Below are positions 1 to 64,000 of a stretch of 64,000 nucleotides of DNA, in pieces. The notes beneath the pieces were generated by a model that had not been told where the DNA came from, searched no databases, and saw nothing but the letters and a program-made list of their open reading frames with translations. Each line of letters begins with the position of its first letter. The stretch's first letter is position 1. The stretch lies in NCBI GenBank assembly GCA_016928975.1, contig JAFGJR010000272.1:1-64000 (forward strand). Reading direction: 5' to 3'. A program made the translations under genes and the position numbers. The DNA is from Sedimentisphaerales bacterium. Lineage in GTDB: Bacteria; Planctomycetota; Phycisphaerae; Sedimentisphaerales; SG8-4.

Positions 1-29
1 TCATTATCACTCTTGAAAGGAGGATAGTC

Positions 30-3000
30 ATGGTGAAGCAACTCATTTCCGTGGTCTGCATGGGTCTCGCGTTGGCGGTGGCAGCAGGCGCTCAAGCCGC
101 CACGATGACCGTCGGCAGCGCGGCAGACACTTGGGTGGCGCCAAACGAGACAGGCACATTCGGCGCCGAAGAGTATATGGCACTGCAGGGGGCAAGCGTG
201 CGTCGTACCGGCTACCTGCGTTTCGACCTTTCCGCCCTCAACATCATCAAGGTCGAGAGTGCAACGTTGACACTGAATGTGCATGGAGCGATTCCCAAGC
301 CGCCGTACCGCAATGACACGGTCGTCATCGGTCGCTTCTCTCTATACGGCCTGAATGATGTCTCCGGCAACACCCCTCAGAACTGGGATGAGGCCGCCTT
401 GAACGTCGCCGGGACAGGCAGTGAGGTGGACTGGACGGCCGGCACGGTGGCTGTCGTCGGCGGTCGGGCCGTCGACCTGGACGGCGAAGTCGCCGGGATC
501 ACCGAGACCATCACCAATGCGGCCGCCGGGGGATATGCTCTGGGAACCACGATCACCGTCACCGGAGACGCGCTGGTTGGTTTCCTTCAAAGTCGAGTCG
601 ACGATGGCGGTCTCGTCACGTTCCTTCTCAAAAACGACGACGCCACCGATCGGGGGTACGGCATCTGCTCGAAGGAGTATGCCGATGAAGCCTATCGTCC
701 GAAGCTGGACCTGACCGTCGTGATCGGCCCGAAAACGGCGGCATCGAATCCGAGCCCGCAAGACGACGCCACCGATGTCGTTCGAGACGTCGTTCTCAGT
801 TGGCGGGCAGGAATCGACGCGATCGCGCACAACGTGTACCTGGGAACCAGCCTTGCCGATGTGGATTCGGCCAGCGCGAGTGTGCTGGTGAGTCCCGAGC
901 AGGACTCCGACGCGTACGATCCCCCCGGCCACCTGGCGTTCGGCCAGACCTACTACTGGCGGGTCGATGAGGTCGGCGCGCCCGATGGGACGGTTCATCC
1001 GGGCCCGATCTGGAGCTTCACGGTCGAGCCGTACTCCTATCCGATCACCGGCGTGACCGCCACTGCCTCCAGCTCCGACGTTGGAGTCGGACCCGAGAAT
1101 ACGGTCAACGGGTCCGGACTCGACGCCAACGACCTGCACTCGTCGTACGACAAGACCATGTGGATCAGTGGCAAGAAAGCCACACAGCCGACCTGGATTG
1201 AGTACCGCTTTGACCGCACCTATAAGCTCCATGAGATGTGGGTGTGGAACCACAACATGACCACGGAGTCGGTCGTGGGTGTGGGCTTCAAGGATGTCAC
1301 GATCGAGTGCTCGATCAACGGTGCGGACTGGACGACGCTTGGCGATTTTGAATTCACCCAGGCCCCCTCTGCCGACGGCTATGCACACAACACGACCGTC
1401 GATTTCGCTGGTGCGGCAGCCCAGTACGTCAGACTCACGCCCAAGAGCAATTGGGGCGACATGGTCGAACAGTATGGCTTGAGCGAGGTGAGGTTCTTCT
1501 ACGTTCCCACCCAGGCCGGCGAGCCGCTGCCGGCCACCGCGACGGCCGGCGTGGACCCGCGCACGCTCGTCCTGAGCTGGCGGGCCGGCCGGGAGGCAGC
1601 CTCGCACAATGTGCTGATCAGCACGGACCAGCAGGCCGTGATCGAGGGGACGGCGCCCGTTCTCACGGTAGACCAGGCGATCTGTGTGCCGTCCGCCCTG
1701 GTGCTGGGCGCGACCCACTATTGGAAAGTCGTCGAGGTCAACCGGGTCGAGACTCCCGCAGAGTGGCGGAGCGACGTCTGGAGCTTCTCCACGCTGGCGT
1801 ACCTCACCGTCGATGACTTCGAGGGCTACACCAACGAGTCGCCGAACCGGGTCTTCCAGACCTGGATCGATGGAATGGGTTTCTCGCCCGACGAATTCTT
1901 CCCGAACGGCGGCGACGGTAACGGGTCCGGGGCCCTGGTCGGCTACGATCCGACGCTCGGCGACATCATGGAGACCGACATCGTCCACGGCGGCAGGCAG
2001 GCGATGCCCCTGTACTACGACAACACCAGCGCGCCGGGGTACTCCGAGACCGTGCGCACGTTCGCCACGCCGCAGGACTGGTCCCTGTACGGCATCACCA
2101 CGCTCGTGCTCCACTTCCGAGGTGATGTGAACAACGTCCCGGCTCCTCTCTATGTGAAGATCAACGGCACGAAAGTGCTCTACAATGGTGGCACCCCAAG
2201 CACGGCGCTGGCCATTTGGAAGCAGTGGAACATCGACCTGTCCTCCGTAGGCGCCAACCTCAAGAGCGTCAAGACGCTGGCGATCGGGATTGGCGACGGC
2301 AGCGGCGGCGGGACCGGAACGATCTTCATCGACGATATTCTTCTCTATGCGACCGCCCCGCAGGTCGTCGTCGCGACGGACCCGGGTACGAGTGGCCTGG
2401 TGGCGCTCTACGGGATGGAGGACAACCTCAAGGACAGCTCCGGCAAAGGCAATGACGGCACGGCCTCCGGCAACCCACTTTTTGTGCAGGGCTTGACCGG
2501 TCACGGCAAGGCGCTGAGTTTCGACGGAACGAACGATTACGTGGACCTGCCTATCGGCTCGTTGCTGAGCGCGCTGAACAGCTCGACCTACGCCGCGTGG
2601 GTGTACTTCACGAATACCGGCAACGCCTGGCAGCGGATCTTCGACTTTGGCAATGCCGGCGCCGATGGCGCGAGCCCAAACGTGTACATGTTCCTGACGA
2701 CGAACAACGGCTCGCGGATCGTGCGATTCGCCATCCGCAACGCGGCGTCGTCGGCCGAGCAGGCCGTGAACGGTCCCGCAGCCTTGTCGACCGGCTGGCA
2801 CCATGTGGCGGTGGTGATCGACAGTACGGCCATGCAGTTGCGGCTGTACCAGGATGGAACACCGGTGGCCAGCGGCGCTACGAACGTGCTGCCCAGGGAC
2901 CTCGGTGTTACCACGCAGAACTGGCTCGGACGATCCCAGTGGACCGCCGATCCGTTCCTCGGCGGCTCCATCGACGATTTCCGCATCTACAACCGCGCCC

Positions 3001-3041
3001 TGTCGGAGTCGGAGGTCCGCTACCTCGCCGGCGACCGATAG
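30..3041 (+). CDS. Large secreted mosaic protein (DNRLRE-like, discoidin, LamG modules)
   Basis: A 1003-aa exported protein with no visible catalytic motif. A Sec signal peptide (about residues 1-23, ending AGAQAA) is followed by a DNRLRE/CBM96-like module (about 25-230, with RTGYLRFDLSAL), a fibronectin-like repeat (about 240-330, with YYWRVDEV), an F5/8 type C discoidin-like domain (about 335-490, TASSSDVGVGPENTVNG through YGLSEVRFF), a second fibronectin-like repeat, a carbohydrate-binding-like jelly roll starting at DDFEGYTNESP, and a C-terminal LamG/concanavalin-like domain (about 790-1003). The start has an excellent ribosome site (AAAGGAGGA). Two paralogs lie at 7439 and 10993. The likely role is polysaccharide or surface binding. 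Module names come from motif recognition, not from a profile search. Confidence 0.85.
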   Translation: MVKQLISVVCMGLALAVAAGAQAATMTVGSAADTWVAPNETGTFGAEEYMALQGASVRRTGYLRFDLSALNIIKVESATLTLNVHGAIPKPPYRNDTVVIGRFSLYGLNDVSGNTPQNWDEAALNVAGTGSEVDWTAGTVAVVGGRAVDLDGEVAGITETITNAAAGGYALGTTITVTGDALVGFLQSRVDDGGLVTFLLKNDDATDRGYGICSKEYADEAYRPKLDLTVVIGPKTAASNPSPQDDATDVVRDVVLSWRAGIDAIAHNVYLGTSLADVDSASASVLVSPEQDSDAYDPPGHLAFGQTYYWRVDEVGAPDGTVHPGPIWSFTVEPYSYPITGVTATASSSDVGVGPENTVNGSGLDANDLHSSYDKTMWISGKKATQPTWIEYRFDRTYKLHEMWVWNHNMTTESVVGVGFKDVTIECSINGADWTTLGDFEFTQAPSADGYAHNTTVDFAGAAAQYVRLTPKSNWGDMVEQYGLSEVRFFYVPTQAGEPLPATATAGVDPRTLVLSWRAGREAASHNVLISTDQQAVIEGTAPVLTVDQAICVPSALVLGATHYWKVVEVNRVETPAEWRSDVWSFSTLAYLTVDDFEGYTNESPNRVFQTWIDGMGFSPDEFFPNGGDGNGSGALVGYDPTLGDIMETDIVHGGRQAMPLYYDNTSAPGYSETVRTFATPQDWSLYGITTLVLHFRGDVNNVPAPLYVKINGTKVLYNGGTPSTALAIWKQWNIDLSSVGANLKSVKTLAIGIGDGSGGGTGTIFIDDILLYATAPQVVVATDPGTSGLVALYGMEDNLKDSSGKGNDGTASGNPLFVQGLTGHGKALSFDGTNDYVDLPIGSLLSALNSSTYAAWVYFTNTGNAWQRIFDFGNAGADGASPNVYMFLTTNNGSRIVRFAIRNAASSAEQAVNGPAALSTGWHHVAVVIDSTAMQLRLYQDGTPVASGATNVLPRDLGVTTQNWLGRSQWTADPFLGGSIDDFRIYNRALSESEVRYLAGDR

Positions 3042-3064
3042 TGCGGATTGCTATACGAGTATCG

Positions 3065-3096
3065 GGACAGCCGCCACGCCATCCTGGCGGCTGTCC
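3065..3096. terminator. Hairpin between convergent genes
   Basis: A perfect 12-bp stem (GGACAGCCGCCA paired with TGGCGGCTGTCC) with an 8-nt loop lies between the end of the secreted mosaic gene and the end of the minus-strand gene at 3114. There is no clear T-run, so it may be a weak bidirectional terminator or an mRNA 3'-end stabiliser. Confidence 0.6.
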
Positions 3097-3113
3097 TTGC
3101 CTGTAGCCGCACC

Positions 3114-3692
3114 TCACGCGGATGGTCGGACCACGAAGTCGCAGCCGGCGGCGAAGAACTCCATGCCGTGGTCCATTGCCTCCACCCCGAATCCGACGCC
3201 CACCGAGATCCCGAGAGCCTGCCACATCGCAGGCGCCCCCGGCAGGGTCAGACGCACGAAATCCTGCGCCCCGGACAGGTTGAGATCGTTGAACTCGGCA
3301 ATTCGGGTCCGCCCGTCATAGACGTGCACGTCCCGTACGAAGGCATCGACGGACCCGGTCGCGAAGCGGAGCATGACCGAGTCGGCCTGCAAACGCACAT
3401 CGTCGATGATCACCGGCGTGGGGACGGCGAAGTGGAACCAGTTCTCAGTTCCGGGCTTGCCCTCGACGAATACGCACCAGCCGACGCGAATCAGGCGCGC
3501 GAGCCGGTCCGGAGACTCGATCTGCATGCTGTGGCCGTGGATCCACGAGGCATAAGAGATCTTGGGTTCTTCCGCGGCGCGGGCCTGTCCTGGGATTAGC
3601 GCGGCCGCTGCCGCACCGCCAAGCACGCCCATCCCTGATAGTCTCAACATCTCACGACGGTTGGTCCTTTTAGTGACAGCTTGCTCTTCCAT
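3114..3692 (-). CDS. Tat-signal exported protein of unknown function
   Basis: About 192 aa. The start was chosen at MEEQAVTKRTNRREML because GAGGAG sits 6 nt upstream; a longer reading frame lacks such a site. The N-terminus has an RR motif followed by a hydrophobic stretch (LSGMGVLGGAAAAALIPGQARA), as in a twin-arginine signal. The mature part, about 160 aa, is rich in beta-type segments (VRLQADSVMLRFATG, ARIAEFNDL) and resembles no family I can name. A possible -35 box TTGACA (minus strand, 3851-3856) lacks a convincing -10. One copy of the 28-bp palindromic repeat lies in its upstream region. Confidence 0.65.
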   Translation of the reverse strand: MEEQAVTKRTNRREMLRLSGMGVLGGAAAAALIPGQARAAEEPKISYASWIHGHSMQIESPDRLARLIRVGWCVFVEGKPGTENWFHFAVPTPVIIDDVRLQADSVMLRFATGSVDAFVRDVHVYDGRTRIAEFNDLNLSGAQDFVRLTLPGAPAMWQALGISVGVGFGVEAMDHGMEFFAAGCDFVVRPSA

Positions 3693-3792
3693 GTGGCATC
3701 TCCTCGTACAGTCTGAAATGGATCGATTCACCCCGGCGGACTACGACGTTCGCCTGGGCCGGTCTTCTTCATGGCGCGAGAGCTGTTCTCCG

Positions 3793-3820
3793 GTAGACAC
3801 GCAGACCTTTGCGTCTCCAC
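3793..3820. repeat. 28-bp palindromic repeat, copy A (degenerate)
   Basis: Matches the pattern GTAGAGACGC...GCGTCTCTAC with a few changes (GTAGACACGC on the left, GCGTCTCCAC on the right). It is intergenic, between two minus-strand genes. Three other copies are at 4695, 22158 and 29219. Confidence 0.6.
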
Positions 3821-3921
3821 GTATCGGATGTACCAATCCCTTATTCCTCGTGTCAAATCCCTTCTCCATTGCACTGATCGATTGATATTGGAGCGTCGCT
3901 ACGCGGTGGCGTCAAGCTGAT

Positions 3922-4632
3922 TCAGTGGTAGCCTGCGCCGGGATAGAGGAGGTTCAGGGCCAGGGTGTACACCGGACTCAGGATGTAGCCGAGGAAGTTC
4001 CAGACGACGATCACGCCGATGATGCCGGCGGCGGGCTGGGCCATGAGTTCCCGGTATCGCTCCCAGGTGCTGTCGCTGAGAAACAGCGAGAGCACCTCAC
4101 TGCCGTCGAACGGGGGCAGGGGCACCAGGTTCAAGACCAGTAGAATGAGGTTCAGAGAAAACAAGATGCTGACGACGATGGCAGCCCCGGTCGCGACGCC
4201 GGACGATGTTGCCACGGTGGTTTGTGTCCACGTGACCCGGGCTGGTTCTGCGAACAGACCGATGAGCATCCCGCCACGGATGAGCAGGGCCGCAACCAGG
4301 AGGAGAGCGAGATTGGCCGCCGGGCCTGCCAGGGCCATCAGCGCCGCCTGTCGGCGGTTCCGGTGGGCCCAGTAGGGGTCGTATGGCGTGCTCGCCCAGC
4401 CGAGCATCCAGCCGCCAATCGCGAAGGAAAGGATCGGTACTATAAGCATGCCGACGGGTGACCGCTGGACATGGGGAATCGGATCGAGTGTCACAAGGCC
4501 TGCATCCCGTGCCGTCGTGTCGCCAAGTCGCAGGGCGGCAAACCCGTGCGCCGCCTCATGAAACGTCGTGGAAACGATGAACACGACCAGCCACACGAGC
4601 CCCAGTCCGATTTCCATGGGTGTCACAGTCAT
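3922..4632 (-). CDS. Site-2 protease family (M50) membrane metalloprotease
   Basis: A 236-aa polytopic membrane protein. The zinc-binding HEXXH motif is seen as FHEAAHG in the first membrane segment (about residues 24-30), and the second metal-ligand region as NLVPLPPFDGSEVL (about 166-179), the usual N-x2-P-x2-P-x-DG pattern of M50 proteases. Hydrophobic segments throughout fit the short Rip-like M50 forms, which cleave membrane-embedded substrates or have unknown targets. The start follows a GC-rich region with no outstanding ribosome site. It is flanked by two copies of the 28-bp palindromic repeat and is not obviously in an operon. Confidence 0.85.
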   Translation of the reverse strand: MTVTPMEIGLGLVWLVVFIVSTTFHEAAHGFAALRLGDTTARDAGLVTLDPIPHVQRSPVGMLIVPILSFAIGGWMLGWASTPYDPYWAHRNRRQAALMALAGPAANLALLLVAALLIRGGMLIGLFAEPARVTWTQTTVATSSGVATGAAIVVSILFSLNLILLVLNLVPLPPFDGSEVLSLFLSDSTWERYRELMAQPAAGIIGVIVVWNFLGYILSPVYTLALNLLYPGAGYH

Positions 4633-4694
4633 CTGCGGCCTTTCAAATCATCCTTGTCTCCCATTCGCAACGCCGCAAGGCGCTCCTCCACGCC

Positions 4695-4722
4695 GTGGAG
4701 ATGCGAGATCTTGCGTCTCTGC
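4695..4722. repeat. 28-bp palindromic repeat, copy B
   Basis: The core GATGCGAGATCTTGCGTCTC is an imperfect palindrome matching the copies at 3793, 22158 and 29219. It lies just upstream of the truncated uroporphyrinogen-decarboxylase-like fragment and 63 bp from the start of the M50 gene. Confidence 0.75.
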
Positions 4723-4759
4723 AGGTACCTTTGCAGGCGCATCGCGAACGACGTTCAGT

Positions 4760-5296
4760 ATGACACAACAGAGGCAGTCCGGCAACGCCCTGGGCGACCT
4801 GATCGATGTGGTGATGATCGGGGATGATCGGGCCGGCCAGAGCGGGCACTTGTTCTCACCCGCCTTCTATCGCAGGGTCGTCAAGCCCCGTCAGAAGGCG
4901 CTCGTCCAACGAATAAAATCGCTCACGCGGGCGAAAATCTGGTATCATACATGTGGCAGTTGCCTGGAGCATGTCCCGGACTTGCTCGACAACGGGATCG
5001 ACATTCTCAACCCGGTCCAGACAAGCGCGGCTGGGATGGCCCCGGCACTGCTGAAGCAGCGATACGGCCGTGAGTTGGTTTTCTGGGGCGGAGGCTGTGA
5101 CGCGCAGCGCGTCCTGCCCTCCGCGACGCCGAAGCAGGTTCGCCAGCAGGTCCGCCGGAACCTGGAGATCTTCAAGACCGGCGGTGAGCATGTGTTCAGC
5201 GGTATCCACAATATCCAGGCGGACGTGCCGCCCGAGAATATCGTGGCATTGTTCGATGCAGCATACGAATACGGGTGGACGAGGGGTGCGACGTGA
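4760..5296 (+). pseudogene. C-terminal remnant of a uroporphyrinogen decarboxylase-like (MtaA/CmuA) gene
   Basis: The translation from MTQQRQSGN to RGAT, about 178 aa, matches only the C-terminal half of the URO-D/methyltransferase barrel: a DVVMIGDD-like strand, SPAFYRRVVKPRQKALV, the WYHTCGSC segment, DILNPVQ and the [14 protein letters not shown] region. The N-terminal half is missing and the sequence upstream is antisense to the M50 gene, so this is a truncated remnant. A paralog of normal length is at 21379-22572. The open frame stops just before the pseudopilin start. Confidence 0.75.
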
Positions 5297-5297
5297 T

Positions 5298-6125
5298 ATG
5301 GGTGAAGAAATGATGGACAACAGGCAGAGTGCCTCACGCGGATTCACACTCATCGAGTTGCTGGTCGTCATCGCCATCATCGCCATCCTCATGGCGATCC
5401 TCATGCCGGCGCTGAGTCGTGCTCGCGAGCAGGGCAAGCGCGCCGCCTGCATGAGCAACACCAAGAACCTGGCCCTGGCCTGGAACGTCTACGCCGACGA
5501 CCATGATGCGAAGATGGTCAACGCCAACACGAACGTGGATGGCAACGCCACGCCGGGACAGGGCTGGAATCGGGACGAGACCTGCTGGGTCTACTGGCCA
5601 GGCCAGGACGCCACGGAGGAAGTGGCGCTGCGGGAGTTGCGGCGGGGACTGCTCTTTCCGTACTGCCCCAGCGAGAACCTGTTCAAGTGCCCGACGGGCA
5701 TTCGCGGTGAGGTCGTCACCTACGCCATTCCCGACGCCATGAACGGCTACTACTACATTCCCGGCGCCCAGCAGCAAATCAAGACGTTGAAGACCCAGAT
5801 CAAGAACCCGAGTGAGCAGATCGTCTTCCTGGACGAGGGCCGGCTCAGTCCCTCCAGTTGGACGATCCACTACGATCAGGAGCGATGGTGGGATCAGATC
5901 ACCGCCCGTCACGGCGACGGCACGAACTTCTCGTTCGCTGACTCGCATACGGAGTACTGGAAGTGGAAGGACCCGCGCACCCTGGATGTGGCGAAGGCGG
6001 AGTACAACTACTGGCAGAACACCGGCCGCAACGGCAGTGAGTCGACGCAGCCGGGAAATAAGGACCTGCATCGCGTTCAGCGAGGCGTCTTCGGCCGGCT
6101 GGGGTACACACCAGCCTCCAACTGA
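5298..6125 (+). CDS. Prepilin-type secreted pseudopilin
   Basis: About 275 aa from ATG at 5298; ATGs at 5310 and 5313 are alternatives. The type IV prepilin signature [22 protein letters not shown], cleaved after G by prepilin peptidase, is followed by a long amphipathic helix ([30 protein letters not shown]) and a globular part with [20 protein letters not shown], resembling the H-X9-DG region of planctomycete pseudopilins. Planctomycetes use many such proteins in type II-like secretion or surface appendages. It sits 38 bp upstream of a second pseudopilin, with which it shares the motif WKDPRTL/I, so the pair looks like a tandem duplication and probably an operon. Confidence 0.9.
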
Positions 6126-6163
6126 CAGGACCCTGCACGATCGCTGAATCGGTCGGGTGTGGA

Positions 6164-7009
6164 ATGACGTCAGAGAACAAGCCTGCACAACGGACCGGCG
6201 AGAAAGTGACCTGCGGGACCGACAGGACTCCCGCGATTCGCCTTGCCTCGGCGGCCTTTACACTCATCGAGCTGCTCATCGTCATTGCGATCATCGCCGT
6301 GCTGATGGCGGTGCTTATCCCGGCCCTGAGCCGGGCGAAGGAGATGGGCAAGCGTGCCGCTTGCATGAACAACCTCAAGACGCTGGCTCTGGCCTGGACG
6401 CTGTACTGTTCTGACCACGAGGGTCTGATGCCCTCGTCGCAGGCCCTGGTGGACAAGGGGTGGGTCCGGGGTCTGACCGGGACGTACGCGATCCGTCCGG
6501 TCGAGGCGCCGTTGCAGGAGCAGATAGCCGCCATCCGCGCGGGCGAGCTGTACCGGTACGTCACAACGGAGAAGGTGTATCGCTGTCCGGTGGCCAGGAG
6601 AAACGAGATGCGGACCTACAGTGCGGCGCCGTCACTGAATGGTCCCGTCGTGGAGACCGACGCTCCGATCGTCAAGAACCTCAACCTGCTACGACAGTTG
6701 TCCATTCGTCTGGTCTTCATCGACGACCACGGGGAGAACTGGGACGCCCTGTGGTACATCTTCTACAAGGAGCCGCGATGGTGGAACCCGGTCCCGATGC
6801 GGCACGGGGCGGGCACGGTCGCTTCCTTTGCGGATGTGCACTCGGAGTTTCACGGTTGGAAAGACCCGCGCACCATCGAATACGCCCAGATGACGTGGCT
6901 GCAGGCAGAAACCAGTCGTGGGTCGGAGCCGGCCCAGCCAGGCAACCAGGATCTGCGATGGGTCCAGACCGCCGTGTGGGGCAAGCTCGGCTACACGTTC
7001 CAACCCTGA
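6164..7009 (+). CDS. Prepilin-type secreted pseudopilin, tandem paralog
   Basis: A 281-aa protein with an unusually long leader (about 26 residues) before the class III signal [22 protein letters not shown]. Cleavage would follow alanine rather than glycine, which is atypical. The rest parallels the upstream gene: [30 protein letters not shown], then [28 protein letters not shown] and a C-terminal [11 protein letters not shown] that matches [12 protein letters not shown] of its neighbour. Secretion or appendage assembly is the expected role. No partner such as GspD or GspE is encoded in the window. Confidence 0.88.
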
Positions 7010-7300
7010 TGGTCTCCACCACGGTCGCCGCGTAGTAGGCCGACGCAAAATGGCGAAAGAAAAACGCAAAGATGCGTTGTCCCCTCAGCCGATCTACGAT
7101 AGGTTAAAAGTACTCGGAGGTCGGTCCTGCCTGACGGAGCGGCGGTTGCCCGCAGGATGATCTCCGCATCGAAAGCCCGATGTTTTGCCAGAGTTATCGA
7201 GTATCGAAGGGCTTGGGGCAACATTGACTGCGCACCAGCACGGGGCCTGGGCCGAGACCTCCTTCCGGACCAGGCCCTACAACTATTGCCCGGTTGTGAA

Positions 7301-7329
7301 TTGACGCCGAGCAAGCCATTCTGTAGAAT
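7301..7329 (+). promoter_or_regulatory. sigma70-type promoter for the secreted protein at 7439
   Basis: TTGACG (7301-7306), a 17-nt spacer, and TAGAAT (7324-7329) form a near-consensus promoter. Transcription would start near 7336, leaving a leader of about 100 nt. It is the only convincing element in the 429-nt gap 7010-7438, whose other short open frames have no coding support. Confidence 0.6.
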
Positions 7330-7438
7330 GAAGCCTGTATAACCTGTGGATTCCTGGAATTCCGGGCGTCGGTCGGGTGACCGCCCGCGGGCCCGTGACT
7401 TGGAATCCGCAATCGGTAATTTCAAGAGGAGGACTGCT

Positions 7439-10400
7439 ATGCACAAGCAAACGCTCTATCTCGCCTGTCTCATCGTGTCGTTCGGCCTGGCCGCCAAGGG
7501 ACAAGCCCTCAAGCCTTTCCAGCAGGATAGCGGGCCAGACGGGATCGTCTCCATGGAAGCGGAGCACTGCGATGACAACTTCGCTCCAGGTGCGAACAAA
7601 TGGGTAGAGGTTGGGCCAACGGGGGGCTTCACCGGTGTCAAAGGCATGCAATGCAACGGCGCAGGGGTCATCAAGGAGGGTTACGCCACCGCGGCCCCGG
7701 GCATGGGCTATCGGATCAACTTCGTCACGACCGGGACGCACTATGTGTGGGTGCGGGCCTACGGCGCCACCGGCAACGACGATTCCTGTCACATGGGCTT
7801 GGACCGTGAGCCGATCGCGACCGGTTTGTGGATGAGCGGCTGGAATGGGATCTATGCGTGGTCCAACAACCGCTCCGGCGGACAGGCCACGTTCGAGATC
7901 CCCAGTCCCGGCACTCACACGGTGAACATCTGGGTGCGTGAGGACGGCCTGATCGTCGACAAGATTGTGGTCACGACGAACCCGGATTATACCCCGGAGG
8001 GGGACGGTCCGCCGGAGAGCCCTCGCGGCGTGCCGGCCAATGCCCTGGGTCCCAATCCGGCCAGCGGCGCGACCGACGTCCCGCGGGACACGATTCTTTC
8101 CTGGAAGCCGGGACCGTATGCCGCGAAGCACGATGTCTACTTCGGCACCGATCGCGACGCCGTCCAGAATGCCGAGAGGACGAGCCCGTCCACTGTGCTG
8201 GTTAGCCTGGGCCAGGACGCCAACACGTACGATCCGCCCGGGTATCTCACGTTCGGGCAGACCTACTACTGGCGCATCGACGAATTCAACGCTCCCCCCG
8301 ACACCAGTATGTTCCGTGGCGGGGTATGGAGCTTCACGGTCGAGCCGTTTTCCTATCCAGTCACAGGCGTGAAGGCCACCGCCTCCAGCATGCACGATGC
8401 GACCATGGGACCGGAGAAGACGGTGGATGGCTCCGGGTTGAACGCCAACGACGAGCACTCGACGATTGGCAGTGATATGTGGCTCAGCAGCGGCGCCGGG
8501 GCCCAACCCACCTGGATCCAATACGAGTTCGAGCGAGTCTCCCGGCTCGACAAGATGTGGGTGTGGAACTCGAACCAGTCGGTGGAAAGCATCTTCGGAA
8601 TGGGAATCAAGAACGCGACGGTCGAGTACTCCACGGATGGCGTCGCTTGGACGCCTCTGGCCGATGTGGAGTTCATCCAGGCGCCGGGGCGCGACGGCTA
8701 CATCCATAACACGACCGTGGACTTCGGTGGTGTGGCGGCCAAGTACGTGAAGATCACCGCCAGGAGCAACTGGGGTGGACCCGCGCAGTATGGCCTCAGC
8801 GAGGTGCGGTTCTTCTCCGTCCCGGTGTATGCAAGTCAACCTCAGCCGGCCTCCGGAAAGGTGGGCGTCGATGTGGACGCGGTATTGAGCTGGCGGGCCG
8901 GGCGGGAGGCGTCGGTGCACAATCTCTACTTCGGCACGGACAGCCAGGCGGTCGCCGACGGCACGGCCCTGGTGGATGTGGTCAGCGAGCACAGCTACGA
9001 TCTGGGTCCGATGGACCTTGGGCTGGGGAACGTATATCACTGGAAGGTTGATGAAGTCAACAAGGTTGAGACCCCCGACGTCTGGGCGGGGAGCCTCTGG
9101 AGCTTCTCTACGCCGGAGTTTCTCGTCGTGGATGATTTCGAGGCTTACACGAATGACTCGCCCAAGCGTGTTTTCCAGACGTGGGTGGATGGTCTCGGCT
9201 TTTCACCGGATGAGTATTTCCTCAATGGCAATCCGGGCAACGACAGCGGCGCGATCGTCGGGTACGATCCGTCGGTAGGCGATGTCATGGAGATGACGAT
9301 CGTGCACGGCGGCATGCAATCGGTGCCCATCGAGTACAACAATGTGAATTCGCCATACTACTCCGAAGCCGAGCGGACTTGGGAGACGCCGCAGGACTGG
9401 ACCGCCCATGGGGCAGAGATCCTGCGGATCTTCTTCCGGGGCAATCCGCTCCGCTTCGAGGACAAAGCCGGCACGATCACCATGAGCGCCGCCGGCGCGG
9501 ACATCTGGTATGCCGCCGACGAGTTCACATTTGCCTGGAAGCCGCTCACTGGAAATGCCACCATTGTCGCCAAAGTGGAGAGCGTCGAGAACACCGATCC
9601 ATGGGCCAAGGCCGGCGTGATGATTCGTGAGAACCTCAGGCCCGATTCGCGGTTTGCCGCCGTCTACGCGACGGCTGGCAATGGCGTTCGCTTCCAGGCG
9701 AGACTGCTCAACGCCGGCTCCGCGACCAGCGATACGTCGGTCGCGACAGATGAGCAGAAGGTCCTGACGGCCCCCGTCTGGATCAAGCTGGAGCGCAACG
9801 GCAACGCGTTCAGCGGCTTCTACTCCACCGACGGCGCCAAGTGGACGGCAATGTCGTGGAATCCCCAGACGATCACGATGGCGGGGACTATCTACATCGG
9901 CCTGGTGGTCACCAGCCACGCAACCGGCGTCGGATGCACCGGGCAGTTCTCCAATGTCTCCATCCCGGGTGTCTCCGGAGCATGGCAGTCTGCGGAGGTC
10001 GGGATCGACCATCTGCTGAACGACCGTGCCAACCTCTACGTGTCCGTGCTGGATGCTGCCGGTCATACGGCCACAGTCACTCACTCGGACCCGGACGCCG
10101 TTCTGCAGGACACGTGGCAGCGATGGGATATCCCGCTGGCCGACTTGCAGAGCGCCGGCGCCAACGTCGCAGCGGTCAAGAAGATGTGCATCGGCGTGGG
10201 CAACCGACAGAGTCCTTCTGCCGGCGGCGCGGGAAGCATCTTCATCGACGATGTCGGCGTGGGCCGTCCCGGTCTGGCCGATCCCGGCAAGGGGGGCCTG
10301 GTGGCTTCCTACGCGTTCGAGAACAATCTCGACGACGGCTCGGGCAATGACCACGCCGGCACAGCGGTCGGCGACCCGAAGTACGTGCAGGGTCCGGCTG

Positions 10401-10918
10401 GCTACGGCACAGCTCTGGAGTTCGATGGTACCGGCGCCCAGTACGTGACGATGGGAACGTTCAATCCCTCCCAGGCGACCGGGCAGCTTACCGTAAGCCT
10501 GTGGGGCAAATGGAACGGGCTCAACGGCCAGTTCCAGGGCCTGATCGCCAAGCGCGACAGCTATCTCGCCAACGACATGATGTGGCACTTCGAGACTCAG
10601 CAAGACACCGGCGTCATCCGGCTGGGTCGCGAAGGGACTGCACAGGTCTCCAGCGAGGCGATGACAGTGGGGCAGTGGGAGCACTGGGCGTTCACGTTCA
10701 ACGGCTCCCAGGCGATCATCTACCGCAACGCCCAGCCCATAGCCAGCGGCGCGTTCTCCTTCGGGACCGATGTCGACGCCGGGCTGTACGTGGGCGCGAC
10801 CTCTCTAACGGACACCGGCGCCGCCAGCAATCCTTTCAATGGCGCGCTGGATGAGATCCGACTGTATAACCGGGCTTTGTCGCCCTTTGAAATCCGCTAC
10901 CTGGCGGGCCAGAGATGA
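7439..10918 (+). CDS. Large secreted mosaic protein (CBM-like, discoidin, LamG modules)
   Basis: 1159 aa. The start at 7439 has AAGAGGAGGA 6 nt upstream and opens a Sec signal (MHKQTLYLACLIVSFGLAAKGQA). Modules in order: a CBM6/malectin-like N-terminal domain (DGIVSMEAEHCDDNF, THYVWVRAYG, about 30-210), a fibronectin-like repeat, a discoidin-like domain (VKATASSMHDATMGPEKTVDG), a second fibronectin-like repeat, a jelly roll starting DDFEAYTNDSPKRVFQTW, an inserted DUF1349/beta-sandwich-like block (DPWAKAGVMIRENL, NGVRFQAR), then a LamG domain (about 950-1159). It is closely related to the proteins at 30 and 10993 but differs in the first module and in the inserted block. No catalytic residues are evident, so glycan binding is inferred. 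Confidence 0.85.
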   Translation: MHKQTLYLACLIVSFGLAAKGQALKPFQQDSGPDGIVSMEAEHCDDNFAPGANKWVEVGPTGGFTGVKGMQCNGAGVIKEGYATAAPGMGYRINFVTTGTHYVWVRAYGATGNDDSCHMGLDREPIATGLWMSGWNGIYAWSNNRSGGQATFEIPSPGTHTVNIWVREDGLIVDKIVVTTNPDYTPEGDGPPESPRGVPANALGPNPASGATDVPRDTILSWKPGPYAAKHDVYFGTDRDAVQNAERTSPSTVLVSLGQDANTYDPPGYLTFGQTYYWRIDEFNAPPDTSMFRGGVWSFTVEPFSYPVTGVKATASSMHDATMGPEKTVDGSGLNANDEHSTIGSDMWLSSGAGAQPTWIQYEFERVSRLDKMWVWNSNQSVESIFGMGIKNATVEYSTDGVAWTPLADVEFIQAPGRDGYIHNTTVDFGGVAAKYVKITARSNWGGPAQYGLSEVRFFSVPVYASQPQPASGKVGVDVDAVLSWRAGREASVHNLYFGTDSQAVADGTALVDVVSEHSYDLGPMDLGLGNVYHWKVDEVNKVETPDVWAGSLWSFSTPEFLVVDDFEAYTNDSPKRVFQTWVDGLGFSPDEYFLNGNPGNDSGAIVGYDPSVGDVMEMTIVHGGMQSVPIEYNNVNSPYYSEAERTWETPQDWTAHGAEILRIFFRGNPLRFEDKAGTITMSAAGADIWYAADEFTFAWKPLTGNATIVAKVESVENTDPWAKAGVMIRENLRPDSRFAAVYATAGNGVRFQARLLNAGSATSDTSVATDEQKVLTAPVWIKLERNGNAFSGFYSTDGAKWTAMSWNPQTITMAGTIYIGLVVTSHATGVGCTGQFSNVSIPGVSGAWQSAEVGIDHLLNDRANLYVSVLDAAGHTATVTHSDPDAVLQDTWQRWDIPLADLQSAGANVAAVKKMCIGVGNRQSPSAGGAGSIFIDDVGVGRPGLADPGKGGLVASYAFENNLDDGSGNDHAGTAVGDPKYVQGPAGYGTALEFDGTGAQYVTMGTFNPSQATGQLTVSLWGKWNGLNGQFQGLIAKRDSYLANDMMWHFETQQDTGVIRLGREGTAQVSSEAMTVGQWEHWAFTFNGSQAIIYRNAQPIASGAFSFGTDVDAGLYVGATSLTDTGAASNPFNGALDEIRLYNRALSPFEIRYLAGQR

Positions 10919-10992
10919 TCGACGTGCAGTCGCAGGAGATTGTCGTAACCAGCACTGCCTCAACATGCTCTTGTTTTTGAAGGAGGATCGTT

Positions 10993-13926
10993 ATGTGGAA
11001 GAAACTCACGTTCTTGGCTTCCGTAGGCCTGTTGCTGGCGACGACCGGCAATGCCGCGCCCATTGTCATCACGACCGCGGACGGCAGAGGTGCGGACACG
11101 TATCTTGCGAACGATGGCCAGGGCGGCAACTATGGCCCGACCACCACGCACGGCGCGGACACGTCACTCAGGTCGTTCCGCCAATACGCCAACACACGCT
11201 CCAAGGCGGCTTTCATCAGGTTTGACCTCGGCGATGCAGCCGGGGACATGAGTGGCGCCATCTTGACATTTGACCTGACCTATCAGAAGGGCGGCGGCGG
11301 AGCCGTCAATGTCTATGGGTTGATAGATGGAGACGGTGATTTCTGGGACGAAGAGACGACCAGCTACAATACAGCTCCAGGTGTGATCCCCAATCCACCG
11401 ACCGCTCTTGGCAACTGTGTTCTCGACACGACCAAGTGGACACTGCTGGGGACAATTACGTCTCCTGCCACCCCCAGCACATATCCGCTCCAGTTCAGTT
11501 CGACTCCAGCCAGTCTTCCGCTGGCAGACTTCCTGGAGGCCGATACGAATAAGCTGGTGACGTTCATCTTTCTTGGCGGCGCCAGTGATGAGGGCGAGGT
11601 CGCCTCAAAAGAGCACGCAACGTACAATCCACCTACTCTGACGTTGCCGAACGCCGGTAAAGGAGCGAGGACTTCAGCGATCTACCGGAGTCCGGCCAAT
11701 GAAGCAAACGATGTGTCTCGGGACGCGGTTCTTAGCTGGACGCCGGGGGCCCTTGCCGCCACACACGATGTGTACCTGGGGACTGACTCTGGAGCCGTGA
11801 CCAGCGGCGACGCCAGCGTACTGGTCGGTCCGGGGCAGGATGCCAACACCTACGATCCGCCGGGCCATCTCGAGTTCGGCCGGACGTATTACTGGCGGGT
11901 CGATGAAGTCAATGGCGCACCCGATTTCACCGTGCATCCGGGCAAGGTATGGAGCTTCACGGTCGAGCCCATGGTCCGCGAGGTCGAGGATATCGTTGCC
12001 ACGGCATCGAGCTCCGAGGCGACAGCGGGACCGGAGAACACGGTCAACGGCTCAGGCCTGGACAGCAACGGCCTGCACTCCACACTGGACAAGGCCATGT
12101 GGCTCAGCGCCAGGGGCGGTCCCGAGCCGGTCTGGATTCAGTGCCAGTTCGACCGAGTCTACAAGCTCCAGGAGATGTGGGTCTGGAACTACAACATGAG
12201 TGTCGAGTCCATTCTTGGCCTCGGGTTCAAGGAGGTCACCGTGGAGTACTCCGTCAACGGCGAGGACGACGATTGGAAGATACTGACCGAAGCCGTGTTT
12301 CTCCAGGGGACATCCGCCGACGGCTACGCGCACAACACCACCGTGGATTTCCAGGGCGTTGGCGCCAAGTACGTCAGGCTCACCGCCAAAAGCAATTACG
12401 GCGCGCCGACGAAGCAGTGTGGCTTGAGTGAAGTGAAGTTTTTCTATATCCCAGCCCACGCGACGATGCCCTCGCCTGCCTCCGGCCAGACCGGCGTGAG
12501 TCCGAACGTCGTCCTGAGCTGGCGGGGGGGCCGCGAGGCAGATTCACACGAAGTCTACTTCAGCGCCGATCAGCAGGCCGTGGTCGGCGGCACTGTCCTT
12601 GCCGGCGCCGTCGATCAATGCAGCTTCGATACTGCCTCGCTGAAGCTGGAGGTCGGCAAGACCTACTACTGGAAGGTCGTCGAGGTCAATCAGACGGCCA
12701 CTCCCGATTCTTGGGAAAGCGACCTGTGGAGCTTCTCCACGCAGGAGTTCATCCCGATTGATGACTTCGAGAGCTACTCGAACGAATCGCCCGACCGGGT
12801 CTTCCAAGCGTGGATCGATGGCTGGGGCTTCTCCGGGGACGCTTTCTTCCCGACCGGCAATCCGGGCAACGGCACCGGCTCGATGGTCGGCTACGACCCT
12901 GAGGCGGGCAGCATCATGGAGCTGGCGGTCATCCACGGCGGCGAGCAGTCCATGCCGGTGGAATACAACAACGTCAACCAGCCGTATTACTCCGAGATCG
13001 AGCGGACCTGGGAGACCTCGCAGAACTGGACGCTCAACGGCGCCGATACGCTGCAAGTCTGGTTCCGGGGTAATCCGGTCCGGTTCGTCCAAACCGCGCC
13101 GAATAGTTTCACGATGGGCGCCGGCGGCGCGGACATCTTCGGCACCTCGGATCAGTTCACGTTCACCTACAAGTCGCTCAACGGTGATGGGTCGATCATT
13201 GCCAAGGTGGAGAGCATCGGGGACACCGATCCGTGGGCGAAGGCCGGCGTCATGATTCGCGAGAGCCTGTCGGCGGACTCGCGATTCGCCGGCGTGTATG
13301 CGACGCCGGGCAACGGCGTGCGGTTCCAGGCCCGGAGCATGACGGCCCTCGACGCCACCAGCGACACGAGCGTCGCGACGACCGAGCAGATCGCCTTGCG
13401 GGCCCCGGTCTGGGTGAAGGTGGAACGCATTGGCACCACATTCAACGGCTACTACTCCACCGACGGCGTCAAGTGGACCGCGATGTCGTGGAATCCCCAG
13501 ACGATCGGCATGGGTGGACAGGTCTACGTCGGCCTGGCAGTGACCAGCCATAACGCCAATGCCGCCACGACCGGCGTGTTCGCGAACGTGGCAACCACCG
13601 GCGGCGCGAGCGGGTCCTGGCAGTTCGCGGAGATCGGGATCGATCACCAGTTGAACGATCGTGACAACCTCTACATGATGTTGAAGGATAGTGCCGGACA
13701 CAGTGCTACGGTGGCCAATGCAGACGCGGACGCCGTGCTGCGGGATACCTGGCAAGCGTGGAACATCCCGCTGGCCGATTTCCGCAACGCCGGAGTGAAT
13801 CCCGCGGCCGTCAAGACGATGTCCATCGGCGTCGGCAACCCCGATAAGCCCGCCGCCAGCGGAAGTGGAAGGATCTATATTGATGACATCGGGTATGGCC
13901 GGTCCGCATCAGCCGGCTCGCAATAG
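10993..13926 (+). CDS. Large secreted mosaic protein (DNRLRE-like and discoidin modules, no LamG)
   Basis: 977 aa with a strong ribosome site (AAGGAGGATC) and a Sec signal (MWKKLTFLASVGLLLATTGNA). A DNRLRE-like module (SKAAFIRFDLGDAAGD, about 25-225) precedes the fibronectin-like, discoidin-like, fibronectin-like, DDFESYSNESPDRVFQAW and DUF1349-like (DPWAKAGVMIRESLSADSRFAGVYA) modules seen in the 7439 protein, often nearly identical. It ends with IYIDDIGYGRSASAGSQ and lacks the LamG domain present in both paralogs. Only 74 bp separate it from the gene upstream, so co-transcription is likely. Confidence 0.85.
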   Translation: MWKKLTFLASVGLLLATTGNAAPIVITTADGRGADTYLANDGQGGNYGPTTTHGADTSLRSFRQYANTRSKAAFIRFDLGDAAGDMSGAILTFDLTYQKGGGGAVNVYGLIDGDGDFWDEETTSYNTAPGVIPNPPTALGNCVLDTTKWTLLGTITSPATPSTYPLQFSSTPASLPLADFLEADTNKLVTFIFLGGASDEGEVASKEHATYNPPTLTLPNAGKGARTSAIYRSPANEANDVSRDAVLSWTPGALAATHDVYLGTDSGAVTSGDASVLVGPGQDANTYDPPGHLEFGRTYYWRVDEVNGAPDFTVHPGKVWSFTVEPMVREVEDIVATASSSEATAGPENTVNGSGLDSNGLHSTLDKAMWLSARGGPEPVWIQCQFDRVYKLQEMWVWNYNMSVESILGLGFKEVTVEYSVNGEDDDWKILTEAVFLQGTSADGYAHNTTVDFQGVGAKYVRLTAKSNYGAPTKQCGLSEVKFFYIPAHATMPSPASGQTGVSPNVVLSWRGGREADSHEVYFSADQQAVVGGTVLAGAVDQCSFDTASLKLEVGKTYYWKVVEVNQTATPDSWESDLWSFSTQEFIPIDDFESYSNESPDRVFQAWIDGWGFSGDAFFPTGNPGNGTGSMVGYDPEAGSIMELAVIHGGEQSMPVEYNNVNQPYYSEIERTWETSQNWTLNGADTLQVWFRGNPVRFVQTAPNSFTMGAGGADIFGTSDQFTFTYKSLNGDGSIIAKVESIGDTDPWAKAGVMIRESLSADSRFAGVYATPGNGVRFQARSMTALDATSDTSVATTEQIALRAPVWVKVERIGTTFNGYYSTDGVKWTAMSWNPQTIGMGGQVYVGLAVTSHNANAATTGVFANVATTGGASGSWQFAEIGIDHQLNDRDNLYMMLKDSAGHSATVANADADAVLRDTWQAWNIPLADFRNAGVNPAAVKTMSIGVGNPDKPAASGSGRIYIDDIGYGRSASAGSQ

Positions 13927-13948
13927 CCGCCCGGTGGCAGATGAAACA

Positions 13949-14036
13949 TCAAAAATCAAAGATCAAAAATCAGAGAGCATCGCGAAGCGATTCCGCAGTT
14001 TTGATTTTTGCATTTTGACCTTTGATCTTCCTTCGG
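13949..14036. repeat. Degenerate inverted A/T-rich spacer repeat
   Basis: Iterated units of the type ATCAAAGATCAAAAATC on the left are mirrored on the right by TTTTGATTTTTGCATTTTGACC, giving a long imperfect inverted repeat around a GC-rich centre. It lies directly 3' of the secreted mosaic gene and resembles the simple iterated spacers at 22573 and 55619. Confidence 0.5.
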
Positions 14037-14080
14037 TCGGGGCTCGTGCCAAAAAGGCTGGCATGAGCCCCGCCTTTTTG
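14037..14080 (+). terminator. Rho-independent terminator
   Basis: A stem GGGGCTCGTGCC paired with GGCATGAGCCCC (one mismatch), 9-nt loop, followed by GCCTTTTTG. It would end transcription of the genes at 7439-13926. The rest of the 13927-14251 gap holds one spacer repeat and one short foldback element. Confidence 0.75.
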
Positions 14081-14089
14081 TTATGGTTG

Positions 14090-14161
14090 GACTTCTGCAG
14101 AATGCACATTGGGCCTATATTCTTCAAGGAAATCCTATCCAATGTGCATTCTGCAAAAGTC
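14090..14161 (+). repeat. Foldback element, copy 1 (short form, 72 bp)
   Basis: Terminal inverted repeats of 23 bp with one mismatch (starting GACTTCTGCAGAATGCACAT) enclose CTATATTCTTCAAGGAAATC. The inner CTATAT-TTCAAGGAAATC block and the CTGCA(A/G)AATG outer block match the two longer copies at 17859 and 25403, so this looks like an internally deleted member. It lies 90 bp upstream of the GH51 gene, in the same orientation relative to that gene as the other copies are to theirs. Confidence 0.7.
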
Positions 14162-14251
14162 TGGACGGACTGAATCGAAACTCGTCACGAGAGCAGGGAT
14201 GGATTCGTTTGTGGATGACACGCCTACTTTCGCGTCATTGGAGACCGCTCA

Positions 14252-16684
14252 ATGAAACGGACTCGCTGTACCTTCACATGGCTCGTCGTATCGTTGATGT
14301 CGCTGATTCTGTCCGCCGTGCCTGTTCCGGCGCAGGAGTCGAACGTACTGCCCAATCCGTCGTTCGAGCAGGGGGGTGACCAGCCCGCCGGCTGGACCCA
14401 ACAGACCTGGGGCGGCCACGGCCAGTTCCTCTACGTCGAGGGTGGTCGCACCGGCGACAGATGCGTCGCGGTTCGGTCGGACAAAGGGGCTGATGCGAGC
14501 TGGTCGGCCAAAGTGGACGTCGAGCCAAACGGCACGTACCGCCTGTCGGGCTGGATTCGCGCTGAAGGTCTCCAGCCTGGCACCGGGCGCGGCGCCCAAC
14601 TGAACGTCCACGAGCTGCAAAGCGGCGCTCGCACGGCCGCCGTGACAGGCACTGCTGGCTGGACCCGCGTCGAGACCCTTGTGCGCACCGGCGACCAGCG
14701 GCAGATCACCGTCAACTGCCTCTTTGGCGGCTGGGGCCAGTCCACCGGACAGGCGTGGTTCGATGACCTCCGCCTGGAGAAGATCGACGTGGCGGGCTTC
14801 GTGCCCGTCGTGACGTTTCACACGGACCATCCGGGCTCCCCGATCAACCCGTTTATCTACGGCCAGTTCGTCGAGCACCTGGGCCGGTGTATCTACGGCG
14901 GCATCTGGGCCGAGATGCTCGAAGACCGCAAGTTCTGCTTCCCGATCACCGCCGACTACAAGCCGTACCGCAGTCTGGTAGACACACGGTTTCCTGTGGT
15001 CGGAGCCTCATCATGGGAGATCCTCGGACCGGCGGAAGCGATCACTATGGTGGACAAGGACCCGTTCGTCGGCCGGCACACGCCTCAGATCCGCTCCGGC
15101 GCAGGCATCCGCCAGCGTGACCTGGGTGTCGTGCACGGCAAGGACTACGTCGGCTACATCTGGCTTGCCGCTGTGAAATCGTCGCCGTCAGTCGACGTCA
15201 CGCTCGCCTGGGGCGATGACCCCAACGCCCGCCAGACGCTTCACATGGATGCCATTCAGCGCAGGTATCGCAAGCACCCGTTTCAGTTCACCGCCGGTGC
15301 GAGCACGGACAAGGCCATGCTTGAGATCCGTGTCGCTCGCGGCACGGCGCTGGTGGGGACAGTCTCCCTCATGCCCGCCGACAACGTTCGCGGCATGCGC
15401 GCGGACACGCTCTCGCTTCTCAGACAACTTGGCGCGACGATGTACCGCTGGCCCGGCGGCAACTTCGTCAGTGGCTACGACTGGCGCGACGGCATCGGAG
15501 ATCGCGACCGTCGCCCGCCCCGCAAGAACCCCGCCTGGACCGGCGTGGAGCACAACGACTTCGGGCTCGACGAGTTCATCGACTTCTGTCACGAGGTGAA
15601 CGCGGAGCCGGTGATCGCGGTGAACACCGGTCTTGGCGACGCGTACTCCGCCGCTCAGCAGGTCGAGTACTGCAACGGCTCGACGCGCACTGTCGGCGGA
15701 AGCTGGCGTGCAAAGAACGGCCATGCGAAGCCATACGGCGTGAACTACTGGTGTGTCGGCAACGAGATGTGGGGCCCCTGGCAGTTGGGCTTCATGCAGT
15801 TGAGCCACTACACCCTCAAGCACAACCAGGTGGCCGAGGCGATGTGGAAGGTCGATCCGTCTCTCCAGTTGATCGGTTCCGGGCAGCTTGGCACGATCAA
15901 TCGCGAGCACGATCCCAGCGAGAAGCGAGGCTGGTCCCGCGGCATGCTCGAACAGTGCGCCGAACACATGAACTATCTCTCGGAGCACTTCTACTGCGGT
16001 CGCAACCGCGACAACCTCGTCGCGCACGTGAACCAGTTGGCCAATGAGATTCGCCAGAAGGTGGAGGGCCACCGCCGGTTGCAGGGGGAGCTGGGCCTGC
16101 TCGACAAGCGTCCCATGCCCATCGCGATGGACGAGTGGAACTACTGGCACCATCCGTACGTGTATGGCGAGCTCGGATGCGCGTACGACCTGTCCGACGC
16201 GCTGGGCGTCGCCGTCGGCCTGCACGAGTACTTCCGCAACAGTGACATGATCCAGATGGCGCACTACGCGCAGACGGTCAACGTCATCGGGTGTATCAAG
16301 ACGACGAAGACGGAGGCATTCTTCTCCTCCACAGCGCTGCCGTTGATGCTCTACCGCCACCACTACGGCTCGATCCCGATCGAGGTCGTGGGCGATCACG
16401 ACGTGCTGTCGCTGGACGTGGCCGCCGCGTGGACCACCGACCGCAAGGCGATCACGATTGGCATCGTGAATCCGAACCGCCAGGCTCACACGCTGGAGCT
16501 CAAGGCGGAGGAGATTGCCCGGGGGACCGCCGGGGCAGCCTGGGTCATTACCGGCGATGATCCTTCCTGGAGCAACGACAGCGGCCGCGAGCAGGTGAAG
16601 ATTGTGGAGCAGCCGGCGCGCTATGAGGGATCGGTACAGGTGGCCCCGCTGGGCATCACCCTCCTGCGGTTCCCGGTTCATTGA
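14252..16684 (+). CDS. Secreted GH51 alpha-L-arabinofuranosidase with N-terminal CBM
   Basis: 810 aa. A Sec signal (MKRTRCTFTWLVVSLMSLILSAVPVPAQ) precedes a CBM4/9-like module (NVLPNPSFEQGGDQPAGW to AWFDDLRLEKI, about 30-180) and a GH51 (beta/alpha)8 barrel beginning INPFIYGQFVEHLGRCIYGG. The acid/base glutamate is in WCVGNEMWGPW (about residue 505) and the nucleophile in AMDEWNYW (about residue 628), both canonical for GH51; RWPGGNFVSGYDWRDGIG is another family hallmark. A C-terminal beta domain ends at the stop. It should release terminal arabinofuranosyl residues from arabinan or arabinoxylan outside the cytoplasm. Its 3' end overlaps the convergent patB-like gene by 7 bp. Confidence 0.93.
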   Translation: MKRTRCTFTWLVVSLMSLILSAVPVPAQESNVLPNPSFEQGGDQPAGWTQQTWGGHGQFLYVEGGRTGDRCVAVRSDKGADASWSAKVDVEPNGTYRLSGWIRAEGLQPGTGRGAQLNVHELQSGARTAAVTGTAGWTRVETLVRTGDQRQITVNCLFGGWGQSTGQAWFDDLRLEKIDVAGFVPVVTFHTDHPGSPINPFIYGQFVEHLGRCIYGGIWAEMLEDRKFCFPITADYKPYRSLVDTRFPVVGASSWEILGPAEAITMVDKDPFVGRHTPQIRSGAGIRQRDLGVVHGKDYVGYIWLAAVKSSPSVDVTLAWGDDPNARQTLHMDAIQRRYRKHPFQFTAGASTDKAMLEIRVARGTALVGTVSLMPADNVRGMRADTLSLLRQLGATMYRWPGGNFVSGYDWRDGIGDRDRRPPRKNPAWTGVEHNDFGLDEFIDFCHEVNAEPVIAVNTGLGDAYSAAQQVEYCNGSTRTVGGSWRAKNGHAKPYGVNYWCVGNEMWGPWQLGFMQLSHYTLKHNQVAEAMWKVDPSLQLIGSGQLGTINREHDPSEKRGWSRGMLEQCAEHMNYLSEHFYCGRNRDNLVAHVNQLANEIRQKVEGHRRLQGELGLLDKRPMPIAMDEWNYWHHPYVYGELGCAYDLSDALGVAVGLHEYFRNSDMIQMAHYAQTVNVIGCIKTTKTEAFFSSTALPLMLYRHHYGSIPIEVVGDHDVLSLDVAAAWTTDRKAITIGIVNPNRQAHTLELKAEEIARGTAGAAWVITGDDPSWSNDSGREQVKIVEQPARYEGSVQVAPLGITLLRFPVH

Positions 16685-17856
16685 GAACGACGACGAAGTG
16701 GGGTGTGGCTCACCGTGTCAAGGGCGTTTCTGAGCCGGCGGAGGCCCTCCAGGAGGGTCTGCCGGGGACAGCCGAAGTTGAGCCGCAAACACCCCGGCCC
16801 GTCGAAGTCGGCGCCGTCGGACAGCGCGACGCCGTGATCCTCGAAGAACCGAGCAGGGTCTTGCACGCCCAGGCCTGTCGCGTCGATCCACGCGAGATAC
16901 GTTGCCTGGACATCATCCATCGTCAAGCCCGTGACCTGCTCGTTGACGAAGTCCTTCACGACGTCCCGGTTGGCTCGCAGGTAGTCGATCAGCGCCAATC
17001 GCCACGGCTCACAGTCGCGGTAGGCGGCCAGGCATGCGGCGTAGCCCAGCGCATTGACGCCTGGGACGATGCCCTCTCGCGCCCGGTTGAACCGGGCGCG
17101 ACGCTCCTCGTTCTCGATGACGGCAACAGCGCAGTGGAGTCCGGGGATGTTGAAGGTCTTGCTTGGAGCCATCAATGTGATGGTGTGGGCGGAGATCTCG
17201 GGACTCAACGTGGCGGCCGGCGTGTGCGGTCCGCCATCGAGTATGAGATCGCAGTGAATCTCGTCGGAACACAGAACGATGTCGTGTTCCACGCAAATCT
17301 CAGCGACGCGCCGGATCTCATCCGCCTCGTACCGCCGGCCGACCGGGTTGTGAGGATTGCATAGAAGCAGGATTCTGGATCGCGAGGAGATCGCCCGTCC
17401 AAGCTCCTCGGTGTCAAAGGTGTACAGATGGCCCTCCCGTCGTAGCGGGACAGTCCTGAGGCTCTTTCTCGACAGCGGCGGGGCGGACAGGAACGGCGGG
17501 TAGATGGGCGTGAACGTCAGTACTTCATCGCCGTCGTCCCCGAACGCCCGGCACACGATGTTCAGTGCCGGCACCACGCCGGGCAGCCAGACGATCCACG
17601 AGGGCTCGATCCTCCACCGATACATCTGCTCCATTCGCGCGACGACCACCTGCATGAGCTCTCGCGGCGGCATTGGATAGCCGAACACCCCATGTTCCAC
17701 CCGCTGGTGCAGCGCCTCCAGGACCGTCGGCGGGGCCTGGAAGTCCATATCGGCCACCCACATCGGGATCACATCGCGACCCCGGTACCGGTCCCACTTA
17801 AGACTATCCGTATTGCGCCGGTCCGTCACGGCGTCAAAGTCAAAGCTCATGCTCAT
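16678..17856 (-). CDS. patB: PatB/MalY-type pyridoxal-phosphate C-S lyase or aminotransferase
   Basis: 392 aa, normal length for the MalY/PatB branch of fold-type I PLP enzymes. Visible motifs are NTDSLKWDRY and VADMDFQAPP near the N-terminus, LLCNPHNPVGR, CSDEIHCDLIL (the cofactor aspartate region) and MAPSKTFNIPG with the Schiff-base lysine. These enzymes usually cleave cystathionine or related cysteine conjugates; some act as aminotransferases. The start codon lies inside the 7-bp target duplication of a foldback element, whose end is 2 bp upstream, and no good ribosome site is visible. Before that insertion the ATG stood 2 nt after the stop of the upstream glycosidase, so the two genes were probably one operon. 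Confidence 0.87.
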   Translation of the reverse strand: MSMSFDFDAVTDRRNTDSLKWDRYRGRDVIPMWVADMDFQAPPTVLEALHQRVEHGVFGYPMPPRELMQVVVARMEQMYRWRIEPSWIVWLPGVVPALNIVCRAFGDDGDEVLTFTPIYPPFLSAPPLSRKSLRTVPLRREGHLYTFDTEELGRAISSRSRILLLCNPHNPVGRRYEADEIRRVAEICVEHDIVLCSDEIHCDLILDGGPHTPAATLSPEISAHTITLMAPSKTFNIPGLHCAVAVIENEERRARFNRAREGIVPGVNALGYAACLAAYRDCEPWRLALIDYLRANRDVVKDFVNEQVTGLTMDDVQATYLAWIDATGLGVQDPARFFEDHGVALSDGADFDGPGCLRLNFGCPRQTLLEGLRRLRNALDTVSHTPLRRRSQ

Positions 17857-17858
17857 AA

Positions 17859-18039
17859 GTGGAGTTCTGCAAAATGGAAGTTAGGCTTACTTTGGGAAGG
17901 AAAAATCGTCATTTTGATTCTTCCTTCCCCAAAACGGCACGTGCCTGGTGCACGATCGGTTACGTCGATTATTCAAGGAAATCCCCAAGCTGATTTCCCT
18001 GAATAACATAAGCCTGACTTCCATTTTGCAGAACTCCAC
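17859..18039 (-). repeat. Foldback element, copy 2 (181 bp) with 7-bp target duplication
   Basis: Terminal inverted repeats of 31 bp with one mismatch (outer end GTGGAGTTCTGCAAAATGG, inner end TAGGCTTA). CTCATAA is directly repeated at 17852-17858 and 18040-18046, flanking the element exactly. The interior contains a second inverted repeat around TTCAAGGAAATC / GATTTCCCTGAA. The reverse complement matches copy 3 (25403) along most of its interior. No open reading frame is present, so it resembles a MITE or foldback transposon. Confidence 0.85.
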
Positions 18040-18046
18040 CTCATAA

Positions 18047-21000
18047 TCAATAGGAAACCTCGATCTGCTGCCGGTCTTTGATTGTGCCGGGCAGAATGAC
18101 CCATTCCTTTCCGGCGTCGAATTGCTTGTAGGGCTGGCCGTTGATGGTCACGCTCTGAATCGGCCGTTCCTTGGGGTGTCGAACGCGGACGAAGATGTTC
18201 TTCGGGCTGTTGCGCGTCGGAGGATCGACGACGGCCCGGATCTTGTCTGCCTCGGCGTCCGCCTCCAAGTGGAAGGACAGCACGCCGAAATGCGACGGTG
18301 CCCGCTCGATGCCGACTCTGTTGCCTTTTGCGAGCCAGTATCGCGGGATCGCCTGGCCCAGGTACAGGTCCGGACCCATCTGGTCATTGACGAACATCAG
18401 GCGCAGCCAGTAGGTGGACTGAGCTTCGTCGGAGGTCTTGAAGTGGTCGCCGGCCGGGTAGCCCAGCTCCGGCAACGAATGCTCGTTGCACAGCCGGATT
18501 TCCGGGTAGAAGGCGGAGGCGAAGCCGTTGAAGTAGGCCCGCAGGAAGTGCTTGACCTCGTCCCGCCACAAGTAAGGCAGCGGCCCGTCGAGCAGGTTGG
18601 CCTGCATGGAGAATCCGCCGCGAGAGAACCAGAACCGGTCGAACGAGGGAATCGCGTAGCCGTACCGCTCGGAGATGTAGAGGTTGTCTTCGTAGTCTTC
18701 GAGAACCCACTTCGTCTCGATGGCCTGCGGATCGAGCACCTGGTACGCCGGCAGGAATAGGGAGCCCTCCAGGGTTTCGCGGAGCCAGCCGTGCGCTCGC
18801 CCGCGCTCGTACAGCCGCGACGGAATCTTGGGCACATACGTGCCGTCACGCAGCTTCACGACGGGGCATTGAATCCGCGACTCCTTGATGCCGCGCATGA
18901 AGTCGTCGTAGTAGGCCTTCGCTTCCTTCTGGAGCCGTGGGCCGTCCGGGTGGCCGAAGTCGGCCAGCGCGTCGGCCAGAGATCGGAATCCCCACACAGT
19001 GGCGCTGTTCGTCGCCAGCCAGTTCCAGTAGTCCGTGACGTCCTCCAGCGAGCCGCTGGGCAGCCAGCCGTATTCGAGCACCCTGGCGCCGCTGTCGAGA
19101 GTCCGCATCGTCGCCTTGCGCTCGTTGGTGACCCAGTCGCAGGCTTTCACCAGCCCCGGCGCCGACCGCTCCATCCACTGTCGGTCGCGCGTCATCCACC
19201 AGTGTTCGCCCATGTTCCACATGACGTAGCCGTGACTCTTGTTATAGCCGCCGGTCTCGTGCCCGCCGGCGCCGTAGAACTGGCCCTCGCGGCCGGCGAA
19301 ATTGCCCGGCATCGAGACGGTGCCCTGGTAGTGCAGGAACGCGTCGAGGCTCTGTCGCGTCTGCTCGTGCATGCCGCGCCGATCCAGGTCGCTGATCATC
19401 ATCACGGACTCGTTCGGATACACGCCGTAGTGGAAGGTCCCCACGTGGGCGTGCAGCCGGTCAGAATCCAGTTCCTTGAAGCAGTTGACCAGCAGGTGCC
19501 GCAGGTGGGCCTTGTAGAAGTCATTGATCCAGGGTTCCGGCGTGTGAATCTGCGTGGCCCCAGCGGTCAGCGTCCGCCAGAACTCGCACACGCGTTTGGC
19601 GTCCGCCTCGAAGCTGCGCCCTTGCAATGACTTGATCTCCTCCTGGGAACTCAGCGTGACGGATGGGATGCAGAAGTACAAAGTCTTGGACGCCCCCGGC
19701 GCCAGATCCGCCAACCACACGGCGGCGTTGCCCTCGGTCCTGAACGTGTGTGCATCGGGCGCCTGGACGAGCAAGCGCAGCCGGGAGTCCTCGGTCATCA
19801 CCTGGCCCTGTCGCACGATCAGCTTGTCCTCGCCCTGCGAACCCGAAGACAGGCGCAGCCTGCCAGTCCCTCCCTCTACGTCGGAGACGTTGACCATTCT
19901 CACGCGGACCAGCAGGATGGTCGGGTCGTCCAGACGGATGTCCCTTAGATCGCCGTTCAGCGCGTCGAGGATGGTCGCTTGCTCGTAGTAGATTGGGCCG
20001 TCCTGCCACCACGTGTACAGAAGGGGCAGGTAGCCCTCTTCAAGTCGCTGTCCGCCTCGCAGCGCGTCCTGGGGAAGGCCCAATGAGATTCGCAGTTGGT
20101 CGCCTTTCCAATCCTTGCGGTCGCTGTCGCGAGGGCTCCTCTGGACGTTGAACCATCGGCCGACGGAGGTGACTTCGATCTCGCCGTTGGGCCGTTGCCG
20201 CATGGTGTTGCGATTTCCCGGCAGGCCGTGCACGAAGAATAGAGGGTGCTTCAGCGGCATGTCACCCCATGCCCGCGACAGCGTCTGTTCAGGTGCACCC
20301 TTGATCCGCTCGTAGATAGTCTGTCCGGTGAAGTTCGTGCGAAGGGCCTGGCGATATTGCTCCAGGGTGATCTCGTCCTGGGCATTCGTGACAAGCACGC
20401 CCAGGTCGTCCACGAGAATCCGGTCGCCCCTCGCTACCTCATCGGCGGCAAACGAGAACGGACGATGGCTCGAACGCACCGTGACGATCGTCCGATCATA
20501 CCTGGCATCAATCGGGTCGTTGGCCATCACGAGTTCCACCCGAAGCGCGCCCGCGGCCCCGGCGGGAAGCTGTAGCACGCCACCCTCGCCAACCATGAAC
20601 GGACTGTCCTCTTCCGCTGGCGCGGTCACGATGCGGCCGTTGTAGACCTCCAGCCGAATGCTCTCCTGTCCGTCCAGTCTCACCGCAGGCGTCGACGGTC
20701 GGCCGAAGTGAATCCGCAGCGCCAGTGGGCGGCAAGACGATTCCGTGAATACCTGCATCGTGCACTCCGGCAGGGGCCTGGGAGCGTTCAACCGAACCCA
20801 CAGGGTCTTTCGATAGTTGACGCCGGGTCCCTTGACGCCCTTGATCTCTTGGCTTGTGATTGGGAGGATCGTGAACGTCCAGCGCTTGCCATCCGCGTGG
20901 AGGGAGGTCTTGGCGATGATCCACTTGCCGTTGGTCCAGTCGTCCATGGCGTCCCAGCCGACGCCCCCGGCGCCGCGCTCCACGAGCACCGGATCTGCCT

Positions 21001-21280
21001 GGCCGTCCCAGGTCCTGTGCCAGTATTGTAGGCTGACCGAGCCCGGGTCCGGCAGGGCCTGTCCGTCTGCGAATTCGACGACGACTTGCCTGACTTTTCG
21101 CGGCTCCGCCCAGCGAGCCTGCGGCTGCGGAATCGCTTCTCCATCACGCGGCACAGGCACACTGAAGGGGGCAATGTCACAGTCTCCGACGGAGGCCTTC
21201 TGCTCATTGGCCCCGACGGCCGGCAATCCCGCACAGGCAAGCATGATGACCAGGACGGCGACGATCTCTGTGCTCTTCAC
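18047..21280 (-). CDS. Secreted six-hairpin-type glycoside hydrolase
   Basis: About 1077 aa from a GTG start at 21280, chosen because GGGAGG precedes it; an in-frame ATG at 21325 would add 15 residues. A signal peptide (KSTEIVAVLVIMLACAGLPAVGA) leads to an N-terminal beta-sandwich region (about 30-550) and an (alpha/alpha)6-barrel-like C-terminal half (HLRHLLVNCFKELDSDRLHAH, FHYGVYPNESVMMISDLDRRG, ENW/WNWLATNSATVWGF). The last 85 residues (RAPSHFGVLSFHLEADAEAD through GKEWVILPG) closely match the end of the 30596 protein, so the two are paralogs. The exact GH family and substrate are not clear. It probably formed an operon with the patB-like gene downstream. Confidence 0.75.
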   Translation of the reverse strand: MKSTEIVAVLVIMLACAGLPAVGANEQKASVGDCDIAPFSVPVPRDGEAIPQPQARWAEPRKVRQVVVEFADGQALPDPGSVSLQYWHRTWDGQADPVLVERGAGGVGWDAMDDWTNGKWIIAKTSLHADGKRWTFTILPITSQEIKGVKGPGVNYRKTLWVRLNAPRPLPECTMQVFTESSCRPLALRIHFGRPSTPAVRLDGQESIRLEVYNGRIVTAPAEEDSPFMVGEGGVLQLPAGAAGALRVELVMANDPIDARYDRTIVTVRSSHRPFSFAADEVARGDRILVDDLGVLVTNAQDEITLEQYRQALRTNFTGQTIYERIKGAPEQTLSRAWGDMPLKHPLFFVHGLPGNRNTMRQRPNGEIEVTSVGRWFNVQRSPRDSDRKDWKGDQLRISLGLPQDALRGGQRLEEGYLPLLYTWWQDGPIYYEQATILDALNGDLRDIRLDDPTILLVRVRMVNVSDVEGGTGRLRLSSGSQGEDKLIVRQGQVMTEDSRLRLLVQAPDAHTFRTEGNAAVWLADLAPGASKTLYFCIPSVTLSSQEEIKSLQGRSFEADAKRVCEFWRTLTAGATQIHTPEPWINDFYKAHLRHLLVNCFKELDSDRLHAHVGTFHYGVYPNESVMMISDLDRRGMHEQTRQSLDAFLHYQGTVSMPGNFAGREGQFYGAGGHETGGYNKSHGYVMWNMGEHWWMTRDRQWMERSAPGLVKACDWVTNERKATMRTLDSGARVLEYGWLPSGSLEDVTDYWNWLATNSATVWGFRSLADALADFGHPDGPRLQKEAKAYYDDFMRGIKESRIQCPVVKLRDGTYVPKIPSRLYERGRAHGWLRETLEGSLFLPAYQVLDPQAIETKWVLEDYEDNLYISERYGYAIPSFDRFWFSRGGFSMQANLLDGPLPYLWRDEVKHFLRAYFNGFASAFYPEIRLCNEHSLPELGYPAGDHFKTSDEAQSTYWLRLMFVNDQMGPDLYLGQAIPRYWLAKGNRVGIERAPSHFGVLSFHLEADAEADKIRAVVDPPTRNSPKNIFVRVRHPKERPIQSVTINGQPYKQFDAGKEWVILPGTIKDRQQIEVSY

Positions 21281-21378
21281 GGCTACGGTCCTCCCAAGAA
21301 CTCCATACGTGTCATTGGGTGTCATAGATAGGTATGTTATGCAGGAACGCCGCGCCGGGCAAGCGTCGAATGGCCGGA

Positions 21379-22572
21379 TCAGTACTTGCCGTGCTCTTGC
21401 GTCAATTCCGCGAGTCTCCTGAGCCTCTCGGGCTTGACGTGGGGCGCGACGCTGCAGGCAGAGGACAAGATGTAACCACTACCGGGCTGGCCGATAGCGA
21501 TCCTGTCCTTGACGGCCCGCTCGAAGGTCGCGTCATCGGCGTGGAGCATTTCGTTGACGGCGTCGAGATTCCCTTTGAAGAAGAACCTCTGTCCGTAGTC
21601 TGCCTTTGCCCGGACCAGATCCACCGTACCCAAGGGTGGCGGGTCCAGCGTGTCGATCCCATCGACCGAGGTCGCCGCCATCAGATCGAGGCGGTCTCCG
21701 ATGGCCCCGCAGGTGTGGACGTAGGCCTTGATGCCGTGACTTCGGATGGCTCGGAAGACCTCGTCCTCGTAAGGTGCGATGTATTCCTTGTACATCGACC
21801 GGCTGATGAATCCCGCGCCGGCGAACGCAGAGCTGACAAGGATCGCGTCGGGCTTGCAGCGAGCGTACAACTGCACCTGGGCCAGCACCATCCGTGTGAA
21901 CATCACCAGGGCCTTGCGACAAACTGCCGGCGCATCGATCAGGGCCATGAGGGCCTGCTCGTAGCCGAACAGCTCCATCAGGTGCGTGAAGGGTGAGAAC
22001 ACCTCCACATGGACCGAGACCTGCGGGGCTTGCTGCAACACCTTCTCCAGGGTACCGGTGAACCATTTCGGGTAAGCGCCGGGATCGCAGAGGTCCGCAT
22101 CCGGCTCGATGCCCCACAGCTCGGGCACGTGCCAGGTGTTCCACACATAGCCAGGCGGTAGAGATGCAAGATTTTGCGTCTCTACATTGATCGTTCGGTA
22201 GTCCGCGCGCGGCAGCCGTGATCCGTCGCTCGCGAACGTCTGCGGATTGTCATCCGGCGGGACTACCGTTTGCAGTCCCGACTTCCAGCACAGATGCTCC
22301 TGGCCTTCGATCTTCCGATAGGACTTGATCTCGCTTCGCCAATCGGCGGGCCGGCCGGGGATGTTCACCAGGATGCCGTCGAATCCGTACCGTCGCTGCA
22401 ATTCCACCAGTGCGGCCGCAAAGGTATCCGGGTCGAACCAGATGTCCGGTGGCCGGGCTTGACAGTGCAGAAAATAGTGGCCCAGCGCTAACTGACACAT
22501 CACCGGGACGCGATCCGGCGCCCGGTGCTCCATTGCTGCCAATACACGCTCTTTCGAGTTCACGACGACCAC
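21379..22572 (-). CDS. Uroporphyrinogen decarboxylase-like methyltransferase (MtaA/CmuA family)
   Basis: About 397 aa from GTG at 22572 (GTG 22563 is possible). The N-terminus NSKERVLAAMEHRAPDRVPV is typical of the URO-D superfamily branch that includes corrinoid methyltransferases; later motifs are SVHVEVFSPFTHLMELFGYE, DAILVSSAFAGAGFISRSMYKEYIAPYE, HTCGAIGDRLDLM and the C-terminal GYILSSACSVAPHVKPERL. The HTCG segment matches the zinc/substrate histidine region of the methyltransferase branch, so methyl transfer is more likely than heme synthesis. Nine codons in the first half (VETQNLASL) are supplied by a 28-bp palindromic repeat read in frame. Genes on both sides are divergent or unrelated. 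Confidence 0.83.
   Translation of the reverse strand: MVVVNSKERVLAAMEHRAPDRVPVMCQLALGHYFLHCQARPPDIWFDPDTFAAALVELQRRYGFDGILVNIPGRPADWRSEIKSYRKIEGQEHLCWKSGLQTVVPPDDNPQTFASDGSRLPRADYRTINVETQNLASLPPGYVWNTWHVPELWGIEPDADLCDPGAYPKWFTGTLEKVLQQAPQVSVHVEVFSPFTHLMELFGYEQALMALIDAPAVCRKALVMFTRMVLAQVQLYARCKPDAILVSSAFAGAGFISRSMYKEYIAPYEDEVFRAIRSHGIKAYVHTCGAIGDRLDLMAATSVDGIDTLDPPPLGTVDLVRAKADYGQRFFFKGNLDAVNEMLHADDATFERAVKDRIAIGQPGSGYILSSACSVAPHVKPERLRRLAELTQEHGKY
22158..22185. repeat. 28-bp palindromic repeat, copy C, inside a coding gene
   Basis: GTAGAGATGC ... GCGTCTCTAC, with a near-perfect palindromic centre (AAGATTTT). On the minus strand it is read as GTA GAG ACG CAA AAT CTT GCA TCT CTA, giving VETQNLASL within the URO-D-like protein without disturbing the frame. 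Confidence 0.85.
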
Positions 22573-22659
22573 CCATTTACTATTTGTGACTTACGATTTA
22601 CGATTTGCAGATAGCCGTGGCCTTGCCACAGGCCGACCTTGGCAAATGGTAAGTCGAAA
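22573..22659. repeat. Iterated A/T-rich spacer between divergent genes
   Basis: Short degenerate direct repeats such as ACTTACGATTTACGATTTGC, followed by GGCCTTGCCACAGGCC and then GGCAAATGGTAAGTCGAAAATGG. The spacer separates the URO-D-like gene (minus) from the radical SAM gene (plus). No clear promoter boxes were recognised. Confidence 0.4.
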
Positions 22660-23646
22660 ATGGGAATTCGCAAATCCAAAGTTCAGTGTGAGCTGTGTCC
22701 GAAAGGCTGCATCATCGCTGTCGGTCAGAGCGGCGAGTGCCGGGTCCGCGTCAACGTGGACGGCGTGCTTCGCTGCGTCGTGTATGGCCACCCCTGCTCT
22801 GTGAACATCGACCCGATGGAGAAAAAACCGCTATTCCATTTCCTGCCGGGCACAACGATCTTGTCTTTGGCGACGGTCGGCTGCAATCTACACTGTAAGA
22901 ACTGTCAGAACTGGGAAATCTCGCAGGCCAATCCGGAGGAGAGCCAGGCGTTTGCCTGTCCCCCGGAGAAGGTGGTGGCGCTGGCCGGTCAGTACAAGTG
23001 CCCCTCCGTCTCATACACGTACACCGAGCCGGTCACGTACTACGAGTACACGTATGATACAGCCCGGCTGGCGCGAAAGGCGGGCCTGCGCAACGTACTG
23101 GTCACCGCCGCCTATATCAATGAAGGGCCATGGCGAAAGCTCCTGGAGCACGTGGACGCCGCCAATATCAACCTCAAGTCGATCTCGGATGCGTTCTACC
23201 GGGACGTATGTTCCGCGACGCTCGAGCCGATTCAGACGGCCCTGGTTGTCGCCAAGTCGATGGGCGTGCTGGTCGAGGTGACCAACCTGATCATCCCGAC
23301 GCTGAACGACAAGCCTGAGGAGATCCAGGAGTTGACTCGTTGGGTGAAGGCGAACATGGGCGCGGAGACCCCGCTGCATTTTTTGGGTTTCTTTCCCATG
23401 TACAAGATGCGGCATCTGCCGCCGACCTCGATCCAGACGCTCGAAATGGCTCGCCATCTGGCCATCGACGAGGGGATGAAGTACGTCTATATCGGAAATG
23501 TACGAAGCGAGAAGGGTCAGAACACCTACTGCCCAAGGTGCAGCAGATTGCTGATCGAGCGGGTCGGCAGCAGCGTCCTGCAGAATCGCATGAAGGACGG
23601 CCGATGCCCGGACTGCGCCCAGGAGATTTACGGAGTGTGGAAATGA
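22660..23646 (+). CDS. amrS: AmmeMemoRadiSam system radical SAM enzyme
   Basis: About 328 aa from ATG 22660 (a TTG at 22639 would add 7 residues). The radical SAM CX3CX2C cluster motif is seen as GCNLHCKNCQNW (about residue 70). An N-terminal CELCPKGC...GECRVR cysteine cluster and a C-terminal zinc-ribbon-like CPRCSRLL...CPDCAQ are also present. SYTYTEPVTYYEY, NVLVTAAYINEGPW and LGFFPMYKMRHLPPTS are strong hallmarks of the AmrS family, which was long confused with pyruvate formate-lyase activating enzymes. Its reaction is unknown. The next two ORFs are tightly linked (ATGA overlap, then a 1-nt gap), and a MEMO-AMMECR1 fusion follows, completing the AmmeMemoRadiSam set. Confidence 0.93.
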   Translation: MGIRKSKVQCELCPKGCIIAVGQSGECRVRVNVDGVLRCVVYGHPCSVNIDPMEKKPLFHFLPGTTILSLATVGCNLHCKNCQNWEISQANPEESQAFACPPEKVVALAGQYKCPSVSYTYTEPVTYYEYTYDTARLARKAGLRNVLVTAAYINEGPWRKLLEHVDAANINLKSISDAFYRDVCSATLEPIQTALVVAKSMGVLVEVTNLIIPTLNDKPEEIQELTRWVKANMGAETPLHFLGFFPMYKMRHLPPTSIQTLEMARHLAIDEGMKYVYIGNVRSEKGQNTYCPRCSRLLIERVGSSVLQNRMKDGRCPDCAQEIYGVWK

Positions 23647-23822
23647 CGCGGAGAGCGCTCATAAGAAGACTGGTTGCCGGCTGCTGGTTGTTCGTTGTTG
23701 GTTGGGGATCACCGATCTGGAACGCGGCAGGGTGGGCTCCGCCCCCTGATTCCCTTGGCACATATCCCGGCAAAGTCGTGCCGATGGGGGACATTGACAC
23801 AGAGGCAAGGTGGAGCGGCTAA
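23643..23822 (+). CDS. Small coupled ORF with signal-like N-terminus
   Basis: 59 aa. Its ATG overlaps the stop of amrS (ATGA) and its stop lies 1 nt before the ATG of the MEMO-AMMECR1 gene, so translational coupling is likely. The N-terminus MTRRALIRRLVAGCWLFVVGW looks like a positively charged export or anchor signal; the rest (PPDSLGTYPGKVVPMGDIDT, ending EARWSG) is short and hydrophilic. Part of the hydrophobic stretch is encoded by an iterated GGTTG/TTGTT-rich sequence, so a repeat-derived artefact is possible. I do not recognise the family. Position within the operon is the main reason to consider it a real gene. Confidence 0.5.
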   Translation: MTRRALIRRLVAGCWLFVVGWGSPIWNAAGWAPPPDSLGTYPGKVVPMGDIDTEARWSG

Positions 23823-23823
23823 T

Positions 23824-25398
23824 ATGAGCACGTGGTTGAGAAGGTCCATTCCGGGTGCGTTCATTCTGTGCGTACTGTTGCTGATGATCTCGTGCAAGAA
23901 GGCGACGCCGGAGACGTCGAGCTCCCCACAGTCTGTCGCCGCCGAGGCCAAAGGCGGCCGGCCGCCGGTCAAGGACGTGATGCGGTCGACGCTGGCCGGC
24001 ACATGGTACAATGCGGACCCTGCGGCGCTGCGAACGGAGATCGCCGGTTACTTCGAGCAGGTGACGATCGACCCTCGCGACGATGTGATCGGCTTGATCC
24101 TGCCGCACGCCGGCTACAAATACTCCGGCCGAACCGCAGCCCACGCCATCCAGTCGCTCGGACGCGAGTACGCCCGCGTTGTCGTCATCGGCCCGACACA
24201 TCGCCTGCCCATGGAGGAGATGCTCAGTGTGCTGCGAGCGACCCACTACCAGTCACCCCTGGGAGAGATTCCGCTCGACGTGGAATTCATCGAGCGGCTC
24301 CTGACGTATCCGATCTTCCGCGACGTCCCGGCCGCTCACAAGGACGAGCACAGCGTTCAAATCGAGGTGCCGTTGCTGCAATACAAGCTCGGCGAGTTCA
24401 AGCTCGTGCCCATCGTTGCAGGGCAGTGCACCTATGAGACGGTCGAGCGGGCCGGCAAGATTCTGGCGAGCCTGATCGACAAGGACACGCTCGTCGTCGC
24501 CAGCTCCGATTTCACGCACTACGGCCCGCAATACGAATACGTCCCATTCAGCAGCGACATCCCGGAGAACCTCAAGAAGCTCGATATGGACGCGTTCGCG
24601 TTCATCTCGAAGAAAGACCCTCGCGGGCTGCTGGAGTACAGGCGCAAGACCGGCGTCACCATCTGTGGTTATGTGCCGATTTCCATCCTGCTCGCCATGC
24701 TCGGCGACACCGCACAGCCCGAACTGGTCGAGTACATCACCTCTGGCGCGCTGATGAACGACTCCACGAACTCGGTCAGCTACGTGTCGGCAGCCATTCA
24801 CGGCGTCTGGCAGCCCGCCGGGCCGCCGGCCGCACAGGCCAGCCCCGGCGCGCTCTCGCAGGAGGACAAGAAGGTCCTCCTGTCGCTCGCTCGCAAGGCG
24901 ATTTCATATGCACTGGACAAGCAGCGTATGCCGGACGTGGCGGACCTCCACATCACGCCCAGCGAGGCAATGAAGGCGCCGCGGGCAGCGTTCGTAACGT
25001 TGAAGAAGCACGGGCAGCTTCGCGGTTGCATCGGCGACATCTTCCCCCAACGGCCCTTGCACAAGTCTGTGATCGCCAACGCGGTTTACGCTGCCTTCGC
25101 GGACCGGCGGTTCCCCCAATTGCAGAAGGACGAGTGCAACCAGATCAGGATCGAGATCTCCGCGCTGACACCTCCGTCGCCGGTGGCATCAGCCCAGGAG
25201 ATTCGCATCGGCACCGACGGCATGGTCCTGAACAAGGATGGTCGCTCGGCCGTGTTCCTGCCGCAGGTGGCGCCGGAACAGGGCTGGGATTTGGAAACGA
25301 CCCTGACGCACCTATCGATGAAGGCGGGCTTGGCCCCCGATGCCTGGAAGCAAGGGGCGAGCTTTCAGGTCTTCCAGGCCGAGGTTTTCGGTGAATAG
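23824..25398 (+). CDS. amrBA: Lipoprotein fusion of MEMO (AmrB) and AMMECR1 (AmrA)
   Basis: 524 aa from ATG 23824. The N-terminus MSTWLRRSIPGAFILCVLLLMISC ends in a lipobox-like LMISC, predicting a lipoprotein and extracytoplasmic location. Residues about 55-330 form a MEMO/AmrB domain: GTWYNADP, LPHAGYKYSGR, IGPTHR, DEHSVQIEVPLLQY, SSDFTHYG and TICGYVPI, which retain the histidines and cysteine aligned with the metal ligands of human MEMO1. Residues about 345-524 form AMMECR1/AmrA with its signature LRGCIGD, then FADRRFPQL and LPQVAPEQGWD. The two proteins are separate in many genomes, and both are usually regarded as cytoplasmic; the predicted export is unusual. Function unknown. A foldback element follows 4 bp after the stop. 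Confidence 0.92.
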   Translation: MSTWLRRSIPGAFILCVLLLMISCKKATPETSSSPQSVAAEAKGGRPPVKDVMRSTLAGTWYNADPAALRTEIAGYFEQVTIDPRDDVIGLILPHAGYKYSGRTAAHAIQSLGREYARVVVIGPTHRLPMEEMLSVLRATHYQSPLGEIPLDVEFIERLLTYPIFRDVPAAHKDEHSVQIEVPLLQYKLGEFKLVPIVAGQCTYETVERAGKILASLIDKDTLVVASSDFTHYGPQYEYVPFSSDIPENLKKLDMDAFAFISKKDPRGLLEYRRKTGVTICGYVPISILLAMLGDTAQPELVEYITSGALMNDSTNSVSYVSAAIHGVWQPAGPPAAQASPGALSQEDKKVLLSLARKAISYALDKQRMPDVADLHITPSEAMKAPRAAFVTLKKHGQLRGCIGDIFPQRPLHKSVIANAVYAAFADRRFPQLQKDECNQIRIEISALTPPSPVASAQEIRIGTDGMVLNKDGRSAVFLPQVAPEQGWDLETTLTHLSMKAGLAPDAWKQGASFQVFQAEVFGE

Positions 25399-25402
25399 CA
25401 GG

Positions 25403-25623
25403 AGTCTCTGCAAAATGGAGATTAGGCTTATATTATTCAAGGAAATCAGCTTTGGGATTTCCTTGAAGAATCACTTGTGTGATGTGCTGCGCACGCCTCA
25501 TCGCGCAACACGCAGCATCGAAAGGGTATGCCTTGAACGCCTTCATCCGCCGTTTCGGAAGGCAGAATCAAGAAAACGATTTTTCCTTCCTCAAGTAAGC
25601 CTAATCTCCATTTTGCAGAGACT
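25403..25623 (+). repeat. Foldback element, copy 3 (221 bp)
   Basis: Perfect 28-bp terminal inverted repeats (outer AGTCTCTGCAAAATGG, inner ATTAGGCTTA). The interior has the nested inverted repeat TTCAAGGAAATC / GATTTCCTTGAA and a CGATTTTTCCTTCC block shared with copy 2 in reverse orientation, plus about 40 bp of extra sequence. No target duplication is visible. It fills the 237-bp gap between the MEMO-AMMECR1 gene and the membrane redox gene and ends 12 bp before the latter's ATG, so it forms the 5' leader of that gene. Confidence 0.85.
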
Positions 25624-25635
25624 TATCGAGCACGA

Positions 25636-28600
25636 ATGAAGTTTGTCCGTGGCTTATTGATCGTCGCATATGGCCTGTTCACCATCGCTGCCCAGACCCT
25701 GTTGTTTCGTGAGTTCGTCACCGCCTTTGAAGGTAACGACATCAGCGTCGGCGTCTTCTTCGGCTCGTGGTTCCTGTGGGTCGGCGCAGGTGCGATGCTC
25801 GTTCGCCGCTGGGGCCGCCTGGCGCAGAGCCTGCTGCATCGCATCGAGCTTCTGTTCCTGGCGTATGTCCCGGCCCTGGCCATTCAACTCCTCCTGATCG
25901 TCCATGTGCGCACGCTGGCCGGCGTCGCCTCGTACGATCTGATGTCCGTGCAGGCCCTGGTCTTCTGGTCGCTGGTCGTCAATGCACCGGTGAGTCTCGT
26001 GACCGGCCTGCTGTTTCCCTTAGCCTGCCGCTGGGTCGAGGAAACACGGGGTCTGGCCATCTCTCGCGTCTACATCCTCGAAGCGGCCGGCAGCTTCCTC
26101 GGCGGCCTCGCCGTGACGGCGCTGTTGGCCCTGCACGTAGAAGCCGTGCAAATCCTCTTCGCGATTACCGTTGCTTTGTCCCTCGTCGTATTCATATCCT
26201 CGTGCGCCGATTCGCGACGCTTTGCGCAGGTTGTCTCTTTGGCTCTTGCTCTGTTGCCCGTTCTCGGCCTGACCACCGGCATTGATCGTTATCTCGCGCA
26301 GCAACTGAGGCTTGTGAAATGGGCGAAGCTGCTTCCGCCGGACGCGTACGGGGGCGCCTTGCAGACGGCGCAGGCGGAGTATCTCTACGGCCAATACCAG
26401 GGCCAGTGGATCGTCGTTCGCGATGGGGCCGCATGCGAGTCGTTGCCGGACGAGGCGGCCGGACAGGCAGCAGCCGTCGCTCTGTGTCAAAAGCCCGATG
26501 CGAAGCGAGTTCTGGTCATTGGCTCGGGTCTCGGACTGTGCAGCCGATTTCTGGCACTGCCGCAGGTCGAGCAGGTTGCCTGGGCGCACGCCGACAGCGA
26601 ATACGTCGCGCGAGTGCCAGGTCGCGTGCCGGAGCAGCTTCGAATTGACGACAACCGCTTTCATCCAATTGTCGAGGAACTGCGGCGATATTTCGCCGGC
26701 ACGCGGGATCGCTTCGATCTGGTTGTCCTGAACCTGCCGGACGTGACGAGCTCGGCCTCCAATCGCTATTTCACGGCCGAGTCCTTTCAGCGGATCAAGG
26801 CGGTGCTGGCGCCCGCCGGCGTGCTCAGTGTGAGCATCGCAGGCGGCGAGAATGTGATGGGCACCGAGCTGGCGGCCCTGGGCGCATCGGTGAGATTGAC
26901 GCTCGAGCGTGTGTTCTCGCGTCTGGTGATCGTCCCGGGGGACGAGACGTGGCTACTCGCCTCGGACTCGCAGAGCCTCACCGGCGACCCGGCGACTCTG
27001 CGGGATCGCTTCGCCGCCATCGAAGGCGCAGAGCAGGTCTTCCCACCAGCCGGACTGCTGTCGGTTTATCTGCCGGACCGCGCAGCGCAGGCGATGGCGA
27101 GTTATGAACAGGTCGATCTGCCTGCCGTGCTGCTGGTTAATCGCGATGCTCATCCGCTGACGCACCTGTATAGTCTCCTCTTGCTGGCGCGCCAGTCCGG
27201 GGCTTCAATAACCCGGCTCATCCGGCTGCTGGCGCTGGGCGGTGCATGGCCCTTTGTGTCGGCCGTTCTGGTTTTCGCCGCACTGCGGGTGTGGGCTATG
27301 ACGAGGCGGCCGGGCGGGCGAGGATCGAGCTTCGACGGCTCGTTCCTGGTGTTCTCCACAGGCTGGATCAGCATCGCCGTCATGATCGTGCTGATGTACC
27401 TTTACGAGACCCGCTTCGGCTCCCTGTACCTCCACGTCGGCGTGATCTCCTCTCTCTTTATGGTCGGCCTGACCCTCGGCGCCGCAATCGTCGAGCGGCT
27501 GATTCAAACGCGTGGGCAGCGTAGTGCGGTAGTGCTCATTGGCCTGATCTCGCTCCACACCTTGGTGCTGTTGGGGGTCGCGGAGGCCGTGCCGCGATGG
27601 GAGGCGGGACACGCGCTATTTGCAGCGACCTTCATCCTCTGTGGTCTGTGCTGTGGCGGCTATTGGCCTCTGGCTGCCGCGCACCTCGCGTTGGCCGGCT
27701 TCCATCCCGGCGAGGCGGGCAGCCGGCTCGAGACCGCAGACCACCTCGGAGCCTGTGTCGGTGGTCTGGCGGCGAGCCTGTTGATGCTTCCCGTACTGGG
27801 GACTGCGACCACGCTGCTGGTGCTCATCGGTGTGCTCCTGGCGAATATTCCCGCCGCCGTGGCAACCTTGTGGAGACACAAGCCTGCCGCCGCAATGCAG
27901 GTCGAGCAGCCGTGGGCAACATATGTGGGATATACTCTCTTTGGCATCGCCGCATGGGTGGTCGTCAGTTCCAACGTATTGACGGCAGCCGCATCCCGCC
28001 TTCAGCCGCATCTGCCTCCGTATGCCGTGCAGACTCTGGCTGGCGGACAGGACACACGGGAACAAGCGGTGACTTCGCCGGACGGCGGCAGTCACGCTCG
28101 CTATTTCGCGATCTCACAGGCCGGCGGATCACCCACTGGATTCATTCTCAGCTCGGCAGACTTCGCCCCTGGCGTCTGGGGCTTTGGCGGAAGAATCAAT
28201 CTGGCGATGCGCATCGACGACAAGGGCACGCTCGTCGATTTCCTGATCGTGCGATCGAACGAGACACCCACGTATCTCGATCTCGTTCGGCCCTGGCTGG
28301 TCGGCCTGAAAGGAAAGGACCTCTTCGTGCCGCAGCCGTTCGTGGGCGTGAACGCCGTCACCGGTGCGACGATCAGTTCCCAGGCGATCCTCGGCGCGTT
28401 GCAGGAATCGTCACGGCAATTTGCGGCGCAGGTGCTGGGCAAGGACATCGCTACGGCAGACGAGAACACCGTCCGGGCCACGTGGCGGCAATACGTGTCG
28501 GACTTGGCTGGCCTCTACCTTCCGGCAGCCTTCGTGACGGCTGTTCTCGTGACGCTGTGGGGCGGGTTCTGGAGCCGGCTGGTCGTGCTGATACTCACGT

Positions 28601-29493
28601 TCGTTGTCGGTGGTCTCGTGCTCAATGCTCAATACTCCAGCGAGCAGATCGTGACGCTGCTTTCCCTTGACGTCCCTGCGGCGAAGTGGACTGGCACGTT
28701 CCTGCTGGTCGTTGGCGTGCCGCTGCTGGTGATTCTCTTCGGCAATCTCTACTGTGGCTATGTGTGTCCCCTGGGTGCCGCACAGGAACTGCTCAGCTAC
28801 CTGTTGCCGCGGCGCTTCAGACCGGCCGTCGAGCACAACCGGATGCGTCCGGCCCGGATCGTGCGGCACGCCGTGCTCTTCACGCTGATCGTGGTGTTCT
28901 TCCTGTCCCGCCACCGGACGGCCCTCTCAGGCGATCCACTGATTCGTATCTTCAGTCTCCAGGCTTTGATGGACCCGGCTGTGCCTTCCTGGATGTGGAT
29001 CGTCATGGCCGTGGTCTTGGTCGGCTCGCTGTTCATCGTTCGCTTCTGGTGCCGATACCTCTGTCCGACAGGGGCCTTCCTGTCGCTGCTGAATCATCTC
29101 ACGTTGCTGAAGCGGTGGCTGCCGGCCAAACGCTTTGGTCGCTGCGAATTTGGCGTGACTGCGAGCGAGCACATTGACTGCATTCACTGCGATCGTTGCC
29201 GGTATCCGGTGGTGAAGGATGGAGACGCGAGATCTTGCGTCTCTATGATAGGGGCCTCGCCGCATCCATTCCTCCTGGCCGTGGTGGTCGCGGGTGTGGT
29301 CATGGCGGGCGTGTCCATCCGCCAGTTCCGCCGGGTGATGCCGGTCGTGCTGGAGGGCCCCGCTGCAACAGTCGGCGCCGCGGGCCAGCCCAGGGACGTG
29401 GACCTGCAACGGATCCGTACCCTGATCGAGCAGGGAGGGCTGTCCGATAGGGAGGCGGAGCACTACAAGAAGCTCGACGAGACCGGCCCATAG
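25636..29493 (+). CDS. Membrane fusion: spermidine synthase-like, FMN-binding and NosR/NapH-like Fe-S modules
   Basis: 1285 aa. N-terminal membrane segments (MKFVRGLLIVAYGLFTIAAQ, LFFREF-like) resemble fused MFS/spermidine synthase proteins; a Rossmann-like block at about 270-440 has RVLVIGSGLGLCSRFL and RFDLVVLNLPD. More membrane helices follow (about 530-790). About residues 850-930 form an FMN-binding domain ending VNAVTGATISSQAILGAL, whose TGAT threonine is the usual site of covalent FMN attachment by ApbE. The C-terminal third is NosR/NapH-like: LYCGYVCPLGA (about 1036), CRYLCPTGAF (about 1138) and CEFGVTASEHIDCIHCDRC (about 1171-1189). Residues about 1196-1204 come from a palindromic repeat. 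Electron transfer across the membrane is the inferred role. The putative aminopropyl-transfer site is not verifiable, and no strong ribosome site precedes the ATG. Confidence 0.85.
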   Translation: MKFVRGLLIVAYGLFTIAAQTLLFREFVTAFEGNDISVGVFFGSWFLWVGAGAMLVRRWGRLAQSLLHRIELLFLAYVPALAIQLLLIVHVRTLAGVASYDLMSVQALVFWSLVVNAPVSLVTGLLFPLACRWVEETRGLAISRVYILEAAGSFLGGLAVTALLALHVEAVQILFAITVALSLVVFISSCADSRRFAQVVSLALALLPVLGLTTGIDRYLAQQLRLVKWAKLLPPDAYGGALQTAQAEYLYGQYQGQWIVVRDGAACESLPDEAAGQAAAVALCQKPDAKRVLVIGSGLGLCSRFLALPQVEQVAWAHADSEYVARVPGRVPEQLRIDDNRFHPIVEELRRYFAGTRDRFDLVVLNLPDVTSSASNRYFTAESFQRIKAVLAPAGVLSVSIAGGENVMGTELAALGASVRLTLERVFSRLVIVPGDETWLLASDSQSLTGDPATLRDRFAAIEGAEQVFPPAGLLSVYLPDRAAQAMASYEQVDLPAVLLVNRDAHPLTHLYSLLLLARQSGASITRLIRLLALGGAWPFVSAVLVFAALRVWAMTRRPGGRGSSFDGSFLVFSTGWISIAVMIVLMYLYETRFGSLYLHVGVISSLFMVGLTLGAAIVERLIQTRGQRSAVVLIGLISLHTLVLLGVAEAVPRWEAGHALFAATFILCGLCCGGYWPLAAAHLALAGFHPGEAGSRLETADHLGACVGGLAASLLMLPVLGTATTLLVLIGVLLANIPAAVATLWRHKPAAAMQVEQPWATYVGYTLFGIAAWVVVSSNVLTAAASRLQPHLPPYAVQTLAGGQDTREQAVTSPDGGSHARYFAISQAGGSPTGFILSSADFAPGVWGFGGRINLAMRIDDKGTLVDFLIVRSNETPTYLDLVRPWLVGLKGKDLFVPQPFVGVNAVTGATISSQAILGALQESSRQFAAQVLGKDIATADENTVRATWRQYVSDLAGLYLPAAFVTAVLVTLWGGFWSRLVVLILTFVVGGLVLNAQYSSEQIVTLLSLDVPAAKWTGTFLLVVGVPLLVILFGNLYCGYVCPLGAAQELLSYLLPRRFRPAVEHNRMRPARIVRHAVLFTLIVVFFLSRHRTALSGDPLIRIFSLQALMDPAVPSWMWIVMAVVLVGSLFIVRFWCRYLCPTGAFLSLLNHLTLLKRWLPAKRFGRCEFGVTASEHIDCIHCDRCRYPVVKDGDARSCVSMIGASPHPFLLAVVVAGVVMAGVSIRQFRRVMPVVLEGPAATVGAAGQPRDVDLQRIRTLIEQGGLSDREAEHYKKLDETGP
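29219..29246. repeat. 28-bp palindromic repeat, copy D, inside a coding gene
   Basis: GGAGACGCGAGATCTTGCGT followed by CTCT. It is read in frame on the plus strand as GDARSCVSM just after the last cysteine cluster (CIHCDRCRYP) of the membrane flavin/Fe-S protein, leaving the frame open into the final membrane helix. Confidence 0.85.
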
Positions 29494-29567
29494 AGGCGAA
29501 TATCGTCGGGTGGTATGATGCAGGGACCGGTTCACGCATCGGCAGATGCACCTTGAGGAGTGATTCT

Positions 29568-30599
29568 ATGCGGCTTGTTGTGGCGATGTTCGTGATTGTC
29601 GGCGGTCTCACTGTCTCGGGATTGGCTCGGCAGGCGGAGTTGGGTCCCTCCGATCTCAAGGTGACGGCGCTCGCGAGGGAGTTGCACGGCAAAGGCTGGA
29701 TCGTCTACAGTGCGAAGACGGACGTGGGGGATTGGGACTTGCACATGATGCGCCCGGACGGCTGGGGTCAGCGCAATGTCACGAATACCCCGGCATTCAA
29801 CGAGGCGGGTGCGAAGTTCTCCCCCGACGGTCGCAAGCTCCTCTACTATCGGATGCCCAAGGGCAACGCCGTGGACAACAACAAGTATGGCCTTTATGAG
29901 CTTGTTCTTGCTGATTCGGACGGGGCCAACCCGAACGTCTGGGGCATCGGCTTTCAGTGGGCATCGTGGGGGCCGGACGGGAAAAGCCTCGCGTGCCTGT
30001 CCATCCAGGGAATCAACATCGTTGATGTATCCACCCGAAAGGTGATTCGCAGCCTCCCTCGCCAAGGAGTTGTCCAGCAACTCGTCTGGTCGCCCGACGG
30101 CAAGTGGTTCGCCGGGACGGTCAATGGTCTGGGCGTCGCGTGGGCTATCGGCAGGCTGAATACCGAGTCGGCGCAGATCAATGCCGTCAGCGAGACGGAC
30201 CGCTACAACTGCACGCCCGACTGGTTCCCCGACAGCACTCATGTGATCTACTCTCGCGGCATTGTGCCGGGCCAGATGGACTGGGCGCAGCTTTGGATGG
30301 GCAGCGGCGACGGTAGCGAGCGGCGCATGCTCTATGCCGAGGATGGCCGGCATATCTACGGCGGGTGTATCTCGCCGGACGGAAAGTACGTCCTTTTCAC
30401 AAGGTCCAAGCAGGACCTCGGCGAGGTCGACAACTCGCAAACGACGATGGCGGTCATTCGCTACGATGACACCCCAATGGCTCGCGGTCAGGACCGCACC
30501 CGGCACAAGGAGTATCCGAAGGTGAACGTGGGGCCGCTGCTGTACCTCGGCCGGGGTTGGGAGCCGCACTGGACATATACGGAGATCGTGAGTCGATGA
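29568..30599 (+). CDS. Exported TolB/PD40-type beta-propeller protein
   Basis: 343 aa. The start at 29568 has TTGAGGAG 6 nt upstream. A Sec signal (MRLVVAMFVIVGGLTVSGLARQA) is followed by repeated WD40-like PD40 motifs: AKFSPDGRKLLYY, ASWGPDGKSLACL, LVWSPDGKWFAGT, PDWFPDSTHVIYS and GCISPDGKYVLFT, enough for a five- or six-bladed propeller. Such proteins accompany glycan-degradation genes, but none of these motifs indicates an enzyme. The stop overlaps the start of the next gene (ATGA), so the three genes 29568-34836 look like an operon. Confidence 0.85.
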   Translation: MRLVVAMFVIVGGLTVSGLARQAELGPSDLKVTALARELHGKGWIVYSAKTDVGDWDLHMMRPDGWGQRNVTNTPAFNEAGAKFSPDGRKLLYYRMPKGNAVDNNKYGLYELVLADSDGANPNVWGIGFQWASWGPDGKSLACLSIQGINIVDVSTRKVIRSLPRQGVVQQLVWSPDGKWFAGTVNGLGVAWAIGRLNTESAQINAVSETDRYNCTPDWFPDSTHVIYSRGIVPGQMDWAQLWMGSGDGSERRMLYAEDGRHIYGGCISPDGKYVLFTRSKQDLGEVDNSQTTMAVIRYDDTPMARGQDRTRHKEYPKVNVGPLLYLGRGWEPHWTYTEIVSR

Positions 30600-33424
30600 A
30601 GGTGGAGTCGAGCATGAAGATGCACGTGCGAGCGTCGCAGATGATTCTCGCATTGCTGCCTGTGATTGCATTGGCTTCGTCATTGACGGCTGCTGATGTG
30701 AAGGTGCACGTTTTCTGGGGTCATCAGGCACAAGACCCGGGGGCGTTCCACGTCAAGGCTCTGACGGAACAGGTGGAGGTTGTTGGCATGTCCGCTGAGG
30801 GGATGGAAGCGGAGGATCGGTGCCGGGAGGGGCTCTGGCAAACGACCGCCGGGGCGAGCGATGTCGATGGTCTGGTGCTGACACTGCGTTACGATGACAT
30901 GCTCATCCAGGAGATCGGGAATCTGCACGGTATCTGGAAGTACCTGTTCGAGCACGGTGACGTCGATACGGCTGGCCGACTCCGCAACGATGCCGCATTT
31001 CGCCCGGACCCGCGCAGGCTGACGATCCAAGTGGATGAGCAGGGCGCGCGGGGATTCAGTGTAGCCATCGATCAGCTTCTGCGGAATAAGGTATTCTGGA
31101 TACCTTCGCTCGATCTATATCTGGCGGTCGGTGAAATGCCGATTTCCTTCGAGGAGCACCAGAGACAATTGCAGCCGTGGCGCGGCAAGCGCATTCTGGA
31201 TCAGGTCCATGCCGAGCCCGAGGCGACATACGAGCAATACACGGCCCGGTGGGAGGACATGGGCAGCCCCCAGTATGTGAACCCGTCGCAGCCTTTCCCG
31301 GGCCATATCGTGTGCATCACGTGGGACAGTGCGATCCCCAAGTTCGGCATCGACCGCGGCGCCGGCGTCTGGAGCGACCTGGGTAATCCGGACAGGCTGC
31401 GATTCTGGTACGACTTCGGCGATCTGTCGTCAGGGCTCGGCGACTCTTGGAAAGGGCAACGGCTGAAGGACGGCCTGCCGGTCATCACGACCTCGCTGGA
31501 GAAGAGTGGGATTGGTTACGAGGTCGAGCAGTTCGCCTATCCTTTGAGCGGCCCGCCAAAGGAACGACGCGGCAATATCCCGATGGTCCTGCTACAGAAG
31601 CTCACCTTCACGAATCGTGAAGATACCGTCAAACGGGTCTCCGTCACGATCCACCAGCAGAGAGAAATACCGGAGCCTGGGCAACTGAAGGTCGTGGCCG
31701 GTAGCGGGCAAGAGGTGTTCTCTTTCGAGAACAGCCTCACGCACGATGTCCTTTTCGCCATGGAGGGGACGGGACTGAGTATCAGCCAGATCCGCGAGTT
31801 GAATTCAGGAGACAGAGACGAAAAGTCAAAGAGCGGAACTTGGCGGGTGAAGGTCGCATTTGATCTGGCGGCGAATGGTGTGCGAGAGATTATTGTCAAG
31901 CTACCCTCGCCGGTCGTCAGCTCAGAGGATCGTGCAGGGCTCAGGGGCTTATCCTACGCGCGGGCTCGCTCGCAAACGCTGGCTTTCTGGGAGGACTACC
32001 TGAGGCGCGGAGCACATTTCCGTATTTCGGAGCCGGCGGTCAATGAGCTGTTCCGTGCAAGTCTGTGGCATGCGCTGCGTCTGCCTCGCCGGCACGGCGG
32101 GGCGGGCGACGATGTCAAGATCGATTTGCCATACTCAAACTTCGCGTATGGGCAACAGGGCACACCCTGGCCGGTCAACCAGGCGGTGTACGTGGACTAC
32201 ATGCTCTACGACCTCCGCGGCTATCACGACATCGCTGTCGAAGAGCTTGCGGCGATGTATCGCAACAACCAGGAAGCGAACGGCCGCGTTGGTGGCTACG
32301 CGAACTGGGGTGTATATGCGCCGGGCATGATTTACGCGGTCGCCAAGGACTACCTGCTCTCCGGGGACCGCGCGGCCCTGGACAAGCTGATGCCGTACAC
32401 GCTCAAGGCCCTCGATTGGTGCCTTGGCGAGATTCGGCGGCAGGGCCCATCCGTCGGTTTGGTCCGCGCCCCGCTCAACGACCTGACCGGCGATGGTGCG
32501 TGGGCGTTCAACCAGGCGTACGTGTGCGCCGGACTCGACCTGTTCGGCAGGGTGCTCAAACAGATCAATCACCCGCGGGCGCAGGAGTGTCTGGCGGCGG
32601 CGAGTGACTTCAAGCGAGCCGTTCAGCGGGGTTTCGAGGCGGCAACTGTGCGGTCACCGCTGGTGCAGTTGCGGGATCGCACGTGGACGCCCTACGTGCC
32701 GTGCGAGGCGACGCGATCCGGGCGCCTGTACGACCAGTGGTATCCAACAGACGTGGACACGGGGGCGCTGCACCTGTCCCGACTGCGGGCGCTCGATCCG
32801 GCCGGACCACTGACCACCTGTCTTCTCAACGACCACGAGGACAACCTCTTCCTTGGCGGGTGGGGCATGGCGAATGAGCCGGTCTACAATCAGCAAGCGA
32901 CCGTCTATCTGCTCCGCGATGACCCCAAGGCCGTGATTCGGGCCTTCTACAGCATGATGGCCTGTGCGTTCAGTCACTCAGTCTTCGAGCCGGTGGAGCA
33001 TCGCTGGGCGTGGGGCCAGTACTTCGGCCCACCCAGCACCGACGGCGCCTGGTTCGAGCTCTATCGTCATATGCTCATTCACGAACTGGACGATGACACC
33101 CTGCTCCTGATGCAGGCGGCACCCAGGAAATGGCTGGAAGGCGGCAAGAGCATTGAGGTCCAGCGAGCGCCCACTTACTACGGCCGAATGTCGATGAGGG
33201 TGGACAGTCACGCCGCCTCCGGCACGATCGTCGTGGAGATCGACATGCCGGACCGCACATCCCCCAGGGTTCTTCTGGTCCGCCTGCGACATCCACAAGG
33301 CATGCCCATCCGCTCGGTGGTCGTCAATGGTGCGGCCTGGACGGACTTCAATATTCGAAAGGAATGGCTGCGAATCGAGCGGCCAGACCAGCGACATTAC
33401 TCTATCGTCGCGTCCTACCGATGA
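30596..33424 (+). CDS. Secreted six-hairpin-type glycoside hydrolase, paralog of the 18047 protein
   Basis: About 942 aa from ATG 30596, which overlaps the upstream stop by 4 bp. A signal peptide (ILALLPVIALASSLTAA) precedes a beta-rich N-terminal region (about 30-480) and an alpha-helical barrel-like half: LFRASLWHALRLPRRHGG, WPVNQAVYVDYMLYDLRGYHD, RVGGYANWGVYAPGMIY, KALDWCLGEI, LNDHEDNLFLGGWGMANEP. The C-terminus RAPTYYGRMSMRVDSHAASG to VVVNGAAWTDFNIRKEWLRI aligns with the end of the glycosidase at 18047. It is probably an exo- or unsaturated-sugar-acting enzyme of the (alpha/alpha)6 clan. Substrate unknown. Confidence 0.75.
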   Translation: MKVESSMKMHVRASQMILALLPVIALASSLTAADVKVHVFWGHQAQDPGAFHVKALTEQVEVVGMSAEGMEAEDRCREGLWQTTAGASDVDGLVLTLRYDDMLIQEIGNLHGIWKYLFEHGDVDTAGRLRNDAAFRPDPRRLTIQVDEQGARGFSVAIDQLLRNKVFWIPSLDLYLAVGEMPISFEEHQRQLQPWRGKRILDQVHAEPEATYEQYTARWEDMGSPQYVNPSQPFPGHIVCITWDSAIPKFGIDRGAGVWSDLGNPDRLRFWYDFGDLSSGLGDSWKGQRLKDGLPVITTSLEKSGIGYEVEQFAYPLSGPPKERRGNIPMVLLQKLTFTNREDTVKRVSVTIHQQREIPEPGQLKVVAGSGQEVFSFENSLTHDVLFAMEGTGLSISQIRELNSGDRDEKSKSGTWRVKVAFDLAANGVREIIVKLPSPVVSSEDRAGLRGLSYARARSQTLAFWEDYLRRGAHFRISEPAVNELFRASLWHALRLPRRHGGAGDDVKIDLPYSNFAYGQQGTPWPVNQAVYVDYMLYDLRGYHDIAVEELAAMYRNNQEANGRVGGYANWGVYAPGMIYAVAKDYLLSGDRAALDKLMPYTLKALDWCLGEIRRQGPSVGLVRAPLNDLTGDGAWAFNQAYVCAGLDLFGRVLKQINHPRAQECLAAASDFKRAVQRGFEAATVRSPLVQLRDRTWTPYVPCEATRSGRLYDQWYPTDVDTGALHLSRLRALDPAGPLTTCLLNDHEDNLFLGGWGMANEPVYNQQATVYLLRDDPKAVIRAFYSMMACAFSHSVFEPVEHRWAWGQYFGPPSTDGAWFELYRHMLIHELDDDTLLLMQAAPRKWLEGGKSIEVQRAPTYYGRMSMRVDSHAASGTIVVEIDMPDRTSPRVLLVRLRHPQGMPIRSVVVNGAAWTDFNIRKEWLRIERPDQRHYSIVASYR

Positions 33425-33435
33425 AAGGAGAAGGT

Positions 33436-34836
33436 ATGATCCGACACTTCCTGGTGAGCGTGATGGTTTTGCTGTGTGCGGCGGCGGCATTCGCTCAGAA
33501 TGAACCGGTGCAGGTGACAGTCTCGCTGAACGAGCGGCTGGGGCCGATGAAGATCGACCAGTTTGCCCTGGGGCAGGGCGGTTTGTCCGAGGACCCGATG
33601 TGGGATAGCCGCATCGCGGAGGTTCGGGCGCTCCGCCCCAGGATCATCCGCCTATTCATTCAGGAGTACTCCGATCTGCTGCCCGCCAAAGGCAAGTACC
33701 ACTTTGAGACGCTGGACCGCAGCGTCGAGATGATTCTCCGGGCCGGGGCCAAGCCGCTCATGTGCATCTGCTTCAAGCCCCGTGTTCTGTTCCCAGTGGT
33801 CGATCACGACGTCGTCGAGCCGAACGACTACGGCCAATGGGAGGAACTGATCTTTCATCTCGTCCGTCATTATTCACAGCGCGGGGCCGGCATTCGCTAC
33901 TGGGAAGTGGCCAACGAGCCCGACATCGGCGAGAGCGGCGGCTGTCCCTACCGTTTCAAGCCAGACAGCTACTGTCGTTATTACCAACACACGGTCTCTG
34001 CGATCCTCCGTGCCGACCCGAATGCTCTGGTCGGCGGTCCGGCTCTGGCCTGGTGGGGTTCGCCGATTCTGCCGGCATTGCTGGACCTGTGCAGCCGGGA
34101 CAAGGTGCCCCTGCATTTTGTTTCCTGGCATATCTATAGCAGCGATCCAAAGCAGATTCGCGGCACGATCGACGGGATGCAGGCACTTCTCAGGAAATAC
34201 CCCGACCTGCATCCGGAGACTTTCCTTGACGAGTGGAACCTGAATCTGGGGTTTCCGCCGTCGGACCCAAGGATTCAGCCGTGTTTTGTGGCGGAGGTCG
34301 CCTGGCAGATGAAGGACGCGGGTCTGGACTACTCGTGCTACTACCACATCCGCGACTACCACGTGCAGTTCGAGCGGTTCGTGCCGTTCATGTCCCCCGG
34401 CGGTACGGCGTTCATGGCCGGCTGGTGGAACCGCATGCCACAGTTCGATGGGCTGTTCGATTTCCAGGACAACGTGCGGCCTGCGTACTTCACGTTCAAG
34501 CTGCTGTCACGGCTGACCGGCGACCGCTTGCAGATGACCTCGACCGGCGCCAACGTACATGGCCTGGCCGCCCGCGACGATAGGTACTCCGCCTACCAGT
34601 ACAATGTCCTGCTGTGGAATTTCTCCGGTTCGCCCGTTCCCGTGGAGCTTGCCCTGAAGGACGTCCCCGGCCGCCTGACGGCCAAGCCGATTGTCCTCGA
34701 CGCCGCGACGGCGAGCAACGATGAGATCGCCCGCCTGCGGCCGGAAAGCTCCTTCGAGATCAGGCCCGAGCAGCCGACGATTCGTGCTTCCGTGGAACCC
34801 TACGAGATACGCTTCTGGTCCTTCGAGCGGCGTTGA
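33436..34836 (+). CDS. Secreted GH39-like glycoside hydrolase
   Basis: 466 aa. The start at 33436 has AAAGGAG 5 nt upstream and lies 11 nt after the preceding stop. A signal peptide (MIRHFLVSVMVLLCAAAAFAQ) leads to a TIM barrel: VRALRPRIIRLFIQEY, RYWEVANEPDIGE with the predicted acid/base glutamate (about residue 160), HFVSWHIYS, and TFLDEWNLNLG with the predicted nucleophile (about residue 266), followed by a C-terminal beta domain (SAYQYNVLLWNFSG). The spacing and motifs fit clan GH-A, GH39 most closely (xylosidase or iduronidase type); GH51-like or GH79-like assignment remains possible. It ends 17 bp before a convergent gene. Confidence 0.82.
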   Translation: MIRHFLVSVMVLLCAAAAFAQNEPVQVTVSLNERLGPMKIDQFALGQGGLSEDPMWDSRIAEVRALRPRIIRLFIQEYSDLLPAKGKYHFETLDRSVEMILRAGAKPLMCICFKPRVLFPVVDHDVVEPNDYGQWEELIFHLVRHYSQRGAGIRYWEVANEPDIGESGGCPYRFKPDSYCRYYQHTVSAILRADPNALVGGPALAWWGSPILPALLDLCSRDKVPLHFVSWHIYSSDPKQIRGTIDGMQALLRKYPDLHPETFLDEWNLNLGFPPSDPRIQPCFVAEVAWQMKDAGLDYSCYYHIRDYHVQFERFVPFMSPGGTAFMAGWWNRMPQFDGLFDFQDNVRPAYFTFKLLSRLTGDRLQMTSTGANVHGLAARDDRYSAYQYNVLLWNFSGSPVPVELALKDVPGRLTAKPIVLDAATASNDEIARLRPESSFEIRPEQPTIRASVEPYEIRFWSFERR

Positions 34837-34853
34837 TCGAGCGTCTGTCATCG

Positions 34854-35690
34854 CTACTGACACGGGCCCTGCACCTTGCCTGCAAGCTCATCGAGAACCG
34901 CAAATGGCAGCACGCGGTATTCGGAGGTGACGTAGAATCCTTGCCGGATCTCCGTGTATTCGACGTGCCCGTCGAGGAAGGCCACGTCATGGTGGTCTGT
35001 CCTGCCGTGCCACTCGGCCTGTTCCTTCCATTCGACTTCGGGAAGCGGCGTGGGGTTCCACTGGTTGACCCATCCGTAGTCGCCGATGAGGATCATGAGG
35101 GAGTGATTGGCCACTTGGTTCAGGTTCAGATTCGGCAGCCTTTTAGCGATTTCCAGATCCAGTTCTGCCGTACAGGCGCTGAACGGCTTGCAGCTATCCG
35201 GCCCGACCAGGAAGATGTTGGTCTGATAGCTCGTCCCATTCGTACGGTAGGCCTTTTCGAGGTAGAACCAGCCTGGAATCCCGCCGCGGTCCGACGGGCA
35301 GCAGAAGACCTTGGCCGTGCGCTCGGTGACGCCGTCTGGATCGGGCAGCCCAACCCAGGGGTTCAACGGGCGAGGCCACCAGCCCTTCTCGTTCTGCAGT
35401 CCTCGCCAGCCACCGTAGTTCACATTGGCGTTGGGTCGCTGGTAGAAACGGCCGTTGTGATCGTCGAGATAGGCGATCCACGCCGTCGCAAGCTGTCGGA
35501 GATTCGCGCCACAACGGACAAGCCTCGCCGAAGCCCTGGCCCGGCCCAGAGAAGGCAGGAGAATCGCGACGAGCAGGGAGACCACGGCCAGCACGACCAG
35601 CAGTTCGATGAGCGTGAAAGCGCTGCCGGCGCGGCGCTCTGCGGTAGCTCTGCGCGGCAGTCCATTCGCGTCTTTTCTCTTTCGTGTCAT
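34854..35690 (-). CDS. Prepilin-type secreted pseudopilin
   Basis: 278 aa from ATG 35690, which overlaps the kinase stop by 4 bp and has GGAG 6 nt upstream. The type III signal [23 protein letters not shown] follows a 24-residue charged leader; the helix continues RARASARLVRCGANLRQLATAWIAYLDDH. The C-terminal DHHDVAFLDGHVEYTEIRQG is the H-X9-DG-type signature of planctomycete pseudopilins. It is the last gene of the minus-strand cassette that begins at 41256, so a secreted structural component is controlled together with a sigma factor and a kinase. Confidence 0.9.
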   Translation of the reverse strand: MTRKRKDANGLPRRATAERRAGSAFTLIELLVVLAVVSLLVAILLPSLGRARASARLVRCGANLRQLATAWIAYLDDHNGRFYQRPNANVNYGGWRGLQNEKGWWPRPLNPWVGLPDPDGVTERTAKVFCCPSDRGGIPGWFYLEKAYRTNGTSYQTNIFLVGPDSCKPFSACTAELDLEIAKRLPNLNLNQVANHSLMILIGDYGWVNQWNPTPLPEVEWKEQAEWHGRTDHHDVAFLDGHVEYTEIRQGFYVTSEYRVLPFAVLDELAGKVQGPCQ

Positions 35691-37198
35691 CGAAGTCTCC
35701 CTGGCTCGACGGTCTTCTCCGGCGCACCGGCCGGTGACGGTTCCTTGGTCCGTGGCGATCCATGGAGATCGAACAGGAAGGCTGAATCTCGCACCGGCTG
35801 GCTGTTTCGCATCAGGAGGTCCGCGACGAGTCGTGCGGCCCCCTCCGCCACCGCCTTCTGCTCCCGGGCCATCTGGAGCGCCCGGTCCGCCGTTTTCTCC
35901 GCGTTTCGCCGGGCGGTGCATTCCCGTCGATAGAAGTGAAAGCTGACGGAGGCGGCGCTGCACAGGATGATCAGCAGCGAGGTGACGACCGTGGCGGTGT
36001 AGCGGTGTCTCGCGACGATCTTGCGAAGGAGGTAGAGGGAGCTGACGGACTTGGCGACAATCGGCAAGCCGTCCAGCCACCGTTGCACGTCCTGCTTCAA
36101 CTCCCCGGCGGACTGGTATCGTTGATCCGGGTCTTTTGCAAGACACTTCAGGAGGATTGCCTCCACGTCGGAATCGAACCGGCCGATCGCCCGTCTGGGC
36201 CTGACCGGCTCCGTGTACTGGATGTTCGTTAGAGCATCGAGGATCGCGCCCTGGACGTCGTACGGCAGTCTGCCCGTACACATCTGATAGAGGATCACGC
36301 CGAGGGAATAGACATCCGTTCGCACGTCCACCAGGTCGGATCGGCCGGCCGCCTGCTCCGGGGACATGTAGACTACGGTGCCCTTGATCTGGCCGGTGAT
36401 CGTGGGCATGATCGATCCGTCCGTCGAAGTGCCCAGACCCGTGGCGGTCTTCGCGAGGCCGAAGTCGAGAATGTGGGGCTCGTCCCGTTCATCCACGAGG
36501 ATATTGGAGGGTTTGAGGTCTCGGTGGATGACGCCTCGCTGGTGCGCGTGAGCGACGGCGTCACAAATCTTGCTGAACAGGATAAGTTTTTGCCTGATCG
36601 AAAGGGCTTTCGACTGCACGTGGCGGTCCAACGGCTGGCCGTGGACGTAACTCATGGCGAAGTAGTACTGGCCCTGGGAGATGCCGCTGTCTCGAATGGC
36701 GACGATGTTCGGATGGTTGAGACTGGCCGCCAGCTCCACTTCCTGCCGGAAGTATTGGCGGGCCTTGGCCGAGCCGATCAAGCTGGGCAGCAGGACCTTG
36801 AGAGCGACCTTCGCTTTGGTGGCCTTGTGCACGGCCTTGTAGACCACCGCTTGGCCGCCTTGCGGCAGCTCTTCGAGGATCTGGTAGCCTTCGAACAGGA
36901 CGTCGGGCCCGGCTCGACCGTCCCGTTCGCCGGGCCGAACGTCGGACGGCCGGGGCATGGACGATGTCAGCGGCGGCTCGCGCTCGGGAGCGGCTTGGGT
37001 TCCCGTCGCCTGCCGGGTGGCGTCTTGTGCCCGGCTGGAATCGATTGTCCCGTCCGGGTCGCCGGCATGAGCCAGCTCGATCCGCTTTCGGCATGGCTCA
37101 CAGGTGGCGATATGAGCTTCCACGGACGCCGCTTCGTCCGCAGAGCACAGACGCCGCACATAACGCTGGACAATCTCATGGCTGAGGCAGTGATCCAT
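35687..37198 (-). CDS. Membrane Ser/Thr protein kinase with N-terminal zinc-finger motif
   Basis: 503 aa. The N-terminus has an anti-sigma-type HX3CX2C motif (SVEAHIATCEPCRKRIE, about residues 25-41). The kinase domain (about 103-370) has YQILEELPQGGQAVVYKAV (glycine loop), VALKVLL (ATP lysine), HRDLKPSNILVDE (catalytic loop), ILDFGLAKT (DFG) and MSPEQAAGR. A single membrane helix follows (VVTSLLIILCSAASVSFHFY), then a short C-terminal tail with AREQKAVAEGAARLVADLLM. All catalytic residues are intact. The gene overlaps the upstream gene by 23 bp and the downstream pseudopilin by 4 bp. The combination suggests control of the linked ECF sigma factor, which is an inference from gene order. Confidence 0.9.
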   Translation of the reverse strand: MDHCLSHEIVQRYVRRLCSADEAASVEAHIATCEPCRKRIELAHAGDPDGTIDSSRAQDATRQATGTQAAPEREPPLTSSMPRPSDVRPGERDGRAGPDVLFEGYQILEELPQGGQAVVYKAVHKATKAKVALKVLLPSLIGSAKARQYFRQEVELAASLNHPNIVAIRDSGISQGQYYFAMSYVHGQPLDRHVQSKALSIRQKLILFSKICDAVAHAHQRGVIHRDLKPSNILVDERDEPHILDFGLAKTATGLGTSTDGSIMPTITGQIKGTVVYMSPEQAAGRSDLVDVRTDVYSLGVILYQMCTGRLPYDVQGAILDALTNIQYTEPVRPRRAIGRFDSDVEAILLKCLAKDPDQRYQSAGELKQDVQRWLDGLPIVAKSVSSLYLLRKIVARHRYTATVVTSLLIILCSAASVSFHFYRRECTARRNAEKTADRALQMAREQKAVAEGAARLVADLLMRNSQPVRDSAFLFDLHGSPRTKEPSPAGAPEKTVEPGRLR

Positions 37199-37802
37199 CT
37201 TGTCCGCTCCCAGGCCGCGATCGCTCCTGCTGACAGGCCGTAGCGGCTCGCTGAAACAGCTCCACGAACTCCACCGGCATCCAAGTCTTGCGAGCCAGTT
37301 TCTCGAAGGACGATCCGAGGGACTCGTGCGAGTACGTCGTGATCTTCACTCCACGATACACCAACGCATGGGCGATGGCAGCGAAGTAGACCACGCTCAT
37401 GACCGCGTGCTCCGCCTCGGACCCTTCGCCGGCCGCTTGTGCTTTGGCGTGGTCTCTGATTCGCCTGATCGTGGCGAGCCGGGCTCGAGGATCCAACAGG
37501 AGCCGGCCGATCGACCGTTGTCCATTTGACCCTTCTTTGTGCAACAACTGTCTCACGAGTTTCGACCACACCCCCTCTCTGGCGTTGTCACAGAGCCACG
37601 CGCCCCCAAGGCGGGCCTCAAGAAGCTCGGCAATCTCTTGATCCGACTTGTTTCTCTCGCCGCGTTCGAGATCGAGGGTGATCCCGAGAAGCCGAGCCAC
37701 GCTCCTTGGCTTCGCGCGATCCGCGAGTCCCTTCGTCGCGGCGTTGTCCTGATTGTTCGTTCGGCTGTTCATTGTCGTATGCTCATCTGTAGGTGAGACC
37801 AT
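37176..37802 (-). CDS. Conserved-looking unknown protein of ECF/kinase cassette
   Basis: 208 aa from ATG 37802, or 198 aa from ATG 37772; neither has a strong ribosome site. It is mostly helical: LLGITLDLERGERNKSDQEI, EGVWSKLVRQLLHKEG, RSIGRLLLDPRARLATIRRI, AVMSVVYFAAIAHALVYRGV, SSFEKLARKTWMPVEFVELF. There is no signal peptide, and the hydrophobic segments are too short for clear membrane helices. I do not recognise a family. Its place between the ECF sigma factor and the kinase, with a 23-bp overlap into the kinase, suggests a partner or adaptor in that pathway. Confidence 0.7.
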   Translation of the reverse strand: MVSPTDEHTTMNSRTNNQDNAATKGLADRAKPRSVARLLGITLDLERGERNKSDQEIAELLEARLGGAWLCDNAREGVWSKLVRQLLHKEGSNGQRSIGRLLLDPRARLATIRRIRDHAKAQAAGEGSEAEHAVMSVVYFAAIAHALVYRGVKITTYSHESLGSSFEKLARKTWMPVEFVELFQRAATACQQERSRPGSGQDGSLPQP

Positions 37803-37840
37803 TCTACTGTTTGATACGCGAAAGCAGCCATGCCATTGCG

Positions 37841-38596
37841 CTATCGCGACAGGATCGCCATCAGATCGCGGATTTCCTGTTCGACCTCTTCGTCAGACCT
37901 GACGTATTGGCTGACGCGATCCCGCATCGCCGTCTGGAAGCGGCGTTTGACCGTCACGATCATGTTCTCGGCCTTGACAGGTGCAGGAAGGCTGAACCGG
38001 TCGCAGAGCCGGCCGAGCGATGGTGGTTCCTGGCCGGTGAGAATGGGCTCCAGAACGCGCAGGCGGAACAACTGCCAGTGGACTTCCTTACCGTCGTCGG
38101 CACACTGACGCTCGACCTGCGCGAGGACCTCCTTGAGCAAATCCAGCGCCCAGGCATATGTGAATGCCTCCTCCGGTCCCAGGCACGCGTCGGGCAGCGA
38201 GATCGCGTCGGACGTATCATCCAGCGGGGTCGTCCCCTTTGTCGGGCGACGTTTCGCCGCCGCCTCGTGTCGATGAGCGCTGATCACGTACCGATCCAGG
38301 GCGGTCAGCAGGAACGTGCGAAAGCGTCCTTTGCTCTCGTCGGCCTGCTCGATCAATTGACGCCCGATGACGACCTCATGGAAGAACCCCTGGGTCAGAT
38401 CCTTGGCCTGCTCGTTGTCACATCCCTTGCGGCGGAGGTAACTATAGACAGGCCTCCAATACCTGGCGGTCAGCTCGTCCAGGACTGCCTTCTGCTGGTC
38501 CGGACTCAGCCCTGTAAAGGCGTGCATCTGCGACCATCGTGTGGCCGTGAAGGTGCTTCGCAGTCCTCCCATGTCGGTCTTGTCCAGTCGTCTCAT
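37841..38596 (-). CDS. ECF-like RNA polymerase sigma factor (planctomycete type)
   Basis: 251 aa from ATG 38596, which overlaps the stop of the gene upstream by 4 bp. Region 2 is visible as VLDELTARYWRPVYSYLRRK...CDNEQAKDLTQGFFHEVVIG...RFRTFLLTALDRYVISAHRHEAAAKRR. The C-terminal part (PEEAFTYAWALDLLKEVLAQVERQC, then PPSLGRLCDRFSLPAPVKAENMIVTVKRRFQTAMRDRV) fits a diverged region 4. This matches the large Planctomycetes ECF group whose genes sit beside Ser/Thr kinase genes. It is followed by the unknown gene and the kinase in the same direction. Confidence 0.88.
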   Translation of the reverse strand: MRRLDKTDMGGLRSTFTATRWSQMHAFTGLSPDQQKAVLDELTARYWRPVYSYLRRKGCDNEQAKDLTQGFFHEVVIGRQLIEQADESKGRFRTFLLTALDRYVISAHRHEAAAKRRPTKGTTPLDDTSDAISLPDACLGPEEAFTYAWALDLLKEVLAQVERQCADDGKEVHWQLFRLRVLEPILTGQEPPSLGRLCDRFSLPAPVKAENMIVTVKRRFQTAMRDRVSQYVRSDEEVEQEIRDLMAILSR

Positions 38597-41256
38597 CGTG
38601 CGCCTCCAGTGCATACGATGGAGGTTGGCAGGGCCAGGTCGGCGCCATTTGCGCCGGCGATGTCCGTGGCCTGGACGATCTTGGCGGTCGGAGGAATCCT
38701 GGCCAGACGCGGCATATGAGCGAATTGCTCCTTCATGCCGGGCCGCGGCGGGAGCTTGGCTGTATTGAATCCCAGCACCCATAGATCGCCTGTTGCCGGG
38801 TCTTCCGTGACCGACGACACCAGGGCCATGCCGTTGATCGTGATCTCCCGGACCACGGCGATATCCACAGAGTCGGCGGACAAGCCATAGATGACGGCAC
38901 TGTCGGGGGCCTGTTGGTTGAGTTGCCCCGATGTCAGGTACATTGTTGTTCCGTCGGCGGGGACCGTCAGCCCCAGCGGATCGGGCACACTGATGGCTCT
39001 GTCTTTGACCACCAGGTCCCATCGCCGCAACGGTGTCGCGTCGCTGCCGTACTTCCACAAGATATCGCTCTCGTTGCGGCGGTGCACGTTCAGCAGATAG
39101 ACGTTGCCAGCGTCGTCAATCTCGATCTCGCGCAGGAAGCTGCGCTGCTGGTTGTCATTGTCCGGCGGCAGGTCGCCATCGTAGAGCTGGACGATCTGCC
39201 AGGCGGATGGCCCTTTGCTGCTGTCCAGCTTGAGCTTGGCGGCGACCTCATACGGCTCATAGCCGTCCGACTGAACCACCACAGGCACTACATACGCATA
39301 CCCCTGGGCATCGAAGGCCACGTCGAAGATCGGCCGGCCAAAGCTGCTCAAGCTTTCCCCCTGGACCCCGATGTAGACCGTTGCGGGACGACGATATCGA
39401 GGGTCCTGGGCATAGCTGACCTTGCCGGGGGCAATGACTTGCGTTGTCGAGCTGTCTGACAACTGGAACACGCCTTGCTCGGAATTGAGCAGATAGACGG
39501 GGCCATTTCGCCCCCGCGCCAGGCGGACGTTGCAGTGCTCAGGCAAGCCGACTGTGACGAAATCGGCCTTGTAGGCAGGGCTGCTGTCGAACAGATAGAA
39601 GCCGTACCTGAGAGGATCAAACGCCGTCATCGTCCACTGCGGCTTGCCCAGGATCAGCAACGCCTCCGGCCAGAAGCTGGCAGCGGCCGATTGCACGCTC
39701 CGACCCGATGCGCTGACGGAAGGACCTGCACTCATCGTCGGCAAGCCTTCGTCGGACAGCGGCATGTGCCAGCGGCACAGACTCCCGCAGTCCACGCGGG
39801 AGACATCCTCCAAGGCCCAATCCCACGAGCTGATGTCGAAGGCATCCACATAGCCATCGCTGCTGAACACGCCGTCGAGACAGTACCGGCTGTCGGCGGC
39901 CCCCTTGTCCAGGGTCGCTGTGCTGCCACAGGAGGCCATTACCAGGAGGATATCTTCCGAAGTCACGGACATGCTGCAATTCAGGTCCATACAGTAGCCA
40001 CTGCACTGGACTTGCACGGTCAACGCATCGAAGGCCGCCGAGCCGTCGACTTCTCCGGATGTCAGGCGAAGGCTGCCGCGAGCCAACATTGCGACACCTG
40101 CCTGCGGCTGGCTGCCCACAAGCTCCAGCTCGACCCACGTCCCGTTGCTGAAATCCAGGTCCCCGGTCGACGTCCACTCCTCGAACGTGCCGAATCGCCC
40201 GCTGCCGAAGGAGCCGGGCCGGCCAGCCGGGGGCGCCGGCACTCGCCCGATCTGGACATAGTGCCCTTCTCGCCACGGGTCATCGTGCCCCAACAGCTCC
40301 GGCACGTCCGACAGATAGACCAAAACCTCGCAGTCGCTCGCGCTCTCGAACAGATACTGGAACTGCACCAGCACCCGCTGGGCGAAGCATCTGCCGAACC
40401 GCACCTTGGCTCGCGCCGGCTCGCCGTCCAGCGCCTGCATGCGCACCATCCCGTTGGGGTCTGGAGGATCGCCGGTCACGCGCGCGACAAACATTGCTTC
40501 CGACGTGTTATTCGTCGAAACCCGTGAGCTGTACTCCAGGAAATCATCGGCGTCGAACTCGCCGAGTGTGAAGCCGAGCACTGGTCCTTCGGCCTGCTCG
40601 GCGAAGACTGCCTCCAACGTATAGTCCCCGTCCATCAGGATCGTCGTCTGCTGCGCGGATGGATCGGCCACCCTGTTGGCATCCACCGCTGAGCCGGTCC
40701 AACCCGCGAACCGGAGCGCCGCGAAGGCGATCGTCGCTTCCAGTGGGGCGGTCTCGCCACTGATGAACTGGAACGAGCCCTCACCCGGTGTGACGACGGA
40801 ACCACCTTCACCGGCGCTAATCGTCAGGGTCCGCCAGAGCGGCTCGTCGAACAGCAGCTCAGCGCCCGGGTTCTTCGCCCATATCTGCGGGATATGCACT
40901 CGATAAGCTGACGCGTTGAGTGGATTCCCGATCAGATCCAAATACACCAGCTTGGTCAGCCTCGCAAGTGGAGAAAGGTCGCTGATATGGTTGAACGGCA
41001 ACACAAGCCACGTGATTTCGCTGGCATGATCGAGTCCGGTAAGATCGACAATGCCTCTGTCCCCTGCAAACAGTGATGTCAGCGCGAGCATATCCTCCGG
41101 TGTGGGGTCTTCCTTGCCGAGGGTCTGCTCGACGGCGGCCTTGAGGTTGGCGTCCGCGAAGTACACGGGCTCCTGGGCAATGGCGCACGCGGCAGACAGC
41201 ACGGAGAACGCAACCGCCACCCACTTCGGTACTCGGATTTCCGTTGCAGCGATCAT
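38593..41256 (-). CDS. Secreted protein with LRR, dockerin-like and beta-propeller regions
   Basis: About 887 aa from ATG 41256, chosen for the GAGGAG 7 nt upstream. A signal peptide (VPKWVAVAFSVLSAACAIAQ) is followed by a short leucine-rich repeat region (LTGLDHASEITWLVLPFNHI, SDLSPLARLTKLVYLDLIGNPL, about 75-130), a beta region beginning TLTISAGEGGSVVTPGEG, a DLNCSMSVTSEDILLVM...DGYVDAFDISSWDWALED stretch (about 435-495) that resembles a dockerin type I pair of calcium loops, and a C-terminal NHL/propeller-like domain (DVAFDAQGYAYV, EIEIDDAGNVYLLN, TEDPATGDLWVLGF). It heads the operon with the sigma factor, kinase and pseudopilin, behind a near-consensus promoter. No cohesin is encoded nearby. 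Confidence 0.78.
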   Translation of the reverse strand: MIAATEIRVPKWVAVAFSVLSAACAIAQEPVYFADANLKAAVEQTLGKEDPTPEDMLALTSLFAGDRGIVDLTGLDHASEITWLVLPFNHISDLSPLARLTKLVYLDLIGNPLNASAYRVHIPQIWAKNPGAELLFDEPLWRTLTISAGEGGSVVTPGEGSFQFISGETAPLEATIAFAALRFAGWTGSAVDANRVADPSAQQTTILMDGDYTLEAVFAEQAEGPVLGFTLGEFDADDFLEYSSRVSTNNTSEAMFVARVTGDPPDPNGMVRMQALDGEPARAKVRFGRCFAQRVLVQFQYLFESASDCEVLVYLSDVPELLGHDDPWREGHYVQIGRVPAPPAGRPGSFGSGRFGTFEEWTSTGDLDFSNGTWVELELVGSQPQAGVAMLARGSLRLTSGEVDGSAAFDALTVQVQCSGYCMDLNCSMSVTSEDILLVMASCGSTATLDKGAADSRYCLDGVFSSDGYVDAFDISSWDWALEDVSRVDCGSLCRWHMPLSDEGLPTMSAGPSVSASGRSVQSAAASFWPEALLILGKPQWTMTAFDPLRYGFYLFDSSPAYKADFVTVGLPEHCNVRLARGRNGPVYLLNSEQGVFQLSDSSTTQVIAPGKVSYAQDPRYRRPATVYIGVQGESLSSFGRPIFDVAFDAQGYAYVVPVVVQSDGYEPYEVAAKLKLDSSKGPSAWQIVQLYDGDLPPDNDNQQRSFLREIEIDDAGNVYLLNVHRRNESDILWKYGSDATPLRRWDLVVKDRAISVPDPLGLTVPADGTTMYLTSGQLNQQAPDSAVIYGLSADSVDIAVVREITINGMALVSSVTEDPATGDLWVLGFNTAKLPPRPGMKEQFAHMPRLARIPPTAKIVQATDIAGANGADLALPTSIVCTGGAR

Positions 41257-41352
41257 TTCTATTCTCCTCGAGTGATTCCGCCACATTCCGTTCCGCCTTC
41301 CTCCTGGGCGGTGCTCCTCCGCTGACAGGGCTGACCCGCCACGGCAACCTAT

Positions 41353-41381
41353 ATTATACCTTCCAGCCGGTCTGGAATCAA
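41353..41381 (-). promoter_or_regulatory. sigma70-type promoter of the ECF/kinase cassette
   Basis: On the minus strand TTGATT (41381-41376), a 17-nt spacer and a perfect TATAAT (41358-41353). The start point would be near 41346, giving a leader of about 90 nt before the secreted LRR/propeller gene. The motif lies outside any coding sequence. Confidence 0.65.
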
Positions 41382-41495
41382 TGTCGAAATCGGCACCTCT
41401 CGTTCATCCCACGGCTCAGTTGTCCTCCTTCTACACATGGATACGCAAGGGGGAGGGGGTCATTGCGCGTGACGCATCCGAGACCATCAAGAAGG

Positions 41496-41626
41496 ATGAA
41501 GGTGTCGGGCGCAGGCTCAGTCTTCGCAGTGGTGCTGACCGTTTCCGATGAGGGGCCCGGGATGGCAAAGGAGGATTTGAAGGTGCTCTTTCAGCCGTTT
41601 GGCCGAGGCGTGCAGAGAGCCGAGCC
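41496..41626 (+). pseudogene. Histidine kinase ATPase-domain remnant
   Basis: The reading frame VSGAGSVFAVVLTVSDEGPGMAKEDLKVLFQPFGRGVQR contains the G1 box of a HATPase_c domain (DEGPGM, then LFQPFGRG). Nothing recognisable is left of the HisKA region upstream or the G2 box downstream, so this is a decayed fragment. It occupies the otherwise empty gap between the secreted LRR/propeller gene and the ClC gene. The remainder of that gap (41382-41495 and 41627-41720) shows nothing further. Confidence 0.6.
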
Positions 41627-41720
41627 GTGGTGCCACATTCGAGATTTGACTGCCCCTGGCCCGGGTGAGCTGATCCGGCCCTCATCGGAGGGATCGTTCC
41701 TGGCCGTCCCCCAGTACCCT

Positions 41721-43598
41721 TCATCGGTCGGTCGAAGCCGGTCCGTGGACGCGGCGCACGTAGGCGCCGGCGATCTCATGCCGACGCGCCATGCCAATCA
41801 CCTTTCGATGGTTCAGATCGTCTACTACGGGCAGTGCCAGCAGATCCTCCTCCACGAACAACTCCAACGCACGATCCAGCGTGTCGTCGGGAGTGAGCGG
41901 CTGGATGCCGGTTCGCATAAGGTCCTCCGCCAGGGCCAGAGACTTCAAGGCTGGTTCCTGCAATGCCAGGTGAGTCTCCTCCAGGCTGACCACGCCCAGG
42001 AGCCGATTCTGCGCATCGACGACCGGCAGGGTGGCATACGGAACATCGCTCAGTTGCTCAATGACCGTTTCGAGCGAATCACTTGGATGCAGCACCAAGG
42101 TGTTCTGTTGGGAGGAGAGGAATTCGCTCACGCGCACTCCCGTCAGCACTTCGCGCACATAACTGCCCTGGTGAGCGGGCGAGCGGGACGGGCTCTCGAC
42201 CTGGGACGAGTAGATCGACTGCTCGTCCGAAAGGATGAAGGACAAGGTACAAACCCAGAGGGCTGGCAGCAGGAGACTGTACCCGCCGGTCATTTCGCTG
42301 ACGATGATGAGCGTGGAGAACGGAGTCTTGGCGGCGGCGGCGAAGAAACCGGCCATTCCCACGATTACGAAACTGGCAGGGTGTGGGACCAGCGAGGGCC
42401 AAACATGATGGAACATCAGCCCCAAGGCGCCGCCGCCACAGCCACCGATGACCATGGATGGGCCGAACACACCGCCGGAACCGCCGCTGCTGATGGTCAG
42501 GCCGGTCGTCAGGATCTTGCCGAACGCGATGGTCAGCAACAGGGCCACACTGGTGCCCGTGTCCTGCGTCATGGCGTTCTGAATAGCGGAGTATCCGAAG
42601 GCGAGTACGGCCAGCACGCTCTGCTGGCGCCCCAGACACAGGTACAGCAGCAGACCCACCAGTCCGGTCAGAAAGGCACCAATGGCCGGCCTGAAATGAC
42701 GGGGGACGGGCAGGTGGTCAAAGAGCCGTTTGAGGCCATAGAACGAGCGCGTATACAGCAAAGCCAGCAAGGCCATGAACAATGCCAGAAGCAGGTATGG
42801 ACCCAGCTCCAATGGGCTGTTGAAGGCGAGATCAGGGATGGAAAAGAGCGGCTCCCATCCTGTGTAGGCGCCGAAGACACAATAGGAAACCACGCTGGCG
42901 ATCCCGGCCGGGATGATCACCTCGGCCTCGAACGCCGGGGAGCGATACAGCACCTCGGCAGCGAACATCGTCCCGGCCAGCGGCGCACGGAAAATGGCGG
43001 CAATCCCTGCGCCCATGCCAGCGGCCATGAGCACGCGACGGTCCGCGGCGCGCAACCGAAGCAGATTGGCCAGCAGGGAGCCAAAGCCGGCTCCGATCTG
43101 TGCGATAGGGCCTTCGCGTCCCCCGGAGCCGCCGGTCCCAAGAGTCACGGCGCTGGCGACAATCTTGACCAGCGGAACCCGTGGGCGGATCTGTCCCTGC
43201 TGATTGTGGTAGGCCGCAATCACCGCATCCGTGCCATGCCCCTCCGCCTCGGGGGCAAGCGTGAAGACGAGCAAACCGCTGACGATACCGCCGAGCGTCG
43301 GAATCAGCAGCAACAGCCACGGATGGAACGGATGACTCACGACGGTCAGCCAGGACAAGGCAGGCTCACCACCCGGATGGGGCTGCGCGTAGTAGCCGGC
43401 CCACACCCCAAGTGCATAATGCTCCGCGACTCGTGTGGCGATGTAGAAAGCGATGCCGCCCAGCCCGGCGACGATGCCGACCAGGGCCGCAAATCCCAGG
43501 AGTCGAACCTGACTCCGGATGCGACGGCTGCCGAGTCTCAGGACCTCGGGAAACCATCCAAGCAGGTACTCCCCAAACAGGAGTTTAGACTTGGCCAT
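41721..43598 (-). CDS. ClC-family chloride channel/antiporter with C-terminal CBS pair
   Basis: 625 aa. The membrane domain (about 1-430) carries the ClC selectivity motifs: GTGGSGGREGPIAQIGAGFGS (G-K/R-EGP), and SSGGSGGVFGPSMVIGG (GxFxP). A basic N-terminus (MAKSKLLFGEYLLGWFPEVL) precedes the first helix. Two CBS domains follow (about 480-620: VRVSEFLSSQQNTLVLHPSD...TLPVVDAQNRLLGVV, and LMRTGIQPLTPDDTLDRALE...LALPVVDDLNHRKVIG), as in regulated ClC proteins. The motif glutamate in REGP is kept, but the gating-glutamate position was not checked further, so channel or H+/Cl- antiporter cannot be decided. Fragments of unrelated genes flank it on both sides. Confidence 0.93.
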   Translation of the reverse strand: MAKSKLLFGEYLLGWFPEVLRLGSRRIRSQVRLLGFAALVGIVAGLGGIAFYIATRVAEHYALGVWAGYYAQPHPGGEPALSWLTVVSHPFHPWLLLLIPTLGGIVSGLLVFTLAPEAEGHGTDAVIAAYHNQQGQIRPRVPLVKIVASAVTLGTGGSGGREGPIAQIGAGFGSLLANLLRLRAADRRVLMAAGMGAGIAAIFRAPLAGTMFAAEVLYRSPAFEAEVIIPAGIASVVSYCVFGAYTGWEPLFSIPDLAFNSPLELGPYLLLALFMALLALLYTRSFYGLKRLFDHLPVPRHFRPAIGAFLTGLVGLLLYLCLGRQQSVLAVLAFGYSAIQNAMTQDTGTSVALLLTIAFGKILTTGLTISSGGSGGVFGPSMVIGGCGGGALGLMFHHVWPSLVPHPASFVIVGMAGFFAAAAKTPFSTLIIVSEMTGGYSLLLPALWVCTLSFILSDEQSIYSSQVESPSRSPAHQGSYVREVLTGVRVSEFLSSQQNTLVLHPSDSLETVIEQLSDVPYATLPVVDAQNRLLGVVSLEETHLALQEPALKSLALAEDLMRTGIQPLTPDDTLDRALELFVEEDLLALPVVDDLNHRKVIGMARRHEIAGAYVRRVHGPASTDR

Positions 43599-43774
43599 TC
43601 TCGTTCAGTGTACTACGGTTTCAATTGCGACGCGCCGCTCGTTCTGGCGGCTCAGGATACTATTAGCGACATCGTAACGAAACTCGAACAGGAATCAAGA
43701 ACTTGTTCCTTGCCGGCGAGACGTGTCCTTCGCAACCTGTTCGCATTTTGTGAAATGGAAGTGGCGGCTGCCGG

Positions 43775-44083
43775 CGCTGCTGGGTGTACAAGGCCGCCAA
43801 TCTCCTCGATAAGATGCCGAAGTCACTCCACGAGAGGGCCAAGGTGATGTTGCAGGACATCTACCTGCGAATGACCGATCCGATCGAATCGGCATTCGCG
43901 ACGGTGCGGCTACGGACGGTGCGGGCCAAGGACAGCGGCAGCCGGACCGCGTGCCTGACGAGGGTCTTCAAACTGGCCCGCTGCGATGAGAGACACTGGC
44001 ATCGGCTCAAAGGCCAAGAGTCAATCCCCGAGGTGATTGGGGACGTGAAATCCGTGGACGGGATCAAGGAGATCACCGCTTGA
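43775..44083 (+). pseudogene. IS256-family (mutator) transposase remnant
   Basis: The frame begins RCWVYKAANLLDKMPKSLHERAKVML, matching the RCWVHK-type segment of IS256 transposases, and then jumps to DPIESAFATVRLRTVRAKDSGSR...VFKLARCDERHWHRLKGQESIPEVIGDVKSVDG, the C-terminal part of the same family. About 100 residues that normally separate the two blocks are missing, and the N-terminal catalytic half is absent. No terminal inverted repeats were recognised. The surrounding gap (43599-44292) otherwise holds only a small palindrome near dnaE. Confidence 0.8.
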
Positions 44084-44260
44084 ATCGCGATGGCTCTATC
44101 GCAGGACAAAGGAGGAACGCGGAATCGCCCGCGGCGAGGGAGTGTCGATCTCATCACCCCCCAACCGAAGCCAGCCCCGAAATCCGAACATCATAGGTCA
44201 TAAGCAAGTGTCTTCCTTGTCGCGGCAGCCACATATTCGTACTCCCTCAGTCGGTCCCCA

Positions 44261-44277
44261 CAGGTCCTTTGGACCTG
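44261..44277. terminator. Short palindrome downstream of dnaE
   Basis: CAGGTCCTTTGGACCTG: a 7-bp perfect stem with a 3-nt loop, 15 nt past the dnaE stop. No T-run follows on either strand, so a terminator role is only a guess. Confidence 0.3.
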
Positions 44278-44292
44278 CCAGACGTCCTGTCT

Positions 44293-47200
44293 TCACCTGG
44301 CCAGGGCGAAATTCTCGTCGCCGACGAGCTGTCTCATCTTGCGGCAGAATTCTGTGTCGGGATTTATTGACAGCTCCTTGCCGGCCGTCGCGTAGACCCT
44401 GCCTCTGTCCGTCTTGATCACGATCTGGAAGGGACGGTCGCCCCTGTGATGTTGGCAAATGCTGCGGATTTGCAGCACGGCTTCCTTCGTTACCGAGTTG
44501 GCGTCCAGCTTGATCCGCACGCCTCTGGCGAGCTTTTCCCGGGCCCTATCGAGCGGAATCAGCTCCGAGGCGATGAGGTTGGCGCGCTCGCGCCGGTAAT
44601 CGGCCTTACCGCGGACGAAGACAACCGTATCCTCGACAAGCAGCGGGGCAAATTCGTTGAGTGTGTCGGGGAACAGGACGACCTCGATTTGGCCTTGCAG
44701 GTCTTCGAGGTTGAAGACCGCCATTTTGGAGCCGGCGTTGCGGCCGTTCTTGGTCAGGTTGTACCGGATTTTCGTGATCATGCCACCCACGACGATCTGC
44801 TTGTCGCCGTTGCCTTGGCCGTTGCTTTGAGCCAGGTACGCGGTGTTGGTGGTCGAGTAGTTGTTGATCGCCTCGGCGTGCTGACTGAGCGGGTTGCTCG
44901 TGACGTAGAATCCGAGGACCTCCTTCTCGTAGGCGAGCATCTGCAATTCCGACCAGGGGGCCAGGTCGGGCAGGCGCTTGTGGTCTTCGGTGTAGTCCAC
45001 CTCCGCAGCCGCCTGCCCAAACAGACTCATCTGGCCGCTCAGCTTGTCGCTCTGAAGGCCGGCCCCGATGTCCATCGCCTTCTCGAGCCCCGCCATCATC
45101 TGATGACGGTTGCCGCCCAGCCGGTCGAACGCACCGGCCTTGATCAACGATTCGATCACCTGCTTGTTCACCGCTCGCGAGTCCACGTTCTCGCAGAAAT
45201 GGAAGAGACTCTGGAACCGACCGACTTTTTCGCGGGCCTCGATGATATGCTCGACTGCCTTCTCTCCCACGCCCTTGACCGCCGCCAGGCCGAAACGGAT
45301 CACGCCCTTGTTGCCCTGGCAGGTATCCTTGTACAGTGGCGTGAAATCCACGTCGCTGTCGTTGATGTCGGGCGCCATCACCTCGATACCCATTTCCCGG
45401 CACTCGCCGATGTATTCGACGATCTTGTCGGTGTCGCCCATTTCGTAGGTCAGCAGGGCCGCCATGAACTCGACCGGCCAGTGGGCCTTCATGTACGCCG
45501 TCTGGTAGGCGATGAACGCGTATCGCGTGGAGTGGCTCTTGTTGAACCCGTAGCCCGCGAACCGCTCGATCAGCTCGAAGATCTGCTCCGCCTCGTTCTT
45601 CTTCAGACCTTTGGCGACGCAACCGGCAAGAAACCGCTCCTTCTCCTTGGCGATGATGCTCGCCTTCTTCTTGCTGATGGCCTTGATCAGCGTGTACGCG
45701 TCGCGCAGCGGAATGTCCCCGAGACGGTTGCAGATTCGCATGACCTGTTCCTGGTAGGTCATGATGCCGTAGGTCTCCTCCAGGACCTCGGTCATGATGG
45801 GATGAGGCAGGGACCATCTGGCACCGTGTTTGCGGTCGATGTAGTCAGGGATCAGGATCATCGGGCCCGGACGGTATAGCGCGTTGGCGGCGATCAGGTC
45901 CTCTATGCGGTCCGGCCTCATCTTCATCAGCAGGTCTTGCATCCCGCCCGATTCGAACTGGAAGATGCCTCGGGTCCGGCCCATCGCGAAGACCTCGAAA
46001 ACCTGCTGATCGGTCAGGTCGAGCTTCTCCAGATCGATTTCTCCGCTGTGTTTCTTCTGGACCAACTGGCAGGCCCGCTCCAGGACGCTGAGCGTTTTCA
46101 GGCCGAGAAAGTCCATTTTCAGCAGACCCACCTTCTCCACCATCGGGCCTTCATACTGCGTGATGATGTCCTCCGAGCCCGGTGCCTTGTAGAGCGGCAC
46201 GAAGTCCGTCAGCGGCTCATCCGCCACCACCACGCCGGCCGCATGGACCGAGGCGTGTCGCGCCAGCCCTTCGAGCTTGCGACCGATGTCGATCACCTTG
46301 CGGGTCAGGTCGCTGGTCTCGTACGCCTGCTTGAGCTCAGGCTCCGTTTCCAGGGCCTTGTCCAGCGTCATGTCGAGCGAGAACGGCACAAGCTTGGCCA
46401 GTCGGTCCGCCTCGTTCAGCGGGACCCCCAGGACGCGGCAGATGTCGCGAATGACGGCCTTGGCCTTCATCGTCCCAAAGGTGATGATCTGCGCGACATG
46501 GCCGTACTTCCTGCGCACGTAGTCAATGACCTCCTGGCGGTGCGCCTGGCAGATGTCAATGTCGATATCGGGCATCTCGTTTCGCGCCGGGTCCATGAAC
46601 CGCTCGAAGAGCAGGTCGTACTTGATCGGGTCCACGTCGCACAGGCCGAGGCAGTAGCCGACCAGCGTCCCGACGCCGCTGCCCCTGGCGCCCAGCGGGA
46701 TGTGTCGCTCGCGCGCGTAGTTGCAGAAGTCCCACACAATCAGGAAGTAGCTGGAGAAACCCTTGGACTGGATCACGCTCAGCTCGCGAGTGAGCCGCTC
46801 CCTCACCTGGGTCGTGATCTCGCCGTAACGACTCTTCGCGCCGGTCTCGCACAGGCGGGCGAGGTAATCCTCCGGCGTGGAGCCGTCCGGCGGACGATAG
46901 CGCGGCGCGTGCCGGCTCTTGAGGTCCAGCTCCACATTGCACCGCTCGGCGATCGCCAGCGTGTTGTCGCACGCCTGCGGCGCCTCCGGGAACATCTCAC
47001 GCATTTGCTCGCTGCTCTTGAGGTACACATCCGGCGGGTAGATCATCCGGTCCGGGTCCGTCGCGAGCTTGCCCGTGCTGATCGCACACAGGCAGTTGTG
47101 CGCCTCGTGATCTTCCTGTTCGAGAAAATGCACGTCGTTAGTCGCGACCAGTCCGACGCCCAGTTCGTTTGCCAGATCGATCAGGCCCTCGCGGAGATGA

Positions 47201-47757
47201 GGCTGATCGCCCTGATGGCTCTGGATCTCGATGAAGAACCGCTCGGGCCCGAAGATCTTCAGATAGCTCTGTGCAGCTTCTCTGGCGGCCTTCATGTCCC
47301 CGGCCAGGATGGCGGCCGTGACCTCGCCTTTGAGGCAGGCCGTTGTGCAAATCAGTCCCTCATGGCACTGCGCCAGGACCTCCTTGTCGATTCGGGGCCG
47401 GTAGTAGAAGCCGTCAACGAACCCGGTGCTGGCGAGCTTAAGCAGATTGCGATAGCCGGTGGTGTTCTCCGCCAGCAGGATCAGGTGAAAGGCTGCATCC
47501 GAGATTGTGGTCTTGGTCTTGTCGAACCGGCTGCCCGGCGCAACATATGCCTCGATTCCGATGATCGGCTTGATCTCCGCGGCTCTGGCCTTGGTATAGA
47601 ATTCCACCACGCCGAACATGTTGCCGTGGTCCGTGACCGCCACGGCGTTCATCCCCAGCTTCTTGCATCGATCCAGCAGCCTCCCAAATGAAATGGCTCC
47701 GTCGAGCAATGAGTACTGGCTGTGCAAATGGAGGTGTGTAAATCCTTTATTCGGCAT
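44293..47757 (-). CDS. dnaE: DNA polymerase III alpha subunit
   Basis: 1154 aa, normal for DnaE. The N-terminal PHP domain starts FTHLHLHSQYSLLDG and includes AVTDHGNMFGVVEFY; the polymerase active site has RGSGVGTLVGYCLGL and PDIDIDICQAHRQEVIDYV with the paired aspartates; then FGTMKAKAVIRDICRVLG, NALYRPGPM, TYQEQVMRICNRLG, and FNKSHSTRYAFIAYQTAYMK typical of bacterial replicases. The C-terminal OB domain reads GGMITKIRYNLTKNGRNAGSKMAVFNLEDLQGQIEVVLFP. It replicates the chromosome with DnaN and DnaQ, which are not in this window. A near-consensus promoter overlapped by a perfect palindrome lies just upstream. Confidence 0.97.
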   Translation of the reverse strand: MPNKGFTHLHLHSQYSLLDGAISFGRLLDRCKKLGMNAVAVTDHGNMFGVVEFYTKARAAEIKPIIGIEAYVAPGSRFDKTKTTISDAAFHLILLAENTTGYRNLLKLASTGFVDGFYYRPRIDKEVLAQCHEGLICTTACLKGEVTAAILAGDMKAAREAAQSYLKIFGPERFFIEIQSHQGDQPHLREGLIDLANELGVGLVATNDVHFLEQEDHEAHNCLCAISTGKLATDPDRMIYPPDVYLKSSEQMREMFPEAPQACDNTLAIAERCNVELDLKSRHAPRYRPPDGSTPEDYLARLCETGAKSRYGEITTQVRERLTRELSVIQSKGFSSYFLIVWDFCNYARERHIPLGARGSGVGTLVGYCLGLCDVDPIKYDLLFERFMDPARNEMPDIDIDICQAHRQEVIDYVRRKYGHVAQIITFGTMKAKAVIRDICRVLGVPLNEADRLAKLVPFSLDMTLDKALETEPELKQAYETSDLTRKVIDIGRKLEGLARHASVHAAGVVVADEPLTDFVPLYKAPGSEDIITQYEGPMVEKVGLLKMDFLGLKTLSVLERACQLVQKKHSGEIDLEKLDLTDQQVFEVFAMGRTRGIFQFESGGMQDLLMKMRPDRIEDLIAANALYRPGPMILIPDYIDRKHGARWSLPHPIMTEVLEETYGIMTYQEQVMRICNRLGDIPLRDAYTLIKAISKKKASIIAKEKERFLAGCVAKGLKKNEAEQIFELIERFAGYGFNKSHSTRYAFIAYQTAYMKAHWPVEFMAALLTYEMGDTDKIVEYIGECREMGIEVMAPDINDSDVDFTPLYKDTCQGNKGVIRFGLAAVKGVGEKAVEHIIEAREKVGRFQSLFHFCENVDSRAVNKQVIESLIKAGAFDRLGGNRHQMMAGLEKAMDIGAGLQSDKLSGQMSLFGQAAAEVDYTEDHKRLPDLAPWSELQMLAYEKEVLGFYVTSNPLSQHAEAINNYSTTNTAYLAQSNGQGNGDKQIVVGGMITKIRYNLTKNGRNAGSKMAVFNLEDLQGQIEVVLFPDTLNEFAPLLVEDTVVFVRGKADYRRERANLIASELIPLDRAREKLARGVRIKLDANSVTKEAVLQIRSICQHHRGDRPFQIVIKTDRGRVYATAGKELSINPDTEFCRKMRQLVGDENFALAR

Positions 47758-47768
47758 ATCTTATGAAT

Positions 47769-47822
47769 CCTATCATGATCCTCTATGAGGATCATGATAG
47801 GCCGTCGTGGCGCCCCTGTCAA
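47769..47822 (-). promoter_or_regulatory. dnaE promoter overlapped by a perfect 15-bp inverted repeat
   Basis: Minus strand: TTGACA (47822-47817), 17-nt spacer, TATCAT (47799-47794). The -10 box lies inside a perfect palindrome (47769-47801): 15-bp arms CCTATCATGATCCTC and GAGGATCATGATAGG around TAT. The predicted start point is close to the centre of the palindrome, so the arms straddle promoter and leader. This layout suits a repressor operator better than an RNA hairpin. dnaE begins 12 bp downstream. Confidence 0.65.
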
Positions 47823-48427
47823 GCACCTTCGCCGGTCTTCAACATCCCTGCAAACCGAGCCCAACCCGATCCAGTCCTTCGGCCCCCCGGCCGGCGTCAC
47901 CATGCTCACCGCCGGCGCCGCCGATTTCCTCACCCTCCCTCGTCTGTGTCGCCTTCGTCAAGCTCTGGAACCGTCCCCAAGATACCCGAGTCCGGCAGGT
48001 AGCTTGACAACCATCAAGAACTCATCCGTTGGGCCTCTCGGTTGCCTTCCCCGCACGCTGCTTCTGCAATGCCATCGTGGATTCTGAGGCTATGGTGCTC
48101 TGCATGACGGAGAAGCCCGAGTCAGCAGTCATCCGGGAGTTCCAGATAACTGACTCTGACGGAAACCAGTGGGATTCGAGTGTTCGTGCGGCAACTGCAA
48201 CAGTTCAAGCAGAAGGGACCCGCCAAACTGAACGCTGGGTGAAGCGCCATTGCATCAGAAGAAGATCGGCGAGGATCGCCAGCGATCGCCCTCAGGAGAA
48301 CCGGATCGTGGAGACACAGCCTCGATCCTGGAAAACGTCAGTTGACCGAAGCGCGGCTCGTACTGATGAGAGAACAATGACGTGCACGATCTCTCTCCGG
48401 TCTCCAGCCTACGGTCTCCGGCCCCTG
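47823..48427. other. Gene-poor gap with a weak RhuM-like trace
   Basis: No convincing gene. Around 48104-48245 (plus) the frame MTEKPESAVIREFQITDSDG followed by SSVRAATATVQAEGTRQTER faintly recalls the VIREF..T..ADG and VQ.EG.RQ..R segments of RhuM/virulence proteins, but the conserved YNLD and GYRV parts are absent. The rest shows no hairpins or repeats that stand out. Confidence 0.25.
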
Positions 48428-49939
48428 TCAGATATAGACCTTGTCCATCATTCTGGGGAAGGGGATGCACTGGCGGATGTGCTTCTCGCGGGTGATCCAG
48501 GCGACGGTTCGCTCGACGCCCAGGCCGAAACCGCCGTGTGGGACGGAGCCGTACTTGCGCAGGTCCAGGTACCAGTCATAGGTCTCGGGGTTGAGGCCCT
48601 GGTCTCTGATCTTGACCAGGAGACGGTCGTAGTCGTCCTCGCGGACGGAGCCGCCGATGATCTCGCCAAAACCGGCGGGGGCCAGCAGGTCGAAGTTCTC
48701 CACGACGCGTTCATCCTGCCGGTCGGTCCGCATGTAGAAGGCCTTGGCCTCGCGCGGGTAGTGCGTGACGAAGACCGGCTTGTCGTGCATGTGGGAGATG
48801 ATGGTCTCGTCGGAGCCGCCGAGGTCCTTGCCCCACTCGAACTCGGCCGCCAGTTGGGCGTGCTTGGGGTTGTTCTCGATGCGCGTATTGACCTCTTCCA
48901 AGTCGCCTCGCAGCTCGATCAGCTCAGCGGCGATCTTGTCCTTCTGCCACTGCTTGATCTGGCCGGACTGCTCCTTGTCGAGCTCGGCGATCCGGTTTTC
49001 GATCCGCTGCTTTTCGCTTTGCAGCTCGCTCAGTTCCTGGGCGAGGAACTCCGCTGCCTTGGGCCCCTTGAGAATCTCCACGGCCTGCGTGTACGTCAGG
49101 CGGCAGAAGGGCGGTGTGATCCGCTCCAAGGCGGGGATGTCCGCGCCGAGCGTCTGCAATTCGCTGCGGTTGTCGGCCAGGACGCGTGAGGCGACAAAAG
49201 AGACGAGTCCCTCGGCCAATTTGAGCAGGCCGTCGAGATCGATGAACGCGACCTCCGGCTCGACCATCCAGAATTCCGTCAGGTGCCGGCGGGTCTTGCT
49301 CTTTTCCGCGCGGAAGGTCGGGCCGAAGCAGTAGACGCGGCCGTAAGCCATCGCCGCCGATTCGAGATAGAGCTGGCCCGTCTGCGTCAGGTGCAGGGGC
49401 CGGCCGAAGTAGTCCACCTCGAACAGCGAGGTCTGGTCCTCGCCGACGATGGTCGTGAAGATGGGCGTGTCCACGAGAATGAAGCCGTTGTCGTTGAAGT
49501 ACCGTCGGATGGCGTCGATCACCGTGTGGCGGACCCTGCCGATGGCCCACTGCCTCTGCGAGCGCAGGTGCAGGTGGCGATGCTTCATCAGGAAGTCCAC
49601 GCCGTGAGGCTTGGGCGTGATCGGATACCCTTCCGCCATCGCGACGACCGCTGCGCCGGTGACCGCCATCTCGTATCCCCCGACGCTTCGTTCATCCGCC
49701 CGGATCGTCCCGGTCACCGATAACGACGATTCCTGTCCGAGCCGCTTGAGTTGCTCGAAGACCTCGTCGGGAACCTTGCCCTTCTCCACGATACACTGGC
49801 ACAACCCGGTCCCGTCGCGAACGATGAGAAACAGAATCTTGCCACTGGCCCGGCTGTTGTACAGCCAGCCGTTCAACGTTACCTCCTGTCCGACGTGATC
49901 CTTCAACTGATTGATATAAACAGCAGTACTCTCAGTCAT
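48428..49939 (-). CDS. asnS: Asparaginyl-tRNA synthetase with coiled-coil insertion
   Basis: 503 aa; the family is usually about 430-470. The N-terminal OB-fold anticodon-binding domain is clear (VTLNGWLYNSRASGKILFLIVRDGTGLCQCI), followed by the class II core: motif 1 (IRRYFNDNGFILVDTPIFT), motif 2 (FRAEKSKTRRHLTEFWMVEPE) and motif 3 (GGFGLGVERTVAWI). Between TYTQAVEILKG and FEWGKDLGG, about residues 295-362, is a charged helical insert (LSELQSEKQRIENRIAELDK and ELIELRGDLEEVNTRIENN) predicted to form an antiparallel coiled coil. HDKPVFVTHYPREAKAFYM downstream keeps the normal active-site order. AAGGA precedes the ATG. It charges tRNA-Asn; AsnRS rather than AspRS is favoured by the overall sequence. 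Confidence 0.92.
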   Translation of the reverse strand: MTESTAVYINQLKDHVGQEVTLNGWLYNSRASGKILFLIVRDGTGLCQCIVEKGKVPDEVFEQLKRLGQESSLSVTGTIRADERSVGGYEMAVTGAAVVAMAEGYPITPKPHGVDFLMKHRHLHLRSQRQWAIGRVRHTVIDAIRRYFNDNGFILVDTPIFTTIVGEDQTSLFEVDYFGRPLHLTQTGQLYLESAAMAYGRVYCFGPTFRAEKSKTRRHLTEFWMVEPEVAFIDLDGLLKLAEGLVSFVASRVLADNRSELQTLGADIPALERITPPFCRLTYTQAVEILKGPKAAEFLAQELSELQSEKQRIENRIAELDKEQSGQIKQWQKDKIAAELIELRGDLEEVNTRIENNPKHAQLAAEFEWGKDLGGSDETIISHMHDKPVFVTHYPREAKAFYMRTDRQDERVVENFDLLAPAGFGEIIGGSVREDDYDRLLVKIRDQGLNPETYDWYLDLRKYGSVPHGGFGLGVERTVAWITREKHIRQCIPFPRMMDKVYI

Positions 49940-50152
49940 TTCTCTGGTTCCTTATTGGCATTGGGTCCACCTGGGCAGCGCGGGCGAACAGCCAAACCGC
50001 TGGGGGAGGCTCACAGGTTGCTCACCGCGCCACTCTTGTTCAGCCACCAACTATACACGCCCACCCTGCCTTCGGAAAGTACCTCTTTGCAGCCTTGCCT
50101 GGCAAAGGACTGCGAAAGCCCGTCGGTTCGGCTATGATGCGTTCAGAAGGCA

Positions 50153-50168
50153 TTGACAGGAGTGTCAA
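50153..50168 (+). promoter_or_regulatory. Inverted repeat around the ribosome site of the DUF2283 gene
   Basis: TTGACA-GGAG-TGTCAA: 6-bp perfect arms with the presumed ribosome site as loop, 3 nt before the start codon. A TATGAT (50133-50138) could be the -10 box. This could be an autoregulatory operator or a translation-blocking hairpin of the toxin-antitoxin-like unit that follows. Confidence 0.45.
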
Positions 50169-50171
50169 GAC

Positions 50172-50435
50172 ATGGACGTCGCCTGTTCCGTGAATAGCGT
50201 GCCGATACGACTGACCGATTTCGTCAGCAACTGCATTGCCCTGGCGACGAAGATGTTGGCGCTCCCTGCGCAACACGTGTGGCTGGACTATGACAAGGAA
50301 GCGGACGTGCTCTATATGAGTTTTCGCAAGCCCCAGAGAGCCAGAGAGACGATCGAGCTGGAGGGCGATATCCTGGTCCGCAAGGACGGCAAGGAAATTG
50401 TCGGCTTGACGATACTGAACGCCAGCAGCAGGTGA
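50172..50435 (+). CDS. DUF2283 family small protein (toxin-antitoxin-like)
   Basis: 87 aa. A helical N-terminus (IRLTDFVSNCIALATKML) is followed by the DUF2283 core: HVWLDYDKEADVLYMSFRKP, then ETIELEGDILVRKDGKEIVG and LTILNASSR. The full-length N-terminus is kept because related proteins have a similar helix. DUF2283 proteins are commonly found beside small CopG/BrnA-like regulators in toxin-antitoxin-like pairs, and such a gene, now broken, follows 13 bp downstream. Confidence 0.8.
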   Translation: MDVACSVNSVPIRLTDFVSNCIALATKMLALPAQHVWLDYDKEADVLYMSFRKPQRARETIELEGDILVRKDGKEIVGLTILNASSR

Positions 50436-50448
50436 GAGGATCACGCCC

Positions 50449-50620
50449 ATGAAGGCGCGTGAATTTGATAAGTGGTTTGACGAGGGCGAGGATGTCTCCA
50501 AGTACCTCGACATGACGAAGGCAAGGAGGCTTGGCCAGGAGCAGAAGAGAGTGAACGTGGATTTTCCGCTGTGGATGGTCCGCCTGCTCGACAAGGAGGC
50601 AAAACGCGGTCAGTGGCCAG
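50449..50620 (+). pseudogene. Truncated CopG/BrnA-like antitoxin
   Basis: MKAREFDKWFDEGEDVSKYL, then MTKARRLGQEQKRVNVDFPLWMVRLLDKEAKRG match the start of small CopG-type antitoxins (KAREFDKKFDEGEDI...RVNVDFPVWM...LDKEA). The usual C-terminal part, RLGVTRQSIIKVWLAERL-like, is missing; after KRG the frame runs into sequence antisense to ogt. The gene appears to have been cut by a deletion that joined it to the ogt 3' side. The partner DUF2283 gene is intact. Confidence 0.7.
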
Positions 50621-50685
50621 ACGCCCGCCTTGTTGTGTCCACGGATCGGCACCGACATGATAGATGTCTCCTGCGGGGCACAAAT

Positions 50686-51201
50686 TTACAGCGGTTGCTC
50701 GTAGCGGAGCAGTCTCTGTTTGGCCTTGATACCGCCGGGGGCGGAGAAGCCGCCTAACGTGCCGTCAGCGCGGAGGACACGATGGCAGGGAATGACCAGC
50801 GGGATTGGGTTGCGGGCCAGGGCGCTGCCGACCGCGCGAGCGGCGCCGGGGTGGCCGATGCGCGCGGCCAGGCCGCCGTAGGTGGTCGTCTCGCCCGTGG
50901 GGATCCTGCGGCAAGCGAGCAGGACCTCGCAGTTAAAGGGGCTCAGGCCGTCAAGGCTGACCACAGGATCAGTACTGAAATCGACGGCTTCGCCTTCAAA
51001 ATAGGCGACGATACGCTCCCGGAGGTCTGGCAGGAGGCTCTCGTCCGGTTGCATGGGCTCGACCGTCAGATCCAAGGCTCGGAGTATCTCGCACCGGGCG
51101 GTCCGCCGGTCTGGGAGGGGCAGGCACAGCCGATGCAGAACGCCATCACGGCCGGCGATTGCGACGTAACCCCAGCTTGTCTCGAAGGTTGTGTACTGCA
51201 T
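50686..51201 (-). CDS. ogt: Methylated-DNA--[protein]-cysteine S-methyltransferase
   Basis: 171 aa, the size of Ogt/MGMT. The active-site motif IPCHRV is in place, preceded by the DNA-binding helix-turn-helix segment (GETTTYGGLAARIGHPGAARAVGSALARNPIPLV) and followed by GTLGGFSAPGGIKAKQRLL. It removes methyl or larger alkyl groups from O6-guanine or O4-thymine in a single-turnover reaction. Its 3' end meets the broken antitoxin gene. No operon partner is visible; the gap 51202-51476 to pheA holds nothing recognisable. Confidence 0.95.
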   Translation of the reverse strand: MQYTTFETSWGYVAIAGRDGVLHRLCLPLPDRRTARCEILRALDLTVEPMQPDESLLPDLRERIVAYFEGEAVDFSTDPVVSLDGLSPFNCEVLLACRRIPTGETTTYGGLAARIGHPGAARAVGSALARNPIPLVIPCHRVLRADGTLGGFSAPGGIKAKQRLLRYEQPL

Positions 51202-51476
51202 AGCCCTGTTCCCCGGTACGGGCGCCGTCCGAACGCTGCGGCGTATTTCCTATCGGATCTTCTTTACGCGGCTGTTGGTGGACAGTCAACCCCTTCGAAG
51301 GCCGCCAGTGCAGGCAAACGCGAAATCCCGCGTTTCTACTGCCTCCAAGGCCCGTCGGGTCAGACAGGGCCAAAATGTTGTCCTCCATACGTCGAAATTC
51401 GTTGACGTGAGGGCCGGATTCTGCTATCAAAAGAAGTTTTCACGAAGTCTGGCCAGCTTTTCTGGGCGACGGATCT

Positions 51477-52547
51477 ATGTCTCTGGACGAACTGAGAAAG
51501 CGCATTGACGAGATCGATGGGCAGTTGGTGAACCTGCTCAACGAGCGGGCGACTGTGGTGATAGAAATCGGCAAGCTCAAGGCGCAGGCCGAGCGGCCGA
51601 TCTACGCGCCGGACCGCGAGAAGCAGGTGCTGGACAAGGTCGTGAAGGCAAACAAGGGGCCGCTGCCCGACCGGACGCTGGTGGCGATCTGGCGGGAGAT
51701 GATGAGCGGGTCGTTCGTGCTGGAGAAAAGGCCGCGAATCGCTTACCTGGGGCCGGGCGGCAGCTTCAGCCATACGGCGGCGATGCTCAAGTTTGGACGC
51801 AGCGTCGAGTATGAGCCCCTGGCGGATATCCGAGGCATTTTCGACGAGATCTGCAAGGGGCACTGCGACCTGGGGATCGTGCCGGTCGAGAACTCCACCG
51901 GCGGCGGCGTCATTGAGACGCTCGATGCCTTGATCGACACCGACGTGAAGATCTGTGCCGAGGTCCTGATGACGATCCACCACAACCTGCTGGCCAATTG
52001 CACCTTGGAAGAGGTGGAAAGGATTTACTCCAAGCCGGAGGTGTTTGCTCAATGCCGCAATTGGCTGGCCTCGACGTTCGAGGAGACGAATACGATCGCT
52101 GTGGCCTCGACCGCCAAGGCCGCTCAGATGGCGACGGAAGAATCGTATGCGGCCGCGATCGGGTCGAAGGTGGCCGCCGAAATGTACGGGTTGGAGGTCA
52201 TCTGCGAGAACATCGAGGACATCTCCAACAATGTTACGCGATTCCTCGTGGTCAGCCGCGAGGATGCCAGGCCGACCGGCGAGGACAAGACAGCCATCTT
52301 GTTCAGCACAGCGCACAAGGCCGGCGCTCTGGCTGACGTGCTGGCGGCATTCAAGAAATACAATATCAATCTGACCAACATCGAATCGAGGCCAAGTAAG
52401 AAACGCGAATTCGAGTATTATTTCTTCGTGGATCTGCTTGGCCACCGGTCGGATGAGCGGATTCAGGCCGGGCTGGAAGAGGCCCGGCAGCATTGCCTAC
52501 AGCTTTCCGTGCTGGGGAGTTTCCCCCGCGCGACGGAGTTGCTGTAG
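51477..52547 (+). CDS. pheA: Bifunctional chorismate mutase/prephenate dehydratase
   Basis: 356 aa. Residues about 1-85 form an AroQ chorismate mutase (LDELRKRIDEIDGQLVNLLNERATVV, IYAPDREKQVL). The prephenate dehydratase domain (about 90-270) has RIAYLGPGGSFSHTAA, GIVPVENSTGGGVIETLD and NVTRFLVVS, with the TRF motif that includes the catalytic threonine. The C-terminal ACT domain (about 280-350: KAGALADVLAAFKKYNINLT, then NIESRPSKKREFEYYFFVD) carries the ESRP motif used in phenylalanine feedback binding. It makes phenylpyruvate from chorismate, and inhibition by phenylalanine is expected. TpiA follows 49 bp downstream. Confidence 0.96.
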   Translation: MSLDELRKRIDEIDGQLVNLLNERATVVIEIGKLKAQAERPIYAPDREKQVLDKVVKANKGPLPDRTLVAIWREMMSGSFVLEKRPRIAYLGPGGSFSHTAAMLKFGRSVEYEPLADIRGIFDEICKGHCDLGIVPVENSTGGGVIETLDALIDTDVKICAEVLMTIHHNLLANCTLEEVERIYSKPEVFAQCRNWLASTFEETNTIAVASTAKAAQMATEESYAAAIGSKVAAEMYGLEVICENIEDISNNVTRFLVVSREDARPTGEDKTAILFSTAHKAGALADVLAAFKKYNINLTNIESRPSKKREFEYYFFVDLLGHRSDERIQAGLEEARQHCLQLSVLGSFPRATELL

Positions 52548-52596
52548 CGGCGGCTAACACGTGCCGCGGGGATTCCAGGGCATACAGGAGAAAACG

Positions 52597-53358
52597 ATGA
52601 GAAAGCCGTTCATGGCCGGCAACTGGAAGATGAATACGGACAGCCAGTCGAGCGTATCCCTGGCGAAGGGCGTTGCTGCCGGCTCGGCCGGCGCAGCGGA
52701 CGAGCGTGTTGACGTGGCAGTGATCCCTCCGTTCGTATACCTGGAAGCGGTGGCGAAGGCACTGAGTTCCTCGGCCATCGCGGTGGGCGCCCAGGATGTC
52801 TACTTCGAGCCCAAGGGGGCGTTCACCGGTGAGATCAGCCCGGCCATGCTGAAAGACGTTGGCTGCACGTACGTTCTGTGCGGGCACTCCGAGCGTCGCC
52901 ACGTTGTCGGCGAGAGCGACGATCTCGTGGGCAAGAAGGTGGCGGCCGCCATCAACGGAGGCCTGTTGCCGATCCTGTGTGTCGGCGAGCTGTTGGAGGA
53001 GCGTGACAGCGGCCAGACGGAGCCGGTCGTGGAGCGGCACTTGCGGACCGGCCTGGCGGGTCTTGGCGTCGAGAAGATGGCGGCGGTGACCATCGCATAT
53101 GAGCCGGTCTGGGCAATCGGGACCGGCCGGACCGCCACGCCGCAACAGGCCCAGGAAGTCCATCAGTTCATTCGCGGCCTGCTGACGAAAATGCACGGCA
53201 AAGACCTTGCCGGGCAGACTCGAATCCTCTATGGTGGATCGGTCAAGCCCGAAAATGCCCGGGAGCTGATGGCCCAGGCGGACGTGGATGGCCTGCTCGT
53301 CGGCGGCGCCAGCCTGAAGGCCGACGATTTCGCGAAGATCATCCAGGCGGGCGTGTGA
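52597..53358 (+). CDS. tpiA: Triose-phosphate isomerase
   Basis: 253 aa from ATG 52597, preceded by AGGAG. Family motifs are RKPFMAGNWKMN (substrate lysine), VLCGHSERR (catalytic histidine region), and AYEPVWAIGTGRTATPQQAQEVH with the catalytic glutamate. The phosphate-binding YGGSVKPEN and LVGGASLKADDF close the barrel. It interconverts dihydroxyacetone phosphate and glyceraldehyde 3-phosphate in glycolysis. The order tpiA-secG seen here is common in many bacteria. Confidence 0.97.
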   Translation: MRKPFMAGNWKMNTDSQSSVSLAKGVAAGSAGAADERVDVAVIPPFVYLEAVAKALSSSAIAVGAQDVYFEPKGAFTGEISPAMLKDVGCTYVLCGHSERRHVVGESDDLVGKKVAAAINGGLLPILCVGELLEERDSGQTEPVVERHLRTGLAGLGVEKMAAVTIAYEPVWAIGTGRTATPQQAQEVHQFIRGLLTKMHGKDLAGQTRILYGGSVKPENARELMAQADVDGLLVGGASLKADDFAKIIQAGV

Positions 53359-53476
53359 CCCTGCACGCCGCCATTGGAACGGCAGACCCGCACCAGGAGG
53401 CGGGGCTGCGTCGTATAGTATGGAGCCGTCCTTTCCAGGCCGGCGTGTTTGACTGACTCATTGTTGAGGCGTGCCT

Positions 53477-53974
53477 ATGACTGTTCAACCGGTATTGGCG
53501 GTCGGAATTCTGATGAATTTGGTAGCCGTTCTGTTCACTCTGGTTGCCGTGGTCCTGATTCTTCTGGTCCTGATTCAGAAAGGTCGGGGCGGCGGACTGA
53601 GTGCGGCGTTCGGCGGCGGTATGGCCAGCGGGTTGCTGGGCTCCAAAACGGGCGACTTCCTGACATGGGCGACGATCATCGTGGTGTCGGTATTCCTGGT
53701 CCTGGCCGTAGTGCTGGCCCGATTCTATAGGCCCAACGTCAGCGAGTACGGCGGTGCTGCGACCAGTACTTCACAGCCCGTGACGAAGGGCACGCCGGTG
53801 CAGCCGTCCGGTGCGACGTCGCAGCCCGCACCGCAGGAACCGGCGCCGGCACCGGCCGAACAACCGAGCGGCATGGATGCCGGTGCGACAGCACCTCAGA
53901 CTGAGCCTCCGGCGACGCCACCGGCCGGCGGGGCAACCACGCCGGCTCCGGAGACGGGCGCCACGGGCGGCTAA
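53477..53974 (+). CDS. secG: Preprotein translocase subunit SecG, with long C-terminal tail
   Basis: 165 aa from ATG 53477 (a GTG at 53471 is possible). Two membrane helices (LMNLVAVLFTLVAVVLILLV and WATIIVVSVFLVLAVVLARF) flank the typical SecG loop LIQKGRGGGLSAAFGGGMASGLLGSKTGDFL. The remaining 80 or so residues are a Pro/Ala/Thr-rich tail (TSTSQPVTKGTPVQPSGATS, APAPAEQPSGMDAGATAP), much longer than in E. coli SecG and probably disordered. It joins SecYE in the Sec translocon. tpiA lies 118 bp upstream. Confidence 0.92.
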   Translation: MTVQPVLAVGILMNLVAVLFTLVAVVLILLVLIQKGRGGGLSAAFGGGMASGLLGSKTGDFLTWATIIVVSVFLVLAVVLARFYRPNVSEYGGAATSTSQPVTKGTPVQPSGATSQPAPQEPAPAPAEQPSGMDAGATAPQTEPPATPPAGGATTPAPETGATGG

Positions 53975-54056
53975 GCACATGGATGAAGTGGTGGACGGCA
54001 TTGACATGTGAGAGGTTCCTTTTCCAGCAGCAGTTTCGAGGCAAGAGCACACTTCT

Positions 54057-54941
54057 ATGCTCAACAGCATGACCGGATATGGCGAAGCGGAGGGCGTCCT
54101 TGACGGCGTCTCCTACGCCATTGAGATCAAGGCCGTCAATAACCGCTATCTCAAGACGATTGTCAAGTTGCCCGACACGTGCATCTTCCTCGAAGAGGAC
54201 ATCGACAAGGAGCTGCGGCGCAGTCTCTCCCGGGGCACGATCAACTGCGTCCTTCGATTCAAAAGCGTCTCCGCGAGCGCCTTGTTCGAGATCGACGAGG
54301 CGGCGTTGAAGTCCATCGTGGCCAAGCTCAATGGAGTGAGCGCCTCCGTCGGCGTCAAGGGCCAGATCGATCTGGCCGGTCTGCTGGCCTTGCCGGGAAT
54401 CGTTCGACCGGTGCTGCCCGATGAGGAGGCCGGTGCCAGAGTCAAGGAATTCGTGCTGCGGCTGACCCGGGACGCCGTCGAGAAGCTCAAGCGGATGCGA
54501 GAGGCCGAGGGCAAGTTCCTGGAGGCGGACCTGATAGGTCATTGCGACGCGATGGCTCGCGAACTGGAGGTGGTCGTCCAGCGCAGCGGCTCGGTCGTCG
54601 CCGAGTACGCCAAACGTCTTCAAAAACGCGTCGATGAGCTGTTGGCGGAGGCCAAACTCAAGCTTGATGAGGAGACGCTGGCACGCGAGGTGGCGATTCT
54701 GGCCGACCGGTCGGACATCTCCGAGGAGATCGCCCGACTGGACGCGCACCTGCAGCAGTTCCGTCAGATCTGCAAGATGGACGGGCAGGCCGGCCGACGG
54801 CTCGACTTCCTGAGCCAGGAGATGCTTCGCGAGGCCAACACCGTGGCCAGCAAGGCGGCCGACGCCCAGATTGCTCGGTCCGTGGTGGATGTCAAGTGCC
54901 TAATCGAGCGGATCAAGGAGCAGATTCAGAACGTGGAATAG
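54057..54941 (+). CDS. yicC: YicC family endoribonuclease-like protein
   Basis: 294 aa, normal for YicC. The N-terminus MLNSMTGYGEAEGVLDGVSYAIEIKAVNNRYLKTIVKLP is the family hallmark, and the C-terminal DUF1732 part reads EIARLDAHLQQFRQICKMDG and RRLDFLSQEMLREANTVASKA, ending CLIERIKEQIQNVE. YicC proteins degrade RNA or sRNA in E. coli. It sits upstream of gmk, as in many bacteria, and probably in one operon with gmk, rpoZ and the CoaC gene. Confidence 0.94.
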   Translation: MLNSMTGYGEAEGVLDGVSYAIEIKAVNNRYLKTIVKLPDTCIFLEEDIDKELRRSLSRGTINCVLRFKSVSASALFEIDEAALKSIVAKLNGVSASVGVKGQIDLAGLLALPGIVRPVLPDEEAGARVKEFVLRLTRDAVEKLKRMREAEGKFLEADLIGHCDAMARELEVVVQRSGSVVAEYAKRLQKRVDELLAEAKLKLDEETLAREVAILADRSDISEEIARLDAHLQQFRQICKMDGQAGRRLDFLSQEMLREANTVASKAADAQIARSVVDVKCLIERIKEQIQNVE

Positions 54942-55028
54942 ACCGTCGTTGCAGGGGAACCGCCCGCTCGCTTGGGCGTACAGAGAACATGGTGCGGCGG
55001 ATCCGATGGTATCTGACGTTGAGGTAAG

Positions 55029-55631
55029 ATGATCCAGGCGCGCGATCAGGAGAAACCCCAGGGCAGGTTGGTTGTCGTCAGCGGTCCTTCTGGCGTGGGC
55101 AAAAGCACCATCTGTCGGGAGGTCGTGAAGCGGTTGGACAATGCGTTCTTGAGCGTCTCGGTGACGACGCGCCCCAGGGGCCCTCGCGAAGAGAACGGCC
55201 GGGAGTACTGGTTCATCTCCCGCGAGGAGTTCCGTACGTGCATTGAGAACGGTACGCTGCTGGAATATGCCGAGGTCTTTGGAAACCTCTACGGCACGCC
55301 CAAGGACAAGACGGATGAGGCCCTGCACGCCGGCAAAGACGTGATCCTGGAGATCGATATCCAGGGCGGCAGGCAAGTCAAGGCGGTGTACCCGCAGGCG
55401 GTGATGATCTTCATCCTGCCTCCGAGCGTCAAGATCCTGGCCGAGCGGGTGGGCCACCGGGGTCGAGAGACCGCCGAGGCGGCCGCACGACGGCTCGGCT
55501 CCGCCGACGCGGAGACCACTGCTGCGCGGGAGTACTATGATCATATGGTGGTCAATGATGATCTCGAACAAGCCATCACGGAAGTGATCCGGATCATCGA
55601 GCAGGCACCGGGACTGGCGATTGATGATTGA
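55029..55631 (+). CDS. gmk: Guanylate kinase
   Basis: 200 aa with GAGG just upstream. The Walker A loop VVSGPSGVGKSTICREVV, the GMP-binding RPRGPREENGREYWFISREEF, EYAEVFGNLYGTPK and ILEIDIQGGRQVK and the lid-region motif LAERVGHRGRETAEAAARRLGS are all present. It converts GMP to GDP using ATP. The gene lies between yicC and rpoZ, the usual order in many bacteria. An iterated spacer follows its stop. Confidence 0.97.
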   Translation: MIQARDQEKPQGRLVVVSGPSGVGKSTICREVVKRLDNAFLSVSVTTRPRGPREENGREYWFISREEFRTCIENGTLLEYAEVFGNLYGTPKDKTDEALHAGKDVILEIDIQGGRQVKAVYPQAVMIFILPPSVKILAERVGHRGRETAEAAARRLGSADAETTAAREYYDHMVVNDDLEQAITEVIRIIEQAPGLAIDD

Positions 55632-55662
55632 CAATTGATGATTGAGGACTGAGGACTGAGGT
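55619..55662. repeat. Iterated spacer overlapping the gmk 3' end
   Basis: Near-direct repeats of ATTGATGATTGA and GAGGACTGAG. They begin in the last codons of gmk and fill the gap before rpoZ. The same style of short-period degenerate sequence occurs at 13949, 22573 and 57212. Confidence 0.45.
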
Positions 55663-55671
55663 AGACCAACG

Positions 55672-55953
55672 ATGCTGGAAGAACTGAAGAGTGAGGAGAT
55701 CGTCAAGAAGGTCGGCGGCCGGTTCAAGCTGGCGGCGCTGGTGCAACGGCGGATGACTGAGTTGCTCCAGGGCTCTCGGCCTCTGATTGAGGATACCGAG
55801 AATATGACGATGATGGAGATCGTGCTCCAGGAGATCTTGCAGGACAAAATCACGATCGATACGGCCACCCATGAGCGGAGGGTAGAAGCGATCGTGGAGC
55901 GGCGTGACATGGATGATGACGACGACCAGCCGCGAAGAAGAGGACGTTTCTGA
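55672..55953 (+). CDS. rpoZ: RNA polymerase omega subunit
   Basis: 93 aa. The helical core [27 protein letters not shown], then [16 protein letters not shown], is the RpoZ signature; the charged C-terminus [17 protein letters not shown] is a lineage-specific tail. It aids assembly of the RNA polymerase beta' subunit. It lies 40 bp after gmk and 7 bp before the coaC-type gene; the order gmk-rpoZ-coaBC is widespread. Confidence 0.9.
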
Positions 55954-55960
55954 TGACCCC

Positions 55961-56551
55961 ATGCTGAAGGATCTGAACATCTTGCTGGGGGTAACGGGTG
56001 GGATCGCCGCTTACAAGGTCGTAGACCTGGCGAGCAAGCTGACCGCCGGCGGCGCCCACGTGCGGACGGTGATGACGAAAAGCGCGTGCCGGTTCGTCGG
56101 GCCCAAGAGCTTCGAGACGGTCACCGGGGCGCCGGTGTACACGTCCCTGTGGAACGATCCGGAGGATCGCAAGGGCGCCCACATCGTCCTGGCTGACTGG
56201 GCGGATGTCGTGGTCGTCGCGCCGGCTAGCGCCGACATCCTCGGAAAGATGGCCAACGGCATTTGTGACGATCTGCTCAGTACGGCCTTGTGCACGTGTT
56301 GGGCCAGGCCGATGCTGTTCGCCCCGGCGATGAACACCCGAATGTGGGAGAATCCCGCAGTGCAGCGCAACGTCGCGAGCCTGCGCGAGATGGGCGTCCG
56401 GATGGTCGGCCCCGCCATCGGACGCTTGGCCTGCGGTGACGAAGGGATCGGGAGAATGGCCGAACCCAAGGACATCCTGACGGCCATCGAAACCATCGGT
56501 GCCGAGCGCCTCCGCGCTAAGGTTGAGAAAAGCACGGATCACACTATGTGA
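55961..56551 (+). CDS. coaC: Stand-alone phosphopantothenoylcysteine decarboxylase (CoaC domain only)
   Basis: 196 aa from ATG 55961. It is a homo-oligomeric flavin cysteine decarboxylase: ILLGVTGGIAAYKVVDLASKL, DVVVVAPASADILGKMANGICDDLL, then FAPAMNTRMWENPAVQRNV, where the PAMNxxMW motif marks the substrate clamp. The C-terminus has GRLACGDEGIGRMAEP. The CoaB synthetase half usually fused to it is absent here and would have to be elsewhere. It decarboxylates 4'-phosphopantothenoylcysteine in CoA synthesis. The gene closes the yicC-gmk-rpoZ group. Confidence 0.92.
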   Translation: MLKDLNILLGVTGGIAAYKVVDLASKLTAGGAHVRTVMTKSACRFVGPKSFETVTGAPVYTSLWNDPEDRKGAHIVLADWADVVVVAPASADILGKMANGICDDLLSTALCTCWARPMLFAPAMNTRMWENPAVQRNVASLREMGVRMVGPAIGRLACGDEGIGRMAEPKDILTAIETIGAERLRAKVEKSTDHTM

Positions 56552-56699
56552 GCTTTCGTCGCGCTCGCAGATTGCTCCAGCAGGCCAAGACTCCACCATC
56601 CGTGCCGCCCTCCTTCCTTCAACCTGCCAGACTCGCGCTACGAGCGATTTCACCGATCCACTCCACGGTCAGGCCACAGACTGCTTTCGGGCCAAGACG

Positions 56700-57149
56700 C
56701 TACTCTGTAGAGACATTGGGCTCTTTGGCCGTCCGCTGACCGGCGAGGAGGGTGGCGAATTGGGTCGTCGATAGCCACTCGACCGTGCCGTTCAGGTGCA
56801 GGACGACGTAGCCGTCTTTCAGAAAGGAGGAAGGAAAGCGCTTTCGGGAGTAGGCCAAGATCGTGTCGGGGCGGGCGTCCAGACCGATCCATATCGCGCG
56901 ATACTTGACGTTGCCGATGCGGACGGCACCCTCCACGTCCTCCTTGATGCTGTCGACGAATGATTGCGAAGGCAATGCGCTGTACCGCTTTCGATACTCC
57001 AGGATGTGCTGGCCAAGCTGGGTCATCGCACGCATGGCCTCGGAACGGTTCACGTGGTCCTTGAGCTGCACCATTCCGACGACCGCCGCTATCGTGGCGG
57101 CCAGCACAATCAACGATTCAGTCAGGAGTGCCCGTTGCCACCTGTTCAT
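56700..57149 (-). CDS. Membrane-anchored protein of unknown function
   Basis: 149 aa from ATG 57149 (a longer frame reaches 57221 without better support). One membrane helix near the N-terminus (ALLTESLIVLAATIAAVVGMVQL) is followed by a soluble domain of about 115 residues (LGQHILEYRKRYSALPSQSF, KYRAIWIGLDARPDTILAYS, FPSSFLKDGYVVLHLNGTVEWL). The layout recalls small pseudopilin-like or type II secretion accessory proteins (helix then YRKRYSALPSQ), but no prepilin cleavage motif is present. It precedes nothing obvious in its operon; the RNase H-PurN gene ends 80 bp upstream. Confidence 0.6.
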   Translation of the reverse strand: MNRWQRALLTESLIVLAATIAAVVGMVQLKDHVNRSEAMRAMTQLGQHILEYRKRYSALPSQSFVDSIKEDVEGAVRIGNVKYRAIWIGLDARPDTILAYSRKRFPSSFLKDGYVVLHLNGTVEWLSTTQFATLLAGQRTAKEPNVSTE

Positions 57150-57228
57150 GCAAGGACTCAGGATTGTCGGCGCGCATGGCACACCCTGTGTGACTGACCG
57201 CGGACGATCACTTCCCAACAATCATCCA

Positions 57229-58284
57229 TCATCGACTATCCTTCACTATTCGCACGCGGTTGCCGTCGACCACGAGCCGGTCCTCGGCGAACCAACGGAT
57301 CGCCTGTGGGTACGCGAGGCACTCCTGCTGAAAGACGCGCTCCGCCAGCGTATCGGGCGTGTCGTCGTCGGCCACGGGGCAGGTTCGCTGCACGATGATC
57401 GGCCCCCGGTCGTACTCATTCGTGCAGAAGTGGACCGTGCAGCCACTGACCTTGCAGCCGGCGGCGAGCACCGCCTCATGCACGTGGTGACCCCACATGC
57501 CTTTGCCGCCGAAACTGGGCAACAGCGCCGGGTGGATGTTCATGACGCGGTTCTCACATCGCGGCGGGATCTTCCACAGGCACAGCCATCCGCCTTGGAC
57601 AACCAGATCCACGTTCGCTGCATCGAGCTCCCGGACGACGTGCTCACTGAACGTGTCAATATCGGGACAGTCCTTCTTTCGCACGATCTTCAGGGGCAAT
57701 CCCGCACGGCGGGTCTTCTCGACCCCTCCCGACGTCGAGAGCGAGCTGATCACGAGGGCGATCTCCGCATTGAGTTCGCCGCGGTTGATGCAGTCGAGGA
57801 TGTTCATCGTCGTCCTGCCACCGCCGCTGATGAGCACGCCCAGCCGGAGCTTCCTTTGCGGCTTTGCCGTTCCCTCGGTGATGTCCCGCCCGGCATCGAG
57901 CGCCTCGTTCACCAGCCGGTCCGCCTCCTTGTTCTGCTCGCGCATGACATGTCGGATGCTGAAGCCGTCGAACTGCATCCGCAGGGCGTTCACCTGCTCG
58001 TAGAGAGGCCGGATCGAATCGCTCTTGACCTTGTACAGGCCGGTAAGCTGCCTGACAAGAAGCTCGCTGTCGCTGAACACGGTCACATCCGTCGCCCCCA
58101 GCGCACCGGCGGCCTCCAGGGCGCGGAGCAAAGCGGTGTATTCGGCAACGTTGTTCGTGGTCTCGCCGAGCACGAAGGCCCGCCCCGCCAAGCGATTGCC
58201 AGCCGCGTTCGCCAGGATGAACGCCGCCGCAGCGGGGCCCGGATTGCCCCGGCTGCCGCCATCGACGTGTACAGTCACTTTCAT
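57229..58284 (-). CDS. RNase HI-like domain fused to phosphoribosylglycinamide formyltransferase (PurN)
   Basis: 351 aa. Residues about 1-130 form an RNase HI-like domain: VHVDGGSRGNPGPAAAAFIL (first Asp), NVAEYTALLRALEAA (Glu), TVFSDSELLVRQLTG (Asp) and HVMREQNKEADRLVNEALD, all four catalytic carboxylates present. About 145-351 form a PurN domain: KLRLGVLISGGGRTTMNILD, RVMNIHPALLPSFGGKGMWG with the catalytic Asn and His, and VSGCTVHFCTNEYDRGPIIV with the Asp. PurN formylates GAR in purine synthesis, and RNase H cleaves RNA of RNA-DNA hybrids. The frame runs without a break through the junction (GTAKPQRKLRLG). A CT398-like zinc-ribbon gene lies 18 bp upstream, as in actinobacterial RNase H fusion loci. 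Confidence 0.9.
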   Translation of the reverse strand: MKVTVHVDGGSRGNPGPAAAAFILANAAGNRLAGRAFVLGETTNNVAEYTALLRALEAAGALGATDVTVFSDSELLVRQLTGLYKVKSDSIRPLYEQVNALRMQFDGFSIRHVMREQNKEADRLVNEALDAGRDITEGTAKPQRKLRLGVLISGGGRTTMNILDCINRGELNAEIALVISSLSTSGGVEKTRRAGLPLKIVRKKDCPDIDTFSEHVVRELDAANVDLVVQGGWLCLWKIPPRCENRVMNIHPALLPSFGGKGMWGHHVHEAVLAAGCKVSGCTVHFCTNEYDRGPIIVQRTCPVADDDTPDTLAERVFQQECLAYPQAIRWFAEDRLVVDGNRVRIVKDSR

Positions 58285-58302
58285 CTTCGCCTACCGAGCG
58301 TC

Positions 58303-59040
58303 TCAGTACTCCTGCGAGGAGCTGAGCACCAGGATCCTCGTGCAGTTCGGGCAGCGGATGATCTCGTCCTTGCTCATAAGCACGTTGACGCTCTCGGCAG
58401 GGACGCCCATGTAGCAGCCGCCGCAACTGTACGCGGCCGTCCGCCCCTCCTGCTGCTCGATCGTGGCGACCGCCTCGCCATCGTAGGTATCGGCAACCCG
58501 GTTGAAGACCTCCAGCGCCCTGCGCGGAATGGTCTTGGCCACCTCGTTCCACTCCGCCTGGATCTTCGCGATCTCCGCCTCATGCTCGGCGACGGAGCTC
58601 TCCACTTTCTGTCGCGTCTGCTCGAGCTCCTGCTTCTGCACCTCGATCTGCTTGCGGATGTTCTCACACTCTCCCTCGTCGACCTCGATGGCCTTCATCA
58701 GCTCCAGGATCTGGCTTTCGATCTTGGAGTTGTCGGCCCGCGTGGTATTGAGCTGGGTGAGCACCGCTGCGTACTCCTTGTTGGTCTTGGCGGCGTTGAG
58801 AGATGCCCGAAGCTTGCTCACCTCCTGATCCCGGGTCTTGAGCTCCAATTCCAGGCGGTCAGACTGCATCTTCGTCAACTGGCATTCCTCTTTCTTGGCT
58901 TCGAGGGCATTTTGAAGACTTCGGACTTGGTTTTCCTGGAGGGTAATGCTTCTTTTGCTGCGGGCGAGTTTCGCTTTGGCGGCCCGGAGGCGATTTTCCA
59001 CACTCTGAAGTTTTGTTAACCCGTCTAATACAGGTCCCAT
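58303..59040 (-). CDS. Coiled-coil protein with C4 zinc ribbon (CT398-like)
   Basis: 245 aa. A long coiled coil (LQSVENRLRAAKAKLARSKR through EHEAEIAKIQAEWNEVAKTI, about 8-175) precedes a C-terminal C4 zinc ribbon, CGGCYMGVPAESVNVLMSKD and EIIRCPNCTRILV. This is the CT398/zf-RING_7 family found widely in bacteria, often next to RNase H or RNase P genes. The function is unsettled; links to secretion, sigma-54 or RNA processing have been suggested for relatives. It is the first gene of a two-gene unit with the RNase H-PurN fusion. Confidence 0.85.
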   Translation of the reverse strand: MGPVLDGLTKLQSVENRLRAAKAKLARSKRSITLQENQVRSLQNALEAKKEECQLTKMQSDRLELELKTRDQEVSKLRASLNAAKTNKEYAAVLTQLNTTRADNSKIESQILELMKAIEVDEGECENIRKQIEVQKQELEQTRQKVESSVAEHEAEIAKIQAEWNEVAKTIPRRALEVFNRVADTYDGEAVATIEQQEGRTAAYSCGGCYMGVPAESVNVLMSKDEIIRCPNCTRILVLSSSQEY

Positions 59041-59297
59041 TTAGGCTCCTCATGGCTGGCCGGAGCGCACCCTAACTGATTCCGGCACGGCAATCATTGA
59101 GCACAGTATTATGTCCGGCCGTCCAAGGCTCCGCAACCAAAAAATTGCACGCCCGCCGCCAGATTTTTCACCCTGGCCGCGCGATCCGTAAATCGTGTCC
59201 GGCCCGATACTTGGGTTCACCTGCCCACTCGGCTCCGGAACGGGCGTTTCCGCAGTGCCGGCCGGAGTTTGCATAACGGATTCCCCGGCCGAGACGA

Positions 59298-59303
59298 TAT
59301 AAT
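59298..59303 (+). promoter_or_regulatory. TATAAT box close to the M20 peptidase start
   Basis: A perfect TATAAT ends 9 nt before the ATG, and no ribosome site is seen between them. If this box is functional the mRNA would be leaderless or nearly so. The best -35 candidate (TTGCAT, 59269-59274) has a 23-nt spacer, which is too long, so the call is weak. Confidence 0.3.
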
Positions 59304-59312
59304 CGCGTCGCT

Positions 59313-60425
59313 ATGAAGGATCTGTTGAAACAACTGATACGAGCCGATTCGACGCCGGACAAAGGTGAAGCAGCGGCAGCCGAGGTGATCGCGAGGCGGT
59401 TCGCCAGGCATGGCGTGGACTGCCGCATCGACCGATGGAATGGAAACCGGGCCAATGTGATCGCGCATGTGAAGACCGGCCAAAGACGACCAGGACTGCT
59501 GTTTCTGGGTCATCTCGATGTGGTCAGCCCCGGCGAAGAGGCGTGGGATCATCCGCCGTTCGGAGCCGTCGAGGAAGAGGGCCGGCTCTATGGGCGCGGC
59601 GCCGTGGACATGAAGGGGGGGATCGCTGCCGTCGTGGCGGCCATCTGCCAGGTGACGGACTCCCGGGCCGCGCTACAGGGTGACATCGTCTTTGCCGCCA
59701 CGGCCGGCGAGGAGACTGACAGTGCCGGTGTGCAGCGGTTCATGCAACACCGAAGCGACCTGCCCCAGTTCGTCGGCGTTGTGATTCCGGAGCCGACCGA
59801 CCTCAGTGTTGTCACGGCCCATCGAGGCCTGTTCTGGCTGAAGATCACGACGCGGGGCAAGGCGGCTCACAGCTCCATGCCGCAGCGCGGCGTCAATGCG
59901 ATCACGTCCATGCGACGCGTGCTCGACGCGCTGGAGCAATACCGGATCCCGTTCGAGGCGCACCCGCTGTTGGGCACGAGCTCGCTGAGCGTCAACACGA
60001 TCCACGGCGGCGAGGCAGTGAACATCATTCCCGACCGGTGCACGATCGGCGTGGACATCCGCACGCTGCCGGGCCAGGACCACGAAACGCTGCGTTACGA
60101 CATTGAGTGCATCCTGGCGCAGCTCACGACGACCGTTCCGCAGTTCGACGCCGAGCTGACCATCGAGCGTTCCGCTCAGGCGATGGAGACCGACCCAGAG
60201 AGCGACTTCGTCAAGAGGTTCTGCGCCGCCGTGGACGTCGATCTGACGAACGTGATCGGCTTCACCACAGACGCCTCGCACGTGTTGCCGCTCGGCGTCC
60301 CCATCGTCATCTTCGGCCCGGGCAAGCCGAAGCTCTGTCACCAGGTCGATGAGTACATCGGCCTGGCCGACGTACGAGCCGGCGCCGATTTCTTCAAGCA
60401 GGTCATCCTGAGATTCCTGACTTGA
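59313..60425 (+). CDS. M20 family metallopeptidase (ArgE/DapE/CPG2-like)
   Basis: 370 aa. Metal ligands are visible in LLFLGHLDVVSPGEEAW (His, Asp), GRGAVDMKGGIAA (bridging Asp), ATAGEETDSAG (catalytic Glu pair) and PEPTDLSVVTAHRG, with the C-terminal histidine in KPKLCHQVDEYIG. The lid/dimerisation domain starts at TRGKAAHSSMPQRGVNAITS. The family hydrolyses acyl-amino acids, N-succinyl-diaminopimelate or peptides; no feature allows a choice. A GNAT gene begins 3 bp after the stop, so the two are likely co-translated. Confidence 0.92.
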   Translation: MKDLLKQLIRADSTPDKGEAAAAEVIARRFARHGVDCRIDRWNGNRANVIAHVKTGQRRPGLLFLGHLDVVSPGEEAWDHPPFGAVEEEGRLYGRGAVDMKGGIAAVVAAICQVTDSRAALQGDIVFAATAGEETDSAGVQRFMQHRSDLPQFVGVVIPEPTDLSVVTAHRGLFWLKITTRGKAAHSSMPQRGVNAITSMRRVLDALEQYRIPFEAHPLLGTSSLSVNTIHGGEAVNIIPDRCTIGVDIRTLPGQDHETLRYDIECILAQLTTTVPQFDAELTIERSAQAMETDPESDFVKRFCAAVDVDLTNVIGFTTDASHVLPLGVPIVIFGPGKPKLCHQVDEYIGLADVRAGADFFKQVILRFLT

Positions 60426-60428
60426 ACC

Positions 60429-60920
60429 ATGACCGTACAACTGACATTTCGATCAGCAGTAGAGTATGAGCCCGGCACCATCTACACGATCCTGGCGGAG
60501 TGCTACGCCGATTTCATGGACGCCGCGTTCCGAGACACACTCAGGCAATTCGACCACAGAGTCTTCGCGGCCCCGGACACGGTTGGGGCCTGCGCGATCA
60601 TCTCGTCCGTCGGCGGTGAGACCGCCGGTTTCTTCTCACACGGCCCGCCTCAATACCCCGAGGTCGGCGTCATCGGCCACAACGGCGTGCGGCCGATCTT
60701 CCAGAATAGAGGCTATGGAACTCAGCAGATCCAGGAAATCCTTCGGCGGTTCGCCTCACGCGGGTTTGCCCGTGCACGCGTCTCAACGTCGGAACACCCC
60801 TTTTTCGCCCCGGCCCGCAGGATGTACGAGAAGTGCGGCTTCCGCCAATGCGGAACAACGCCCGACGACAGGTGGGGACCCTATCAAGTCGTGCACTATG
60901 AGAGACTGCTGACCATCTGA
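60429..60920 (+). CDS. GNAT family N-acetyltransferase
   Basis: 163 aa. The acetyl-CoA-binding loop is RPIFQNRGYGTQQIQEILRRFASRG (the Q/RxxGxG/A motif), with a preceding strand VGVIGHNGV and a following strand RARVSTSEHPFFAPARRMYEKCGF. The N-terminus (QLTFRSAVEYEPGTIYTILAECY) is typical of GNAT substrate-binding helices. The substrate is unknown. The gene starts 3 bp after the M20 peptidase stop. Confidence 0.88.
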   Translation: MTVQLTFRSAVEYEPGTIYTILAECYADFMDAAFRDTLRQFDHRVFAAPDTVGACAIISSVGGETAGFFSHGPPQYPEVGVIGHNGVRPIFQNRGYGTQQIQEILRRFASRGFARARVSTSEHPFFAPARRMYEKCGFRQCGTTPDDRWGPYQVVHYERLLTI

Positions 60921-61005
60921 GGCAGGGCAAACGGTGCCGACAGGCGGCAACCGCGGTCGAGCCGACCATCCCACGGAAATACAGGCGCACGATGCCCTCA
61001 GCCTG

Positions 61006-61599
61006 TTACGGCCTGTGCTGATCGGGAGGAACACTGCCTGCGTCCGCCCCTTCGACTCCCGCATGTCCGCCGGCGTGTATGCGATGCCACAGATCAGCCA
61101 GGCCGCGGGCCTGCAAGAACAAAACAACGCCGAGGACAAGCTGAATCACTCCGGGGACGGCATAGCGCCAGACCCCCTGAACCACTTGGTCTGCCGCCGA
61201 CCCGGTGAGGCGATGCGATGCAGCGTAGTAGAAGGTCCAAATGGCCTGGCTGATTTGCGGAATCGCCCGGAAGAAGACCAGAACCGCGACGATGGAAAAC
61301 CCGATGGCCTGCACGTCACGCCCGGTCACGGCGCTCGACATGCCAAGAGGCTTGTCCTCGCCTACGAGCAGGGGAGCAAGATTCCGGCTGAAAACGATCA
61401 GCACGGCGCCGGCTCCCCCCATCAGCAGGAGCGGCGCCAGCATGATCAGGGCAGCTCATAACACCGTCAGGGGCTCGTTTCTACCCGTCCGCAGCATATA
61501 CGCAAAGCTCCCAATATGTAGGAAGACGGGAAGGGACTCAATCAGTGCATAGATACCGAGCGGTTTCAGGGCAAACGACGCCAACTCATGTCTCGTCAT
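61006..61599 (-). pseudogene. Small membrane protein gene interrupted by in-frame TGA
   Basis: Starting at ATG 61599 behind a strong ribosome site (GGAGGTGAAGC), the frame reads MTRHELASFALKPLGIYALI, ESLPVFLHIGSFAYMLRTGR, NEPLTVL, then TGA (61456-61458), then AALIMLAPLLLMGGAGAVLIV and onward in the same frame to 61006. Read through, it would be about 197 aa with roughly four membrane helices. The second part alone has no ribosome site. It looks like a recent nonsense mutation or a sequencing error. No selenocysteine element was seen after the TGA. Family not recognised. Confidence 0.65.
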
Positions 61600-61754
61600 G
61601 CTTCACCTCCACAGCATTCCATTCCATCTTCGCTTCGCACTACGGCCGCTGCTTCCCGCGGCCACGAATCCCTCATGCAAGTGCTCATTGTCACACAAAG
61701 CGGCCGGTCTCGCAAGGAACCGCCGGCCGAAGGTAACTTTTTTCGTATTTTCTC

Positions 61755-61783
61755 TTGACACAGTCTGTCCGGTTCTATAGCAT
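61755..61783 (+). promoter_or_regulatory. sigma70-type promoter upstream of integrase remnant
   Basis: TTGACA (61755-61760), 17-nt spacer, TAGCAT (61778-61783). Transcription would start near 61790 and run into the terminator at 61990-62031, giving a transcript of about 240 nt. Confidence 0.5.
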
Positions 61784-61818
61784 CCACCTGTTTGAGTGTG
61801 AGTTCAGCGGAAATCTCA

Positions 61819-61962
61819 ATGGTTCGAGTTAGGGAAAACACGCAGAAGCATTTGACGCGTCACACCGTGGCGACGCTGCTTGTGCGCGCCGCCCTGCCGG
61901 CCACCACGATCAAGGACGTCATGATCATGGTGGTAGGCCAGAGAAAGGAGGCGGCTCCCTAA
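61819..61962 (+). pseudogene. Tyrosine recombinase C-terminal remnant
   Basis: 47 aa: HLTRHTVATLLVRAALPATT, then IKDVMIMVV. This matches the HxLRHTFAT...L...G.....I...LGH block of phage-type integrases (the catalytic Arg and first His), but the rest of the protein and the active-site Tyr region are gone. The short frame may be transcribed from the promoter at 61755. The surrounding gap 61600-62107 holds that promoter and the terminator but no complete gene. Confidence 0.55.
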
Positions 61963-61989
61963 AGGACCAGTTTCAGCATCGTCGAGTTC

Positions 61990-62031
61990 AAAAAGCCTTT
62001 CAGGGAGCACAAGACCCTGAAAGGCTTTTTT
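61990..62031. terminator. Strong bidirectional Rho-independent terminator
   Basis: AAAAAGCCTTTCAGGG paired perfectly with CCCTGAAAGGCTTTTT, 9-nt loop, ending in a TTTTTT run on the plus strand and the equivalent on the minus strand. It separates the integrase-remnant unit from the methyltransferase gene. Confidence 0.9.
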
Positions 62032-62107
62032 CGTTTCCAGGAACCAGCAAGACGAGCCGTTTTGCGAGGACGTGAGAGGTGTGTGTCAAATGAGAGGGAT
62101 TAGAGAA

Positions 62108-62908
62108 ATGGACATCGACTTCTACTGCGACTACGTGAACGCCGTGAATGAGGCGAGAGGCCCCGCCTGGCGGTACGACGAGATGAAGCCTTGTGGCGCG
62201 GACTTCAACAGCTTCCTCGTGGCAAGGGCCTACGACAAGTACCATCAGACGTTCCGAGATTACCGAAGAGAAACCGAGCAGATCGTAACGACACTGGGAT
62301 TGGAGAGCTCCGCGACCGTGCTCGACATGGGCTGCGGCACCGGCGCCTTTTCGATTCATGCGTCGCCGCACTACCGCAAGGTCTACGCCGTCGATGTCGC
62401 AAAAACCATGTTGTGCCGCGCCCGGCGAAAGGCGAAGAAGGCCGGCCTGACCAATATCGAATTCCGTCGCGGCGGGTTCCTGACCTATGAGCACACGGAT
62501 GAGCCCGTCGATGCCATCGTCTCGGTTGTTGCCCTGCACCATCTGCCGGACTTCTGGAAACTCGTGGGCTTGCGCCGGCTTGCGTCAATGCTGAAGCCGG
62601 ACGGGCGTCTCTATGTGCTTGACGTCGTCTTCTCATTCGATGTTGATCGGCACCGACCTTCGATCGAGCGGTTCGTCGAGAAGATGAGCATTCGCACGGC
62701 GCCGGGCGGCCGCAGGGCCGCGGAGACACACGTGCGCGAAGAGTTCAGCACCTGCGGCTGGATCATGGAGGGACTGCTTGAACGAGCGGGCTTCCGGATC
62801 GACGACGCAGACTACAAAGACAACTTCCTGGCGGCCTACTTGTGTACGAGGGAGCCCAGGCCGGCAACGACCGAAAGCTTGACCCCCGCCGCCCGGCGGG
62901 TACGCTGA
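62108..62908 (+). CDS. Class I SAM-dependent methyltransferase
   Basis: About 266 aa from ATG 62108; ATG 62090 and GTG 62072 are alternative starts. Motif I is ATVLDMGCGTGAFSIHA, then KVYAVDVAKTMLCRARRKAK and NIEFRRGGF, motif IV DAIVSVVALHHLPDFWKL and the post-motif strand GRLYVLDVVFSF. The N-terminal FYCDYVNAVNEARGPAWRYDEMKPCG region, and the position of cysteines, do not tell the substrate. A small-molecule or protein substrate is possible. A GNAT gene follows 25 bp downstream and may be co-expressed. Confidence 0.88.
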   Translation: MDIDFYCDYVNAVNEARGPAWRYDEMKPCGADFNSFLVARAYDKYHQTFRDYRRETEQIVTTLGLESSATVLDMGCGTGAFSIHASPHYRKVYAVDVAKTMLCRARRKAKKAGLTNIEFRRGGFLTYEHTDEPVDAIVSVVALHHLPDFWKLVGLRRLASMLKPDGRLYVLDVVFSFDVDRHRPSIERFVEKMSIRTAPGGRRAAETHVREEFSTCGWIMEGLLERAGFRIDDADYKDNFLAAYLCTREPRPATTESLTPAARRVR

Positions 62909-62933
62909 CCCAGATTGCGATGGAGTTGGAGCC

Positions 62934-63413
62934 ATGATGGAAGAACCGCCGTTGAGCATAAGGACGTTCCGGGAAACGGACCTGATGTTCCTGAAATCGA
63001 TGATCCATAGAACCATTGCTGTCTGCTATCCGGGGCACTACTGTTTGGAGGCGGTCCGCTTCTTCATGAACTACCACGCCGAACAGGCGATCCGCCGGGA
63101 CGCAAGGGTCGGTTGCACGATCATAGTGGAGAGAGGCGACCGGACCGTCGGCACGGGCACCCTCCTCGGCGATGAGATCAAACGGGTCTTCGTGGACCCA
63201 GGCGTGCAAAGGCAAGGCACGGGCCGGCGGATCATGCAGCACCTGGAAGAGAAGGCCCGCTCGTCGGGAGTCGCGATCGTGAGACTCGATGCGTCGCTGC
63301 CCTCCAAGCCGTTCTATGACACGCTGGGCTATGTCACCGTGGAAAAGACGTTCTTGCCGGTAGAGAATGACCGGCGATTGGATTTCTTCAGGATGCAAAA
63401 GGGAGTATTATGA
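62934..63413 (+). CDS. GNAT family N-acetyltransferase
   Basis: 159 aa. Typical features are the start LSIRTFRETDLMFLKSMIHR, the strand TLLGDEIKRVFVDPGVQRQG and acetyl-CoA loop QRQGTGRRIMQHLEEKARSS, then IVRLDASLPSKPFYDTLGYV. The N-terminal CYPGHYCLEAVRFFMNYH is unusual in having a tyrosine/cysteine-rich helix but fits the pattern of arsenate/polyamine-like GNATs only loosely. Its stop overlaps the start of the PhzF gene (ATGA), so the two are probably translated together. Confidence 0.87.
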   Translation: MMEEPPLSIRTFRETDLMFLKSMIHRTIAVCYPGHYCLEAVRFFMNYHAEQAIRRDARVGCTIIVERGDRTVGTGTLLGDEIKRVFVDPGVQRQGTGRRIMQHLEEKARSSGVAIVRLDASLPSKPFYDTLGYVTVEKTFLPVENDRRLDFFRMQKGVL

Positions 63414-64000
63414 CCACAGTCCCGTTCCATATCGTGGATGTGTTTGCCGAGCAGAGGTACGCAGGGAACCAGCTCGCTGTCTTCCGGGATGCGCGCGGCC
63501 TTTCCGGCGACGACATGCAGAGGATCGCCAGAGAGATGAACTTCTCCGAGACCACGTTCATTCCCTCGAACGCCGAGCGTGACGGCGGCTATGATGTGCG
63601 GATCTTCACGCCCGCCGCAGAGGTCCCCTTTGCCGGCCATCCCACTCTGGGGACGGCGTACATCATCCGCCAGGAGATCCTCCGCAGGCCCGTGGAGCAG
63701 GTGACCCTGAACCTGAAGGTCGGTCAGATCCCCGTCTGTTTCGACCGTCAGGCGGACGGCCGGGACATCCTGTGGATGACGCCGAAGGAAGCGACGTTTG
63801 GCGAGGTGTTCGATCCCGGCGAGCTGGCTCCATTACTGAAGGTCAATCGATCCGACATCGACACCGACTTTCCGATCCAGTCGGTATCGACCGGGCTGCC
63901 GTTCCTCCTGCTTCCATTGCGGAGCCTCGATGCGGTCCGGCGCGCCGGCGTCGTCAGGGACAAGTGGCTTGGCTGGGTCAAGGACCGGTCGGCGAAGATG
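63410..64000 (+). CDS. PhzF family isomerase (cut by window end)
   Basis: The first 197 residues are in the window, with no stop before the end. PhzF/diaminopimelate epimerase-fold features are seen: PFHIVDVFAEQRYAGNQLAV, EMNFSETTFIPS with the conserved catalytic glutamate, and VRIFTPAAEVPFAGHPTLGT, the family's most conserved stretch. PhzF itself isomerises a phenazine intermediate; most relatives, like YddE, have unknown substrates. The ATG overlaps the GNAT stop by 4 bp. No other phenazine gene is in the window. Confidence 0.9.
   Translation, partial: MTTVPFHIVDVFAEQRYAGNQLAVFRDARGLSGDDMQRIAREMNFSETTFIPSNAERDGGYDVRIFTPAAEVPFAGHPTLGTAYIIRQEILRRPVEQVTLNLKVGQIPVCFDRQADGRDILWMTPKEATFGEVFDPGELAPLLKVNRSDIDTDFPIQSVSTGLPFLLLPLRSLDAVRRAGVVRDKWLGWVKDRSAKM

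Follow-up and report, generated by a model that had tools for sequence, protein, structure and literature searches.

A probable extracytoplasmic form of the AmmeMemoRadiSam gene set, seemingly with AmrS included, and a candidate electron supply alongside

The AmmeMemoRadiSam system is usually assumed to be cytoplasmic; location does not form part of its NCBIfam definition. Radical SAM chemistry is treated as cytosolic, since it requires both SAM and a strong reductant. A locus in a 64,000-nucleotide stretch of DNA from a Sedimentisphaerales bacterium (the window) raises the question of whether such a system can also work on the other side of the membrane, and of where its electrons would then come from. 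We propose that the gene set found here is an extracytoplasmic form of the system, seemingly with AmrS among the parts that work outside the inner membrane, and that the membrane protein encoded next to it looks like its electron supply. If this is true, an exported radical SAM enzyme with an electron supply of its own breaks the cytosolic rule, and the role of AmrS, MEMO and AMMECR1 would become testable in a compact four-gene operon in which the genome itself spells out the partners; both MEMO1 and AMMECR1 have human relatives. No exported, secreted, extracellular, extracytoplasmic, periplasmic or Tat-linked radical SAM enzyme is described in the titles and opening abstract lines listed by searches of the open-access literature, which is no proof of absence from print.

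The gene set named in a sequence-only reading of this DNA was recovered in full: amrS, the 59-aa ORF, the lipobox-bearing MEMO-AMMECR1 fusion and the gene for a membrane protein of 1285 aa (Table 1). As in AmmeMemoRadiSam (TIGR04335/TIGR04336/TIGR04337), all three proteins score above the NCBIfam cut-offs. AmrS, which carries the motif CNLHCKNC, reaches 360.5 bits against a cut-off of 220 for TIGR04337, and the fusion reaches 223.7 bits against 26 for TIGR04336 (protein B/MEMO) and 178.3 bits against 99 for TIGR04335 (protein A/AMMECR1). The present set differs from that system in that MEMO and AMMECR1 are fused and predicted to be exported, AmrS is tied to a Tat signal, and there is a dedicated membrane partner. 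G001, G005 and G130 also encode MEMO as a separate frame of about 300 aa, together with another AmrS that lacks a Tat signal.

Table 1. Positions in the window of the four genes and of the repeat that lies among them
Feature	Coordinates	Strand	Remarks
amrS	22660..23646	+	328 aa; TIGR04337 match
59-aa small protein ORF	23643..23822	+	start inside amrS stop codon
MEMO-AMMECR1 fusion	23824..25398	+	524 aa; PF01875 and PF01871
palindromic MITE-like repeat	25403..25623	.	221 bp; between fusion and membrane gene
membrane protein gene	25636..29493	+	1285 aa; 237 bp past fusion

The fusion begins with MSTWLRRSIPGAFILCVLLLMISC(24)KK, containing the lipobox MISC with its cysteine at position 24, and continues with MEMO (residues 55-323; PF01875, 187 bits) and AMMECR1 (residues 354-522, with an RGCIG segment at 400-404; PF01871, 176 bits). 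A hydrophobic N-terminal segment was present in 109 of 120 fusion proteins, namely the query and the best 119 of 3409 matches, and 57 of these 109 are lipobox-like. The earlier proposal that the fusion lies outside the membrane is thus borne out by sequence patterns, and by the same patterns the cytoplasmic location commonly assumed for AmmeMemoRadiSam does not apply to the fusion of the window. Predicted export is well supported for most of its close relatives. Cytosolic flags on a few loci (L005, L083, L084 and L090/L102) trace to weakness of the signal, truncation of the contig or a wrongly placed start.

Residues 1-790 of the membrane protein correspond to an MFS-like fold, with the two six-helix halves of that family, into which a spermidine-synthase-like domain is inserted; topology prediction by the positive-inside rule puts this domain outside. 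The protein is not a member of the spermidine synthase family (speE TIGR00417, 31 bits against 250), and the catalytic loop of the domain is not intact, reading VLNLPDVT against IIDLTDPV in a solved enzyme, where we take the Asp to be catalytic. An FMN_bind domain follows at 849-924 (PF04205, 37 bits against 22) and contains VTGATISS at 908-915, the first five residues of which (VTGAT, 908-912) include the [ST]GA[TS] motif; G910, A911 and T912 are invariant in 21 aligned rows. Downstream lies a NosR/NapH-type membrane part with two Fer4_5 stretches, two CX3CP motifs and a CX11CX2CX2C cluster. The scores for NosR as a whole protein (NF046105, 37 bits against 1000) and for NapH/MauN (TIGR02163, 46 bits against 213) are below the cut-offs, and on these grounds we regard the protein as probably NosR-like in its working while not a member of the NosR family. 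The FMN_bind domain with VTGAT and the NapH/NosR-like Fe-S membrane part are shared with the flavinylated NosR/RnfG-type electron conduits (PMC8238504 and PMC11334425); here, in contrast, they are fused to an MFS and a spermidine-synthase-like domain. In the main texts of those two papers, the terms AMMECR1, Memo, spermidine, spermine, radical SAM and Planctomycet are all absent.

With its MFS fold and spermidine-synthase-like domain, the membrane protein might simply belong to polyamine metabolism or transport and stand beside the system by chance. Its family occurs in 58 of 80 loci and in several gene orders with the system, whereas the next neighbour family occurs in only 12; AmrS itself is found in 55 by clustering and in 59 by direct search. 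Where the genes are scattered over the genome, a membrane partner was encoded elsewhere in 8 of the 10 genomes whose fusion is exported and in none of the 9 that have cytosolic fusions alone, so that the membrane partner tracks exported fusions, not cytosolic ones, even when it is not adjacent. For the exported fusions of L061 and L063 no partner was found, and partners at seven loci (L010, L031, L038, L052, L064, L069 and L079) are without the FMN part, the NosR part or both; the partner at L069, from Lentisphaerota strain zth2 (CP071032.1), retains FMN and is without the NosR part. Among relatives' genomes with loci of the system, ApbE was present in 7 of 8 and in 34 of 36, and TatC in 23 of 24. 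We conclude that linkage of the membrane protein to the system, as the sequence-only reading had supposed, is well supported; an unlinked neighbour is rejected by these counts, and a chance neighbourhood without function is very improbable indeed.

The AmrS of the window is itself free of any export signal: its N-terminus lies immediately ahead of a CELCP motif. The 59-aa protein encoded next to it starts with a twin-arginine motif (MTRRALIRR...) and ends in ARWSG. An iterated profile placed it in a previously unannotated family present in 50 of the 80 loci as well as the window, and inspection of the gap added seven loci whose small ORFs are too diverged for the profile. Since the family is conserved and under purifying selection (dN/dS 0.05-0.43 in 12 pairs of relatives), a chance ORF is ruled out. 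Across 15 chosen members the RR pair is invariant, within a Tat motif of the S/T-RR-x-F-L type joined to a moderately hydrophobic stretch. At a lax threshold TIGR01409 matched five of the 15 and PF10518 two; the protein of the window was matched by neither, and most single members are likewise missed by Tat models. A further small Tat-signal protein, TIGR02811 (formate dehydrogenase region TAT target), differs in being absent from the matches of the 15; among the five Tat-AmrS tested, P0247 matched it weakly at the N-terminus (18.9 bits, cut-off 48).

A sister lineage bears the Tat signal at the N-terminus of AmrS itself, where an ordered segment lies at about residues 50-70. The signal is kept in 116 of 120 close relatives of this Tat-AmrS, and Pfam TAT_signal scored above its cut-off in two of six tested; pattern-based Tat calls at L119 and L160 proved false, falling inside the AmrS core. 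The two arrangements did not co-occur: among 151 AmrS rows, which include some regions twice, 58 have the small ORF only, 16 have Tat on AmrS only, none has both and 77 have neither. A tree built by a quick method with a midpoint root joins small-ORF-type AmrS and Tat-AmrS in one clade (support 86), with the AmrS of the window in the small-ORF-type part and with one cytosolic long-branch member, L080. When profiles of the small proteins and of Tat-AmrS N-termini were compared, the Tat stretch alone aligned, and the idea that the small protein is a detached signal therefore rests on exclusivity and the tree. Of the 80 loci, 54 combine amrS, the fusion and the membrane protein, and every one of these has a Tat signal, supplied by a small ORF in most (47 by profile, 6 by eye) and by AmrS in one. 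At the three loci where a cytosolic fusion adjoins amrS (L070, L073 and L080), there is neither the small ORF nor a Tat signal on AmrS. In one genome whose fusion is exported by a weak signal (L060), the profile found no small ORF for AmrS, and three Tat-AmrS loci (L147, L153 and L156) have no MEMO within 5 kb.

The small protein could instead be a substrate. Gly is the last residue of all 58 collected members, 54 of which have the W-x-Gly ending, and the gene lies directly 3' of a radical SAM gene or, at L034 and L050, adjoins the fusion rather than amrS, as might be expected if cytoplasmic AmrS modified W-x-Gly and the product, once exported by Tat, served MEMO-AMMECR1 as a redox cofactor or radical site carried on a peptide. 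We consider this unlikely, given that in the sister lineage no small ORF was found beside amrS, which bears the Tat signal itself instead, and that Pfam and NCBIfam yielded nothing convincing for the small proteins apart from Tat models.

We favour, as the probable reading of these sequences, an envelope AmmeMemoRadiSam in which Tat exports folded AmrS and the membrane protein supplies its electrons. Its first step, which is well supported, would be export of the fusion by Sec, with either a lipoprotein anchor or an uncleaved helix keeping it attached outside. Translocation of AmrS by Tat, folded and with its Fe-S clusters in place, is strongly suggested: in the lineage of the window the signal-less enzyme would ride on the small Tat protein as a hitchhiker pair, and in the sister lineage it would use its own signal. 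Hydrogenases are an example of such export, and we know of no radical SAM enzyme as a passenger. In Tat hitchhiker pairs a heterodimer is exported on the signal of one partner (PMC10924467); the likeness is that one partner has the signal and the other is an Fe-S enzyme, and the difference is that the signal partner here has only about 60 aa. Electrons from inside would then pass through the NosR/NapH-type Fe-S part to covalent FMN outside, which would deliver them to the [4Fe-4S] cluster of AmrS, the conduit replacing a cytosolic flavodoxin.

The sequence-only reading suggested that the membrane protein could feed electrons to the fusion; it was right in outline, and what it left out is that AmrS itself probably works outside. 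It also passed over the MFS and spermidine-synthase-like parts of the membrane protein, the twin-arginine motif of the 59-aa ORF and the repeat that takes up most of the 237-bp gap. Because the Tat signal goes with AmrS, on a small neighbour or its own N-terminus, AmrS rather than MEMO-AMMECR1 is the likelier electron acceptor. Were the fusion alone outside, the FMN/Fe-S protein would reduce the MEMO iron site and cytoplasmic AmrS would act on the chain before export. The positions of the iron ligands of human MEMO1 (H95, H126 and C281) are invariant across 30 aligned sequences, topology puts the FMN domain and the fusion on one side, and the AmrS of the window is signal-less, all of which would fit. 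Chains exported by Sec, however, are unfolded beforehand, and AmrS would have to meet the fusion in that state; the Tat signal associated with AmrS would also be left unexplained. We judge this alternative quite improbable.

For envelope AmmeMemoRadiSam with exported AmrS, we infer a supply of SAM as well as of electrons; we know of no source of extracytoplasmic SAM. Speculatively, the MFS/spermidine-synthase-like part might move or hold SAM or SAM products. AmrS may carry out a radical modification in which MEMO-AMMECR1 is the target or a partner, and the solved fold closest to a Tat-AmrS model is the PFL activase (PFL-AE, 3c8f; E 1.1e-13). It thereby resembles the glycyl-radical enzyme activases, unlike which it has no glycyl-radical enzyme among its conserved neighbours. 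That the whole radical SAM pathway lies outside, with Tat-exported AmrS, a flavinylated conduit, SAM moved or presented by the MFS protein with its extracytoplasmic spermidine-synthase-like domain and the anchored fusion as target, is a tentative proposal that we hold possible, short of probable.

The palindromic repeat of Table 1 has 28-nt arms that are 100% complementary and a strong predicted fold; it had zero match in a plasmid collection, and a second copy lies at 17859-18039. It is likely an insertion, outside the system proper. It occupies nearly the whole gap between the fusion and the membrane gene, a junction that in many relatives is a 4-bp overlap.

All four genes of the system lie where the sequence-only reading had placed them, and its domain assignments were confirmed by Pfam/NCBIfam-type scores (AmrS against TIGR04337, 360.5 bits; MEMO against TIGR04336, 224 bits; AMMECR1 against TIGR04335, 178 bits). 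The membrane protein matched FMN_bind (PF04205) at 37 bits, has two Fer4_5 stretches and scored 46 bits against NapH/MauN, below that model's cut-off. That reading lacked a spermidine-synthase-like domain in the membrane protein (PF01564, residues 280-398) and did not recognise the 59-aa ORF as a small protein with a twin-arginine motif. At the junction of the fusion and membrane genes, the window carries a 221-bp palindromic repeat element instead of the usual overlap.

The proposed linkage of the membrane protein to amrS was borne out by a survey of 80 loci around fusion relatives, the best of 409 from one genome-collection scan. By clustering, the membrane family occurs in 58/80 loci and AmrS in 55 (59 by direct search), compared with 12 for the next commonest neighbour family. 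In a recurrent arrangement, amrS is followed by the small ORF, the fusion and the membrane protein, frequently with 4-bp overlaps, and 54 of the 80 loci hold the full set of amrS, fusion and membrane protein. Within the stretches examined, the membrane protein is present and amrS absent at L018, L043, L049 and L066, and amrS is present and the membrane protein absent at L008 and L074; at L070, L073 and L080 a signal-less fusion adjoins amrS, and at 17 loci the fusion stands alone. As judged from record titles, some possibly wrong since nearly all records are metagenome-assembled, the loci span Planctomycetota, Hydrogenedentota, Lentisphaerota, Kiritimatiellota, Verrucomicrobiota, Spirochaetota, Nitrospirota, Pseudomonadota and others. 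Contig sizes by themselves already reveal the linkage: when the best 120 entries of each list were compared, 23 of 62 fusion entries on contigs of at least 7 kb had a longest contig of exactly the same size as that of a membrane-protein entry. No relative of the URO-D/MtaA-like protein encoded divergently from the window's amrS was found in the 80 loci.

Export of the fusion, assessed by hydropathy and lipobox patterns, is likewise supported by N-terminal features: in the query P0003 and the best 119 of its 3409 matches, a hydrophobic N-terminal stretch was present in 109/120, 57 of which have a lipobox-like cysteine. Most of the remaining 11 are short or 5'-truncated; among them, the signal of P0093 is weaker but looks cleavable, and none is seen for P0105 in the frame as given. 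The fusion switches between lipoprotein and anchor forms from relative to relative, the pattern expected if selection acts on location rather than on one sequence.

Genes scattered in the genome provide an independent test of the association between the partner and an exported fusion. We searched the 20 genomes of L070, L073, L080 and the 17 fusion-alone loci; L075, whose genome also contains an exported locus (L038), was excluded from the comparison. The membrane partner was found elsewhere in 8/10 genomes with an exported fusion (L029, L032, L034, L035, L037, L047, L050, L060, L061 and L063; in L034 the signal is separated by a stop and in L060 it is weak) compared with 0/9 with only a cytosolic fusion (one-sided Fisher, by hand, ~0.0006). 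The partner is a contig-edge piece in the genome of L034 and a short form adjoining a Tat-AmrS in that of L032; none was found in those of L061 and L063. Among the cytosolic set, the genome of L073 yielded only a frame of 285 aa that weakly matches the synthase domain. Four genomes (those of L029, L035, L037 and, weakly, L047) have window-type AmrS with the small ORF at a site away from the fusion. The small ORF adjoins the fusion in L034 and L050, and in the amrS stretch of L060's genome the profile finds none.

The gap between amrS and the fusion encodes a conserved, unannotated protein of ~50-75 aa. It opens with M-[TK]RR-x-F, continues through a stretch of moderate hydrophobicity and a basic linker to YPG-x-V-x-PL, and has W-[SA]-G at its C-terminus. 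A profile seeded with 10 members and iterated on the same loci, so that seed E-values are not independent, detected it in 50/80 loci and the window. The 54 full loci comprise 47 with the small ORF by profile, six with diverged copies in the same gap, and L079, with the signal on AmrS; L074 also has a diverged copy. Among 58 collected proteins (51 profile rows and 7 picked by eye), a C-terminal glycine is present in 58/58 and W-x-G in 54. In three loci titled Gammaproteobacteria (L071, L072 and L074), the ending LHEADFY-x-PHDL-x-G replaces W-x-G. Of 15 small proteins scanned against Tat models, five matched TIGR01409 and two PF10518; the window's protein matched neither. In 12 pairs, dN/dS was 0.05-0.43 for the small ORF and 0.07-0.15 for AmrS, with part of the synonymous distances close to saturation.

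A second arrangement, reached via weaker membrane-protein matches in 150 genomes from the class of L010's genome, combines an exported fusion, a spermidine-synthase-like membrane protein (~730-920 aa) and an AmrS with its own N-terminal Tat signal. This signal is kept in 116/120 close relatives (one query member and its 119 best matches, not a cross-section of all AmrS), and the other four resemble late starts or a narrow miss. Pfam TAT_signal scored above cut-off in 2/6 Tat-AmrS proteins; an NCBIfam scan of five gave one weak TAT-target match and none to a general Tat model. In the predicted model of one Tat-AmrS, the signal is poorly ordered and order begins from ~residue 50, ahead of the first Cys motif; window-type AmrS starts immediately past this ordered segment. 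The nearest solved fold to the model is pyruvate formate-lyase activase.

The 150 genomes contain 101 AmrS genes above cut-off (102 rows, one gene twice), of which 88 were examined and 13 left out. Fifteen of the 88 are Tat-associated, 12 by a signal on AmrS and three via the small ORF. A fusion lies within 5 kb of 12 of these 15; 11 of the fusions are exported, and that of L083 is truncated by the start of its contig. Near the Tat-signal AmrS genes of L147, L153 and L156, no MEMO or AMMECR1 was found within 5 kb. The other 73 have no exported fusion within 5 kb and, for many, no MEMO anywhere in the stretch. Neither a Tat ORF nor the membrane partner accompanies the signal-less fusions of L070, L073 and L080. 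Across 151 AmrS rows, a few regions being counted twice, the small ORF and Tat-AmrS are mutually exclusive (small ORF only, 58; Tat-AmrS only, 16; both, 0; neither, 77). In an AmrS tree of 144 rows, made by a quick method with a midpoint root and long branches, both types fall in one clade (support 86) separate from 76 of 77 others, L080 being the one cytosolic member within it; the window falls within a small-ORF set (support 99), and three changes explain all labels. Genomes G001, G005 and G130 hold the exported system, a second AmrS lacking a Tat signal and a standalone MEMO, and inside and outside versions of AmmeMemoRadiSam may coexist there.

Iron ligands of human MEMO1 are reported as H49, H81 and C244 (PMC11081632); their counterparts in the fusion, H95, H126 and C281, are invariant in 30/30 aligned sequences, and I403 is the sole variable position of the AMMECR1 RGCIG segment. 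In the literature searched, no exported or Tat-linked radical SAM enzyme is described in titles and abstract openings, and no functional study of the three-gene AmmeMemoRadiSam system appears at title/abstract level; the main text of two flavinylation surveys lacks terms for AmmeMemoRadiSam parts or the spermidine-type domain. The evidence, at the level of sequence, covers location signals, linkage, exclusivity and conserved metal and cluster ligands. AmrS would cross the membrane, the FMN/Fe-S membrane protein would pass electrons to it, and the MFS/synthase part may handle SAM or its products. Since AmrS resembles glycyl-radical activases and the RGCIG segment is conserved, the candidate reactions to test first are radical modification of AMMECR1 and joint MEMO-iron chemistry.

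Coordinates of further features in the window and in related loci
Sequence	Positions	Strand	Feature	Remark
Window	30-3041; 7346-10918; 10993-13926		Three large secreted-looking proteins	Genes have common repeats, 69-83% DNA identity
Window	17859-18039; 25403-25623		Palindromic MITE-like element, ~180-220 bp, two copies	The copy at 25403-25623 fills the gap between fusion and membrane gene
Window	21379-22572	(-)	URO-D/MtaA-like protein	Divergent from amrS
L034	9850-9990		Lipoprotein-signal-like stretch	Directly upstream of fusion, separated by stop codon
L085 (Tat-AmrS genome)	3655-7115		NosR/NapH-like polyferredoxin and DUF6599	Near spermidine-synthase-like membrane protein; DUF362 protein also in neighbourhood
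L089 (Tat-AmrS genome)	7188-12099		NosR/NapH-like polyferredoxin and DUF6599	Near spermidine-synthase-like membrane protein
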